Shown here piece after piece: positions 1 through 64,000 of a stretch of 64,000 nucleotides of DNA; within the stretch, counting starts at the first letter, position 1; each line of letters starts with the position of its first letter. Made by a program: the position numbers and the translations under genes. The stretch spans positions 4,158,001 to 4,222,000 of the forward strand of contig OX387611.1 of the NCBI GenBank assembly GCA_947568835.1, read 5' to 3'. The stretch is from Protonemura montana. Its lineage: Eukaryota; Arthropoda; Insecta; Plecoptera; Nemouridae. Under the pieces are notes generated by a model that was not told the origin of the DNA, did not search any database, and was given only the letters and a program-made list of their open reading frames with translations.

Positions 1-1736
1 GCTGGTATCTTCTCTCACGGGCTAGACTGTAGCAATGCAGGGGACAGTACTTTTGCTGGTATCTTCTCTCACGGGCTAGACTGTAGCAATGCAGGGGACA
101 GTCCTTGTGCTGGTATCTTCTCTCACGGGCTAGACTGTAGCAATGCAGGGGACAGTCCTTGTGCTGGTATCTTCTCTCACGGGCTAGACTATAGCAATGC
201 AGGGGACAGTCCTTGTGCTGGTATCTTCTCTCACGGGCTAGACTGTAGCAATGCAGGGGACAGTCCTTGTGCTGGTATCTTCTCTCACGGGCTAGACTGT
301 AGCAATGCTGGGGACAGTCCTTGTGCTGGTATCTTCTCTCACGTGCTAGACTGTAGCAATGCAGGGACAGTCCTTGTGCTGGTATCTTCTCTCACGGGCT
401 AGACTGTAGCAATGCAGGCGACAGTCCTTGTGCTGGTATCTTCTCTCACGGGCTAGACTGTAGCAATGCAGGGGACAGTCCTTGTGCTGGTATCTTCTCT
501 CACGGGCTAGACTGTAGCAATGCAGGGGACAGTACTTGTGCTGGTATCTTCTCTCACGGGCTAGACTGTAGCAATGCAGGGGACAGTACTTTTGCTGGTA
601 TCTTCTCTCACGGGCTAGACTGTAGCAATGCAGGGGACAGTCCTTGTGCTGGTATCTTCTCTCACGGGCTAGACTGTAGCAATGCAGGGGACAGTCCTTG
701 TGCTGGTATCTTCTCTCACGGGCTAGACTATAGCAATGCAGGGGACAGTCCTTGTGCTGGTATCTTCTCTCACGGGCTAGACTGTAGCAATGCAGGGGAC
801 AGTCCTTGTGCTGGTATCTTCTCTCACGGGCTAGACTGTAGCAATGCTGGGGACAGTCCTTGTGCTGGTATCTTCTCTCACGGGCCAGACTGTAGCAATG
901 CAGGGGACAGTCCTTGTGCTGGTATCTTCTCTCACGGGCTAGACTGTAGCAATGCTGGGGACAGTCCTTGTGCTGGTATCTTCTCTTACGGGCTAGACTG
1001 TAGCAATGCAGGGGACAGTCCTTGTGCTGGTATCTTCTCTCACGGGCTAGACTGTAGCAATGCTGGGGACAGTCCTTGTGTTGGTATCTTCTCTCACGGG
1101 CCAGACTGTAGCAATGCAGGGGACAGTCCTTGTGCTGGTATCTTCTCTCACGGGCTAGACTGTAGCAATGCAGGGGACAGTCCTTGTGCTGGTATCTTCT
1201 CTCACGGGCTAGACTGTAGCAATGCAGGGGACAGCCCTTGTGCTGGTATCTTCTCTCACGGGCTAGACTGTAGCAATGCAGGGGACAGTCCTTGTGCTGG
1301 TATCTTCTCTCACGGGCTAGACTGTAGCAATGCAGGGGACAGTCCTTGTGCTGGTATCTTCTCTCACGGGCTAGACTGTAGCAATGCAGGGGACAGCCCT
1401 TGTGCTGGTATCTTCTCTCACGGGCTAGACTGTAGCAATGCAGGGGACAGTCCTTGTGCTGGTATCTTCTCTCACGGGCTAGACTGTAGCAATGCAGGGG
1501 ACAGCCCTTGTGCTGGTATCTTCTCTCACGGGCTAGACTGTAGCAATGCAGGGGACAGTCCTTGTGCTGGTATCTTCTCTCACGGGCTAGACTGTAGCAA
1601 TGCAGGGGACAGTCCTTGTGCTGGTATCTTCTCTCACGGGCTAGACTGTAGCAATGCAGGGACAGTCCTTGTGCTGGTATCTTCTCTCACGGGCTATACT
1701 GTAGCAATGCAGGCGACAGTCCTTGTGCTGATATCT
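1..1736. repeat. 54-bp satellite array, about 32 units
   Basis: Contiguous head-to-tail 54-bp units, each starting GCTGGTATCTTCTCTCACGG and containing GCAATGCAGGGGACAG. Units are nearly identical. Diagnostic variants (GTACTTTTG, AGACTATAGC, AATGCTGGGG) recur 539 bp apart, so a block of ten units was copied within the array; the missing base reflects one unit that is 53 bp. The array runs off the left edge of the window. It has no spacers and no sustained reading frame. Diverged units of the same family lie in intron 1 of the P450 gene at 26750-27056. Confidence 0.97.
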
Positions 1737-2453
1737 CGCCTCTTAGGCTTTACGCTGACGGTTTAGGCGACTATTGTTAGAAAATTGCTTTGCAGGTTTT
1801 GCATTGAAATCTGATTGGCCGGAGGCATTTGATAGTAATAAAAATGGAGGTTATCTGATTTTTCAGCTTGCCTTGTCATTTTGATGTGTCTCAATTTCAT
1901 TAAGACCCTTTTATGAAAGTTATTATTTTATAAAATCAAGTTAAATTCATTTTTGGTCACGAAAAAAACCGGATTTTTATTTTTATTCAAGCTTTAGCTG
2001 TTTTCTGTTAGCAAACCTAATAAGGATTTAAAGTTGATACGTTTAAGTTTCCAGATTTTTTACAGAGATTTTATTTTTGTGGTTAAACATACGTTTAAAA
2101 ATTATTTAGCGGGAAACACGCGGCATATAAAATCCCTATGGTGCCTAGGTAGTGCCTAGTGCCTCTGACTTTACCTATAAACTTAATGCTTGAATACGTG
2201 AGAATTTTAGAGGGAAGTGCCTATAAAGTAGCCAATTGTGATTTGTGTTTTTATAGCAATGGTTACTTTTATGGACTAGATTTTTTTAAGACTATAAAAC
2301 ATGTGCTGCAAAGTTAGCATTCATTCAAGAAGTAATAAAAGTTGTTTTTGATTGCCAAAGATAAAACCCAAGCCATCGCTAACGTTTGACAATATTTACT
2401 GGCTTACACATCTTTCTTTTTGAAAACGTAAAGCGTTTTTGATTGACTGAGTT
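1737..2453. other. AT-rich intergenic DNA
   Basis: No gene, RNA or repeat recognised. The only local structure is a short direct repeat of GTGCCTAG near 2140-2160. Confidence 0.6.
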
Positions 2454-3592
2454 GTGGTGATTAACGACGCATTGTTTTAACACAAGTCTTTAAGGCGCTG
2501 GTTTAATGGCGTCGGTGAATGAGCGGGTGATGATGGAATGATAATAAAGGTAGGAGGGGAAACCCGGTGCCGGCACGTAGCCTACTCCTGTCGAAGAGCA
2601 AGGGGACCACCGGCTTAACGTCCCTTCCGAAGGACGGTACAACGCGAACAACAGGATTCCTCCACAAAGCCATGCTGTTGATAGGTTGATAAGCAAGGCG
2701 AGTGAAGTTGCTGTACTAACTTTCATCCCTCCAACCTCTCTACCGAACAGAACTGATCATGTGTATGATGGTCACCCATCCAATACCTGGCTCAGCGCAG
2801 TGTTGCTTAACTTTCATCCCTACAACCTCTCTCCCGAACAGAACTGGTCATGTGTATGATGGTCACCCATCCAATACCTGACCCAGCGCAGTGTTGCTTA
2901 ACTTTCATCCCTCCAACCTCTCTCCCGAACAGAACTGGTCATGTGTATGATAGTCACCCATCCAATACCTGATCCAGCGCAGTATTGCTTAACTTTCATC
3001 CCTCCAACCTCTCTCCCGAACAGAACTGGTCATGTGTATGATGGTCACCCATCCAATACCTGACTCAGCGCAGTGTTGTTTAACTTTCATCCCTCCAACC
3101 TCTCTCCTGAACTGAACTGGTCATATGTACGATGGTCACCCATCCAATACCTGACCCAGCGCAGTGTTGCTTAACTTTCATCCCTCCAACCTCTCTCCCG
3201 AACAGAGCTGGTCATGTGTATGATGGTCACCCATCAAATACCTGACCCAGCGCAGTGTTGCTTAACTTTCATCCCTCCAACCTCTCTCCCAAACAGAACT
3301 GGTAATGTGTATGATGGTCACCCATTCAATACCTGACGCAGCACAGTGTTGCTTGACTTTCATCCCTCCAGCCTCTCTCCCGAACAGAACTGGTAATGTG
3401 TATGATGGTCACCCATCCAATACCTGACCCAGCGCAGTGTTGCTTAACTTTCATCCCTCCAACCTCTCTCCCGAACAGAACTGGTCATGTGTATGATGGT
3501 CACCCATCCAATACCTGACCCAGCGCAGCGATTCATAACTTCGGTGATCTAACGCGAACCGGTGTTTTTCAACACGGCAAGCATTCAACGTT
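2454..3592 (-). mobile_element. 5S-derived SINE with about 9 tandem 91-bp modules
   Basis: Reading on the minus strand, the 5S-like head is at 3592-3530 (with AACACCGGTT and ATCACCGAAGTT equivalents). Next come nine 91-bp modules spaced at 91 bp, then the body with the CCTTCGGAAGGGACGTTAA core at about 2620-2640, and the 3' end GTGCGTCGTTAA-like at 2454-2475. The tail continues as AATCACC...CAATCAAA. The modules repeat the 5S A-box/C-box region. No clear target-site duplication is visible. Confidence 0.92.
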
Positions 3593-4635
3593 GCTCTAAG
3601 ATATCGGGTTGACTTTCGGAATTTTAAAAATAATAAGTATTAATAATTGTTAAACATATATTGTTACAAACTTAAGATTATATATATTGATAAAGATCGT
3701 CCCATTTTGTGTTTTGCTGTTTAGATTTTTTTTTCTTTTTTAACCGTTCTCATGTTACCAAAATGCACTCCGCAAATAACGTTTTTTGAACTCAATTTTG
3801 CCAACAATTTTTAGTGGTTCTTCAACAAGGAATTCTATAATTTTATCTTTCTTCTGTGGCTGCAATCTTTCAACACAATGAACCAAAAACTGAGTTTCCT
3901 AAAAACAGAATTCGTTTCAAAGCATAAAACCGCTTGTCAATGATTCTGGTAAAAACCATGTCTTTAAAATCAGGAAAAAAAAACACCTTTTTTTATCGCC
4001 CACCGTCTTCAAGAATCCTTTTATTTGCAGCAAAAATATTTCCCCAACTACAACGGTTCAGTGAACATATTCAACCGATAAAACTCGACAGAACAGAATT
4101 AAATCACCAAATTCACAGCGACTTCACCGAATTTTTACAACTCTAGAGCCTTTGTACCTTCTCGGATATTCTTGCCCTTTCATATCTCAATCTCAAATCT
4201 TGCCACAAATTTTCTCAATTTTAAGAGACCTTTTATTCGCAATTTTTTGCCGAAATTGAATCTTCTTGACACGCGAAATCCGCACGCTTCAATGCACTTT
4301 TCACACGCGAACTTAAGAATTGACAGGTTTTAAAGCAAAAAAAAATCCATTTGAAATTTGAAGAGGAATTCAAGGAATTTACCTTAAACATTTAATTAAA
4401 TTACATTTTTTAACCAAAAAAAAACACGTTTTAGCCCCAAATAACCACTTATTTCGGTCGACCACATCATCATACCATACTTCAAATAACTTGATATTTC
4501 TGTGAAACTTTAGCCATAATCACAATACCATTGATTGAAGATGACCGCCGTCAAACACAATGCGTCGTTAAACACTCCGTCTTAATAAAAAAATAATAAT
4601 GTGACTTTGTATGTTTGCTTTAAAAATTTAGTAAG
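3593..4635. other. AT-rich intergenic DNA with a solo SINE 3' tip
   Basis: No convincing gene. A 70-codon open frame at 3934-4146 has no recognisable features and is probably chance. At 4559-4575 there is an isolated copy of the SINE 3' terminus (ATGCGTCGTTAAACAC, plus strand) without body or head, possibly a remnant of an older insertion beside the next SINE. Confidence 0.55.
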
Positions 4636-5328
4636 AATGGTTTGGCGTGTTGGAAACACCGGTCATCGTCAGATCACCGAAGTTAAGTAACACTGCGCTG
4701 GGTCAGGTATTGGATGGGTGACCATCATACACATGACCAGTTCTATTCGGGAGAGAGGTTGGAGGGATGAAAGTTAAGCAACGCTGCGCTGGGTCAGGTA
4801 TTGGATGGGTGACCATCATACACATGACCGGTTCTGTTCGGGAGAGAGGTTGGAGGGATGAAAGTTAAGCAACACTGCGCGGAGTCAGGTATTGGATGGG
4901 TGACCATCATACACATGACCAGTTCTGTTCGGGAGAGAGGTTGGAGGGATGAAAGTTAAGCAACGCTGCGCTGGGTCAGGTATTGGATGGGTGACCATCA
5001 TACACATGACCAGTTCTGTTCGGGAGAGAGGTTGGAGGGATGAAAGTTAGTACAGCAACTTCACTCGCCTTGCTTATCAACCTCTCGACAGCATGGATTT
5101 GTGGAGGAATCCTGTTGTTCACGTTGTACCGTCCTTCGGAAGGGACGTTAAGCCGGTGGTCCCCTTGGTCTTCTACAGAAGTAGGCTAAGTACTGGAGCA
5201 GATTTCTCCTTCACCCGTATCTATTATATAAGGTTCATCATCACCCACTCATCCACTGAAGCTAATTAAACCCGCGCCTCAAAGCTTATTTTTAAAACAA
5301 TGCGTCGTTAAACACAACAAATCAATCA
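4636..5328 (+). mobile_element. 5S-derived SINE, 4 modules, full length
   Basis: The head starts at about 4636 and retains GGAAACACCGG and GATCACCGAAGTTAAG of 5S rRNA. Four 91-bp modules follow, then the body with the conserved core near 5130-5150, and the 3' end TGCGTCGTTAAACAC with tail AACAAATCAATCA. Body position 5040 opens the short conserved reading frame seen in several copies. Confidence 0.93.
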
Positions 5329-5811
5329 TAGTCCAGTAATCTCACAAACATCTCTCAAAAAAAAAAAAAAAAAAAAATCGACCACATCTTGAAAGACACC
5401 TCTGATCCCTTCTGAAGATCTCGCCACACCCCACCGATTACCCACATCGCTGCTAACGACATAAGATTCCTGTTAGACGCACATTGCTATATAATACTCA
5501 CACGGCACGCACATTCCCAGCGTACGCACTGCCACGCGTCTCGTCGCACGCACGCGAGCCCAGACACGTGGTTTGACCAACGCTTTTGGTGTTTTGGAAT
5601 AATCGTAGCTAGTTTTTAGATGTTATTGCCAGATTTTTAAAATGTTGAAAATGTGGTGTAGTTGAAATTTTGATTGGTTTTTATGGAGTTTGCGTTCTAT
5701 GTCGACGTTTTGACCGGTTTGGAAGCGAAGCCATGCCAGAAGATGTCATTTTTGGTTTTATTTTGAGCCAAAAATTCAATCAAAATAGAAAAAAATCGCC
5801 AAAATTTGATG
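5329..5811. other. Intergenic DNA with A21 tract and GC-richer patch
   Basis: An A homopolymer lies at 5357-5377. From 5395 to 5580 the composition rises in GC and CG dinucleotides, with a TATATAA motif at 5488-5494. This could be a promoter-proximal patch, but no exon or transcript evidence is readable. Confidence 0.4.
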
Positions 5812-5814
5812 CAA

Positions 5815-5901
5815 AATCGATTTTTGAGACGGTTATAATGTTCATAATAATAAAATACCCCGCGCATTGCAAGCGTTTGCAATTTAAATCAGATTTTATC
5901 T
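5815..5901 (+). mobile_element. 3' half of tRNA-like SINE
   Basis: Contains TTTTTGAGACGGTTATAATG, the AATAATAAAATACCCCGCGC segment and the end GATTTTATC, all shared with the fuller copies at 9523-9770 and 17495-17671. The tRNA-like part is absent. Confidence 0.85.
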
Positions 5902-6030
5902 AAATAAAACGAATCCAACGTCAAATTGGAGTTATTCGAGATTGACAGGTTGTGACGTGATATAGCGTCACTAGAATCAGAGTGACTGTGAGTATTCACA
6001 GCCTCATGGTTCTAATCCTTGGAGAACTGT

Positions 6031-6188
6031 CATTCTCATCAAATACACTAAAATCGTCTCAAAAAGCCAGTGTCCAAGAAGCTCAATTGGTCAGAGCAAC
6101 ACCCGCGATAGGTGGAGATCGGGGTTCGAGTCCCCGTTTGGGCATCGATTTTTGAGACGGTTATAGTGTTCAAAATAATAAAAAACTA
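6031..6188 (+). mobile_element. tRNA-like SINE, single-module copy
   Basis: The 5' leader CATTCTCATCAAATACAC is followed by CACTAAAATCGTCTCAAAAA, the tRNA-like part (6072-6143), and then TTTTTGAGACGGTTATAGTG. The leader and trailer are imperfect inverted repeats of each other, so the tRNA-like part sits in a stem. The copy ends soon after the AATAATAAAA stretch and lacks the far 3' segment. Confidence 0.88.
6072..6143 (+). other. tRNA-like segment of the SINE (not a tRNA gene)
   Basis: About 72 nt with an A-box-like AGCTCAATTGG and a perfect B box GGTTCGAGTCC, and acceptor-like ends GTCCAAG and TTGGGC. Flanking SINE sequence and the multi-copy nature argue for a tRNA-derived Pol III head rather than a working tRNA. 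Confidence 0.8.
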
Positions 6189-6554
6189 AAATTAACTGTT
6201 AATTGCGTTTTTCGATCACTATTCATGCTTAAAACGAAAGGGATTCGATTTCTAGTGGCCAAGCCGTTGTCTCATTTGGACTGGTTTCTAAATCTCCAGA
6301 CGCTGACATCAAAACAGGACAAAAAAACAAACACAACCGAGGTCCAATCTTGCTTGGCAAGACAAAAAGAAGCTGGCACGGTCGTCGAGAAGCTTTGTGG
6401 ATTGTTTAAGTCTTTTGTTGGGCAGGTGAACACAGGAGGTTTGCCTTGAAGGCGAAATGGCAAGCCGCCGAAAGATACTGCCATAAAGTTTTGGGTCGTA
6501 AAGGTTAAGTATGGAAGAGATGTGATTTTTAAACAAAGTTAAATTAGTTCTTTT
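6189..6554. other. Intergenic DNA, no supported gene
   Basis: Short open frames occur on both strands (70-75 codons at 6225-6536) but overlap each other and have no recognisable motif. Nothing further seen. Confidence 0.4.
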
Positions 6555-6720
6555 TGATTGATTAGTTTCGTTTCACGAGGCACTGTTTTGGTATACAGGG
6601 CCATGTGGTATATTGTGTAATGCGGTGAATAAATGGGTGATGATGAAGCTAACATAGTCTAGAAGAGAGGAGTGTTCCGGTGCCGTAATTAGCCTACTTT
6701 TGACGAAGAGCCGTGTGAAA
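6555..6720 (-). mobile_element. Diverged 3' fragment of 5S-derived SINE
   Basis: Minus-strand tail and distal body only: GATTGATTAG tail, ACGAGGCACTGTTTTG terminus, GATGATGA stretch and GTAGCCTACT-like segment. More diverged than neighbouring copies; core, modules and head are missing. Confidence 0.75.
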
Positions 6721-6860
6721 GGCAATGTATATATTGCTTAAAAATGTTGAACAGTTCTGGGGCTGGTTTTAAAAAGCTGTGTTAAAGCTTAGAGATGCAT
6801 ACTTGAGTGTAAAATACTCATCACCAGGGTAATGACACCGTAAACACCTGAAAAACCAAC
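6721..6860. other. Intergenic spacer
   Basis: No feature recognised. Confidence 0.4.
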
Positions 6861-7049
6861 TAGGATTGGCTGATTTTATTATTAACAACACCATAACCGT
6901 CTCAAAAATTGATGCCCAATTTTTGAGATTGATGCAAAATTGATGCATCAATTTTTGAGACGGTTATAGTGTTGTTTATAATAAAATACCCCGCGCATTG
7001 CAAGCGTTTGCAATTTAAATAAGATTTCATCCTAATAGGATTGGCTGAT
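6861..7049 (+). mobile_element. Hairpin form of tRNA-like SINE with 14-bp TSD
   Basis: Flanked by identical TAGGATTGGCTGAT at 6861-6874 and 7036-7049. Inside, an arm at 6875-6915 is the inverse of 6945-6986 (about 41 bp, very few mismatches), so the insert folds on itself. The right side carries the normal 3' end (CCCCGCGCATTGCAAGCG and GATTTCATC). The tRNA-like part is missing. The target duplication shows the hairpin form was inserted as one unit. Confidence 0.9.
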
Positions 7050-7399
7050 CCCGGAAATATTTTGGAACTGAATCGATAAAAAATAAATTCAGAAAATGCT
7101 CACATCGCTTTTGAAGGCACCTAAATATGGAAAGACATTCACAAAAATATTTTATAATGTAGTATTTTATTGTATTTTTTAAAATCGATTACTGTCATAC
7201 ATGAGCCCGTAAGTGAGTAGCGTGGAAACAAATGCCGGTGACTCATTAAATATTGTGCCATAAAAATAAATAACACGCAGCGCGTTGTGTCCAAATTTGG
7301 CTGCGCTTGCACAAGAACATAGTGGGCGATATTGGGCAGCGTGCCCATGCGCAGTGCACTTAATGGGCGGCCTAAGTAGAAGCTCGATTCGCTCTGAAT
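7050..7399. other. Intergenic DNA before the 70-bp array
   Basis: AT-rich to about 7260, then GC-richer to 7400. No gene supported; reading frames here are only extensions of open frames from the adjacent satellite. Confidence 0.5.
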
Positions 7400-8087
7400 A
7401 TCGCTTCTGTGCTGGACATTCCGTGACTGGGTGCTTGTTTCGCTCCACGCAAAGGAGCGGACACTCGCCGTCGCCTCTGTGCTGGACATTCCGTGACAGG
7501 GTGCTTGTTTCGCTCCATGCAAAGGAGCGGACACTCGCCGTCGCCTCTGTGCTGGACATTCCCTGACAGTGAGCTTGTTTCGCTCCACGCAAAGAAGCGG
7601 ACACTCGCCGTTGCCTCTGTGCTGGACATTCCGTGACAGGATGCTTGTTTCGCTCCACGCAAAGGAGCGGATACTCGCCGTCGCCTCTGTGCTGGACATT
7701 CCGTGACAGGGTGCTTGTTTCGCTCCACGCAAAGGAGCGGACACTCGCCGTCGCCTCTGTGCTGGACATTCCGTGACAGGGTGCTTGTTTCGCTCCACGC
7801 AAAGGAGCGGACACTCGCCGTCGCCTCTGTGCTGGACAATCCGTGACAGGGTGCTTGTTTCGCTCCACGCAAAGGAGCGGTCACTCGCCGTCGCCTCTGT
7901 GCTGGACATTCCGTGACAGGGTGCTTGTTTCACTCCACGCAAAGGAGCGGACACTCGCCGTCGCCTCTGTGCTGGACATTCCGTGACTGGGTGCTTGTTT
8001 CGCTCCACGCAAAGGAGCGGACACTCGCCGTCGCCTCTGTGCTGGACATTCCGTGACAGGGAGCTTGTTTCGCTCCACGCAAAGGCA
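7400..8087 (-). repeat. 70-bp satellite array, about 10 units
   Basis: Head-to-tail 70-bp units, each containing GTGCTGGACATTCCGTGACA and CGCTCCACGCAAAGGAGCG. The latter is a perfect 6-bp stem with a 7-nt loop. The minus strand has no stop codon in any of the three frames of the unit, and because 70 is not a multiple of 3 one frame cycles through all three; this makes spurious frames of up to 334 codons. The same family recurs at 36970 and 47596. Confidence 0.96.
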
Positions 8088-9511
8088 AAGGCATACAACG
8101 GCAAAGGCCCCTTATTTCCTACGTGGGATTTGATTGGTGGCATGTTCTCATTCAGTTTGCATGGACTTTTATAATTGTTACAATATTAAAATGAGCTTGT
8201 CTCTGCAATCAACTTTATAATAAAGTCTAGGACAAGATGTTCTTTACCCTACATATATGGGCTGGCAGAAATGATTCTTCAATGACATATTTATTTAAGG
8301 GATGAAAATTATTTGCAAGGTTCATAAAAGAGTTTATCACATTTACACATTGGAGGCAAGTTTTAGAAAATCCAAAAAATGAAATGAAGTTCAAATGTTC
8401 CGCGGGTCAGTTTTGCAATTTTAAATGTAATTTGGTACTGAAGGAAAATACAAATGAGGGTACCCGATTGGTTGTAGCCATGGAAAAGAGTTTTTAACTG
8501 GAAATTGGTGAGGATTTGGTGAGGATTTGTTTTTGAATTGTTTGAAAAACATTGATTGAAATTAGTTTTGTCTGATTAAAAAAAAAAAGCGTGGGTTTAC
8601 GGGTTTAAATTTTTTATTTTCGCTTCGACGAACATCAAATTTGTAAATTCTTAAAATAGACATAATAAATTTAATCAGTACAGAAAAAAAATGTGAATAA
8701 AAAATCTAATTGATTGACTCTAATTAATTCTCAACGACCATCATAAATCTTTTAGAAACATCATTGACATTAAAATAACCAAACAAAAAATTAACATTGA
8801 TGGCAATATTTTGACAATTTATGTGCCAACTCCCTTTTCAATCCATTTGTCATTCTTAACAAATTAGCATACGTCATGTCGCATGCCTCCCAACTTAACT
8901 GTAATCGACCAAAACCTAGGTAAAAAAATCTGGTAAAATCTTTTACCTTTCCAACAATGCCTGGGGCACTGAGCCCATGTGATTAGCACATAATATTTCT
9001 ACCTGGCAGTGAAATCTTCACCTGTTTTATCAATATGCAGATTTTTCTTTCGGCACAGGTTAAGGGTTGGCATAAAAAGTTGGGTTAAATATTTAGGGGT
9101 TGCTGAGATTTCCATATGCTTTTATAAACGAAATCGAATTAAGTTTTTATATAAGGTTAATTTATTTGATAAAAAGGTAGCTTTAGATATGATTGTGTTT
9201 TGATTGAGTGGTTGGTACAGTGTATTCATCATTACAGTTTAAATGGGAATAAATGACAGTGATAATTTGACAGCTTCGTTTCTAATTTGATTAATTATCC
9301 AGCTGCAAAAGATTGCATAATATAAAAAAAAAAAAAAAAATGAAGTTTAATTTCCGTTTTGCACTGCGAAGAAATTGCTTTCAAATGCAATTAATTTTGT
9401 TAAAAATAAGACATTTTTTTTGGGTTTTTTTTGTAGTTGTTCTAAAAAAATGTAGCACAAAACACAGAATTTAACGAAAAAAAATATAATATTTCAAAAA
9501 GTTAACAAAAT
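8088..9511. other. AT-rich intergenic DNA
   Basis: Several A/T homopolymers, for example near 9326-9342. A 64-codon frame at 9009-9203 has no recognised motif. No repeats or genes supported. Confidence 0.55.
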
Positions 9512-9781
9512 AACGAACTATTGAGGATGAAATCTTATTTAAATTGCAAACGCTGGCAATGCGCGGGTAGTTTATTATTATCAACACTATAACCGTCTCA
9601 AAAATTGATGCCCAAACGCGGACTCGAACCCCGATCTCCTCATGTCGCGGGTGTTGCTCTAACCAATTGAGCTACTTGGACACTGGCTTTTTGAGACAAT
9701 TTTAGTGTATTTGATGAGAATGACATTTGGGCATCAATTTTTGTGACGGTTATAGTGTTGATAATAATAAAACGAACTATT
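9512..9781 (-). mobile_element. Hairpin tRNA-like SINE with 11-bp TSD
   Basis: AACGAACTATT flanks the insert at 9512-9522 and 9771-9781. On the minus strand the element has leader, tRNA-like part (about 9682-9612, with B box on the minus strand), trailer and the 3' end GATTTCATC at the left. An additional inverted copy of the trailer lies at 9727-9770, making a foldback. Compared with 6861-7049 this copy keeps the tRNA-like part between the arms. Confidence 0.9.
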
Positions 9782-9885
9782 TCTTCAATCTAATACAAAA
9801 AATCTACCACCAGATGGCGTTTTAAACCGTAATTCTTAACAAACTTCAATATTTAAATAATTACGATAAGAAAATCACCCATCCG

Positions 9886-9997
9886 CAGTCGCCATCGGGC
9901 GGCACCAACCGTTACTACACATTACCGACTCGTTTGCTCAACAAAACGTTTAAAATCAACGCTAGCACTCTCATTATACCTATAAACTCAACGATTC
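9886..9997 (+). mobile_element. Diverged fragment of the 60-bp-module element
   Basis: Resembles one GCCATCGGGTGGCACC...CTCGTTTGCTCAGCAG unit followed by the GTTTAACATTAACGC-type segment (here CGTTTAAAATCAACGC). Single copy, clearly diverged. Confidence 0.7.
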
Positions 9998-10621
9998 CAC
10001 ACCTTCCTAGATTGTAAATAAACAAAATATCATGAAATAGACCGCCATATAATCAATAATCCATGTAATAAATTAATTTTGAGGGAAACATAAGATTATA
10101 ATCTAGGTTGAACATTGTAGGCGTCATTTGTTCCCTGAAGCTATCCACAGAATGATCTATACTCTGTGTCAGACACCTATGTTTACCTCTCTTTACACCA
10201 AACAAATACCAGACGATATCACTTTACATTCATCATTGTTTCTCTGTCTTTCTCAAGGATTCTACTATCTTCTGTCCCTGTCTAACACGTGTGAAAGTGG
10301 CAGGTGAGATGTGTTTGTTCTGATATTCCCAGCCTAGAGCTGAGTTTCTGAGGTGACTTATCTGAAGTGGGATTTGAGAAAGCCCCAAAGAAGTAGATAG
10401 TAAGAAGATGATATTAAACATGATTTAAATTCGGGAGAATGAAGTTTTATTTGAGGTTTGCTATTTACCTAAAGATTTAAGTGTGTCTCAAGACGTATCA
10501 GAATGAGATGTTTTTGTACTGGTCATTTTTGTAGTTGCAAATTATTATCTATTTTTTTTAACTGCTTTGGAAATGAATACAAAATTTAAGCTGATTCGTG
10601 GCTTATTTTCTCGCTGTCTAA
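9998..10621. other. Intergenic DNA
   Basis: No gene or repeat recognised. A 62-codon frame at 10233-10421 (minus) has no motif. Confidence 0.5.
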
Positions 10622-11478
10622 ACGAGGGATGAAAGTTAAGCAACACTGCGCTGAGTCAGGTATTGGATGGGTGAACATCATACACATGACCAGTTCTGTT
10701 CGGGAGAGAGGTTGGAGGGATGAAAGTTAAGCAACACTGCGCTGGGTCAGGTATTGGATGGGTGACCATCATACACATGACCAGTTCTGTTCGGGAGAGA
10801 GGTTGGAGGGATGAAAGTTAAGCAACACTGCGCTGGGTCAGGTATTGGATGGGTGACCATCATACACATGACTAGTTCTGTTCGGGAGAGAGGTTGGAGA
10901 GATGAAAGTTAAGCAACACTGCGCTGAGTTAAATATTGGGTGGGTGACCATCATACACATGACCAGTTCTGTTCGGGTGAGAGGTTGGAGGGATGAAAGT
11001 TAAGCAACACTGCGCTGGGTCAGGTATTGGATGGGTGACCATCATACACATGACTAGTTCTGTTCGGGAGAGAGGTTGGAGAGATGAAAGTTAAGCAACA
11101 CTGCGCTGAGTTAAATATTGGGTGGGTGACCATCATACATATGACCAGTTCTGTTTGGGAGAGAGGTTGGAGGGATGAAAGTTAGTACAGCAACTTCACT
11201 CGCCTTGCTTATCAACCTCTCGACAGCATGGATTTGTGGAGGAATCCTGTTGTTCGCGTTGTACCGTCCTTCGGAAGGGAAGTTAAGCCGGTGGTCCCCT
11301 TGGTCTTCGACAGGAGTAGGCTACGTGCCGGCACCGGGTTTCCCCTCCTCCCTTCTAGGCTAGGTTAGGTTCATCATAATCCTCATCATCATCCACTTAT
11401 TCACCAACGCCATTAGACCAGTGCCGCATGGCTAGATGTCAAAACAGTGCGTCGATAAACACTACAAATAAATTTAAA
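10622..11478 (+). mobile_element. 5S-derived SINE, 6 modules, headless
   Basis: Begins directly within a module (GATGAAAGTTAAGCAACACT), with no 5S head. It has six 91-bp modules, two carrying the variant GAGTTAAATATTGGGTGGG, then body, core near 11265-11285, and 3' end GTGCGTCGATAAACACTAC. The variant module and its predecessor occur twice, suggesting duplication of a two-module block. The 5' truncation is typical of retroposition. Confidence 0.93.
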
Positions 11479-12510
11479 AAATAAAACACTCCAGTTTTAT
11501 GCACTTTACTCAGTTTTATCTACAGAAATTGTTACAGAAAAAAAAACAGTCTAGACCTTTGGGGCACTCTTAGATGGATTGGTTTGAAGACTCAGGTAGG
11601 TACAGGTATCGGATTGCCGTAGGTCACAAACACCACCTTCTAGTTCCTTCAAATCGAAGCCACCCTAACGGCACAAAGTGCCACCACCCTTTCATTTTAC
11701 AGTTAAAAAAAAACTACAATGTGAAAATTAGTACAAAGCATTTACCGACTCATCTTCAATGTATTGGAGAAATTATCTGCTTTAGAAATATTTGTAACAC
11801 TAGGAGTCATATGAGAGTATATGTTACCAAAAAGGGTAAAAGCTCAAAGCAAAGACTCAATACAATTTTAAAATTAAAGAAAAAAACATTTTTGAATGTT
11901 GCTTTTTGAAATGATAATGATCATCCAGTTAAACACACCCCTTTCGGCTAGGTTTTTTTTTTGTATACACCAGAGATTTGAGATTGAAGCAAATTAAGAA
12001 ATTTTGATAAATCGATTTCGATAGATTGGCACGGTTGCCCCTCTGGAATTTTAGAAAGCGAAACCAGTGACTGGACATAATTTGATGATGCACCAGTATT
12101 TTTCTAGACATTTTTTTTTGAGAGTAAAAAAAAAAACTTACAAAAAAGTAAGTCTTGTATATCTGTAGGGGACGATGCATTTTGGTCACAGATATTTATT
12201 GGTGTAAAAAAAAAAAAGGTAATGGGGAGAGGTAAAAAAGACACAAATATCCCCTTGTTTACCTCAAACACGCCCTTAGATTAAGAGTTTTCACCCCAAA
12301 ATAAGGGTGGCCTTTTTATGTGTGATTTTTGTGGAAACATCTTTCCACTGTCTGCATCCAAGATGGATATCTTGGATTAGATTCAATGGGACTTTAGAAA
12401 GGGGAGCATGGGAAGGGTCTATCAATACGAGGGGTCGAAATAACCTCTCTCTTCAATTCAATTAATAACTTTGTTCAATGAGATTTGATTGATGTAAAAG
12501 TAAAAAAAAG
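11479..12510. other. Intergenic DNA with an unrecognised 111-codon frame
   Basis: The plus-strand open frame 11574-11909 (starts MDWFEDSGRYRYRI) matches no family I recognise; its second half is lysine-rich and AT-driven. No intron signals or promoter support it. The remainder is AT-rich with poly-A runs. Confidence 0.4.
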
Positions 12511-13070
12511 ACCGAACGGTTTGTCATGTTGGAAACACCGAAGTTAAGCAACACTGCGCTGGGTCAGGTATTGGATGGGTGGCCATCATACACATGACCA
12601 GTTCTGTTCGGGAGAGAGGTTGGAGGGATGAAAGTTAAACAACACTGCGCTGAGTCAGGTATTGGATGGGTGACCATCATACACATGACCAGTTCTGTTA
12701 GGGAGAGAGGTTGGAGGGATGAAAATTAAACAACACTGCGCTGGGTCAGGTATTGGATGGGTGACCATCATACACATGACCAGTTCTGTTCGGGAGAGAG
12801 GTTGGAGGGATGAAAGTTAGTACAGCAACTTCACTCGCCTTGCTTATCAACCTCTCGACAGCTTGGATTTGTGGAGGAATCCTGTTGTTCGCGTTGTACC
12901 GTCCTTCGGTAGGGACGTTAAGTCAGTGGTCCCCTTGGTCTTCGACAGGAGTAGGCTAAGTGCCAGCACCAGATTTTTCCCTTTCTTTTAGGCTAGGTTC
13001 ATCACTAACTTATTTACCGTGTCACAGGACCAGTTGTCAAAACAGTGCGTCGTCAAACACAACAGAACGG
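12511..13070 (+). mobile_element. 5S-derived SINE, 3 modules, deleted head
   Basis: The head is present (GAACGGTTTGTCATGTTGG) but GGAAACACCG joins directly to AAGTTAAG, missing the segment between two CACCG motifs. Three 91-bp modules, body with core, and 3' end GTGCGTCGTCAAACAC follow. The short body frame from 12809 is open to about 58 codons. Confidence 0.92.
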
Positions 13071-13837
13071 CAAAAAAATCTAAACAATTTTACCTCCAAA
13101 ATGAAACGTTTTTGAATTAGGATAGTATATATAGTAGAAAAACTTCACACATTTTTTTGTTATTGCTTTTTGTAGTTGAATTTGTAAAAAATTTGCCTTA
13201 AAAACGATTTTAATTCACATCATTATTAAAAAAAAAAAACGCTTGTCCCTGTTAGCGACCAGTTTGTCCGCTCCACCGCTCAGATTCAGAACTGATTTGC
13301 AGCCGCATGGGAGCTAACACCTGGTTGCCATGGTTACCACACGTTGGATTTGAATAATAAAGTAGCAGACGGCTGTTAGATATTAAGAACCACACCCTTG
13401 ACAGCTCAGCCGTATTTAACGGCCCAATCAAAACATTGCCACATGTCTTCCGTTCAAGAAAGACAGGTAAGGAACACGATTGTTTCACTGGTTAGCCATA
13501 TCTTTTCTGTGAATCTTACATTTTGTCATATTTTATTGCTTTTGTGATTTTTATTCGTGAATTGTTTCAAAATCGAGAGAGAATTATGCAGGAAGTTATC
13601 AAATAGTTCGTTTTCAAATCACCGTGGGCTGCAAATGGTGAAGACTCAATTCCAGAAATGGGTGGATACCAGAGATGGTCTTTTTAAACAGACAGGTGGT
13701 AAACTGAGTTAAACCTCTTGGCATGAACTTGAATTACTAATCAGTTTTCTGTCATTCAATAATTAATTGATTCGTTTTGCTTTAAAGTAGATTTCAGAGT
13801 TCGCGGCTTCTTTCAATGTTCTCTGCAGAAATTAACC
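13071..13837. other. Intergenic DNA
   Basis: Nothing recognised. A 78-codon minus-strand frame at 13252-13488 has no motif. Confidence 0.5.
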
Positions 13838-13870
13838 AAACCATCGTTTGCCATGTTAAAAACACCGGGT
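13838..13870 (+). mobile_element. Solo 5S-like head fragment
   Basis: CATCGTTTGCCATGTTAAAA then ACACCGGG matches the SINE head start in plus orientation and stops at once; no modules follow in this orientation. Confidence 0.6.
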
Positions 13871-13947
13871 GTATGCAAAAAAATTGTTGTCCCTTTTAGG
13901 ATAATGCAAAGTCCAAACTGATCAATAAAAATTTTGATTCAGTGGTA

Positions 13948-14466
13948 CCTAACTCAGCGCAGTATTGCTTAACTTTCATCCCTCCAACCTCTCTCCCGAA
14001 CAGAACTGGTCATGTGTATGATGATCACCCATCCAATACCTGACCCAGCGCAGTGTTGTTTAACTTTCATCCCTCCAACCTCTCTCCCAAACAGAACTGG
14101 TCATGTGTATGATGGTCACCCATCCAATACCTGACCCAGCGCAGTGTTGCTTAACTTTCATCCCTCCAACCTCTCTCCCGAACAGAACTGGTCATGTGTA
14201 TGATGGTCACCCATCCAATACCTGACCCAGCGCAGTGTTGCTTAACTATCATCCCTCCAACCTCTCTCCCGAACAGAACTGGTCATGTGTATGATGGTCA
14301 CCCATCCAATACCTGACCCAGCGCAGTGTGGCTTAACTTTCATCCCTCCAACCTCTCTCCCAAACATAACGGGTCATGTGTATGATGGTCACCCATCCAA
14401 TACTTGATTCAGCGCAGTGTTGCTCAACTTCGGTGATCTCACGACAACACGGCAAACCTATCGGTA
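13948..14466 (-). mobile_element. 5S-derived SINE head plus about 5.5 modules, no body
   Basis: The minus-strand head (GATCACCGAAGTTGAGC equivalent at 14420-14450) is followed by five full modules and a partial one ending at 13948. Body, core and tail are missing, so the element was cut inside a module at its 3' side. This is not ordinary 5' truncation. Confidence 0.88.
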
Positions 14467-14931
14467 GTAAAAGAAGCTGACAAAATCTTAACAACATTTA
14501 CCAAAATAAATCGCACCTATTTTGACACAACCGTCCATAGAAAACTCTTGTAAATCTAAAAATGTCTACCAGTTCACAAAAAAACTCCCCGCCAATTGTC
14601 ATCTTTGCTGTGAATTGGTTGATAGATAAGATCTTCGAATATCTTAGATGTTCAGAGATAAGATTTTGAATGTTGGTGCCATTGTTGTGTTCTCTGGATC
14701 GGCAGGTCTCGTGGCACAAGGATAATGTCCAAGAGGCAGATGTAAAGGTAAAGAATGGTTCATTCTACTGCCATCAGGAGCAAGGATACTCGAGATCGTC
14801 TGAGTTTCAAAACATGGACCTTTTTAGATTTCGATCTGTCTTAATTTTCATATCAGTTAAAAGTTTCTTAAAATAGTATTAGCTAAGTATCTTTTGTATA
14901 GTTATTATTTCTGATTGAATTGATTTACTGA
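14467..14931. other. Intergenic DNA
   Basis: Overlapping short frames (about 70 codons) on both strands at 14498-14876, none recognisable. Confidence 0.4.
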
Positions 14932-15046
14932 TTAATAAGTGGTGTTTAACGACGCACTGATTTGACAGCTGGTTTATGGCGTCGTTGAATGAGTGTGCGA
15001 TGATGAGGATGATGATGGAAACTTAGCCTAGCTTAGAAGAGAGGAT
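14932..15046 (-). mobile_element. 3' tail fragment of 5S-derived SINE
   Basis: Minus-strand terminus GTGTTTAACGACGCACTG and distal body up to CTTAGAAGAGAGGA; core and 5' parts missing. A 5'-truncated copy. The tail in element sense runs into ATTAATCAGTAAATCAATTC. Confidence 0.85.
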
Positions 15047-15577
15047 TAAAAAAGACAGCAAAAAATGAAAAATGTATTTTCTTGGAAAAAGATAGTCACG
15101 ATTTGGTCTCACAGATTCTATGATTAATTATGTTATTGTAAGCTAACGATCTGTTAACTTGTAATAAAAATCCATTTGTAGAAAGTTGAAGATCTTATCT
15201 TCCTAATCAGCCGGTTAACATATGGTTTATAAGAGTAGGCCAGCGAAGCCTAACAGATGCTTTGATTTCGATACAATTGTCTTAAACTCACATTAAATGA
15301 TTTCTGATTTTCAGCTAAATAGACCAAAAATGTTTCCCAACTAATCAAGATTGACACAAATTTTCTCAAATTTGACTTAACTAGGTCGCAAAGTCAATAT
15401 TGTTGGGTTCAAAACCTCAGTTATTTCACATAGGCACTTTTATGACAGATTGATTATAGTATTTAATTAAATAGGCCTTTAGTGAACCAAAAAAGCCAAA
15501 AAAAGACGAGACTTAGCTTCAAAATAGAGGAAAATGCAGGAAAAATAAAAGTAAACGTAAAAAATAATTACAGAAAC
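15047..15577. other. Intergenic DNA
   Basis: AT-rich; no feature recognised. Confidence 0.5.
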
Positions 15578-16004
15578 CTAGATGCTAGAACCGAACGGTT
15601 TGCCGTGTTGGAAACACCGGTTCTCGTTAGATCACCGAATTTAAGCAACACTGCGCTGAGTCAGGTATTGGATGGGTGACCATCATACACATGATCAGTT
15701 CTGTTCGGGAGAGAGGTTGGAGGGATGAAAGTTAGTACATCAACTTCACTCGCCTTGCTTATCAACCTCTCGACAGCATGGATTTGTAGAGGAATCCTGT
15801 TGTTCGCGTTGTACCGTCCTTCGGAAGGGACGTTAAGCCGGTGGTCCCCTTGGTCTTCGACATGAGTAGACTACGTGCCGACACCGGGTTTCCCCTCCTC
15901 GCTTCTAGGCTAGGTTAGGTACATCATCATCCACTCATTCACCGACGCCATTAGACCAGTGCCGCATGGCCAAATGTCAGAACAGTGCGTCGTGAAACAC
16001 CACA

Positions 16005-16045
<41 letters not shown>

Positions 16046-16057
16046 CTAGATGCTAGA
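15578..16057 (+). mobile_element. Canonical single-module 5S-derived SINE with 12-bp TSD
   Basis: The clearest full copy. CTAGATGCTAGA is at 15578-15589 and again at 16046-16057. Between them are the head CCGAACGGTTTGCCGTGTTG, one 5S-like module ending CTGTTCGG at about 15708, the linker GAGAGAGGTTGGAGGGATGA, the body with core at about 15820-15840, the 3' end GTGCGTCGTGAAACACCAC and an AAT microsatellite tail (16005-16042). CCGAAC at the start pairs with GTTCGG at the end of the 5S part, as 5S helix I would. The perfect TSD and microsatellite tail indicate LINE-dependent retroposition. Confidence 0.96.
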
Positions 16058-16455
16058 CAAAAGCTTTGAGTTTCTTATACCATTGACAGCGAGTGTACCT
16101 CTACACCTAATTCCCAAGGGCCATATCCTCAAGCCCGTAGTCCAACCAAAGTCCAGGGCAAGTCTGTGCACGGATCCATTCTTTGTCGCGGACGTCTTAA
16201 CAATCCAGATCGGATCAAGAGATAGAAGCGCATTGTCGCTGACGCCACACGACTTGGCCTGTAGAGGAACTCGACAAAGAGGACCGCTTTTGTTGCCAGG
16301 AATAAGACGGCTTGGTTGGTTGGGTGATTCGCGTGGAGACATGGGAGTTTGAGAGGACTTGGGGAAAAAAAAAATCAAAAGTAATTTTTTTCTTTTTTTA
16401 ATAAAATGTTTGATTTCTGTTAAATTATAGATAAGTATTTTTTCTAATTATTAAA
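16058..16455. other. Balanced-GC segment with opposing open frames
   Basis: Between 16046 and 16378 both strands are open for 100-110 codons and GC content is above the surroundings. Neither translation is recognised. It could be an exon of an unknown gene or an unlisted repeat; which strand, if any, is coding cannot be decided. Confidence 0.3.
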
Positions 16456-16968
16456 ACGGGTTTGGCGTGTTTTAAACACCGGTCATCGTGATATCACTGA
16501 AGTTAAGCAATACTGCGCTGGGTCAGGTAATGGATGGGTGACCATCGTACACATGACCAGTTCTGTTCGGGAGAGAGGTTGGAGGGATGAAAGTTAAGCA
16601 ACACTGCGCTGAGTCAGTTATTGGATGGGTGGCTATAATATACATGACCAGTTATGTTCGGGAAAGAGGTTGGAGGGATGAAAGTTAAGCAACACTGCGC
16701 TGAGTCAGTTATTGGATGGGTGACCATCATACACATGACCAGTTCTGTTCGGGAGAGAGGATGGAGGGATGAAAGTTAAGCAACACTGCGCTGGGTCAGG
16801 TATTGGATGGGTGACCATCATACACATGACCAGTTCTGTTCGGGAGAGAGGTTGGAGGGATGAAAGTTAGTACATCAACTTCACTCGCCTTCCTTATCAA
16901 CCTCTCGACAGCATGGATTTGTGGAGAAATCTTGTTGTTCGCGTTGTACCGTCCTTCGGAAGTCACTT
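16456..16968 (+). mobile_element. 5S-derived SINE, 4 modules, 3'-truncated in the core
   Basis: The head GTTTGGCGTGTTTTAAACAC and four modules are present, but the element stops inside the conserved core (CGTCCTTCGGAAGT at 16952-16966). Distal body and tail are absent. The loss is at the 3' side, so later deletion or recombination is more likely than 5' truncation. Confidence 0.92.
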
Positions 16969-17494
16969 AAAAGAAAAACATGTTTATGATGAAAGCATGC
17001 AATTTTAGCTTGAATGTCTTTTACAGCAGAGATCGACACTTACTTTGAGCGGATTTTAAAATTATTTAGCCTCCTTAACGGTCTCTGGTTTGCCGATAAA
17101 GTAGCTGATATCTTATCGACCGCTTAAGTCTTGCTAACATGTTTTTCTTTCATGTAAGACATTCTAAATAACTGACCATCAACATTTTGGCTCGATTATT
17201 ACGACCATCATTTGGACGTTAAGAAGCTTCCTGTGTCGGTAGGCGCCGCCAACCTTAACCTCAAAAAGAGAAAATCTGTCCCAATATATACAGATATATT
17301 GATTTTATTATCATCCATTAACTAAAACAGGTAGAAAATACTTAATTTAAGACATGTGACTTTATTGTTTCATCACATTTATTCTTCTTCGTAATTCCTA
17401 TTTATATCAAGAAATGAAACAAAGGTATTGTCTTACCGTGAAGCTAATGGTCAAAAGGCCAAATTATTCAAACACAAATTATGTCAACAGACGA
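16969..17494. other. Intergenic DNA
   Basis: AT-rich; nothing recognised. Confidence 0.5.
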
Positions 17495-17671
17495 TTTTTA
17501 TTATTATTATAAACACTATAACCGTCTCAAAAATTGATGCCCAGAAGGGGACTCGAACCCCGATCTTTTCGATTCCCTGTTTGGGCATCCATTTTTGAGA
17601 CGGTTTTAGTGTTGATAATAATAAAATACCCCGCGCATTGCAAGCGTTTGCAATTTAAATAAGATTTCATC
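17495..17671 (+). mobile_element. Hairpin form of tRNA-like SINE
   Basis: The left arm (AACACTATAACCGTCTCAAA at about 17512) is inverse to the right arm (TTTGAGACGGTTTTAGTGTT at about 17594). Part of the B-box region (GGGACTCGAACCCC, inverted) lies just inside the left arm. The right end is the normal CCCCGCGCATTGC...GATTTCATC terminus. No clean target duplication found. Confidence 0.87.
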
Positions 17672-17904
17672 AAAATCACCAAGATTTAGTTGTCTGGTTA
17701 AATGATTAATTGAGTTAAAACTCGCATCAGCTCACTTTTAATCACAATACTTACATCTCTCACATAAAAATAAAAGCATCACCTGCAGTAAATCGCTTCC
17801 ATCATTTTGCATTCCACCCACAAATTGTGCTTGTAGAGTACGTCATCATTTAGCCTTATGAGCAGTTTAAAAAAAAACATTTTTGTATATTCAGGATTTT
17901 TGGT

Positions 17905-18146
17905 TTTTCTGGTATCTCCACTGGGCATCTGAAACCAGCAAGCGAATGATGGAAAGGAAGCTAGACTGAATAAATGTGCAATTGGGACCTCACAATTGCC
18001 TGTCGGGTGCTCTACCAACAGAGCTATGCGGACACACATATTCCAGTTTTCGCGGGGTGGGATAAGGAATCCCACCCAGGGGGAAGAGGCCGAGGTTATG
18101 AATGACGAGAAGGTCCCGGATTCGTATCGTATCGTTTCGGTCATAC
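17905..18146 (-). mobile_element. Second tRNA-like family, degenerate head-to-head copy
   Basis: Shares with 36242-36520 the segments GAAACCAGCAAGCG, GGAAAGGAAGCTAGACTG, a tRNA-like part (GCTCTACCAACAGAGCTA, minus-strand A box), GGGGTGGGATAAGGAATCCC and GAGGCCGAGGT. A second, badly decayed tRNA-like part faces the first near 18108-18146. A 129-codon frame over this region (17779-18168, minus) is not taken as a gene. Confidence 0.72.
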
Positions 18147-19204
18147 AGTTTTCCAATTTAGCTCCCATGCCATTTTTGTAGTTAAACCAGGAAATTCAAA
18201 CCTGAAAGCAAGTAAAGTGGGTCAAAACTGACCCGCAGAGTAGCTCTAAATAAGGTATTTACCATGGTACAAAGTCACTGACATCACTCAAAACACGGTT
18301 GTCAGCTGCGAACGCAGCGGGGGCACATCTAGTCTCTGCTTTAAACATTTTGACAAAAACAAATTTACATTCTGTATATTATATGCATTTTAGCATCCTC
18401 TAACCTAAATTTACCAAAAATCTCTCAAAAATATTAAAACTGCGTTTAAACCTTAAAAATTACAACAGAAAAGTTTTGCATCCCACTTTTCCTTCTCTCA
18501 GATTTTCTTATCCTTTATATTTATGTGCAACTGAATTTTAAGATGAGAACAGAAGTAATGACTGACTGTTTCCATGGAGATAAGTCTTTAACTGGCCGTT
18601 ATCTTCAGGCATTGTGCTACTAGCCCCAACCAAATCAAACGTTTATAAATATATTTAGCCATAATAAATTCGAAATTGATAGCGATATGTTTAGAAAACA
18701 CCGGTGCTATCAAAATCTGCCATCGGATCTTGAAAGCGAATCACTTTCAGAAGGAATCCGAACATCAGATAGGATCAAAGTGGGAGTCTGGGTAGCTAAT
18801 AAGGATCATTTCCTGATACCTATCTCTTGTATTAAACGATATACCTGAGGAGAAACTGATCGAAGATAAGATGCCTGGATAAAATCAGAGAGGAGAACGG
18901 TAATTGAGATGGAAGTGGAGGAGTCGGCTGATCATTTCGGTTTGTCGTTGTTGTGGTTTTCTACGGCGCTTTGTGGTCAGTGATTTTTCGATTTAATGTC
19001 GGATTCTCATGCATTTAAGTGAGTTATTTCTTTTTTTGCTAAGAATTGTGGTTACAATATGAAATGGTTTTAAACGAAATAAGTGTGGGAACTTTTAGGA
19101 GATAGTCGATGAATTTCTAAGTAATATTGAATGAGTAACTGGCATATGGCGTTTTCGACTGCACCAGAGTTTGCAACTTGCTGGATAATGTCATGCTCTC
19201 CAAA
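18147..19204. other. Intergenic DNA
   Basis: No repeat recognised. A very weak first-exon candidate at 18909-18980 (plus) would encode about 24 residues ending in a hydrophobic LSLLWFSTALCG run, but without a good donor. Not claimed as a gene. Confidence 0.4.
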
Positions 19205-19727
19205 GGGTTATTGATTGATTTCCGATGTTTAACGACGCACTGTTTTGACATCTGGCCATGCGGCACTGATCTGATGGCATCGGTGAATGAGTGGATGATG
19301 ATGAACTAAACCTAGCATAGAAGAAAGGAGGGGAAACCCGGTGCTGGCACGTAGCCTACTCCTGTCAAAGAGTACCATTGGGACCACCGGCTTAACGTCC
19401 CTTCCGAAGGACGGTACAACGCGAACAACAGGATTCCTCCACAAATCCATGCTGTTGATAGGTTGATAAGAAAGGCGAGTGAAGTTGCTGTACTAACTTT
19501 CATCCCTCCAACCTCTCTCCCGAACAGAACTGGTCATGTGTATGATGGTCACCCATCCAATACCTGACCTAACGCAGTGTTGCTTAACTTTCATCCCTCC
19601 AACCTCTCTCCCAAACAGAACTGGTCATGTGTATGATGGTCACCCATACAACACGGTGACTCAGCGCAGTGTTGCTTAACTTCGGTGATCTCATGAGAAC
19701 CGGTGTTTCTAACGCGCCAAACCGTTC
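19205..19727 (-). mobile_element. 5S-derived SINE, 2 modules, full length
   Basis: Minus strand: head at 19727-19680 with GAGATCACCGAAGTTAAG, two modules, body with core near 19395-19410, 3' end GTGTTTAACGACGCACTG at 19206, and tail in element sense ATCGGAAATCAATCAATAA. The body frame from 19503 is open for 63 codons. Confidence 0.93.
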
Positions 19728-19747
19728 GGTGTTAGATTTCGAGCACA

Positions 19748-19825
19748 TTGACTCGAAACGACGGTGGCTCCATCTGGCAGAATCTTACATTTTTGTAGCG
19801 GTAAAGCAGTCAATTGGCGGAGACA
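19748..19825 (-). mobile_element. Outer-arm fragment of the large foldback element
   Basis: ACGACGGTGGCTCCATCTGG and CATTTTTGTAGCGGTAAAGC match the outer arm at 59405-59480 and the segments at 24660-24740 and 34820-34900. Confidence 0.7.
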
Positions 19826-20335
19826 GTTGAAAATTAGCGCTGTAGTAGTATTTTAGTGGTAATTTTATAGGCATACAACAAATTTACTTGAATTTACATA
19901 TTAAATATTTTCTTTTTCCGCCAATGTTATTTTTTTTTAGAATTTATATGATGGAAACATTATCAATCCTTGGATATAAAAACTACCTGAGCCATGGGAT
20001 GTCTTTTTATCAAAATGTCACCCTTTACTGACCCTCAAACCCGACCCAGCCCTTACAAAAAACGACGCAGTCACGATGAAAATAATCCCTATTCATGGCA
20101 TGTGTGCAATTGTTTGGATCCACTGCAACGAATCGAAAAATACACTTCATTTCCTGGTGGAATTTACAAGGTGACGCCCAAAATGTGTGGTATTTAGTTT
20201 TCAAAATTAGCGAAGCGTGAAACTTGCCAGGTCATTTCTTACTTGAGACCACCTGATGAAGGAGAAACAGAATATCTGTCTTTTATATATACAAGCTCAC
20301 CCTTTACCTTGGGGAAAATACATTCAAAGCCTTGA
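19826..20335. other. Intergenic DNA
   Basis: AT-rich; a 67-codon frame at 19994-20197 has no motif. Nothing else seen. Confidence 0.45.
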
Positions 20336-20676
20336 GATGAAATCTTATTGAAATTGCAAACGCTTGCAATGCGCGGGGTATTTTATTATTATCAACGCTA
20401 TAACCGTCTCAAAGATTGATGCCCAATCGGGGACTCGAACACCGATCTCCGCCTGTCGTAGGTGTTGCTCTAACCAATTGAGCTACTTGGACCCCGATCT
20501 CCACCTGTCATGGGTGTTGCTCTAACCAATTGAGCTACTTGGACCTCGATCTCCACCTGTCGCGGGTGTTGCTCTAACCAATTGAGCTACTTGGACCCCG
20601 ATCTCCATCTGTCGCAAGTGTTGCTCTAACCAATTGAGCTATTTGGACACTTGCTTTTTGAGACGATTTTAGTATT
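20336..20676 (-). mobile_element. tRNA-like SINE with 4 tandem A-box modules
   Basis: Minus strand. The usual 3' end is on the left (GATGAAATCTTATT, GCAATGCGCGGGG) and the leader on the right. In between, the tRNA-like part is present four times as 52-bp units (each with GCTCTAACCAATTGAGCTA, i.e. the A box on the minus strand). Only the unit nearest the element's 3' end continues into the B box (GGGACTCGAACACC, minus strand) and acceptor-like end. The junction always falls at GATCGGGG|TCCAAG. Confidence 0.92.
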
Positions 20677-21757
20677 TTTAGACGATTGACAAAATGTAGG
20701 ACAAGTCTTAAAAAAGGCTTAAAAAATATAAATGTTTTGAAGCTAAATTATTAGCATCGTACACCTTTCTTACGAGGTAAGAAATAAGAAAGAAGTAAGT
20801 AATTTGCAATTTTTTATTACATCTAAAATACTGATCTTGAGAGAAAAACAAGTTTACAGACATCTTACTTATCTAATTACAGATAAAATTATTGTTTTTA
20901 ATTGTGATAAAATGATTATAAAAACTCCGCACGTATTTCAACGCCGAAATCTCACCAATAACTACAAATTTAATAGCAATAATTTGTCAAAATATTCCTT
21001 AAAGCACAAAGATTTCAGAAATGTTAAAGATATCTTAAAAGAACGGGTGTGGTCTCTCAACCTTTCCATGCGCCATGTTGAAGTCGTTTCCTTCCATTAT
21101 AACTTTTACCACCAACAAATGTCAAAATCCCGATATCTTTTTCCAAGAAGTTATTCGGCAATGAAAATATGACTTAATCGATGGACACCGGGATTTCCCT
21201 CCGAATTATTCTGCATACATATGATTAGGTACATTTCCGATTTCACAACACATAATTCGTTAGTTTGTGATCAGTGTTGTTATCATTATCTTTTATAGCC
21301 AGGTTTAAAAATAAAATGATATGTAATTGAAAATATTTTGATGCGAGAATTATTTCAAGCGTAACGTCCATTCCGTTAAAAGAGTATGCGTTGGTTCTTC
21401 TACTTTTTGAATATCGCAAAACGATGGAAAAGTCCATGTGAAAAGTCTTTGAATTCTGGGCTGTGTATTCTTTATACCTAGATGCTACCAACGTATCTCT
21501 GGAATTGTTGGTCAATTAACTTATTAAGCTAAAAATTATTTAAAAAATATGATTAAAAATCGACTTTATTTTAAAACTAGTTCATTTTGACCAAAACTAG
21601 CCCCCCGGATGTGGAGACAGTAACCACTGACTGCAAAACGCTTCCCAACTTTCAAAAACATGAACATTATGGAACAGAATCCAGGGAAATCGAGAGAAAA
21701 GAACGGTATGTCAGTTTTTTGGATTTACCCTCTAAGTGCGCCCCAAATCACAAAAAA
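20677..21757. other. Intergenic DNA with an AT-rich 122-codon frame
   Basis: The plus-strand frame 20804-21172 is rich in K, N, I and F and matches nothing recognised. Its composition follows the local AT content, so it is probably chance. No repeats seen. Confidence 0.4.
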
Positions 21758-22054
21758 GTCGAAACTTTTTGATGGTTTTTAGACTCATATCTACTTGATT
21801 TATTCTTAGCACTAGTTTTAACAAAAACTATTTCAACTGGGTTTTGAATGCTAAGCAAAGGACAACTAAATTTCCCGACGTTTCGTAACTTGTACTAGTT
21901 ACTTCTTCAAGGACTGCTCTAACCCTTAAAGAAGTAACTGTTCTTACCCTTGATAAAGTAACAGGTACATGTTACGAAACGTTGGAAAATTTAGTTGTCC
22001 TTTACTAAGCATTTAAAACCCATTTCAAATAGTTTTTGTTAGGTCGAAACTTTT
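21758..22054 (-). mobile_element. Foldback element with 12-bp TSD
   Basis: GTCGAAACTTTT occurs at 21758-21769 and 22043-22054. The insert has two inverted arms: AACTATTTCAACTGGGTTTT to CTTCTTCAAGG (about 21827-21912) against its inverse ending AAATAGTTTTTGTTA (about 21950-22042). The conserved terminus TGATGGTTTTTAGACTCAT is on one side only (left). Taking that as the 3' end, the element reads on the minus strand. No coding capacity. Confidence 0.9.
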
Positions 22055-22870
22055 GATTCTGCAAGTATAAATACAAGGTGTACAAACAAACAAAAAATTG
22101 AGCGAAAAAAGTCAAAAATGATTAAAAATGCAGCCCCAAAAAGTACCTAAAATTGCTAACCCCCTCGTAGCTAGCACCTTATCGCGGTGAAGGGATTTAC
22201 ATGATCATGGAGATCATGGAGATGGGGAAGTTTCACTCTTTGTCAAAGTACCAGGCTCCCATTGAGGACCCAGACCCGTCGCTGTCTAGTAACACTGACT
22301 CTGGATGGAAAGGATCTGTGCGATTTGTGTCTTGATCACTTTCCATTCACCATATCTCCTTCTCCTCATTTCTTGTTGTATCTCTTGCCAACTTCCGGTT
22401 CCTCTTTCTGTGTATCAGGGCAGCGACGGGGTAAACACCTGTTATCAGGCTTAAAACCACTATTAATTCATTTAACTCTTCTGATTATCTCTGGACTCTC
22501 CAGCATGTATCTGTAGTCATCGAAGGACATTATTTGAGAAATTGGTAGGTCATGCAGAGGGATATCAGTATAGGTATATTTTCTGTCTGCCAAAATAAAT
22601 GTCAATGTGATTTAATACATTTTATTTGCCTATTTTAATAGTATACCAGACACATCTTTCAGTTACATTTCAACTTTAAGAGTTGGCTGGAATTACCTGA
22701 CTGAACTCTCCGATTATTTTACTCTGTATTAACTAACCATTTTTTTCTTCTAAAAATAACCCCAGTAATTCCGTGCAAATCAATTAGCTAAACCGGTGCC
22801 CATCTTTGATCTGAAGGTACTCCTGAAGCAATATTTCTTCTATTAGCATATTACTCTCTAATGACGTTTT
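22055..22870. other. Intergenic DNA
   Basis: No repeat recognised. An 84-codon plus frame at 22262-22516 with a hydrophobic end (LLIHLTLLIISGLSSMYL) is unrecognised and unsupported. Confidence 0.4.
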
Positions 22871-22961
22871 TGACTGGCCTTCACCAGGACTGGTGTGAAA
22901 CTTGCTCGAACAGGTCATGCCCTCCACCGGGTTTGCACCAGCTCCGAGCGAGAGCGCTCCC
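22871..22961 (+). repeat. Dispersed repeat next to the 43-bp minisatellite
   Basis: GGGTTTGCACCAGCTCCGAG and GCGCTCCCA resemble, in inverted orientation, 43245-43320 (GGGAGCGATC, AGCTGGTGCAAACCCG). The minisatellite starts at its edge, so the repeat may be its parent. Confidence 0.55.
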
Positions 22962-23390
22962 ACCCGAACACGTGAAAGTTGCACTGGGACAGAGTCACAT
23001 GTCCAGTCGAACACGTGAAAGTTGCACTGGGGTAGAGTTACATGCACAGTCGAACACGTGAAAGTTGCACTGGGGCAGAGTCACATGCCCAGTCGAACAC
23101 GTGAAAGTTGCACTGGGGCAGAGTCACATGCCCAGTCGAACACGTGAAAGTTGCACTGGGGCAGAGTCACATGCCCAGTCGAACACGTGAAAGTTGCACT
23201 GAGGCAGAGTCACATGCCCAGTCGAACACGTGAAAGTTGCACTGAGGCAGAGTCACATGCCCAGTCGAACACGTGAAAGTTGCACTGGGGCAGAGTCACA
23301 TGCCCAGTCGAACACGTGAAAGTTGCACTGGGGCAGAGTCACATGCCCAGTCGAACACGTGAAAGTTGCACTGGGACAAAGTCACATGCA
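22962..23390. repeat. 43-bp minisatellite, about 10 units
   Basis: Head-to-tail 43-bp units containing GAACACGTGAAAGTTGCACT and GAGTCACATGCCCAGTC. Each unit holds one CACGTG palindrome. The array ends about 110 bp beyond the stop codon of the P450 gene. No spacers. Confidence 0.95.
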
Positions 23391-23498
23391 TTGACACGCA
23401 AATCGTCCCCTGGACACACCCGGGGTGCAACGGGACAGCCGATCGAATACATTATTAGATAGCACATCAACCTTATGACACACCAAAATCAATGACCT
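23391..23498. other. Region immediately 3' of the P450 gene
   Basis: Contains ACACCCGGGGTGCAACGGGA, which resembles 52385-52405 (ACACCCGGGGCGCACCGGGG), a dispersed repeat. No AATAAA is visible on the minus strand between the stop codon and the minisatellite, so the poly(A) site is unresolved. Confidence 0.5.
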
Positions 23499-26400
23499 TC
23501 ATTCACAGGTTCCTTCCCGCTTATACACTTGCACATCATAGCCAAGCACTGAAATATTAGACAGATTGATTCTAATCCTTCTCAACTCGCTCATAGTGTA
23601 ACTGCTATTAAACCTAAACTGCCTCAATATTCGCGATAGCGAAACTTTCAAGTGCATCTGCGAGTACTTCTGCGCGATACATTGTCGCACTCCACCGCCA
23701 AACGGAAAGAAAGCCGACGGATGCCGATCGCTGCTGTTCTCCACTTTCCAACGGTCTGGCCAAAAACGTTCAGGATCCTCAAAGTTGGACGCATCTCGAT
23801 GTACAAAAAAATTACTCACAAGCACCGTAGAACCTGCTGGTATCACTCGACCACCGGATAGTTTCACGTCTTTTGGTGCGTTTCTTGTCAAACCACCGAT
23901 CGGTGGAAAGAGTCTCATCGACTCTTTGATGATTCGTTCCAGTACCGGCATGTTTTTGATGTCTTCTTCGTTGACAGGTCGCAATGAGTCGTGGAAGATT
24001 GTTCGTTGCTCTTCGATTGCCTGCTCTTGGACTTCTGGATTCATTCCGAGAAGCATCAGGGTGTAGGCCATCGCTTTTGCGGTCGTCTCGACAACGGCCA
24101 TCACCATGAAGTAACACTCTTCGCAGATCTCGTCCTCTGTAAGTGGTTCGTCACTCTTCGACATAAGTTCGTACATGACATCGAGGATACAGGGTTTTTT
24201 TGTGGCACCGTCATCTTTCCTATCGTTGGAGTTTTTCAGCTGTAGATTCTTGGCGAGGCCTTCTTTAAAGTTGGCTTTGAAGTTCTGAAAACAAAAAAAA
24301 AAACATTTGATCATAAGCTTTCCAGCTCTTTTGTTATGCGTCTTATAATTGAGTTTTTAGTTATAGTCAGAGAAGCGTTAATATTCAACTTTCTGCTGAG
24401 CAAACGAGGCTGGCAACACGTGGTAACGGTAGGTGCCACACGATGGCGCTTGCGACCGTCCTTTTTAACAAACCTCTACAATTAAATAATTACGATTCGA
24501 ATTATCGATTCATGTCGATGAAATGCTGAACTTTCTCGTAGGTTACTCGCTTTTTAATATCGTTACGTGAATATCAATCGTCGAGGTAAACATTGATGGA
24601 GATTTTTTGAGCATGAAAAGTCTCAAAAGCGAGTTAACCTACGAGAAATATTGAAATGAAATTTCATACGACAGTGGCTCCACTTAATGGGGTGTTCCGG
24701 TACTCTGCATTTTTGTCGGTTAAGTAGTCATTTGGTGGCCATCTTTCACGCAGAAAGTTTAACATACACGTTATGTCTCTACCTAGAACCTGCACACTTA
24801 ACGGTTTAACATTAACGTTCTGTCTTTACCTAGAACCTGCACACTCAACGGTTTAGCATTAACGTTCTGTCTCTACCTAGAACCTGCACACTCAACGGTT
24901 TAACATTAACGTTCTGCCACTACCTTGAAACTGCACACTTAACGGTTTAACATTAACGTTCTGTCTCTACCTAGAACCTGCACACTCAACGGTTTAACAT
25001 TAACGTTCTGTCGCTACCTAGAACCTGCACACTCAATGGTTTAACATTAACGTTCTGTCTCTACCTAGAACCTGCACACTCAACGGTTTAACATTAACGT
25101 TCTGTCTCTACCTATAACTTGCATACTCAACGGTTTAACATACACGTTCTGTCTCTACCTAGAACCTGCACACTCAACGGTTTAACATTAACGTTCTGTC
25201 TCTACCTATAACCTGCACACTCAACGGTTCTACCATGATAGGTTCAGTTATAGTCCTGGTCTAAAGCTGTAGCTTTCTATTTTGAGTCAGAGTTGAAACG
25301 ATGATTCTTGATTGCTATTACCGCTCTCATTTGCGCCATCCTCCTGCCGTCCGGCGAGAGGGCATAAGTCCAGTCGAGATACTCCCATCCTCGGAATGCA
25401 CGCTTGAACACGAGGACGTTAGCCTCGACGATCTCTCTGCTGACTTGAGCATATTTCTCTGCCGGCCAATCCATATCAACTCCTGGACAACAAGAAACAT
25501 TATTCAAAACATACATTTTTGCTATTTAAGCATACGGTATTCAAATTTTTCGACCAATCACGTCGCGCCAGAGTCTTTGGCTCATCCTTGCTGAAACCGG
25601 AGTCGCTGTATATCGAGCATCTTATTTGAATTTGATGTATAGTTTTGTCAATTGTTTTACTATTTGACATTTAGGAAGCTTGAACTTGGTAATTGTTATT
25701 ATTTTATGTAGTTCTTTGTTATCGGAAAATTGTCAGGACTGCTCTTACCCTTGAAGAAGTAACAGGAACAAGTTACGAAACGTCGTTAAATTTAGTTGTT
25801 CTTTACTAAGCATTCAAAACCCATTTCAAATAGTTTTTGTTATATAAAATCTGTTTGATACTGTCTAACTTAGATGTTCAGAATGTCAGGAAAATTGGTC
25901 GCAAGTCATAAAGGGTCTTAAGCGTAAGTATTTCTCACCGAAGAACGTCTCATAGAAGGCATCCAACAACGAAACGGAAACCACATCTTTGATATCCACA
26001 ATTCGGCCATCAGCGTAACCGTTCAGTTGTTCGCACAGCTGTTCCCCTTTTCTTGTAAACACCTCGAAATAACTGACGAGGTACTTGGCGTTGAACGCTG
26101 GGGTCATCATTTTCCGCCGAAGACGGGCTATTTCACCCTTCGTAGAGACCAAACTGCGATCGATGAAACCGTTGACCAGGTGACACATCATATCGTTACG
26201 ACTGATGACAGTCGGATTGTTGAGGATCAGTCGCGAATCTTCTGCTGAACCGACGAAGATGGCCAGCACCGGACCAAACCAGATGCGTGCGACTCCTCCG
26301 TAGTTTTTCATCGTGTCGATGACCCTTTAAAGAAATGTCAAGTATTATTTAAATTACAAATAGCTATTTTAAAACTATGAACTAAAATCCTAGCGGAAGT

Positions 26401-27301
26401 GTAAGCCCCATCGGAAATTCAAAGCCCCCAATCTTTTTTACCTTTTTGCGGGTGTTGCTAACGATTTTAGCTAACTAAAAATGACAAATTTCTGAATTAT
26501 CTGATAAGTGAAACATTTTGGAGAAGTTATGAGTGAAACCCTGAAAGAAGGATGTGATTAGTGAACTTGGTAAGTGAGGTAACAGTTCCCAGACTCCGTT
26601 CAGTGCCATTCTGTCAGATGCGAGAATAACACATGAATGATAATTCAGTTTTGATTTTAGTGCAAGATTGCAAAATATCGTTTTGGGGTGACCACCAAAA
26701 AACGGCAATTCCACCACTAAAATCACTACTGAAATTTCATTCAAGGGGTTAGTAGCAATTCTGGGGGCAGTCCTTGTGCTGGTATCTTCTCTGACGGGCT
26801 AGACTGTAGAAATGCAGGGGATAGTCCTTGTGCTGGTATCTTCTCTCACGGGCTGGACTGTAGCAATGCAGGGGACAGTTCTTGTGCTGGTATCGTCTCT
26901 CACAGGCTAGACTGTAGCAATGCAGGGGACAGTCCTTGTGTTGGTAACTTCTCTCACGGGCTAGACTGTAGCAATGCAGGGGACAGTCCTTGTGCTAGTA
27001 TATTCTCTCACAGGCTAGGCTGTAGCAATGCAGGGACGGTCTTTGTACTGGTATCTTTTGGCTGGACTGAAGCTTAGTTATAGTAGTAGTTACTTTTTGT
27101 TAAGGCTTACACATTAAACAACTTCTCTTCGTCCGTGAAGAGGCTGGGAACAGAGCCCATGAGAGGCCATCCAGTTGGTCCAGGAAACGCCTGGGACATC
27201 CACCACGTGCGCACAAGCCTCACTGCGTAGCTGGCTCCCCACGACAAGATGGCCGCCATCACTGCCGCTTGCAGCGCCTCGGAGGCCGTCCACGAAACCA
27301 T
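23499..27301 (-). CDS. Cytochrome P450, CYP4 clan, four exons, 507 aa
   Basis: Haem-thiolate monooxygenase, expected to be ER-anchored; substrate unknown. Exons: 27301-27111, 26324-25939, 25482-25322, 24284-23499 (stop TGA). Lengths 191, 386, 161 and 786 sum to 1524 nt (507 codons plus stop) with matching phases 2, 1 and 0; donors are GTAAGC, GTGAGA and GTAATA, and acceptors end AAAG, CCAG and TCAG. Visible: N-terminal hydrophobic anchor (about 8-30), hinge PGPTGWPLMG (40-49), CYP4-type LRRKMMTPAF (132-141), I-helix AVVETT with acid-alcohol pair E312-T313, K-helix ESMR (367-370), PERF (417-420), and haem loop FGGGVRQCIA with Cys448. Length is normal for the family. Odd points: Ala where the C-helix Trp is usual, no Gly in the I-helix motif, and Ala instead of the last Gly of the haem motif. 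All introns contain repeats. The subfamily cannot be named from sequence alone. Confidence 0.94.
24365..24756 (-). mobile_element. Arm of the large foldback element (P450 intron 3)
   Basis: Contains one 60-bp module in minus orientation (CAACACGTGGTAACGGTAGG, GCCACACGATGGCGCTTGCG at about 24413-24450). The rest of the arm follows: a hairpin (CTCGTAGGTTACTCGCTTTT against AAAAGCGAGTTAACCTACGAG) and the outer end GGCCATCTTTCACGCAGA. It is homologous to 34697-34925 and 59175-59485. It lies wholly inside the intron between exons 3 and 4. Confidence 0.85.
24757..25231. repeat. 47-bp minisatellite, about 10 units (P450 intron 3)
   Basis: Head-to-tail 47-bp units with GGTTTAACATTAACGTTCTG, CTCTACCTAGAACCTGCACA and CTCAAC. 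The unit resembles the GTTTAACATTAACGCTGGCT...CTCAATG segment that follows the 60-bp module in the foldback element, so it appears to be amplified from that element, one arm of which directly abuts it. Confidence 0.94.
25733..25846 (-). mobile_element. Half foldback element (P450 intron 2)
   Basis: A single arm of the foldback family: AGGACTGCTCTTACCCTTGA, GAAGAAGTAACAGG, GTTACGAAACGTCG, ending AAATAGTTTTTGTTA. The terminal TTTTTAGACTCATG part is absent. It sits between exons 2 and 3. Confidence 0.85.
26750..27056. repeat. 54-bp satellite, about 5.6 diverged units (P450 intron 1)
   Basis: Same family and orientation as 1-1736 (GCTGGTATCTTCTCTCACGG, GCAATGCAGGGGACAG), but units carry more substitutions (for example TGACGGGC, TATCGTCTC, ACTAGTATATTC). 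Located between exons 1 and 2. Confidence 0.95.
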
Positions 27302-27689
27302 ACCTTACACGTTCACATTCACTTTATAAATGCGTTTTAAAAATTACTGTATTTATGAAGGGTCCTGTGGTAGGGGAGGAGGGGAGAAGATAAATTATAA
27401 GCAGACAATATGTTTGCTTAGAAGAATATAAATATACACATTCAATTATATGGATATTTTTACCTAAAATACGAAATAACTTAGCAGCAGAAAGTTACTA
27501 ACCATCTGTCAAAACAAACAATCTCTTCCAGGAGTGTGAATTAAGCACCGAAACGAATAGAATTTTCAGAATAGTAAGATATTTAGACGTAGAAGCAGCA
27601 CTGATCAGTATTTTGCTTCTGGTACCATTTGGAGTGGAGATTTGAACACTGAGACAACTTGCCCCTGAGACTTTTAGACCCCTCCTCCC
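27302..27689. other. Upstream flank of the P450 gene
   Basis: AT-rich. A minus-strand TATAAA at 27328-27323 lies only about 22 bp upstream of the ATG, too close to serve as a standard TATA box for a transcript containing that ATG. The promoter may be further upstream or separated by a 5' UTR intron. No other signal recognised. Confidence 0.4.
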
Positions 27690-28252
27690 CTAATGGTAGT
27701 ATGGCGTTAATGAATGAGTAGTTGATGACGATGATATCTAGCCTAGCCTAGAAGAGAAGAGGGGAAACCCGGTGTCTGTACGTATGCCTACTCCTATCGG
27801 AGAGCACCAAGGGGATCACCGGCTTAAAGTCCTTTCCGAAGGACGGTACAACGCGAACAACAGGATTCCTCCACAAATGCATGCTGTCGAGAGGTTGATA
27901 AGCAAGGCGAGTGAAGTTGTTGTTCTAACTTTTATCCCTCCAACCTCTCTCCCGAACAGAACTGGTCATGTGTATGATGGTCACCCATCCAATACCTGAC
28001 CCAGCGCAGTGTTGCTTAAATTTCATTCCTCCAATCTCTCTCCCGAACAGAACTGGTCATGTGTATGATGGTCACCCATCCAATACTTGACTCAGCGCAG
28101 TGTTGCTTAACTTTCGTCCCTCCAATCTCTCTCCCGAACAGAACTGGTCATGTGTATGATGGTCACCCATCAAATACCTGACCCAGCGCAGTGTTGCTTA
28201 ACATCGGTGATCTCATGAGAACCGGTGTTTCCAACACGGAAAACCGTCTCTA
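27690..28252 (-). mobile_element. 5S-derived SINE, 3 modules
   Basis: Minus strand: head at 28252-28200 (GGAAACACCGGTTCTCATGA, GATCACCGATGTTAAGC), three modules, body with core near 27828-27845 and distal body. The extreme 3' terminus (ACGACGCAC) is not recognisable, so the 3' end is damaged. Confidence 0.9.
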
Positions 28253-29516
28253 AATGATGTCGCTTTATGTGCGCAAGGTATACCGGGAATTTGGCATTGC
28301 ATTCAAGGGCATTTTTTTCCATTGAAAACACGGAAATTAGTTAATAAGCTAGCTTTACTTTTTAAATTAGCGTGTTTTGAAAACGTATCCTCTTTCCCCT
28401 CATCTGCTTCTACTTATTTTATCCATCTTTCTCTTGGTCTTCTTCTTCCCCTTCTCTAATGTTCCTAGCTATACTTCTTTCTTGGCAATCTTTCTTCCTC
28501 CATTCTGATAATATTTCTAAATATGATATGAGTTTTTCCAAATCACAACCAAGTTAGATTATATTTTTTTTATAGTAAGCAAAATTGTGGTCCAATTGGC
28601 TTATGGAACAACAATCTCAGTGTTAAACAAATCTTAAAACAATTTTTGTGTTGGCAGACCTTTTCTGCGCTTTACACGATTTTACTCTTTCAATTTTTGT
28701 TTGTAATTTAGCACAAAAACACGGCCGCCATTTTGTGTTCGTTTGTGTCAGATCAGACAAGTTTGGAGCAGAATATTTGATATTTTCCTGCACTAGTCTT
28801 GGAGGTTGTGTGATTTTGAGCAAAAACAAATAAAACATACAAAAACACAACTCACGAAAACTCATAAAAACTCTGACAATACCGGAGAAAGCAATTTTCA
28901 ACTCACCTTTTGATATTTGTGACACACTTTAAAGTGAAACACACTTTTGTGCTTAAAAAAATTACAATCAAAAACCAGCCACTATCTTAAAGTTTCTACC
29001 TAAAGTTTAAATTACATCCCATTTTGAAAAGTCTTTTTAGGCTTCTACTGTCACTTCTAGGACCACAGATTCTTCACGACTAAACGTAGACAGACTTAGC
29101 CACTGTCCTTTTATATACAAGGATCTCGATTATTCAAAAATATATATTTAATTTTGGGTAAACATCAATTTTGTGCCTGTCTTTTGTCGATTCAGTCTTT
29201 AAAGAATAATTACATGTCATTTTATCAATTCTACATATGCGAAATTCTTCAAGTGTAACGGAAAAATCGTGTCTATGCACACTAGTGCGTAAAATTGCAC
29301 AAGGCTAAAACAAATTGCACAGTGAAATTGCATTTTAAGTCTCTTTTATTGCTAAAGAACAACGAAAAATGCATTCAAACATGTGTTTTAGAGGCATCAA
29401 TAATGTGCCATTTTTGAGTAAAAATGTATGAATAATTCAAAACAATTGGTATTAAAAAAATTATTGACTAATTCTATGCTTTCATTGTCTATCTTTTTTC
29501 ATGGTTACAGGATAGT
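28253..29516. other. AT-rich intergenic DNA
   Basis: Open frames on both strands at 28623-28925 have no recognised motif. No repeats seen. Confidence 0.5.
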
Positions 29517-30790
29517 TAGGCGTGTTAGAAACACCGATTCTCCGAAGTTAAACAACATTACAGTAGGTCAGGTATTGGATGGATGACCACCAAATGTTTG
29601 GCGTGTTGGAAACACAGGTCCTCCTGAGATCACCGAAGTTAAACAACACTGCGCTGGGTCAGGTATTGAATGAGTGACCATCATACACATGACCAGTTCT
29701 GTTCGGGAGAGAGGTTGGAGGGATGAAAGTTAAGCAACACTGCGCTGGGTCAGGTATTGGATGGGTGACCATCATACACATGACCAGTTCTGTTCGGGAG
29801 AGAGGTTGGAGGGATGAAAGTTAAGCAACACTGCGCTGGGTCAGGTATTGGATGGATGAACATCAAACACATGACCAGTTCTGTTCGGGAGAGAGGTTGG
29901 AGGGATGAAAGTTAAGCAACACTGCGCTGGGTCAGGTATTGGATGGATGAACATCATACACATGACCAGTTCTGTTCGGGAGAGAGGTTGGAGGGATGAA
30001 AGTTAAGCAACACTGCGCTAGGTCAGGTATTGGATGGATGAACATCAAACACATGACCAGTTCTGTTCGGGAGAGAGGTTGGAGGGATGAAAGTTAAGCA
30101 ACACTGCGCTGGGTCAGGTATTGGATGGGTGATCATCATACACATGACCAGTTCTGTTCGGGAGAGAGATTGGAGGGATGAAAGTTAAGCAACACTGCGC
30201 TAGGTCAGATATTGGATGGATGAACATCAAACACATGACCAGTTCTGTTCGGGATAGAGGCTGGAGGGATGTAAGTTAAGCAACACTGCGCAGGGTCAGG
30301 TATTGGATGGATGAACATCATACACATGACCAGTTCTATTCGGGAGAGAGATTGGAGGGATGAAAGTTAAGCAACATTGCGCTGGGTCAGGTATTGGATG
30401 GGTGACCATCATACACATGACCAGTTCTGTTCGGGATAGAGGCTGGAGGGATGTAAGTTAAGCAACACTGCGCAGGGTCAGGTATTGGATGGATGAACAT
30501 CATACACATGACCAGTTCTGTTCGGGATAGAGGCTGGAGGGATGTAAGTTAAGCAACACTGCGCTGAGTCAGGTATTAGATGGGTGACCATCATACACAT
30601 AACCAGTTCTGTTCGGGAGAGAGGCTGGAGGGATGAAAGTTAAGCAACACTGCACTAGGTCAGGTATTGGATGGATGAACATCATACACATGACCAGTTC
30701 TGTTCGGGAGAGAGGTTGGAGGGATGAAAGTTAAGCAACACTGCGCTTGGTCAGGTATTGAAAAAATGACCATCATACTCATGAAAATAT
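29517..30790 (+). mobile_element. 5S-derived SINE array with two heads and about 13 modules
   Basis: A first short head-plus-partial-module (29517-29590, stopping after GGATGGATGACCACCAAA) is followed at once by a second head (GTTTGGCGTGTTGGAAACAC, GATCACCGAAGTTAAAC). About thirteen 91-bp modules follow, with no body or tail. The variants GAACATCAAACAC and GATAGAGGCTGGAGGGATGT alternate, showing block copying of two or more modules. The end decays at 30770-30790. Confidence 0.92.
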
Positions 30791-31617
30791 GCCACTCGCT
30801 TTATACCAATATTTAAAATCAAAATGTCACATTCAACTAACTATAAAAGACCATTCACTTGTCATAAAAAAAGTAACTAACACTGGCACTTTGTCAGTCA
30901 CGCTAAACCACTATCTTAAAACTTGAAACATGAGCTCAGCAATATGACTTTTAACTTCCTATGCATAATACCAGCAGAATCTTCTTTCAAACGATATATT
31001 TTTTACTTTCTTTTATAGATGAATAATATCCCCGGTATAGAGCCCATTTTAAGGGTCGCTCTAACCTCAATGATATGGTAAAATCTTAAATGGACTAATA
31101 GCTTCAATTTAATGGTGATTCATTGTACAGTTTCGATGCCTAAAGGTGATCCATGGCATGGTGCGTAAGCCTTTTGATGGATCTACATTAGGTAAATCAT
31201 AAATTCATTGTGCATTTTTGTTAATATATGCGGCAAATGCCCCTTCATTTAGGGTGGCAAGGGTTAAGGGTTGAAAACGGGTGCAAGCAACTTGATAGGG
31301 GTTGGATAGGACCTGACTTTGTAGTAATTATATGTGAATGACTTTGCCGATATTTGATACACCTTTACAGGCGCTCTTAATGCAGGTAGAGGTAAATTGG
31401 TACTATATCGGAAGGCTGTGGTTTTTCATGTTTCTAATGTATGCAATATCTTTCAAAAACTTTTAAAAAAGATGCGATTTGATAGATACATTTTTAAAAT
31501 TACCGTGCTGTCAAAAAAGGGATACGAATTTTTCTTTATTTTGACTTATAGTTCAAAGTTTCTCTAATAATTTCTTGATTTTTGAAACTTTTGCTATGAT
31601 GTAAAACTCGTTTTACT
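30791..31617. other. Intergenic DNA
   Basis: AT-rich; no feature recognised. Confidence 0.5.
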
Positions 31618-32096
31618 ACCGAACAGAACTGGTCATGTGTATGATGGCCACCCATCCAATACCTAGCTCAGTGCAGTGTTGCTTAACTTTCATCCCTCCG
31701 ACCTCTCCCGAACAGAACTGGTCATGCATATGATGGTCACCCATCCAATACCTGACCCAGCGCAGTGTTGCTTAACTTTCATCCCTCCAACCTCTCTCTC
31801 GAACAGTCTGGTCATGCTTATGATGGTCACCCATCCAGTACCTGACCCAGCGCGGTGTTGCTTAACTTTCATCCTTCCAACCTCTCTCCCGAACAGTCAG
31901 GTCATGCTTATGATGGTCACCCATCCAGTACCTGACCCAGCGCAGTGTTGCTTAACTTTCATCCCTCCAACCTCTCTCCCGAACAGTCTGGTCATGCTTA
32001 TGATGGTCACCCATCCAATACCTGACCCAGCGCAGTGTTGCTGAACTTCGGTGATCTCACGAGGACCTGTGTTTCCAACACGACAAACATTTCGGT
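31618..32096 (-). mobile_element. 5S-derived SINE head plus 5 modules, no body
   Basis: Minus strand: head at 32096-32045 (GGAAACACAGGTCCTCGTGA, GATCACCGAAGTTCAGC), five modules, then an abrupt stop inside a module at 31618. Three modules share the variant CAGTCTGGTCATGCTTATG or close to it, a local block copy. Confidence 0.9.
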
Positions 32097-32290
32097 TCGA
32101 CATAGAACTGCAGAAGGAACAGTTTGGGAAATCCCCGCTTGGCCACATTGCCGTTATCATATCATTTGAATATAGTTATAAGCAAAAAGGAAAGAGGGTT
32201 TATTAACTGGGCTACAAAATAATACCAATTTGTTCTTAGACCAAAAACCAGACATAAAACATAGTTTTTATTGGAAAGGAAGCTAGACTG
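32097..32290. other. Short spacer
   Basis: Nothing recognised. Confidence 0.4.
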
Positions 32291-32336
32291 GAGCTAGTTA
32301 GAGCTAGTTAGAGCTAGTTAGAGCTAGTTAGAGCTA
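32291..32336. repeat. 10-bp microsatellite (GAGCTAGTTA), 4.6 units
   Basis: Four perfect GAGCTAGTTA units plus GAGCTA. Confidence 0.95.
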
Positions 32337-33647
32337 GAAGCTAGTTTTTATTTCTTTTCTTTCATCTCATTGAAGCGAAGAAGTTTCTTAGGAACGTTGT
32401 GACGTCAATGATAAGCCCAAGAAGACGTCATAGATCTATGTCTTCACGCACCTTCATTTCCTCTTGTTTTCCCCATAATTATAGACTGCAGAGGCCCGTT
32501 TGGGCAGAATTTTGGTAAATTTTACAAAATTTCGAAGGGGACAAGGCATAGAAACACCTTAGTTTTAAGGGCAGGAAGGATCACTGTCATTAGATTAAAA
32601 TGAACAGTTTTGGAAGGTGGATAAAGAATAGATCGAAACACATTGTTGGGTAGAGGAATTGTTGAGTGGACTGGTTGTCTTAGAATATATTTGAAAGTTG
32701 GCCATTAATTAAACTATTTAGGACAAGAGTCTTAGAAATAAGTTAGATTTTCCAGTAATATTTCGATTAAAACTAAGATTACATTAAATGAGAACAAACA
32801 AAATAGCGAGTGTTAAGAATAATTTGTTAAATGTTTACCTAAAAAAGCATATGTTCATTTAAGTTGTGTTCATTTAAGATTATTGCCACCGAATTTGTAA
32901 ACAAAATTGCAAAGCATAAATCACTAGTGCACTTTTGTATTAAAACTAACCAAATCATAAATCCAATTCGAATAAGCGAACACTTATGAAAATTTACTGT
33001 CGTATACTGTGGTTTTTTAAGCTTAGTAACTATAATTTAAGTCGTTTTCTTTGGTATTCTCACAAAATTTAAACTGCAATCTTTTCCAGAAAAATGTCTC
33101 CTCCATTATTATGTATTTGCCTTTAATTTCATATATAGAACGCGATCAATTTGATTTAAACTTTTTCAAAAAAACTAATAACATGTCTCCGTTCCTCCAA
33201 AATGATCTAGGTCCAAAAAAAAATTAGGCGCCTCTGAAAAAATAAATGGTTCAAACCAGTGAAACAGAATCTAAGCAAAACCCCGAGTTCCAATAGAAGA
33301 AATTAGATCTAGCGAGCAATTTCCCCAAAACATATGAATGGGGGGCAATCAAGAAATTAAATTACAGTCATTTGTCAAGCATTGCGACCCAAAAATGGGA
33401 GCGTAATAAAGGAGTTGGAACATTACGACGATTTAACAAAAGACTGGGTTGTTTTGGAAGACAATCCCCTTTTGGTAAGACGCTGGCTGGGGTCTACCGT
33501 ACAGTGGCGTCGGGTCTGGCGTTCAGTGGCGTCGGATGGGCACAAAGAACGCATCACCTGCACAAGAAAACAAAAATACAGATGAAATGAGATGAGATGA
33601 GAAAATATAGAATAAAAAATTAAATAATTATTGATATCATCGTAGGT
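32337..33647. other. AT-rich intergenic DNA
   Basis: Overlapping 67-72 codon frames at 33372-33590 include a direct repeat CAGTGGCGTCGG (about 33504 and 33522); neither is recognised. No repeats otherwise. Confidence 0.45.
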
Positions 33648-34020
33648 GTTCCGTCATTCTCATCAAATACACTAAAATCGTCTCAAAGAGCCAGTGTCCA
33701 AATAGCTCAATTGGTTGGAGCAACACCCGCGACAGGTGGAGATCGGGGTCCAAGTAGCTCAATTGGTTAGAGCAACACCCGCGACAGGTGGAGATCGGGG
33801 TCCAAGTAGCTCAATTGGTTAGAGCAACACTCGCGACAGGTTGAGATCGGGGTCCAAGAAGCTCAATTGGTTAGAGCAACACTCGCGACAGGTTGAGATC
33901 GGGGTCCAAGAAGCTCAATTGGTTAGAGCAACACCCACGTCAGGTGGAGATCGGGGTTCGAGTCCCCGTTTGAGCATCAATTTTTGAGACGTTTATAGTG
34001 TTCATAATAAATAAGATTTC
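33648..34020 (+). mobile_element. tRNA-like SINE with 5 tandem A-box modules
   Basis: Leader CATTCTCATCAAATACAC, then module starts (GTCCAA) at 33695, 33748, 33800, 33852 and 33904, spaced 53, 52, 52 and 52 bp, each with an A-box-like AGCTCAATTGG. Only the last module runs into the B box GGTTCGAGTCC (about 33955). The trailer TTTTTGAGACGTTTATAGTG follows, and a shortened 3' end lacks the CCCCGCGC segment. Confidence 0.93.
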
Positions 34021-34427
34021 ATTTGGTCTTCAGCCAGTTATAACGACGTGCCCTCGACTCCGCCACTGGCGCTCTGAGATTCTCTCCCCCGAAACTAGCG
34101 CGCGACTGGATTGAAAGTTTGGCGACGGGATTCCTAGACGAGGTTAGCGCCGTCTGCTCGTTTACATCATTGTTTACCCGAACACCATTATTATGTCCCT
34201 GCTGAACCAGAACGCGATACAAAAACATTCTTTCCACTTTGACCGGCTGCCTCATTTGGGATGGATATCTGTATATGGCAGGGATTTTTTGTCATAAATA
34301 TGAATTCACTTTCATAATTTTTATTTTTATAAATATTAAAAAGCTGTCGTTCTGTTGTGGGTGAACATGGAATTATTTTGAAATACTTTCATTGCCTCTG
34401 ACAGAAAATCGACTTTATTTGGTAACT
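34021..34427. other. Intergenic DNA with GC-richer patch
   Basis: 34019-34255 is GC-richer and open on the minus strand for 78 codons; the product is unrecognised. It might be an exon or an old repeat. Confidence 0.3.
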
Positions 34428-34647
34428 GTCACTATTTCCTTATGATTGTTTTTAGACTCATGTCTACTTGATTTATCCTCAGCACAAGTTTTTAGAAAAA
34501 AACTATTTGAAATGGGTTTTGAATGCTAAGTAAAGGGCTACTAAATTTCCCTAAATTTAGGGAAATACTAAATTTACTAAATTTAGTAGCCCTTTACTAA
34601 GCATTCAAAACCCAGTTCAAATAGTTTTTCTAAAGTCACTATTTCCT
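34428..34647 (-). mobile_element. Foldback element with 13-bp TSD
   Basis: GTCACTATTTCCT at 34428-34440 and 34635-34647. Conserved terminus TGATTGTTTTTAGACTCATG on the left; arms ACTATTTGAAATGGGTTTTG against AAACCCAGTTCAAATAGT. The inner part is shorter than in the 21758 copy, with the arms meeting around TTTCCCTAAATTTAGGGAAA. Confidence 0.92.
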
Positions 34648-34696
34648 CTTTGCCCTCATGGCCGTAAAATATTTGAATCTCGCAAAATAAGAGTTT

Positions 34697-34925
34697 AGTA
34701 TCTTTCTTTTTAATATCGTTACATGTATATCAATTGTTGAGGTAAACATTGATGGAGATTTTTTGAGCATGAAAAGACACAAAAGCGAGTTAACCTACGA
34801 GAAATATCGAAATTAAATTTCATACGACAGTGGCTCCACTTAACGTGATGTTCCGGTACTCTGCATTTTTGTCGGTAAGGTAGTCATTTGGCGGCCATCT
34901 TTCACGCAGAGACCGTAACATTGAC
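34697..34925 (-). mobile_element. Arm of the large foldback element
   Basis: Homologous to 24520-24756: AGGTAAACATTGATGGAGAT, AAAGCGAGTTAACCTACGAG, GACAGTGGCTCCACTTAACG, GGCGGCCATCTTTCACGCAG. No 60-bp module attached. Confidence 0.85.
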
Positions 34926-35477
34926 GTTGTTTCTGTTTAACAGTTGCTCTGGGACTCTGACTGAACCTATTAAGCCAATCTGTTAATATTTTTTTATAAA
35001 ATTCTACCAAAATCGTTAGATTTTTCCAAAACACAGGACTCCATTATGTGGTGGAGTTCATGAGCTTATGAACATTTTGTCTTCGCAGGGGTCAGCTCCT
35101 GTCAGTACATAGACCATTCATTGATCAATGAATCGCGTCATTCAACAGATGTTTGTAGAAAATGATGCCATTGATTAGAACGTTGCGTCATACGATTCAT
35201 TATAGAAACGGTTCAATCAAAGGGTTATACATTTTTTTTTTTTTTTTTTTTTTTTTTTTGGTTAGGGCTGTTTGTTTCTGGAAATTTCTAGCAGTGTTAA
35301 GTTTTTTAGCAAGCTCATTTTTTAAGATTGTTTTACTGCTTTTCCGCAATACTGCGTGCCCTAAAAGAATACTGGAACACACTTTATTATGCAAAAAAGT
35401 TGTGTACAATATTAACTTGTGGAACCAGACGAAACTAGCAAACAAAATCAAAATGTAATTTCATTAGCCTCTTGCTG
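34926..35477. other. Intergenic DNA with T28 tract
   Basis: T homopolymer at 35232-35259. Frames through it are artefacts. Nothing else recognised. Confidence 0.5.
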
Positions 35478-35985
35478 GTTACCAATCTAATACCTGATTC
35501 AGCGCAGTGTTGCTTAACTTTCATCCCTCCAACCTCTCTCCCGAACAGAACTGGTCACGTATATGATGGTCACCCATCCAATACCTAACCTAGCGCAGTG
35601 TTGCTGAACTTTCATCCCTCCAACCTCTCTCCCGAACAGAACTGGTCATGTGTATGGTAGTCACCCATCCAATACCTGACCCAGCGCATTGTTACTTAAC
35701 TTTCATCCCTCCAACCTCTCTCCCGAACAGAACTGGTCACGTATATGATGGTCACCCATCCAATACCTAACCTAGCGCAGTGTTGCTGAACTTTCATCCC
35801 TCCAACCTCTCTCCCGAACAGAACTGGTCATGTGTATGATGGTCATCCATCCAATACCTGACCCAGCGCAGTGTTGCTTAACTTTCATCCCTCCGACCTC
35901 TCTCCCGAACAGAACTGGTCATGTGTATGATGGTCACCCATCCAATACCTGACCCAGCACAGTGTTGCTTAACGGAGATCTCACA
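35478..35985 (-). mobile_element. 5S-derived SINE modules (about 6), degraded head, no body
   Basis: Minus strand: remnant head at the right (GAGATCTCCGTTAAGC equivalent) and about six modules. Two modules carry the rare ACGTATATGATGG variant and sit 182 bp apart, again a two-module copy. Body and tail absent. Confidence 0.9.
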
Positions 35986-36241
35986 AGAATCGTAAATCCC
36001 GTAAATCGCATCGCTATTTCTTGTCATTCATTTAACAAGTGGGTTGGGTGCAGAAGAAAGTCACGCAATACCAGAGAGTGGCCAGAGGCTTTAAAAGCTT
36101 TAATTGTTTCAGTAATGCTATGATTACGACAACTCCTGTATGGAACATGGTCTAACTACGTTCGTGAATTAGTACCTGGTCATAGAAGGATGATGAAAAA
36201 ATTCTCACGTAGACTTGGAAACTGACCATAGACTGAAAAAA
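35986..36241. other. Intergenic DNA
   Basis: Nothing recognised. Confidence 0.4.
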
Positions 36242-36520
36242 TAAGCGACCAAACCGGGATACAAACCAGGGACCTCTCAATCGCAGGGTGCTCTACCAAC
36301 CGAGCTATCTGGGCACTCGCTGTCAATACGGGTCACCTCGGCTTCTTCCCTGTTAGAGGGGAATCCTTATCCCACCCCGTGAAAACTGGAATATGTTTGC
36401 CCAGATAGCTCAGGTGGTCGACCGACCGGGAATCGAGAGGTCCCGGGTTCATATCCCGGTTCGGTTGCACATTTTTCTAGTCTAGCTTCCTTTCCATCCA
36501 TCGCTTGCTGGTTTCAGGTG
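36242..36520. mobile_element. Second tRNA-like family: two tRNA-like parts head to head
   Basis: A minus-strand tRNA-like part (36313-36242: GCCCAGATAGCTCGGTTGG then B-box-like GGTTTGTATCC) faces a plus-strand one (about 36399-36467: GCCCAGATAGCTCAGGTGG then GGTTCATATCC). A spacer with GGGGAATCCTTATCCCACCC separates them. Anticodon arms are degraded, so these are SINE-type heads, not tRNA genes. A related, worse-preserved copy is at 17905-18146. Confidence 0.82.
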
Positions 36521-36969
36521 GAAACACCGGAAACATCAAAAACCTTGCAAGATTGACATATTTACATCAACATAAGGCAGTCATTTTACCTGCTTTCTTG
36601 AAAGAGTACATCTCTGAGGCAAAAAAACAAGTCATAAAAATATTTTTTGTGTTCAAAAATAGGTTAGTCAACTTAATAAAATTAAGATCCGGATTCTCAG
36701 CCCTATGCTTAAATTGTGGGGTAATTTGCCTCTCCTCGCATATGATAGCTATCTATGACAAGGTCCAGGAGAGGTCAGAACCCGACGATCTCTGATCCAG
36801 CTCAAAGGGGCATCTGCTTGGGATGCGTAATAGGAAAACACAGTGCGTAATGCCGATCTAATCCAACAGATCCGATTCAAAGGCCAAAGAAAGATTAATA
36901 CACTTTTAAGCGATAATTATTTTACTCAAAGACTGATTGCTAAAAAATGGAAAATAAAGTCAATGAAAA
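36521..36969. other. Intergenic DNA with a 96-codon frame
   Basis: The plus frame 36505-36795 is unrecognised and starts inside the adjoining repeat. No further support. Confidence 0.35.
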
Positions 36970-38358
36970 AATTACGGAATGTCCAGCACAGAGGCGACAG
37001 CGAGTGTTCGCTCCTTTGCGTGGAGCGAAACAAGCACCCTGTCACGAAATGTCCAGCACAGAGGCGACGGCGAGTGTCCGCTTCTTTGCGTGGAGCGAAA
37101 CAAGCACCCTGTCACGGAATGTCCAGCACAGAGGCGACGGCGAGTGTCCGCTCCTTTGCGTGGAGCGAAACAAGCACCCTGTCGCGGAATGTCCAGCACA
37201 GAGGCGACGGCGAGTGTCCGCTCCTTTGCGTGGAGTGAAACAAGCGCCCTGTCACGGAATGTCCAGCACAGAGGCGACGGCGAGTGTCCGCTCCTTTGCG
37301 TGGAGTGAAACAAGCACCCTGTCACGGAATGTCCAGCACAGAGGCGACGGTGAGTGTCCGCTCCTTTGCGTGGAGCGAAACAAGCACCCTGTCACGGAAT
37401 GTCCAGCACAGAGGCGACGGCGAGTGTCCGCTCCTTTGCGTAAAGTGAAACAAGCGCCCTGTCACGGAATGTCCAGCACAGAGGCGACGGCGAGTGTCCG
37501 CTCCTTTGCGTGGAGTGAAACAAGCACCCTGTCACGGAATGTCTAGCACAGAGGCGACGGCGAGTGTCCACTTTTCTGCGTGTAGTGAAACAAGCACCCT
37601 GTCACGGAATGTCCAGCACAGAGGCGACGGCGAGTGTCCGCTCCTTTGCGTGGAGCGAAACAAGCGCCCTGTCGCGGAATGTCCAGCACAGAGGCGACGG
37701 CGAGTGTCCACTTTTCTGCGTGTAGTGAAAAAGCACCCTGTCACGGAATGTCCAGCACATTGGCGACGACGAGTGTCCGCTCCTTTGCGTAGAGTGAAAC
37801 AAGCACCCTGTCACGGAATGTCCAGCACAGAGGCGACGGCGAGTGTCCGCTCCTTTGCGTGGAGCGAAACATGCACCCTGTCACGGAATGTCCAGCACAG
37901 AGGCGACGGCGAGTGTCAGCTCCTTTGCGTGGAGTGAAACAAGCACCCTGTCACGGAATGTCCAGCACAGAGGCGACGGCGAGTGTCCACTTTTCTGCGT
38001 GTAGTGAAACAAGCACCCTGTCACGGAATGTCCAGCACAGAGGCGACGACGAGTGTCCGCTCCTTTGCGTGGAGTGAAACAAGCACCCTGTCACGGAATG
38101 TCCAGCACAGAGGCGACGGCGAGTGTCCGCTCCTTTGCATGGAGTGAAACAAGCGCCCTGTCACGGAATGTCCAGCACAGAGGCGACGGTGAGTGTCCGC
38201 TTCTTTGCGTGGAGCGAAACAAGCACCCTGTCACGGAATGTCCAGCACAGAGGCGACGGCGAGTGTCCGCTCCTTTGCGTGGAGTGAAACAAGCACCCTG
38301 TCACGGAATGTCCAGCACAGAGGCGACGGCGAGTGTCCGCTTCTTTGCGTGTAGCAAC
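36970..38358 (+). repeat. 70-bp satellite array, about 20 units
   Basis: Same family as 7400-8087, opposite orientation (GGAATGTCCAGCACAGAGGC, CGCTCCTTTGCGTGGAGCG). A variant unit with CCACTTTTCTGCGTGTAGTG recurs at about 37568, 37708 and 37988 (spacing multiples of 70), indicating block copying. All three plus-strand frames are open, giving spurious frames up to 199 codons. Confidence 0.97.
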
Positions 38359-38795
38359 AGAAATGCAAACGTGTGGGATTCAAGGGACTTTATGGGCTTG
38401 ACAAATCATACAGACCGCAAATCGCAATGATTGCTCACACAGTCCGGTGCCTAAAAGCGATAAGAACGATAACTTTGATGTTTTAATCTAAGTTATTTAG
38501 TCCTGTTTGATAAGATACTTCCTTGGTGGCTTTATAACTACTCTGACCTATGATGAAAGTTCCGAACCGATTTCCTACCAATATTTCGACACGCTTCCTG
38601 GCCGCACCGTTCAAGCTATATTTCTAGAAATCGAGAATATTTTAGATAAAGAACTTAACTTATGAGCAAAACGTTTTTTTTTACCTAAATTTTTATTTTC
38701 TTTTTTCCAAAGTGACTTTTAAAGTTGAATTTTGTCACCAAGTCCAGTGGCAAACAAATCCTGTTAAACATTTATCGATATTTTCTTTCGTTATT
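38359..38795. other. Intergenic DNA
   Basis: Nothing recognised. Confidence 0.45.
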
Positions 38796-39250
38796 AATTA
38801 ATTGTAGAGGTTTGTTGAAAAGGACGGCCACAAGCGCCATCGGGTGGCACCTACCGTTACCACATTTTCCCGGCTTCGTTTGCTCAGCAGCAAGCGCCAT
38901 CGGGTGGCACTTACCGTTACCACGTGTTGCCGGCCTCGTTTACTCAGCAGCAAGCGCCATCGGGTGGCACCTACCGTTACCACGTGTTACCGGCCTCGTT
39001 TGCTCAGCAGCAAGCGCCATCGTGTGGCACCTACCGTTACCACGTGTTGCCAGCCTCGTTTGCTCAGCAGCAAGCGCCATCGGGTGGCACCTACCGTTAC
39101 CACGTGTTGCTGGCCTCGTTTGCTCAGCAGCAAGCGCCATCGGGTGGCACCTACCGTTACCACGTGTTGCTGGCCTCGTTTGCTCAGCAGAAAGTTTAAC
39201 ATTAACGCCGGACATCTGACTGAAGGTCTGTACGATATCATCAAAGCTGT
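38796..39250 (+). repeat. 60-bp minisatellite, 6 units, inside a foldback-element arm
   Basis: Flanked on the left by the arm sequence ATTAATTGTAGAGGTTTGTT...AAGGACGGCC and on the right by AAAGTTTAACATTAACGCC, i.e. the parts that normally flank one module in the element. The 60-bp unit (GCCATCGGGTGGCACCTACC, CACGTGTTGCCGGCCTCG, TTTGCTCAGCAGCAAGC) is repeated six times at 38835-39190. A clear case of amplification of a module within an element. Long frames here follow from 60 being a multiple of 3. Confidence 0.94.
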
Positions 39251-39668
39251 AAAACTTTGAGCTAATTGGCAATATTTTCAAAATGATTAAGGAAATATTT
39301 ATCTAGGATTCTAGCGCCCAGCAAGTCAACTCATGTTGCTCTAGTCCGCCCAATTAGGTCTTCCTCCCCTAAAAGGGCTCATAATTAATGACGTGGACCT
39401 CGTCAGTGAACGTGGATTCAGGAGCGGAAAGGATTAGCACACATTTCTTACATCCTTCAAACGGGACGCTTGACTAATGACCACTTCCTGATCTCATTAG
39501 CAAATAATTTGAGTTTGCCGCTCTAAATCTAGCATTTCACAATTCATATATAAATATATATAGTTTTATTTTTGGACAAATGGTTTAACATCTCACTGCT
39601 AAAAACTGTCAAAACTTACGGATTTATTTACTTAATTACACTAATGATCCTAAAATAACCACAGCCAT
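39251..39668. other. Intergenic DNA
   Basis: Nothing recognised. Confidence 0.45.
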
Positions 39669-39830
39669 ATGATTGTTTTAGACTCATGTCTACTTGATGT
39701 AAACTTAGCACTAGTTTTAACAAAAACTATTTCAACTGGGTTTTCAATGCTAAGTAAAGGACACATAAATTTCCCGTTTCGTAACATGTACTAGTTACTT
39801 CTTCAAGGTTTAGAGCAGTCCATAATACTG
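39669..39830 (-). mobile_element. Half foldback element
   Basis: Terminus ATGATTGTTTTAGACTCATG, one arm (CAACTGGGTTTTCAATGCTA, AGTTACTTCTTCAAGG), ending GAGCAGTCC. The second arm is missing. A short deletion removes CCCGACG before TTTCGTAAC. Confidence 0.86.
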
Positions 39831-40565
39831 ATCAAGTCCTGAAGCCATATGCTTTTTTGTTTAAATCATATTTCGATGATATCTAACATATATGTATTCA
39901 CTTTGTTTTTTACTCAAAATACAAAATGTTGCTTACAATTTTCAAATAGTATCGAATTTTCAATTCAATGTTCATTCATTTGATGTTCAAGACAAACCAC
40001 CAGTTTCAAAACAGCAGCGTTTTATGACCAACGGTCAAGAATTCAAACAATGCTTCCAGATTTAAAAATGATGAAGACAAAACTCTCATTTGAAAATCTG
40101 ACTTCTGTTCTCTTAATTTTAATGTGTAACTTTATTGACATATCAAAATGTTCAGCCTAAAATGTGTAAAGATTGAGTTTAAGTTCCGTTTAGAAAATCA
40201 ACTAATTTTCTCACAAGTAATTACGAAATTAAATCATCTAATTTGATGCAACCACTTTTTGTGGGTTCCTTAGCATGGGTTGGAATTGTTTCCATAAGTA
40301 GGGTAATTTTAGGTGTAAATTGGTGAAATTATGTGTTTGATACGGTGGTAAAATCAAGACTAAATTGGTCGAGTTAAGCGTCAAAGCTTTTTGATCTTCG
40401 ATTAAATTTATGGTATCGATTGACGATTATTTTAATACGATCGATAACTCAATTTATAAACATGAAGAAGCAACAATTGGGTTAAAAGTGACGATAAAAT
40501 TATAAAAAACCATTGGGTTTAAAAGACTTATTGAAAATTAGATATGAGTTATTTCTTCAATTAAG
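39831..40565. other. AT-rich intergenic DNA
   Basis: Nothing recognised. Confidence 0.5.
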
Positions 40566-41422
40566 TTCTGTTCGGGAGAGAGGTTGGAGGGATGAAAGTC
40601 AAGCAACACTGCGCTGGGTCAGGTATTGGATGGGTGACCATCATACACATGACCAGTTCTGTTCGGGAGAGAGGTTGGAGAGATGAAAGTTAAGCAACAC
40701 TGTGTTGGGTCAGGTATTAGATGGGTGACCATCATACACATGACCAGTTCTGTTCGGGAGAGAGGTTGGAGGGATAAAAGTTAAGCAACACTGCGCTGGG
40801 TCAGGTATTGAATGGGTGACCATCATACACATGACCAGTTCTGTTCGGGAGAGAGGTTGGAGGGATGAAAGTTAAGCAACACTGCGCTGGGTCAGGTATT
40901 GAATGGGTGACCATCATACACATGACCAGTTCTGTTTGGGAGAGAGGTTGGAGGGATGAAAGTTAAGCAACACTGCGTTGGGTCAGGTATTTAATGGGTG
41001 ACCATCATACACATGACCAGTTCTGTTTGGGAGAGAGGTTGGAGGGATGAAAGTTAAGCAACACTGCGCTGTGTCAGGTATTTGATGGGTGACCATCATA
41101 CACATGACCAGTTCTGTTCGGGAGAGGGGTTGGAGGGATGAAAGTTAGTACAGCAACTTCACTCGCCTTGCTTATCAACCTCTCGACAGCATGGATTTGA
41201 GGAGGAATCCTGTTGTTCCCGTTGTACCGTCCTTCGGAAGGGACGTGAAGCCGGTGGTCCCCTTGGTCTTAGACAGGAGTAGGCTACGTGCCGGCACCGG
41301 GTTTCCCCTCCTCCCTTCTAGGCTTGGTTAGGTTCATCATCATCCACTCATTCACCGACGCCATGTAACGAGTGCCGCGAGGCTGGTTGTCAAAACAGTG
41401 CGTCGTTTAAAACAATAATCAG
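40566..41422 (+). mobile_element. 5S-derived SINE, 6 modules, headless
   Basis: Starts inside a module (GTTCTGTTCGGGAGAGAGG); six modules; body and core (CCTTCGGAAGGGACGTGAA); 3' end GTGCGTCGTTTAAAAC and tail AATAATCAGTC. The body frame is broken by TGA at the usual Cys codon (GATTTGAGG). ATTAAG flanks both ends, too short to call a target duplication. Confidence 0.92.
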
Positions 41423-41869
41423 TCGATTAAGATGCAAATTCTTAATTAAAATCTTCAATATCAAGTTTATATTTTAAATTATGCCCGTCACGGAATTTAT
41501 TTAAATATAAATTCATGTTTACATATTTTATCCGAAAACTTTCAGTTAATTTTAAAATTGAACATTGCATTATTATTATGCAAAACCAAGTCACTGCGTA
41601 TTGTGCATTTTGTAAAGGTTTTGAGAAATTATACTACTTAAATTACTTTGATATTATGTCACAGGAAATGAGAAACAAAGAAAAATATTTTTCTTTTTGC
41701 CGAGCTAATTTGCAAAACGTCTGAAGTCGCCGAGTCTTCATCCGCTTCTGAAAAAATATTTGCAAATAATTTGTAATGATTCAGACAAACTTAGAAGTGT
41801 ATAGTTCATCTCAAAAACGGATGTGCATTGACATTCAAACTTTTTATATGGCGTTTTCAAACGTTTTTG
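41423..41869. other. AT-rich intergenic DNA
   Basis: A 69-codon frame at 41515-41724 is unrecognised. Confidence 0.4.
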
Positions 41870-42685
41870 TTTGATTCATGTCCATCTTGTCAGGTGTCAA
41901 CATTTCAACCCGTCTCGACTCGACCATCTAAGCTGTGTAGCCAACTCACGTACCTACCCCCACCCCTTCCCATTAGGTGGGTCTTTGTTCTATTCATGTC
42001 CATCTTGTCAGGTGTCAACATTTCAACCCGTCTCGACTCGACCATCTAAGCTGTGTTGCCAACTCACGTACCTACCCCCACCCCTTCCCATTAGGAGGGT
42101 CTTTGTTCTATTCATGTCCATCTTGTCAGGTGTCAACATTTCAACCCGTCTCGACTCGACCATCTAAGCTGTGTTGCCAACTCATGTACCTACCCCCACC
42201 CCTTCCCATCAGGAGGGTCTTTGCTCGATTCATGTCCATCTTGTCAGGTGTCAACATTTCAACCCATCTCGACTCGACCATCTAAGCTGAGTTGCCAACT
42301 CACGTACCTACCCCCACCCCTTCCCATCAGGAGGGTCTTTGTTCGATTCGTGTCCATCTTGTCAGGTGTCAACATTTCAACCCGTCTCGACTCGACCATC
42401 TAAGCTGTGTTGCCAACTCACGTACCTACCCCCACCCCTTCCCATCAGGAGGGTCTTTGTTCGATTCGTGTCCATCTTGTCAGGTGTCAACATTTCAACC
42501 CGTCTCGACTCGACCATCTAAGCTGTGTTGCCAACTCACGTACCTACCCCCACACCTTCCCATCAGGAGGGTCTTTGTTCGATTCATGTCCATCTTGTCA
42601 GGTGTCAACATTTCAACCCGTCTCGACTCGACCATCTAAGCTGAGTTGCCAACTCACGTACCTACCTCCGCCCCTTCCCATCAGG
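41870..42685. repeat. 118-bp satellite array, about 7 units
   Basis: Head-to-tail 118-bp units (CATGTCCATCTTGTCAGGTG, CGTCTCGACTCGACCATCTA, CACGTACCTACCCCCACC). The first unit boundary lies in AT-rich DNA with no recognised parent element. Frames of up to 115 codons arise because the plus strand of the unit has few stops. Confidence 0.96.
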
Positions 42686-43107
42686 TAAACAGCAGAAATA
42701 GCCTTGCAATGCTAAGCATTTAACAACCAAATCTTACCAATCAATAACAAGTTTCGAAGGTAAATTTTGACTTCAACAAATGAATCTACCATTTTTATTT
42801 ATGATTCACTAGTGTTTTTGGGATACACTGTACCATTCGATCCGTCGCCTGGTATATTAGCTTGAATAATTAGAAGCAATCAAACTGAAACTGAAGCAAC
42901 ATGGTCCTGAGGGTCCTTCTGGCATATCAGGAATCCTGGATAAATACCACATAAGACGGAGGAATAGGACTGAGAAGACAGGAAATGGGCAAAGTGATTA
43001 GTTAGTGTTATTTTACAGATAGAGACAATTAGTTATTTCTCTTTTAAACTAGTTTTTTTTTTAGATTTGAGAGCAAACAGAAATGCATATAATAAACTAA
43101 ACAAAGA
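42686..43107. other. Intergenic DNA
   Basis: Nothing recognised. Confidence 0.45.
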
Positions 43108-43192
43108 ATTTTGGTCTCTTCCGTCGAAGAGCACCAAGGGAATCAACGGCTTAACGTACCTTCTGAAGTACGGTACAACGGGAACAACAGGA
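43108..43192 (-). mobile_element. Body-only fragment of 5S-derived SINE
   Basis: Minus strand core region: CGTCGAAGAGCACCAAGGGA, CTTAACGTACCTTCTGAAGT, CAACGGGAACAACAGGAT. Head, modules and tail absent. Confidence 0.8.
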
Positions 43193-43239
43193 TTTCTCTC
43201 TGATTGATTTAAAATTTAATTTATCAATGCAATTTTTGA

Positions 43240-43322
43240 ACTGGCTGCCCCAGTGTTCTCACTGGGAGCGATCTCACTCGAAGCTGGTGCAAACCCGATG
43301 AAGAGCAGGACCTTTTTGTACA
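43240..43322 (-). repeat. Dispersed repeat also found beside the 43-bp minisatellite
   Basis: GTTCTCACTGGGAGCGATC and GAAGCTGGTGCAAACCCG match 22871-22961 in inverted orientation. Confidence 0.55.
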
Positions 43323-44365
43323 AATGGGTAGTTAATTTTTTCTTGTGCCAAGGGAAGACACGAAACTAAATATCTTTAAGAGCTAATTGCATTTTCAACA
43401 CACAAATAAACACATTTATAAAATGAAAAATAAAAAATATGATGATTTAAGTTTCCAGCGGTGGCAAGAAACGCTGTGCTGTCGTCTCGAGCGTCTGTGC
43501 GATTTTTTCAATCGATGTCCGTATCGATTAATTGATCTATTGCCTGTCTAGACGATGAGTAGACAGAATTTTTACTGCATTTTTGATGCACTTTTGATGC
43601 ACTTTTCATGCACTTTAGTACGCAATGATGGAACGAATTGCAGACATACGCAATTTTATCAACAGAGCTCGCGTCAGTCGCTTGACCTTTGCGTGGTTGT
43701 CAAGAAAAGATTGATCAAAGTTGCAAATTGTGGCTTTAGATGTGAAAAGCTTGCAGTTTGATGCGATTTTTATTCAATAGATTTCTTATTTTTGATTAAA
43801 CTAAACAGAGATAAAGAACATTTATGATTTTTGTTAACTTTTTTAAAGACATATAAAAAAAAATTATGTCCAATGTGTAAAATGGGAAGAGAGCAAAGAA
43901 ACAAAAATAACATAAAAATCGTGGTCTATATGTATATTTTTTTTTGCAGTTCATTTGTGGATTTTTGAAAGAAAATGGATTAAATTTTGTTTTGAAGGGT
44001 GTGGTTCATCCAGGTCACCCTCTCTTCTACATCCTTCGGTTCTTTAGATTTACAAAACAAGTTTTAATTGGTTAATTCAAAAAATATACCAAAAACGTGT
44101 GCCAAAGAAACAATAACCGTGAATAGCTTCCCAACAATGGGTCTCTAATATTACAATTCTAATGTGTGTGAAACATTTGGTACACTTTGATTAGTTTCAA
44201 AAAAAAATCTATTTACATGGCTACAAAACGAAGAAGTTTTATGTGCAAAACTCGAAAAGTTATCATGAAAATTCAATCAAAATAGAATAACAGCCGCTTA
44301 GCTGACAGATGAAGCACAAACACAAGCACAAAAACACAAATTAGCTTTTTATTAATATGAACAAC
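43323..44365. other. Intergenic DNA
   Basis: AT-rich; a 68-codon frame at 43555-43761 is unrecognised. Confidence 0.45.
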
Positions 44366-44490
44366 CGCATAGGTTGAGATCGGGGTTCGAATCCGCGTTT
44401 GGCCATTAATTTTTGAGACAATTATAGTGTTGTTAATAATAAAATACCCCGCGCATTGCAAGCGTTTGCAATTTAAATCATATTTCATCT
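44366..44490 (+). mobile_element. 5'-truncated tRNA-like SINE
   Basis: Starts just before the B box (GGGGTTCGAATCCGCG) and keeps the trailer (TTTTTGAGACAATTATAGTG) and the full 3' end CCCCGCGCATTGCAAGCG...ATTTCATC. Confidence 0.88.
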
Positions 44491-44866
44491 GCAAATTGCC
44501 GTTATTTTTGGCTTGTGGATGTAAATACTCGTCGATCAATAATAAGTCCTATACCTAAATATCAAAATATCTTTCATAGCAATCAAAGACCACGAGAGAA
44601 AGGTCAACTTCTGGTTGCGTCGTAGGATGAAGGGGGAGGAGAATCCGACGGCGCGCGACCCCCTCCCCAGCCCCCACCCTATCATCACCCGGACGTCACG
44701 CCACTGTGGCGCCGGAAGCAGGACGTCGTCATCAGCACCTATCGGTGAGCCGCGCCCGCTAATCACGCGCATGCCATCACAAATCACAATCATCGTGATT
44801 ATTGCAGTGGCGTAAGGTCTATATGTCACTTATTCTCATGTTCAAGATTTTTCTTTACAGTGAACA
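44491..44866. other. GC-rich patch, no recognised gene
   Basis: 44620-44815 is strongly GC- and CpG-rich compared with its surroundings and is open on both strands (97 codons minus, 66 plus). No family recognised. CAGTGGCGTA at 44805-44814 is inverse to TACGCCACTG at 45960-45969. Confidence 0.35.
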
Positions 44867-45103
44867 ATACAAATATGATTGTTTTTAGACTCATGTCTAC
44901 TTGATTTATCCTTAGCACTAGTTTTAAGAAAAACTATTTCAACTGGGTTTTAAATGCCAAGTAAAGGGTAACTAAATTTCCCGACGTTTCGCAACAGATA
45001 CTAGTTACTTCTTCAGAGGTTTGAGCCCTTTACTTAGCATTCAAAACCCAGTTCAAATAGTTTTTGTTAAAACTAATGCTAATGATAAATCAAGTATACA
45101 AAT
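44867..45103 (-). mobile_element. Foldback element with 8-bp TSD
   Basis: ATACAAAT at 44867-44874 and 45096-45103. Conserved terminus ATGATTGTTTTTAGACTCAT on the left; arms AACTATTTCAACTGGGTTTT against AAAACCCAGTTCAAATAG. The right arm extends to AATGATAAATCAAGT, further out than in other copies. Confidence 0.88.
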
Positions 45104-45218
45104 CATTATATAAATTTCTTTTTCGAATTTTTTAGTTTTTGGAAAGTATATCTATACCTAAACGACCAAAACCATATTATGTTTGCCCGTTACAAAGGGG
45201 CTCAAAAACTTCCACCCA

Positions 45219-45887
45219 AATTCAACACGTCCTCCAATCCAAAACGGTTCAGAATTAAGATTGTTTGGCCTATTGAAAACATTGGTCCTCGTGAGATCAC
45301 CGATGATGTTAAGCAACACTGCGCTGAGTCAGGTATTGGATGGATGACTATCATACACATGACCAGTTCTGTTCGGGAGAGAAGTTGGAGGGATGAAAGT
45401 TAAGCAACACTGCGCTGGGTCAGGTATTGGATGGGTGACCATCATACACATGACCAGTTCTGTTTGGGAGAGAGGTTGGAGGGATGAAAGTTAAGCAACA
45501 CTGCGCTGAGTCAGGTATTGGATGGGTGACCATCATACACGTGACCAGTTCTGTTCGGGCGAGAGGTTGGAGGGATAAAAGTTAGTACATCAACTTCACT
45601 CGCCTTGCTTATCAACCTCTCGACAGCATAGATTTGTGGAGGAATCCTGCTGTTCGCGTCCTTCGGAAGGAATATTAATCTGGTGGTCCTTTTGAAGCTT
45701 TTTTAAAGTAGGCTACGTACTGGCACCGGGTTTCCCCTCTTTTCTTCTAGGCTGGATTAGGTTAATAATTTTTCTCTTTATAATCCACTCATTCACTAAC
45801 GCCATTAGACCAGTCCTTCATAGTGCGTTGTCAAACCAGTGCGTCGTTAAACACCAATAATTAATTAATCTAATTCAACACGTCCTC
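45219..45887 (+). mobile_element. 5S-derived SINE, 3 modules, with 16-bp TSD
   Basis: AATTCAACACGTCCTC at 45219-45234 and 45872-45887. Head GTTTGGCCTATTGAAAACAT with GATCACCGATGATGTTAAGC (small insertion), three modules, body with a damaged core (CGTCCTTCGGAAGGAATATT), and 3' end GTGCGTCGTTAAACACC with tail AATAATTAATTAATCT. The long exact target duplication confirms retroposition of a multi-module copy as one unit. Confidence 0.95.
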
Positions 45888-46201
45888 TAATACATGTCAC
45901 TCTCTAACTCTGAATATTTTCTGATTTAGCATACTTTGGTTAGAAGCGTACCCTTGCACTACGCCACTGCGTGTACAGCCAGGGCGTATCTGAGTTTAGT
46001 AAGTCTGTTCACACCGCGTACTTCCTTCCGGCTGACTGGCGGCCCTCGGATCGACGACACGTCGCTACGCGGGAAGTGGCGACGCAGTCGGATCCCAAAT
46101 TTAAATATCATTCTCTGAGTTGGACATTTTTTACAAATTTTTTAAATTGTCATTTTTAAATTTTTTCGCATTTTTACGTTGGGATATTTTTAGATCACAA
46201 T
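45888..46201. other. Intergenic DNA with GC-rich patch
   Basis: 45955-46095 is GC/CpG-rich; two overlapping 60-codon plus frames are unrecognised. TACGCCACTG at 45960-45969 may be one end of a DNA-transposon-like pair (see 44805). Confidence 0.35.
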
Positions 46202-47023
46202 ATTTTGTCTTTCTGGTGTTTAACGACGCACTACTTTGACAACGCGCCATGTAGCACTTGTCTAATGGCGTCGGTGAATGAGTGGATGATGATGAACCTA
46301 ACCTAGCCTGGAAATGTAGAGTAAACTCGGTGCCGGCACGTAGCCTACTCCTGTCGAAGAGCTCAAAGAGTACCAACGGCTTAACGTCCCTTCCGAAGGA
46401 CGGTACAACGCGAACAACAGGATTCCTCCACAAATCCATGCTGTCGAGAGGTTGATAAGCAAGGCGAGTGAAGTTGCTGTACCAACTTTCATCCCTCCAA
46501 CCTCTCTCCCGAACAGAACTGGTCATGTGTATGATGGTCACCCATCCAATACCTGACCCAGCGCAGTGTTGCTTAACTTTCATCCCTACAACCTCTCTCC
46601 CGAACATAACTGGTCATGTGTATGATGGTCACCCATCCAAAACCTGACCCAGCGCAGTGTTGCTGAACTTTCATCCCTCCAACCTCTCTCCCGAACAGAA
46701 CTAGTCATGTGTATGATGGTCACCCATCCAATACCTGACCCAGCGCAGTGTTGCTTAACTTTCATCCCTCCAACCTCTCTCCCGAACAGAACTAGTCATG
46801 TGTATGATGGTCACCCATCCAATACCTGACTCAGTGGATTGTTCCGTCCTTCGGAAGTGACGTTAAGCCGGTGGTCCCCTTAGTCTTTAAAAGGAGTAAA
46901 CTACGTGCCGGCACCGGATTTCCCTTTCTCTCTTCGATGCTAAGTTAGGTTCATCATCATCCTTATCATCACCCACTCATTGACCGTATCATGTATTTAA
47001 TAACTTGCCACTAAAATTTTGTC
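46202..47023 (-). mobile_element. Head-to-head (snap-back) 5S-derived SINE
   Basis: A minus-strand copy with tail, body and four modules (46210-46836) is joined directly to a plus-strand body and distal body (46837-47015: CCGTCCTTCGGAAGTGACGT onward), making an inverted repeat of the body. ATTTTGTC at 46202-46209 and 47016-47023 may be the target duplication. The body frame in the minus copy (46492-46298) is open for 64 codons. Confidence 0.85.
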
Positions 47024-47142
47024 AGAATATCAAATATCAATGAATATCATTTAAGTGGTTACTTTATGGAAAAACACAGATATTTTAAAATTATAATAAC
47101 ATTTGTTTCAATGTTGGACCGGTTTCTTATGTTCCATTGTCA

Positions 47143-47163
47143 TAACGCGTCGATAAACACCAA
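47143..47163 (+). mobile_element. Solo 3' tip of 5S-derived SINE
   Basis: ACGCGTCGATAAACACCAAC matches the SINE 3' end in plus orientation. It may belong to the preceding inverted copy, separated by about 120 bp of unrelated sequence, or be independent. Confidence 0.65.
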
Positions 47164-47595
47164 CAAATCGCAGAGCTCAACTACCAACTATTCGTTGCAT
47201 CGACTGTACCCAAGAAGCTCCACACGACTACGCTCGTGGGTGGGAGTCGAGACACGATGAACGAGGCTTCAGAGCTCGCCGACATGTCACGATCTCGCAG
47301 CACAGGCGCAGCCAGAAGGCTGTTGGATCGTCCTGAGAACCTTAGTAAGCCAGACATTCTCACGGCCTTCCTAGCTCGGCATCATCGCGGTCACACGAGA
47401 CACCGCCCTCGCAATACAAGCGCACGACGCTCGCGTGGCAACATCGAGGCGAAGCTCCCATTTTTTAATTTAGGCTTCCTATTGATTGAAATCGGACTCC
47501 TGTTAGTCAATTGACCACCCAAAATGTCTTTGTCGTCAGTGTTAATTAGTTTTACTATTCGCTTCTTCAGATGAGATGTTATTGTTTCTTATTGT
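47164..47595 (+). other. GC-rich segment with unrecognised 92-codon frame
   Basis: 47170-47460 is GC-rich and open on the plus strand (47236-47514, Arg/Ser-rich, ending in a hydrophobic FFNLGFLLIEIGLLLVN stretch that is AT-coded). No family recognised. It could be a real exon: its composition resembles the P450 exons more than the surrounding DNA. Confidence 0.3.
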
Positions 47596-48218
47596 TTTGC
47601 TCCACGCAAAGGAGCGGACACTCGCCGTCGCCTCTGTGCTGGACATTCCGTGACAGGGTGCTTGTTTCGCTCCACGCAAAGGAGCGGACACTCGCCGTCG
47701 CCTCTGTGCTGGACATTCCGTGACAGGGCGCTTGTTTCGCTCCACGCAAAGGAGCGGACACTCGCCGTCGCCTCTGTGCTGGACATTCCGTGACAGGGTG
47801 CTTGTTTCGCTCCACGCAAAGGAGCGTACACTCGCCGTCGCCTCTGTGCTGAACATTCCGGGACAGGGCGCTTGTTTCGCTCCACATAAAGGAGCGGACA
47901 CTCACCGTCGCCTCTGTGCTGGACATTCCGTGACAGGGTGCTTGTTTCGCTCCACGCAAAGGAGCGGACACTCGCCGTCGCCTCTGTGCTGGACATTCCG
48001 TGACAGGGTGCTTGTTTCGCTCCAGGCAAAGGAGCGGACACTCGCCGTCGCCTCTGTGCTGGACATTCCGTGACAGGGTGCTTGTTTCGCTCCACGCAAA
48101 GGAGCGGACACTCGCCGTCGCCTCTGTGCTGGACATTCCGTGACAGGGTGCTTGTTTCGCTCCACGCAAAGGAGCGGACACTCGCCGTCGCCTCTGTGCT
48201 GAACATTCCGTGACAATG
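47596..48218 (-). repeat. 70-bp satellite array, about 9 units
   Basis: Same family and orientation as 7400-8087. Junctions with flanking DNA are abrupt and share no sequence with the flanks of the other two arrays. All long minus-strand frames here (up to 214 codons) are produced by the repeat. Confidence 0.96.
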
Positions 48219-49273
48219 GCTTAAGATAGACACATAATGTTGTGCGACTGTAAAAATGTCTGCGTCTCACTCCCTCATTGTTCAGAGAATCTTACACCGC
48301 CGTTGGGAATCGAGTATATTATTATCTCAGTTGAAGGTACGCTTAAAGACAAAGGTGCAGAAGGCATTATATTCATCGAATGCACTCCACCTCGTCTTAT
48401 TTAGTGTCTCCCACTGCAACGCTGTCGTATTAGATGCACTTGAATCAACTTGAATGCAATGAATGCAAGTGCACATGTGCGATGCACGATGCAATCTACC
48501 GTGACTGCATGTGCATTTGCCGCCTGCCAGATGCATCTGTTCAAAAATGGCATTCCACAGTTAATTGCATTTTGCGTTGCATCCCGTGCAACAAAAGGTG
48601 CAGCTCATTGCGCTTTATCTTGCATCTCTGTCTACCTTATTTGCACTTGATTGAAAAATAAAAAAATGCCTATATTTATAAGTGAATAATGAGTTAGAGT
48701 TGTGTTTTTTAATTATTCTTTCTTGATTGGTTAGTTATGGTTGGAAATTGAAAATGAGATTCGCTAATAGGATTTCGGTAAGACTTATTTACGATTTAAT
48801 TAGATTGAAGTTGAATGGCATATGGTTTAACGACGCAGTAGAAGTAAATCGTTGGTCGTTGATGCGATTGCAGACTCTGTGTAGGCAGGTGTTTCCTTCT
48901 CAGGTGAACTATTTCAGGTATGGATGAGCCAACCAATTAAACAGAGCATAAGTAGAAGTTACTTGATCTTGTCCGCTTTCCAAGGCATAAAATATTGGCA
49001 ATTAGGACCAGAAAAATTTGTAATCAAGCTCTTGCGCTGCTTAAACCCAAAGTAAATTGAATTAAAAAATTGAGTAAATGCCTGAAAAATGTTCTCTATG
49101 CTAATGCAATATGTTTTCTTTACTATATAAAGGTTTTTATAGATAAAAATACTATACAATTTATATCAAATCGATCGCTTTGTCTTTCTTAAAGACGTGT
49201 TTATGCAAAACTTGATTGGTGAAATGCAAATGCTAATGAACTCAGTTGAATTAATTAACTTTAAACTACACGA
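48219..49273. other. Intergenic DNA with a TGCA-rich stretch
   Basis: 48430-48650 is unusually dense in TGCA, GTGCAT and TGCAAT words (for example AAGTGCACATGTGCGATGCA). Frames here (66-75 codons) are low-complexity, Cys/His-rich and not recognised. The rest is AT-rich. Confidence 0.45.
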
Positions 49274-50262
49274 CCCTATCAAATAGCATGGAGATTTCAA
49301 TGCACTGTGATATTCCCTATCAAATAGCATGGAGATTTCAATGCACGTTGCTATCTTCTATCAAATAGCATGGAGATTTCAATGCACTTTGCTGTCTTCT
49401 ATCAAATAGCATGGAGATTTCAATGCACGTTGCTGTCTTCTATCAAATAGCATGGAGATTTCAATGCACGTTGCTGTCTTCTATCAAATAGCATGGAGAT
49501 TTCAATGCACGTTGCTGTCTTCTATCAAATAGCATGGAGATTTCAATGCACGTTGCTGTCTTCTATCAAATAGCATGGAGATTTCAATGCACGTTGCTAT
49601 CTCCTATCAAATAGCATGGAGATTTCAATGCACGTTGCTGTCTTCTATCAAATAGCATGGAGATTTCAATGCACGTTGCTATCTCCTATCAAATAGCATG
49701 GAGATTTCAATGCACTTTGCTATCTCCTATCAAATAGCATGGAGATTTCAATGCACGTTGCTATCTCCTATCAAATAGCATGGAGATTTCAATGCACGTT
49801 GCTGTCTTCTATCAAATAGCATGGAGATTTCAATGCACGTTGCTGTCTTCTATCAAATAGCATGGAGATTTCAATGCACGTTGCTGTCTTCTATCAAATA
49901 GCATGGAGATTTCAATGCACGTTGCTGTCTTCTATCAAATAGCATGGAGATTTCAATGCACGTTGCTGTCTTCTATCAAATAGCATGGAGATTTCAATGC
50001 ACGTTGCTATCTCCTATCAAATAGCATGGAGATTTCAATGCACGTTGCTGTCTTCTATCAAATAGCATGGAGATTTCAATGCACGTTGCTATCTCCTATC
50101 AAATAGCATGGAGATTTCAATGCACTTTGCTATCTCCTATCAAATAGCATGGAGATTTCAATGCACGTTGCTATCTCCTATCAAATAGCATGGAGATTTC
50201 AATGCACGTTGCTATCTCCTATCAAATAGCATGGAGATTTCAATGCACTTTGCCATCTTAGT
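49274..50262 (+). repeat. 41-bp satellite array, about 24 units
   Basis: Head-to-tail 41-bp units (ATCAAATAGCATGGAGATTT, CAATGCACGTTGC). The variants GCTATCTCCT and GCACTTTGCTATC recur 410 bp apart (49596/50006 and 49711/50121), so ten units were copied as a block. The first units carry the rare CACTGTGATATTCC variant. Confidence 0.97.
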
Positions 50263-50849
50263 TTTAGTTAGTTGTGATACAAGCTTTTTTATAACCTCCC
50301 TGCCTTTAATCCCTTTATAAAAATGTCTAAATATTTTAAATCTCTAGCTATTTTTCCGTTATTTTTTTCGCTGTCCATTGACAAGGATTGAAGTTATGAT
50401 GATATCGTTGCACATTTCAAAATCTTACTCCTCTGCACATCGGACACTTTTTGTCTTAAAATATTCGAAAGGAATGACTACTGTCAATTAAAACTCCGGT
50501 TCAACTAAGTGCTTCTCACTTTTCTTGATGAAAGTAAAATCATAGTGAAGAATTCTTTGATCATTAACTTCGTTTTAAGAACTTAGGCTCTGTAAAAAAG
50601 TTTAACCTTTCCCCAAAAACCCAGGATAGAAATGCAGCCCTCAAAAGGGTGATCATCACCTTATTCAACGTAATTAATTCTTAAAAAAGACGCAAAAAAG
50701 ACATATGATCTTCAAAAGAAGATGGAAATCTCAGCTCTTTTGTAATAATTGCGTTTATTTAAATCATTTAAATCTTAAGTGTGGCAATATTAACCCAAAA
50801 TGACGACCAAACCTTGGATTGTCATGCCATGACTTTAAAAACTGAATCA
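50263..50849. other. AT-rich intergenic DNA
   Basis: Nothing recognised. Confidence 0.5.
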
Positions 50850-51452
50850 TGATTGATTATTAGTGTTTAACGACGCACTGTTTTGACATCTGGCCATGCG
50901 GCACCGATCTAATAGCGTCAGTGAATGAGTGGAAGATGATGTCCCTGACCTAGCCTAGATGGGATGAGGGGAAACCCGGTGCCGGCACGTAGCCTACTCC
51001 TGTCGAAGACCAAGGGGACCACCGGCTTAACGTCCCTTCCGAAGGACGGTACAACGCGAACAACAGGATTCCTCCACAAATCCATGCTGTCGAGAGGTAG
51101 ATAAGCAAGGCGAGTGAAGTTGCTGTACTAACTTTCATCCCGCCAACCTCTCTCCCGAACAGAACTGATCATGTGTATAATGGTTACCCATCCAATACCT
51201 GACCCAGCGCAGTGTTGCCTAACTTTCATAACTCCAACTTCTCTCCCGAACAGAACTGGTCATGTGTATAATGGTCACCCATTCAATACCTGACCCAGCG
51301 CAGTGTTGCTTAACTTTCATCCCTCCAACCTCTCTCCCGAACAGAACTGGTCATGTGTATGATGGTCACCCATTCAATACCTGACCCAGCGCAGTGTTGC
51401 TTAACTTTCATCCCTCCAACCTCGCTCCCAAACAGAACTGGTCATGTGTATG
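50850..51452 (-). mobile_element. 5S-derived SINE, about 3.5 modules, headless
   Basis: Minus strand: tail (element sense ACACTAATAATCAATCATG), 3' end, body with core near 51035-51050, three full modules and a partial one that stops at CATACACATGACC (51452). No head: 5' truncation. The body frame 51138-50950 is open for 62 codons. Confidence 0.93.
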
Positions 51453-51872
51453 TTTTAAACACTAACTAGCATCATCTGCGATCAGGTTTGAGTAAAATAA
51501 CAGGTCACTCGAAGACAAAGCTTCCATCGCACCAACTTGCCCGTCTTGCGTCTGAGATTTTGAGGCCACCTGAGAGAGTTAAGACGCCGACAAGGCTCGT
51601 GACAAGAAGGTCGGTCTGGTACCTGCAGCCTCCCACCTAGAAGGTCTCCGTGACTGATGCTGAGGCGCGACGGGCGGGGAGTGGTGCCGTCTTTATAGAA
51701 TGCTTCCTGTACTGAATGTGTTTCTGGTTTAACCCTTTTTTACTATCCTTTTTTTTCTATCAACTCGTGTAAAAACCTACGTTTAAGACATACTTTTTTA
51801 TAAAAATGATCTTCCAAATCCATTGTTTTATTTTTCTTCATTCTACTTTTCCAAAACCCACTTCTGTCATTA
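51453..51872. other. Intergenic DNA with GC-richer patch
   Basis: 51480-51700 is GC-richer; no frame or repeat recognised. Confidence 0.4.
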
Positions 51873-52032
51873 CGATTGGTCTTAGACTCAAGCCTACTTT
51901 ATCTAAACTTAGCACTAGTTTAAAAAAAAACTATTTCAACTGGGTTTTGAATGCTAAGTGAAGAACAACTAAATTTCCCAACGTTTCGTAACTTGTACCT
52001 GTTACTTTATCAAGGGTTAAAGCAGTCCTGGC
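51873..52032 (-). mobile_element. Half foldback element
   Basis: Terminus ACGATTGGTCTTAGACTCAA (diverged), one arm AACTATTTCAACTGGGTTTT to GTTACTTTATCAAGGG, ending GCAGTCCTG. Second arm missing. Confidence 0.85.
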
Positions 52033-52621
52033 AATTTTCCAATAACAAAATAACCACACAAAATTATGATAATTACCTAGTTCAAGCTTCCTAAATGCAT
52101 CTAAATAAAATAATCAGGGCCAATAACTAAAAAATGAACGTATTTTGTATTTTCTGAAATAAAATCCCGAACAAATTGGCGTTTTTTACTAACTAACAAT
52201 TATGTGTATGGAAAACTTCTGTCATACATATTTTTTTGCCCAACATTCTTTTACTTTTATTTCATTCCATATTTCTTCTTTAATTCCTCCTAAACATGCA
52301 ATCTTCTGAGACCAAAACCACAAATTTAAGTTAAAGCTAACCCCAAAGTTTTGGAATTGGGTCAGATCGCTCCCAGTGCACACCCGGGGCGCACCGGGGC
52401 GGCTGGTCCACCGAAAGATGATTACAAATCTGCCCCCAAATGTATTTGAGCTAAGCGTAAACTCCAATCATCTTTTAGAACCAGGGCTATGTAGCCCTAG
52501 AAATTGATTTACAGGTAAATTCTGGATTAGAACCTTAAATGGTCGTGCACAGTTTTAGATCTCTTATGTTTATGTAGCAAAATTTAGGAGGTTTAGGAGC
52601 TTATCAGGGAGGTTTAGGAGC
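52033..52621. other. Intergenic DNA with dispersed-repeat trace
   Basis: 52365-52420 (ATCGCTCCCAGTGCACACCC, GGGGCGCACCGGGGCGGC) resembles sequences flanking the 43-bp minisatellite. A direct repeat GGGAGGTTTAGGAGCTTATC-like (about 52588 and 52609) abuts the next SINE fragment. Confidence 0.45.
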
Positions 52622-52962
52622 TTATCAACCTCTCGACAGCATGGATTTGTGGAGGAGTTCTGTTGTTCACGTTGTACCGTCCTTCGGAAGGGACGTTAAG
52701 CCGGTATGATTGTGTTTAGACTCATGTTTACTTGATGTAAACTTAGCACTAGTTTTAACAAAAACTATATTAACTGGGTTTTCAATGCTAAGTGAAGAAC
52801 AACTAAATTTCCCAACGTTTCGTAACTTGTACCTGTTACTTCTTCAAGGGTAAGAGCAGCTTTAAGCAGCCAAGCCCGTCTTTGCCTTGATGCTCTTTAA
52901 CAGGAGTAGACTACATGCGGGCACCGGGTTTCCTCTTTCCTCTTTAGTTTCCTTTTTGTTAA
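52622..52962 (+). mobile_element. 5S-derived SINE body interrupted by a foldback element
   Basis: Left part: CTTATCAACCTCTCGACAGC to CGTTAAGCCGGT (52622-52706). Right part: AACAGGAGTAGACTACATGC, GGCACCGGGTTTCC (52909-52940). Between them lies the foldback element listed separately. Head, modules and tail are absent. Confidence 0.85.
52707..52862 (-). mobile_element. Half foldback element nested in a SINE body
   Basis: Terminus ATGATTGTGTTTAGACTCAT, arm AACTATATTAACTGGGTTTT to CTTCTTCAAGGG, ending TAAGAGCAGC. The short TTAAGC on both sides may be the target duplication. Its position inside the SINE body makes it younger than that SINE copy. Confidence 0.86.
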
Positions 52963-53726
52963 AACCGTGAAAATACTAAAATAAACAAGTCGCCGAATTT
53001 AATTCAAGTAAAAGGTCATGAAGACCACAGTTTCTTGCTCTAAGATGGCTCTTGAAAGATCTTACAAACGGTGGTCGTCGTCACACGTGCGCCCTCTAGA
53101 TTCTAGAAGTTCGGCCCACGCCGGCATGCAAAGCAAAGACAGCTGCCGGCGTCGACTCGGTCGGCGGTGAATCTCGGCGGCGGTGGATTTACATGAGAAT
53201 GGTAAAAGGCCAAGATTTAAATAGTTCGTAGCAACTCGTCCGACCCAGAATGGGATGCCTTGGTTGGGGCGAGATTCTCGCAGCCAAGTGGCTGGGTGGT
53301 TGATGTCTGGGGGTTGGTAATATGATTTTGCTGACGTTGTGGGTTTGAAAGGTGAAGTTGATTTTTCCTGATTATCTGTCATTATTATTATTTAAGATAA
53401 TCTAGTCAAACTTATGTCAAATACACATACAGTTTCATTTAAATGTGGTGTAATATCTACACGATACCGTTATGTCACATAAAATACACATTTTTTTGTA
53501 ACTATGGACATTTTCTTATAATTTTTCGCTTTTTTTATAATTTGTATACCTAAACTAAACTAGTTTTAAATTAAAAAACAATTTCATCAAGCTTAAAAAG
53601 TGGTTTTTAAAGAAAAAAACATTGTGATTGAGAATTTTTGACACTCAATTGACCTTTAATAATATATGATAAACAATTATTGATATTTAGAATCGTTTTT
53701 ATTTAATTCTAGAGTGTTATTTAAGA
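52963..53726. other. Intergenic DNA with GC-rich 106-codon frame
   Basis: 53062-53382 is GC-rich and open on the minus strand (starts MTDNQEKSTSPFKPTTSAKS); no family recognised. It could be an exon; the rest is AT-rich. Confidence 0.3.
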
Positions 53727-53862
53727 GAACGCCGCAAGCGCCATCTAGTGGCACCTACCGTCACCGCATGTCGCCGGCCTGGTTTGCTCAGCAGAAGGTT
53801 TCGCATCAACGCTGGCTCTCTGACTTTACCTTCAAAGTCAATGCCTGAACCAAACAACATCT
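53727..53862 (+). mobile_element. Single-module fragment of the large foldback element
   Basis: One 60-bp module (GCCATCTAGTGGCACCTACC, GCCGGCCTGGTTTGCTCAGC) followed by the CATCAACGCTGGCTCTCTGA and AAAGTCAATGCCTGAA segment. Diverged, single copy. Confidence 0.82.
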
Positions 53863-54085
53863 CCATACCACAGCTCTGAATGGTTTAGGCAACTCAATGC
53901 AGACTATAGGATGAGAAGGTCTCAAAGGACAGCTATTGTGGCATAAAGGAGTTGAGAAGGATGGGATTAGGTTGGAATGTGGTCCCGCTTCTTCGTTTAT
54001 AAGGCACACACGTGTGTCGCAATGTGAATTGTTACGGTGGCTGCATGAGGACAGTTTCTGCTTTTGTCTTGGATTAACAAAGTTG
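53863..54085. other. Intergenic spacer
   Basis: The 103-codon minus frame 53806-54117 spans two repeats and is rejected as a gene. Confidence 0.4.
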
Positions 54086-54578
54086 ATTTGATTGATTATT
54101 GGGATGTAACGACGCACTGTTTTGACAACGAGTCATATGGCACTGGTTTAGTGGCTGTGGATGATGATGATGATGAACCTAATCTACCCTTGAAGGGTGG
54201 AGATAAAACCCGGTGCCGGCACGTAGCCTACTCCTGTTGAAGACAAGGGGGATCACCGGCTTAACGTCCCTTCCGAAGGAAGGTACAACGCGAACAACAG
54301 GATTCCTCCACAAATCCATGCTGTCGAGAGGTTGATAAGCAAGGCGAGTGAAGTTGCTGTACTAACTTTCATCCCTACAACCTCTCTCCCGAACAGAACT
54401 GGTCATGTGTATGATGGTCACTCATCCAATACCTGACCCAGCGCAGTGTTGGTTAACTTTCATCCCTCCAACCTCTCTCCCGAACAGAACTGGTCATGTG
54501 TATGATGGTCACTCATCCAATACCTGACCCAGCGCAGTGTTGGTTAACTTTCATCCCTCCAACCTCTCTCCTCTCTCC
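54086..54578 (-). mobile_element. 5S-derived SINE, 2 modules, headless
   Basis: Minus strand: tail (element sense CAATAATCAATCAAATCAA), 3' end, body with core near 54262-54280, two modules; ends in a CTCTCTCCTCTCTCC simple stretch. Head missing. Confidence 0.92.
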
Positions 54579-55939
54579 TTTCTAGCTTTGTTTCATGAAA
54601 TAATGGACCTCTCAAAGTACAATTGAATTGGCTGAATTTTCTTCCAACTCAGGAACATTACACCTACATGACAACTAATCACCTGTTAATGTGTCCATGT
54701 AGTTAGAGCACTAAACATATCTGATTGTGCGTTTTAGTAGCTTGTTGTAATTATTTTATTGATCAAATTAGTGAAAGTTCATCAACAATTGCTTGCATTA
54801 TTCTTCAAATACCCTGGATTTAAAAGATTTTTCAATTAGTGTGTGATTAGAAGTCGAATCGGCTATTTTTTTCAACTTCTACGTAAACTAGAAGTGAAGG
54901 AAATGGTAGAACCATTGGTAGAAATAAGTTTTAGTCTTCTTAACATCAAAAAATATGTGGAAATAGCAATATTTCTCTTGAGCCTTTTATCATGAAAGTC
55001 ACCCTAGACCAATTTCTTAGCACAATATTGCTCATAAAGTATATTCACTAAGCAGAATGGACCAATTTAGAATAAAACAAACTCTTGCTTCAGACAAGCT
55101 GACAAAAAAAAAAGTCCCATAACCACAATCGATCAAAACACTCAAGAAATCATTAAATAAACATGGAAAAGGTAATCAACATATCGCATTAACCAATCTA
55201 ACCCTCTGAAATTCCAAACCCAATACAAGATTAAGGAGAGAGTCAATGCATTCATACCCCATACACCGGTCGCTTCAGCGATTTTAAAATATGCTAATAT
55301 CTAATCTCAGACAACCCCTAAAGCATTGTCTACAATTTCTGAGCTTAGAACCACCCCTATCCATCAGCTAGGGTGGCAAATTTGACGCGTTTGCACCTGC
55401 CACTCGTAGCTGTTGAAAATCTGAGCCCTTTTTCTGTACATTTTTTTTGTTGTGCTTATGGGAAGGGTGCTAGAGCTGTTAATTGGGTCGGGTAAGGGTT
55501 GCTTATGGTGTTGTGTTCAATTGCTATAAGCAAGATTTTTAAGATATCAGGTGGCTTTAAGAATGAGGACCAGTTTTTTTTTTTATATTTTTCTATAGAG
55601 CCAGTTTTTTTTTTAGTTGCATTTGCATTTGAATGTGTGTTTTGGTTGTGGATTCAGCAGCGAGTTCTCACTTTATGTTTTTTTGCTGTTTAACGACGCA
55701 TTGCTTTGACAGCGGCCACTTTAAATTATATTTGTGTTAAAGAAACTATCGTAATATTATGATTGGAAAAATTGAAAAATTGCCTGCAACAAATCGCGTG
55801 ATTTTGACAAGAACAAAAAAAGGACACTCATATTTTAGCGATATGTTTTTTTTTATTATATATGTGTACATAAATGTAGTTCGGCAAAAGCACTTACTTA
55901 TTATTCATTAACAGGTCATGTCTAATAATTAATGCTCAT
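54579..55939. other. AT-rich intergenic DNA with a solo SINE tip
   Basis: At 55688-55712 a minus-strand SINE 3' end (GTTTAACGACGCATTGCTTT) stands alone. The 64-codon frame at 55499-55693 is hydrophobic and AT-driven; not accepted as a gene. Confidence 0.5.
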
Positions 55940-56178
55940 TACGGAGATTGATTTGTGAAATTTAACAACGCACTGTTTTGATATTTGGCCATGTGGCTCT
56001 GGTCTAATGGCGTCGGTGAATGATTGAATGATGATAAACCTAACCTAGCCTAGAAGGGAGGAGAGGAAACCTGTTGTCAGCACGTAGCCTACTCCTGTCG
56101 AAGACCAAGGGGACCACCAGCTTAACGTCCCTTCCGAAGGACGGTACAACGCGAACAACAGGATTCCTTCACAAATTT
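55940..56178 (-). mobile_element. 5'-truncated 5S-derived SINE (body and tail)
   Basis: Minus strand: tail (element sense TTCACAAATCAATCTCCG), 3' end AACAACGCACTG, distal body, core (CCCTTCCGAAGGACGGTA) and stop at GGATTCCTTCACAAAT. No modules or head. Confidence 0.9.
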
Positions 56179-57639
56179 CCCATTCCACCTAAATTTGAAA
56201 TATATTTCTCTAAAAACTATTAGTTTTTAACTAATTTCATTAATTTTAAAATTTGGAGGGCACATAGCACTAACTAAGTACTAGTTATCAGGCTACGTCC
56301 GTTAACTAGTTTTTAAAGTGAGGACTTTATAGTACCTATCGGCTACTTGCACAGAAGTTTTTTGCTGAAAATTAAGGCAAACCTTAAAAACTTCCTCAAA
56401 ACCATTAAGAAAAGAACAATTTATCCATCTTGTCAACACCAAAATTGTAACGTTAAATTATATTCAGTTTAAAATTACATTTTCACACAAAAAAACCCTA
56501 TTATGAAACATAGTACTCGCTGAAGAATTCTCAATCTGGCCAAACGCCTCCGAACGTGTAGACAAACAGCATACGTTGCTAGTGATTATAATAATTCCCA
56601 TAGCGTACCTCCGCCGGCAGGTGTTTCCAGCCAGCCAGTCAACCACCTGACTGATGCCAGACATTCTCTACGATCATCATACTCTTGCGATGTCCACTTT
56701 ACAACAGCATGTTAATGCCACATGCAGAGACCAGAGACCTCTGCAGAAATTAACATTAACATGGACCTTTTTTTTTCATTTGTGAATTATGAATTGATTG
56801 TTTTCATCAATAACTACGTACACCACGCAGAATAATGCACTTTATTCTAAAGTGAATTGTAGATAATTCGCTTTAGTTGTGTGGTACATGCAACTAAAGC
56901 TTTTTGCCTCCAATTCGCTTGACCGCTTTACCTTAAGTGGTAAACGGTGTAAAGTGCTTCAGCTGTTTGATGTTTATGTTTATTGTCGTGAAGATCAATT
57001 ACATGATATATGACAGTCCAATGTATTAATAATGATAACAGTAATAACAATAGAATAAATTTACAAATTTACTGTTTTAACTAAAATTAAAATTAAAAAC
57101 TAAAATAATATCCTAGAAAAATCAGAGAAGAAGCCAGGTTAGCCAGTGTCACATTTATATCTATAATTCTTATGTAGAAAAGCATTTTTGTTGTAAAAAC
57201 ATTCAGCTACAAAATAATTTTTTAATGATTTTTTCAAATGTATATCTTTTTGGTTTTTGATGTCATCTGGGAGTTTATTGTTCGAGTTTGTTCGAGTTAT
57301 GTCATCGAGTTTACTGTTCGTATACCTTTTAAACTACCGGCCTTATATTTTAGCGCGTAAACACATTTTAGGTTATGTCGACAAAGCTTCGTTCAATTCT
57401 GTATTTTCATAGCTAAAAACGAATTAGCAAAGCAAAGAAACGTATAAAATAAAATTGTGATTTATTTGGGTACATTTTTTTATTAAATCTAGAGCCAATA
57501 TCTTATAGTGGTGTAAAAAGAGTAGATTGGGTGAACCCTTGATGACCAACTGTCAGCTGTCTTAACGTCGACCATTTTATGTCTGAGACATTAAGTGGTT
57601 GCATGGTAAACGGAATTACAAGCCGAATTCCGAAGTAAA
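56179..57639. other. AT-rich intergenic DNA
   Basis: No repeat recognised. Short frames only; 56464-56664 (minus, 66 codons) unrecognised. Confidence 0.5.
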
Positions 57640-57825
57640 TCCCATCCGAAGGACGGTACAACGTGAACAACAGGATTCCTCCTCAAATCCATGCTGTCGA
57701 GAGGTTGATAATTGTTGTTAGTACTTCAATAAAACTAAATTATCTCAAAAACAGAACGTGTCAAATATAAAATAGCCATCTACCCAACACCTGACTCAGC
57801 GCATTGTTGCATAACTTTGGTAAAT
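57640..57825 (-). mobile_element. Diverged 5S-derived SINE fragment
   Basis: Minus strand: core CCATCCGAAGGACGGTACAA, GATTCCTCCTCAAATCCATG, then a decayed module (AACAGAACGTGTCAAATATA, CCATCTACCCAACACCTGAC, GCGCATTGTTGCATAAC). It abuts the next foldback element. Confidence 0.82.
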
Positions 57826-58095
57826 ATACGGTATAAAGAAAAAATATTTGAAATGGGTTTTGAATGCTAAGTAAAGGACAACTAGGTATATTTCCCAACG
57901 TTTCGCAACATATACTAGTTACTTCTTCAAGGGTTAGAGCAGTCTTGAAGAAGTATAACTAGTACATGTTGCGAAACGTCGGGAAATATAGTTGTCCTTT
58001 ACTTAGCATTCAAAACCCATTTCAAATAGTTTTTCTTAAAACTAGTGCTAAGGATAAATCAAGTAGAAATGAGTCTAAAAACCATCATACGGTAT
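57826..58095 (+). mobile_element. Foldback element with 9-bp TSD
   Basis: ATACGGTAT at 57826-57834 and 58087-58095. Arms: ATTTGAAATGGGTTTTGAAT...CTTCTTCAAGGG against its inverse ending AACCCATTTCAAATAG. The conserved terminus (GAGTCTAAAAACCATCAT) is on the right, the opposite orientation to the other copies. Centre TAGAGCAGTCTTGAAGAAG. Confidence 0.92.
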
Positions 58096-58604
58096 CCGTT
58101 ATTGAATGTTAACATTGAAAAATCCTTTTTTGGTCGGCAATAACCTTAAAAATACGTCCCCACATCAAGGTTTGTAACTTTGAATGACCACAAGCTGTTA
58201 ACTCGGTTTGATAAATCAACCGTCGCCATAGTGACAAGCAGGCTGTTTAATCGCCGAGCCAGCCACAGGGGGTGCTTTCAAAATTGTCGCCTTGTTTTGA
58301 AAACATTTACATTTCCCAGGTTTGTGGTGGTGGACACTTTTTGTCGAGTTCGTAATGAAGACTTATGGGACGGGAACGGGACAAAGGTTTATCACGGACG
58401 TATCGGAGAATGTTTCCCGGGAAGTGTTAAATGTGGAGGTGTATTATTTTCTATTCTGAGATTCGGTAAAGAGATTTGTGGTGAATGACGTTGGGGCGGC
58501 AGTGAAAATCTTGTTCGGGTTTTTTTGAATACTTGAAATACTCACGATTATAAATTATATTTTACTAACTTGACTCTTATATTAAACGATTTTCGTGAAA
58601 AATA
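58096..58604. other. Intergenic DNA with a 102-codon frame
   Basis: The plus frame 58180-58488 (MNDHKLLTRFDKSTVAIVTS...) is of balanced composition and unrecognised. It may be an exon but nothing supports this beyond length. Confidence 0.3.
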
Positions 58605-59485
58605 GCTGCCAAATGACTTCTTTACCAATACAAAAATCAATTATGCTGATAGGTCAAGTAACAGTCGTTTTGAGTTTTAAGTATTTTAATTTATGTTATT
58701 TCTCGCAGATTACTCGCATTTGAAACTGGTTTAGACTCAATTAATCTTCATTAATGCTAACCTCGACGATTGATAATCACGTATCACGATATTTTCAGTC
58801 GTAATTATTTAATTGTATAGGTTTGTTATAAAGGAGCGCCAAGAAGCTTTATAGGGTGGCACCTACCGTAACCACGTGTTGCCGGCCTCGTTTGCTCAGC
58901 AGCAAGTTTTACATAAACGCTGGCTCTCTGACTAAACCTTTAAACTCAATGACAAAACGGTGCTAAGAGTTTTTGGCAGACTACAAAGCAAATCCTGTTT
59001 TACAAGGTTAGATTTTTCATTCCATTCCGTTTCAAACCAAAAGTTAGTACGCTTATATTCTAACTCTAATGCACGTGTAAAATAATTGAGATTATAAGTG
59101 GTACCGTGTCAGAAGGGCCTTGAAAAACTCTAATTTTTAGCACCGAGACGATATTATTTATTAGCATAGAGTTTATAGGTTAAGTCAGAGAGTCAGCGTT
59201 AATGTGAAATTTCTGCTGAGCAAACGAACTGACATTACGTGGTAATGGTAGGTGCCACCAGATGGCGCTTACGGCCGTCCTTTCTAACAAAAACTCTACA
59301 GTTACGATTCAAAATATCGATACATGTTTTTCAATAGTAGATTAATTGAGAGTAAACCAGTCTCAAATGCGAGTAATCTGACAGATATGACGATATAAAC
59401 AATTTTGACAACCAAAACGACGGTGACTCCACCTGGCGGCATCCTCAATAAACAAGGTAAAGAAGTAATTTGGTGTTTTTTACCC
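58605..59485. mobile_element. Large foldback element with 60-bp modules in both arms
   Basis: The left arm (58605-58960) and right arm (59175-59485) are inverse to each other. Outer AAATGACTTCTTTACC against AAGAAGTAATTTGG; middle CAGATTACTCGCATTTGAAA against its inverse near 59375; inner 60-bp module (GGCACCTACCGTAACCACGT / ACGTGGTAATGGTAGGTGCC); innermost CTGGCTCTCTGACTAAACCT against AGGTTAAGTCAGAGAGTCAG. The roughly 215-bp centre is unrecognised. This is the most complete copy of the element whose parts recur at 9886, 19748, 24365, 34697, 38796 and 53727. No coding capacity. Confidence 0.88.
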
Positions 59486-59572
59486 CCATTGTCTCTTTAG
59501 TAACAGAATTATCTCTACTTTACCAAGAGCATAACTTGTCAAAACCCCATATGTAAAAACAGTTTTAAGAAC

Positions 59573-59760
59573 TTGATGGTTTTTAGACTCATGTCTACTT
59601 GATTTATCCTTAGCACTAGTTTTAAGAAAAACTATTTCAACTGGGTTTTGAATGCTAAGTAAAGGGCTACTAAAATTTCCCGACGTTTCGCAACATATAC
59701 TAGTTACTTCTTCAGTGGTTTGAGCAGTCCTGCTCAACAGTTCAAATAGTTCTTCTTAAT
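59573..59760 (-). mobile_element. Foldback element with shortened second arm
   Basis: Terminus TGATGGTTTTTAGACTCATG, full first arm to CTTCTTCAGTGG, centre GAGCAGTCCTGCTC, then only AACAGTTCAAATAGTTCTTC of the second arm. Confidence 0.88.
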
Positions 59761-60221
59761 TTTTTCAACTCTTCTTGGTCGAAACTATATTGAGAATAGC
59801 CGCAACCGCTCTCCCCTCCTTTGGGCCGACTCGCTCACAGTGGTCACGTTTTGGGACCCCGCCGCGGCTGACCTTTGCCCCGACCCTTTACAGTGCCCCC
59901 CGTTGTCAGGGGGTAGGGGGGACTGAAAGCTTTGCGGCACACGCTTGGCTCTTCATGGGAACGAAGCAAGTGCACCTTCAAAGCAAGCAGAAGCAAGGGG
60001 TTACATGCTTCTATGCGAGACGCAGGTACCATGGATCGGGCACGGTGCTATTTTTAATTTCTTGCTGAGGCACGCGGATGAGGAGAGTACGAAACGCTTG
60101 AAGTTAGCTCACGATCGAAATGGGTTTTTTTTTTTTTTAGATCTGCAGATTCAAGATCTCTTGTATTTCATGGTGTTTATTTATTTTTTTATTATTGGTT
60201 TGCATTTTGTTTCGTGGATGG
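59761..60221. other. GC-rich patch, unrecognised
   Basis: 59800-60060 is GC/CpG-rich and open on the plus strand for 97 codons (59775-60068). A G/C-run stretch (CCCCCCGTTGTCAGGGGGTA) could form a stem. No family recognised. Confidence 0.3.
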
Positions 60222-61042
60222 TGTTTAGTGCGTTGAAATCTCTATGCTATTTGATAGGTCATATCGCAGTGCATTGAAATCTCCATGCTATTTGATAGGA
60301 GATAGCAACTTGCATTGAAATCTCCATGCTATTTGATAGAAGATAGCAACGTGCATTGAAATCTCCATGCTATTTGATAGAAGACAGCAACGTGCATTGA
60401 AATCTCCATGCTATTTGATAGGGAATAGCAAAGTGCATTGAAATCTCCATGCTATTTGATAGGGGATAGCAACGTGCATTGAAATCTCCATGCTATTTGA
60501 TAGAAGACAGCAACGTGCATTGAAATCTCCATGCTATTTGATAGGGAATAGCAAAGTGCATTGAAATCTCCATGCTATTTGATAGGGGATAGCAACGTGC
60601 ATTGAAATCTCCATGCTATTTGATAGGAGATAGCAACGTGCATTGAAATCTCCATGCTATTTGATGGGAGATAGCAACGTGCATTGAAATCTCCATGCTA
60701 TTTGATAGGAGACAGCAACGTGCATTGAAATCTCCATGCTATTTGATAGGAGATAGCAACGTGCATTGAAATCTCCATGCTATTTGATAGGAGACAGCAA
60801 CGTGCATTGAAATCTCCATGCTATTTGATAGGGGATAGCAACGTGCATTGAAATCTCCATGCTATTTGATAGAAGATAGCAACGTGCATTGAAATCTCCA
60901 TGCTATTTGATAGAAGACAGCAACGTGCATTGAAATCTTCATGCTATTTGATAGAAGACAGCAACGTGCATTGAAATCTCCATGCTATTTGATAGGGAAT
61001 ATCACAGTGCATTGAAATCTCCATGCTATTTGATAGGGGAGA
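60222..61042 (-). repeat. 41-bp satellite array, about 20 units, inverted relative to 49274
   Basis: Same family as 49274-50262 on the opposite strand (GCATTGAAATCTCCATGCTA, TTTGATAGGAGATAGCAACG). A three-unit block (GAAGACAGC, GGGAATAGCAAAG, GGGGATAGC) is repeated 123 bp apart. The unit nearest the right end carries GGGAATATCACAGTGC, the inverse of the rare variant at the start of the 49274 array. Confidence 0.97.
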
Positions 61043-61545
61043 TATATGCATCACAGTTTTACGTCACTGTATGCTGCAGTGAGATGTTTGTAAATTTAAA
61101 TTGTACTTCTCGGAACAAGAAAAAGAACAAGAAAATGGCTCATCAAGCAGTTGCCACAGTTGCGATTAGCTCGTGAGGAAAATTGAAAATTTTACCATCT
61201 GAACTGGTATATATTTTAGTTAAATGTACATTGAAGGAGATACACAATCTTGATGTAGAGGATCCTATGGTTTTCCCAGATGACATGCATTGCTTATTGA
61301 TTTTCTGATACAAAAATATTAGATCTGTTCTCGGAAAAATGCAAAACAAACCTCTCAGCAACTATATATATATATATTATTTTATGTAGTTTTGTTTCTT
61401 GAAACTGAAATTTACATTTCCAACAAGCTTTATCATTTCTATCCCGCCACTTTATGATCAGTTTCGTACACCCCTCCTGCTCTGCCCCAACTCAACAATC
61501 CTCTTATTTTGACAAACGCCCGCTGTCGGCCGCTCGTGACATGGC
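61043..61545. other. Intergenic DNA
   Basis: AT-rich, with a short TATATATATATAT run near 61364-61376. No gene recognised. Confidence 0.45.
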
Positions 61546-61548
61546 AAG

Positions 61549-61651
61549 GGCACCCTCTCTGCGGGGGCCTCCCTGTACGAATGGGCACTGCAGGAGGGCC
61601 CCGTTGCTAACGCCCTGATTGCGATGCCTGGGCTTCCATCCCGAGCTGAGG
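61549..61651 (+). other. Possible internal exon (low confidence)
   Basis: A GC-rich open stretch ends in a consensus donor (GAGG|GTGAGTTA at 61651/61652). The open frame ending there reads GTLSAGASLYEWALQEGPVA then NALIAMPGLPSRAE, of protein-like composition. A candidate acceptor is CAAG at 61545-61548, with a poor pyrimidine tract. No homology recognised. Confidence 0.25.
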
Positions 61652-61989
61652 GTGAGTTATGAACTCAAAAGTAATTGCTTAAGTTTTGTGGGAATTGGTC
61701 AGATAAATCGGGGGAATTGAGCGATGAAGGAAGCGGTGATGCTGTTTTTTTTGGTTGTAGAAGACTTAGCGCGATTTTCTAAACCGAATACAGGTGTTTC
61801 TTGTGTAGTGTTTTATCGTCGTTTTTGCTGTCTTTTTTTTTAAATTAGTTGGGAATACATTTTGAGTTTCTTATAACTTCATGTGTCTTCTTGACAAATA
61901 ATGGCGTCCTTTTATCGGGCAAAATAATTTTGAGGTCATATTTCTTCGAGTTTTTAACTTCTGTCCTTAAGAAAATTAAGATGTATCAT
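61652..61989. other. Intergenic DNA
   Basis: Nothing recognised. Confidence 0.4.
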
Positions 61990-62575
61990 GACCTGTCCTG
62001 TTTGGGAGAGAGGTTGGAGGAATGAAAGTTAAGCAACACTGCGCTGGGTCACGTATTGGATGTGTGACCATCATACACATGACCAGTTCTGTTCGGGAGA
62101 GAGGTTGGAGGGATGAAAGTTAAACGACACTATGCTGGGTCAGGTATTGGATGGGTGACCATCATACACATGAACAGTTCTGTTCGGGAGAGAGGTTGGA
62201 GGAATGAAAGTTAAGCAACACTGCACTGCGTCAGGTATTAAATGGGCGACCATTACACAAATGACCAGTTCTGTTCGGGAGAGAGGTTGGAGGGATAAAA
62301 GTAAGTACAGCAACTTAACTCGCCTTGCTTATCAACCTCTCGACAGCATGGATTTGTGGAAGAAACCTGTTGTTCGCGTTGTACCGTCCTTCGGAAGGGA
62401 CGTTAAGCCGGTGGTCCCCTTGGTCTTCGACAGGAGTAGGCTACGTGCTGGCACCGGGTTTCCTCTTATAGGCTAAGTTCAACATCATAACCATCCTTTC
62501 ATTCACCGACGCCATTAGACCAGTGCCACATGGCCAGCTATCAAAACAGAGCGTCGCTAAACACTAAAAATCAAC
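61990..62575 (+). mobile_element. 5S-derived SINE, about 3.3 modules, headless
   Basis: Starts inside a module (CTGTTTGGGAGAGAGGTTGG); three further modules; body with intact core (CCTTCGGAAGGGACGTTAA at 62389-62407); 3' end GAGCGTCGCTAAACAC and tail TAAAAATCAACC. Head missing: 5' truncation. Confidence 0.92.
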
Positions 62576-63771
62576 CAGTTGTGAGGAACGTAAGATTGCA
62601 AATTTAGATTAGATTCTATTTAAAAAATATATAGTTTTGTAACGTAACTTTGCACATAGACATTTTCAATCCAAACGTAGTAGACACTCTAATAATTAGC
62701 TTTGCATTGGAAGCAGACTTAAGATTACCATATTAACACCTAACTGAGACATATCATATAAATACCTTCAATTAATTTACGAACCAACATGAGATAAGAC
62801 TTTGACTTGAGAGTGATACATACGCAATTAAACAAGCGTCCTATCATCTTCATTACTTTATTTCCATCTTCATCAACCGGTCATTTCATCACAGAGATAT
62901 CAATGACTTAAAAATAATGTTTATAATTAATAATTAATCGTAACGAATTGATAATTTTGAATATTCAAATCACATCTTAGCAGCAGGTATAATTAACATA
63001 TTTTAATTTAAATATCACAAGCCTAACTAAAAAAAAAAAAAAAAAAATTGAATTTTTTTATCGTCTAGCGTAATGTGCTTCTACAAAATCACTTCTAGGA
63101 GTTTAAATTTAATCACCAATTATCACTAGACTTGGCTTAATTCTGTTTTAAGCACCGCTTTGTTCATCACGTATCTTTCAAAAATCCCTAGGCGTTTCCT
63201 TTCCAACCTAAAGGGCTAACACCTAATGAGACCCAACGAGTTCCTACACACCTTTAGAATAAAAATCCCTTAGCCTATCGATTAAATAGCATCAGCTCAT
63301 TATTTATAAATAATCAATTAATTTAAGTGAAACTAGCATAAAGAATAGCGCGTTACAGAGGGATAGGGGGACGTAATCAGCTAGATTTTTAATTTTCAGA
63401 AGCTGTTGCTAAAGATAGAATGGACATAAACATCTTTGATAACTGGCTGGAAATAATTCGAATTTAATTTAGGGGTTGGATTTTTTTTTCGAATAACGAG
63501 CTTCAGGGCGTCACATGAATATTTTTAAAGTATGAGGCATGTTTTTTCACGAGGAGGGAGGCTCTTATGTCCAGGGTTTTGAAAAATATTAAGACTTTTC
63601 TTGTACAGGCTTTTCTCGAAGTCTTAAAAATTTATAAAAGTGTAATTTTCACAGTCGTTCGCTTATCAATTGATACATATTTTTGACACAAAATTAGAAA
63701 ATTAAACAAGAAAAAGCGCAGTCATTTGAATTTGTTATGCTATATTCAGAATCCCGGTGCTAAAGTTAAAC
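62576..63771. other. AT-rich intergenic DNA
   Basis: Contains an A-run near 63030-63047. Nothing recognised. Confidence 0.5.
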
Positions 63772-64000
63772 GTTCTGCCGAGCCCGGCAACACGTGGTAA
63801 CGGTAGGTGCCACCCGATGGCGCTTGCTGCTGAGCAAACGAGGCCGGCAACACGTGGTAACGGTAGGTGCCACCCGATGGCGCTTGCTGCTGAGCAAACG
63901 AGGCCGGCAACACGTGGTAACGGTAGGTGCCACCCGATGGCGCTTGCTGCTGAGCAAACGAGGCCGGCAACACGTGGTAACGGTAGGTGCCACCCGATGG
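63772..64000 (-). repeat. 60-bp minisatellite, about 4 units, running off the window
   Basis: Same family as 38796-39250, opposite strand (GGCAACACGTGGTAACGGTA, GGTGCCACCCGATGGCGCTT, GCTGCTGAGCAAACGAGGCC). The left edge begins AAAGTTAAACGTTCTGCC, the diverged flank of the parent element. Units are nearly identical. Confidence 0.96.

Follow-up and report, generated by a model that had tools for sequence, protein, structure and literature searches.

The basic element and its arrays

The window, by which we mean the whole 64-kb stretch of DNA analysed, contains one clean single-module copy of a SINE derived from 5S rRNA and 17 multi-module copies, in which a 91-bp module is repeated in tandem (Table 1). 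The single-module copy has the limits originally predicted for it, 15578-16057, exactly, with CTAGATGCTAGA present at 15578-15589 and again at 16046-16057, and its assignment as a 5S-derived SINE is borne out by the presence of a 5S head, an unrelated body, a microsatellite tail and target duplications. An Rfam search of the window gave a 5S rRNA match at 15591-15709 (57.4 bits), and the gathering score of RF00001 is passed at 6 places in the whole window.

The 91-bp module is composed of 5S nucleotides 49-92, which include the internal promoter, and 47 bp of SINE body unrelated to 5S; the head together with module positions 1-44 matches the genome's own 5S gene. (Host 5S genes occupy C11:70-105743, at the contig start, with the strand order plus, plus, minus recurring every ~9.5 kb.) Each module was correctly predicted to hold the whole 5S internal promoter: the consensus box A 12-mer AAGTTAAGCAAC and the consensus box C 14-mer TTGGATGGGTGACC are both exact in the host 5S gene, and the module sequence between the two boxes is changed relative to it. 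The G with which the A box was said to open is found only in the module next to the head, later modules having A there. In the single-module element the 6-bp direct repeat AAGTTA lies exactly at both module edges, 91 bp apart; the left one is AAGTTA in the consensus and is mutated to AATTTA in the 15578 copy. This repeat is the likely seed of the tandem duplication. A second array type has a 92-bp unit with other edges, consisting of the head and module positions 1-45, and is represented by 2,296 junctions; the two types are mixed at locus L050. A third repeat unit from the same SINE is seen at L057 (34-337), where a 15-bp fragment of the module, present ~20 times, precedes a 4-module copy. 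A count of 23 modules at L057 was rejected as an artefact of this 15-bp repeat, the true number being 4 full modules.

Our module counts agree with those given earlier for the copies then named, namely 2 (19226, minus strand), 3 (12511 and 45263), 4 (4635 and 16459), 6 full (10633 and 40564), 9 (2453, minus strand) and, at 29515, 12 full with two partial. Eight arrays were absent from that list, seven on the minus strand (13946, 27701, 31616, 35473, 46214, 50863 and 54109) and one on the plus strand (61987). A recognisable tail is missing from 4 of the 17 multi-module copies and a head from 8.

Table 1. Copies of the 5S-derived SINE in the window, with the parts of the single-module copy
Feature	Position	Strand	Remarks
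Single-module copy	15578-16057	+	12-bp target duplications, 15578-15589 and 16046-16057
Its head	15590-15637	+	
Its module	15638-15728	+	
Its tail	from 15729	+	
Its (AAT)n	16005-16042	+	
Module with bounding direct repeat	15638-15734	+	AATTTA 15638-15643, AAGTTA 15729-15734; spacing 91 bp
9-module copy	2453-3580	-	head and tail
4-module copy	4635-5319	+	head and tail; old head/tail 12.4% diverged, modules 1.9%
6-module copy	10624-11466	+	no head; private changes of modules 3-4 common to 5-6
3-module copy	12511-13064	+	head and tail
5 full modules and a partial	13946-14430	-	no head, no tail
4-module copy	16459-16962	+	shortened tail
2-module copy	19226-19730	-	head and tail
3-module copy	27701-28247	-	head and most of tail
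12 full modules	29515-30784	+	second head with partial module ahead; no tail
4 full modules and a partial	31616-32097	-	head; no tail
5 full modules and a partial	35473-35992	-	no tail
Partial module, then 6 full	40564-41406	+	partial starts at module position 60; tail
3-module copy	45263-45856	+	diverged head and tail; imperfect 21-bp target duplication
3 full modules and a partial	46214-46843	-	tail; adjoins inverted tail fragment 46839-46962
Partial module, then 3 full	50863-51452	-	partial starts at module position 47; tail
Partial module, then 2 full	54109-54571	-	tail
Partial module, then 3 full	61987-62571	+	partial starts at module position 53; tail

Abundance and genomic placement

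The whole 258-Mb genome was searched for the three types of junction, allowing up to 2 mismatches, and 26,396 module-module, 7,789 module-tail and 10,092 head-module junctions were found; the reversed-pattern controls gave 0 matches for each of the three. The arrays are therefore far beyond chance, and the original observation of tandem modules is confirmed on a larger scale than first noted. Taken at face value, 1 + 26,396/7,789 would give ~4.4 modules per tail-bearing copy, an estimate biased upwards by tailless arrays.

A sample chosen by position, consisting of the window and 20 stretches of 10 kb on contigs C1-C3, contains 31 copies with at least one module match. With partial modules counted, the numbers of modules (copies) are 1 (8), 2 (2), 3 (6), 4 (5), 5 (1), 6 (3), 7 (1), 9 (2), 10 (1), 14 (1) and 15 (1), the longest array read thus having ~15. 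Among the 23 multi-module copies of this sample, 7 retain head and tail, 4 the head only, 9 the tail only and 3 neither, so that part of a SINE is tandemly repeated with SINE ends at the array, as in a SINE-derived satellite. The number of modules per copy thus ranges from 1 to ~15, a range that local tandem growth probably accounts for in the main.

Placement of the arrays is uneven. Among the 20 stretches, in which the contig ends covered are the low-coordinate ones, arrays are present in all four that lie no further than 1.7 Mb from a contig start and in none of the 16 elsewhere, where six single-module matches were found. Tandem repeats of many kinds (unit at least 30 bp) make up 15-61% of the four array-bearing stretches, 0-12.6% of the other 16 and 25.9% of the window. 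On C1, among the matches listed, exact module junctions occur at 20 loci below 2.4 Mb and 2 between 2.4 and 11.95 Mb, and module-tail junctions at 18 and 30 loci respectively; the C1 interior also has arrays, 17 of 37 exact-junction loci among the matches listed lying beyond 2.4 Mb. The bias is thus strong at the low-coordinate ends of C1-C3, although these contig starts may not be telomeric and the window itself lies 4.16 Mb inside C14, away from the contig start.

Several other repeats were noted. Dispersed arrays with 54-, 70- and 41-bp units, in both orientations and lacking an obvious common element, are found in the window at 1-1736, 7401-8085, 26752-27057, 36974-38351, 47592-48215, 49276-50253 and 60228-61037. 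A tRNA-like sequence is present in an element with inverted-looking ends (approximately ACACTAAAATCGTCTCAAAA / TTTTGAGACGGTTATAGTGTT) at 20442-20648 and 33696-33957 of the window and at L034 and L041; its 52-bp A-box part occurs 4-5 times at the two window places, ~8 times at L034 and 10.6 times at L041, with the B box present once. At L042 (1-4800, C1:8951901-8956700) there is a long inverted duplication, with arms 96% alike, that runs through two SINE copies of 3 and 5 modules with different tails. Because tail-to-tail pairs lie ~3-4 kb apart on C1, we considered whether the arrays might be the inverted ends of a larger foldback transposon; this was rejected, since L042 and L043 have only SINE sequence in common. 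C4:5760925-5762262 (nuclear) and C34:3504-4841 (likely a mitochondrial contig) match cox1 over equal lengths and with equal scores, which reflects either a recent copy in the nucleus or an assembly problem. The mitochondrial genes point to an invertebrate, probably one resembling an arthropod.

Insertion, turnover and probable homogenisation of modules

Target duplications with a score of at least 9 were found at 11 of 36 tail-bearing copies, compared with 3.3% of 211 mismatched flank pairs. Multi-module copies flanked by a target duplication include those at L054 (2 modules), L042 (3), window position 45263 (3), L056 (4) and L045 (5; read by eye). The most informative is L047, in which the 5' end falls at module position 53 and is followed by 7 full modules and a tail, with a perfect 14-bp duplication, AAACACTGGACTCC, on both sides. 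A single-module RNA cut at position 53 cannot yield full modules, and L047 must therefore have had at least 2 modules when it inserted. At least one 5'-truncated multi-module copy has thus been inserted by target-primed reverse transcription, and L047 is the one firm case here of a multi-unit insertion that starts inside a unit, as L1 monomer arrays do.

Modules are also gained and lost within loci. Private changes show that modules 2-5 of L043+ return as modules 6-9, a block duplication. The modules of L043+ and L048, which share both flanks (by eye), agree one by one except that L048 has no module 3. L043 and L048, at 20.98 and 22.42 Mb of C1, represent a single SINE insertion present twice together with its flanks, so that the surrounding stretch is itself duplicated or mobile.

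No module order common to unrelated loci was found among 35 arrays of at least 3 modules: the observed score of 155.6 compares with 156.0 +/- 1.1 for shuffled arrays and was reached in 30 of 60 shuffles, while the L043+/L048 pair, as a positive control, gave 82.5; the test is blind if the source modules were identical. Within loci, the ratio of pairwise distance to summed distance from the consensus is 0.844 (bootstrap 95% 0.782-0.903, 34 arrays), and the corresponding ratio between loci is 0.972. Modules within a locus are thus mostly star-like: the larger part of the divergence is confined to individual modules, as if many consensus-like modules existed early, and a minor part is shared. It follows that much amplification took place at, before or soon after insertion, which argues against slow growth alone. 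Expansion solely after insertion, with no order shared between loci, had been set out beforehand as the counter-case to a multi-promoter family. The lack of shared order and the gain and loss of modules after insertion agree with it, but the amplification of L047 before insertion and the mostly star-like divergence do not.

Module divergence tracks that of head and tail in single-module copies (n=14, rho 0.70, p 0.005, slope 0.89), seven of which were top similarity-search matches and so picked for low divergence, and one of which (window 57640) is a fragment with a shell 4.2% and a module 23.5% diverged. In multi-module copies no such relation is seen (n=32, rho -0.18, p 0.33, slope -0.03), the modules staying ~3% diverged whatever the head and tail divergence. 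Where head and tail are at least 5% diverged, modules are 10.2% diverged in single-module copies (n=5) and 3.4% in multi-module copies (n=18). The oldest third, ranked by tail divergence, has tails 10.3% diverged against 3.3% for the modules, and in all 9 copies the singleton rate is higher in the tail; poorly sampled subfamilies with old-looking tails could inflate these singletons and produce part of the young-core pattern. Over the full set of copies, 11 of the 21 whose head and tail are less than 4.5% diverged have a target duplication, as opposed to 1 of the 15 more diverged ones (p 0.005); head and tail divergence therefore reflects age. Restricted to multi-module copies, the counts become 5 of 13 and 1 of 11, and there the clock is weak, since higher divergence brings no drop in target-duplication score (n=24, rho -0.05). 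With these reservations, homogenisation between loci goes beyond that of the parent SINE, as in SINE-derived satellites. Homogenisation within loci alone was considered and dropped, since exchange within a locus does not return modules to the family consensus.

In 229 modules, box A is perfect in 172 (75%) and spacer 12-mers in 73% on average, and box C is perfect in 121 (53%) and spacer 14-mers in 69% on average; preferential conservation of the boxes over the spacer was not found, and there is therefore no sign that promoter function maintains the modules. TTTT occurs in 4 of 229 modules and in 10 of 43 tails, and read-through from any module would therefore be possible in principle. The start of a 5S-like transcript would fall at module position 44, and the partial modules of 3 of 11 headless copies start within 4 bp of it (~1.1 expected, p ~0.09 by hand). 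The repeated promoters appear to be mainly a by-product, although each may still start transcripts.

Origin of the arrays and comparison with known systems

We propose, with a probability of about 0.7, that the arrays are a 5S-SINE-derived minisatellite that started from a 6-bp direct repeat, grew and was homogenised through recombination, and has at times been re-mobilised. The proposal builds directly on the AAGTTA edge repeat, on the gain and loss of modules and blocks within loci, on modules that do not age with head and tail, on the position of sampled arrays in repeat-rich regions near contig starts, and on the insertion of L047 with several modules. The lack of a shared module order, the boxes being conserved no better than the spacer, and the second, 92-bp type of duplication also speak for it. 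The first duplication would have arisen by slippage or unequal exchange between the AAGTTA repeats; unequal exchange and gene conversion between arrays would then alter copy number and homogenise modules across loci, and occasional retrotransposition would re-disperse multi-module copies. The uniform 91-bp edges are as compatible with descent from a multi-module source as with slippage that recurred.

The original prediction, which is partly supported, was of SINEs with several promoters in a row. An alternative in this vein is an active multi-promoter family comparable to mouse L1, in which multi-module RNA would be mobile, reverse transcription would alter the number of modules, and spare modules would keep 5'-truncated copies transcribable. 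L047, with its internal start, full modules and perfect duplication, supports this alternative, as do the target duplications of the five other multi-module copies named above and the star-like modules of most arrays; a transcript could cross an array with so few TTTT runs, and homogeneous source modules would also mask a shared order. Against it, no module order is shared, the boxes are not preferentially kept, modules are ~3% diverged regardless of head and tail, and the 5' ends of headless copies have no clear cluster at the expected start. Arrays, moreover, track the region and not the copies, sitting among other amplified tandem repeats, and repeats that have no promoter behave likewise there; that arrays are a property of the transposing unit was accordingly not borne out. 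We regard such a family as unlikely. A related view, that the SINE family refreshes its promoters, with tandem type 1 promoters keeping 5'-truncated insertions transcribable, multi-module copies as the mobile form, and recombination among thousands of arrays rejuvenating old loci at their promoters, seems to us similarly doubtful.

Arrays might also move as DNA, for example as excised circles re-inserted by homology into old SINE copies, to give young cores in old shells. Young modules inside old copies would fit, as would the 4 of 17 window arrays with no tail and the lack of a common flank beside the 54-, 43- and 41-bp arrays of the window, among the matches listed (the best 12 for flanks that match the arrays themselves); however, no circle or junction was observed and gene conversion fits the same data, which makes this route improbable. 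An assembly or chance artefact has a very small probability and is refuted in the main, for although exact assembly of short arrays is difficult and exact counts of long arrays are less certain, there are 26,396 junctions against 0 in the reversed control, private changes tag single modules, and paralogues agree module by module.

For a minisatellite grown from a SINE, one known route of birth is the model of Haber and Louis, as told in PMC6947457, in which 5-10 bp direct repeats within transposable elements serve as the seed. The 6-bp AAGTTA at the unit edges resembles such a seed, but here thousands of loci have identical edges. The head with boxes A, IE and C, joined to an unrelated body and tail, is like that of SINE3 and other 5S-derived SINEs, such as HaSE3 (PMC3272025) and those of PMC10886601; unlike our element, none is reported with tandem modules in the passages of these papers that describe them, and the word 'tandem' is absent from the main text of PMC3272025. 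A literature search of limited scope found no 5S-derived SINE with such module arrays, so absence is not proven.

The closest known kind is the SINE-derived satellites (sSats) of squamate reptiles, in which, according to passages of Vassetzky et al. 2023 (PMC10702118), part of a SINE is tandemly repeated; the unit of snakes has 67 nt, with promoter box B and some of the body. As described there, sSats likewise keep one or both SINE ends at the array, have locus-specific alternating subvariants at thousands of loci, and have units that differ less from locus to locus than do the parent SINEs. A subtelomeric preference is also described for them; the sampled arrays here lie near low-coordinate contig starts of C1-C3, which may or may not be telomeric. 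Unlike the sSats of those passages, the parent here is a 5S SINE and the unit holds a whole type 1 promoter, both ends are kept in 7 of 23 sampled multi-module copies, target duplications are visible, and one multi-module insertion is known; the longest array read here has ~15 modules, compared with up to hundreds of units in snakes. We may thus be looking at an early passage from SINE to satellite, in a genome where single-module copies and arrays coexist and many still have target duplications, and in which the order of steps is readable: direct repeat, first duplication, local growth, homogenisation and re-mobilisation.

The monomers of mouse L1 promoters, as treated in passages of PMC6454616, are also variable tandem promoter units on the 5' side of a retrotransposon, with copies that start inside a unit. 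They differ in belonging to a Pol II LINE in which truncation sites mark start sites, whereas the 5' ends here are not clearly clustered and the promoters are putative. If the modules are active, they would be to Pol III what the monomer promoters of mouse L1 are to Pol II.
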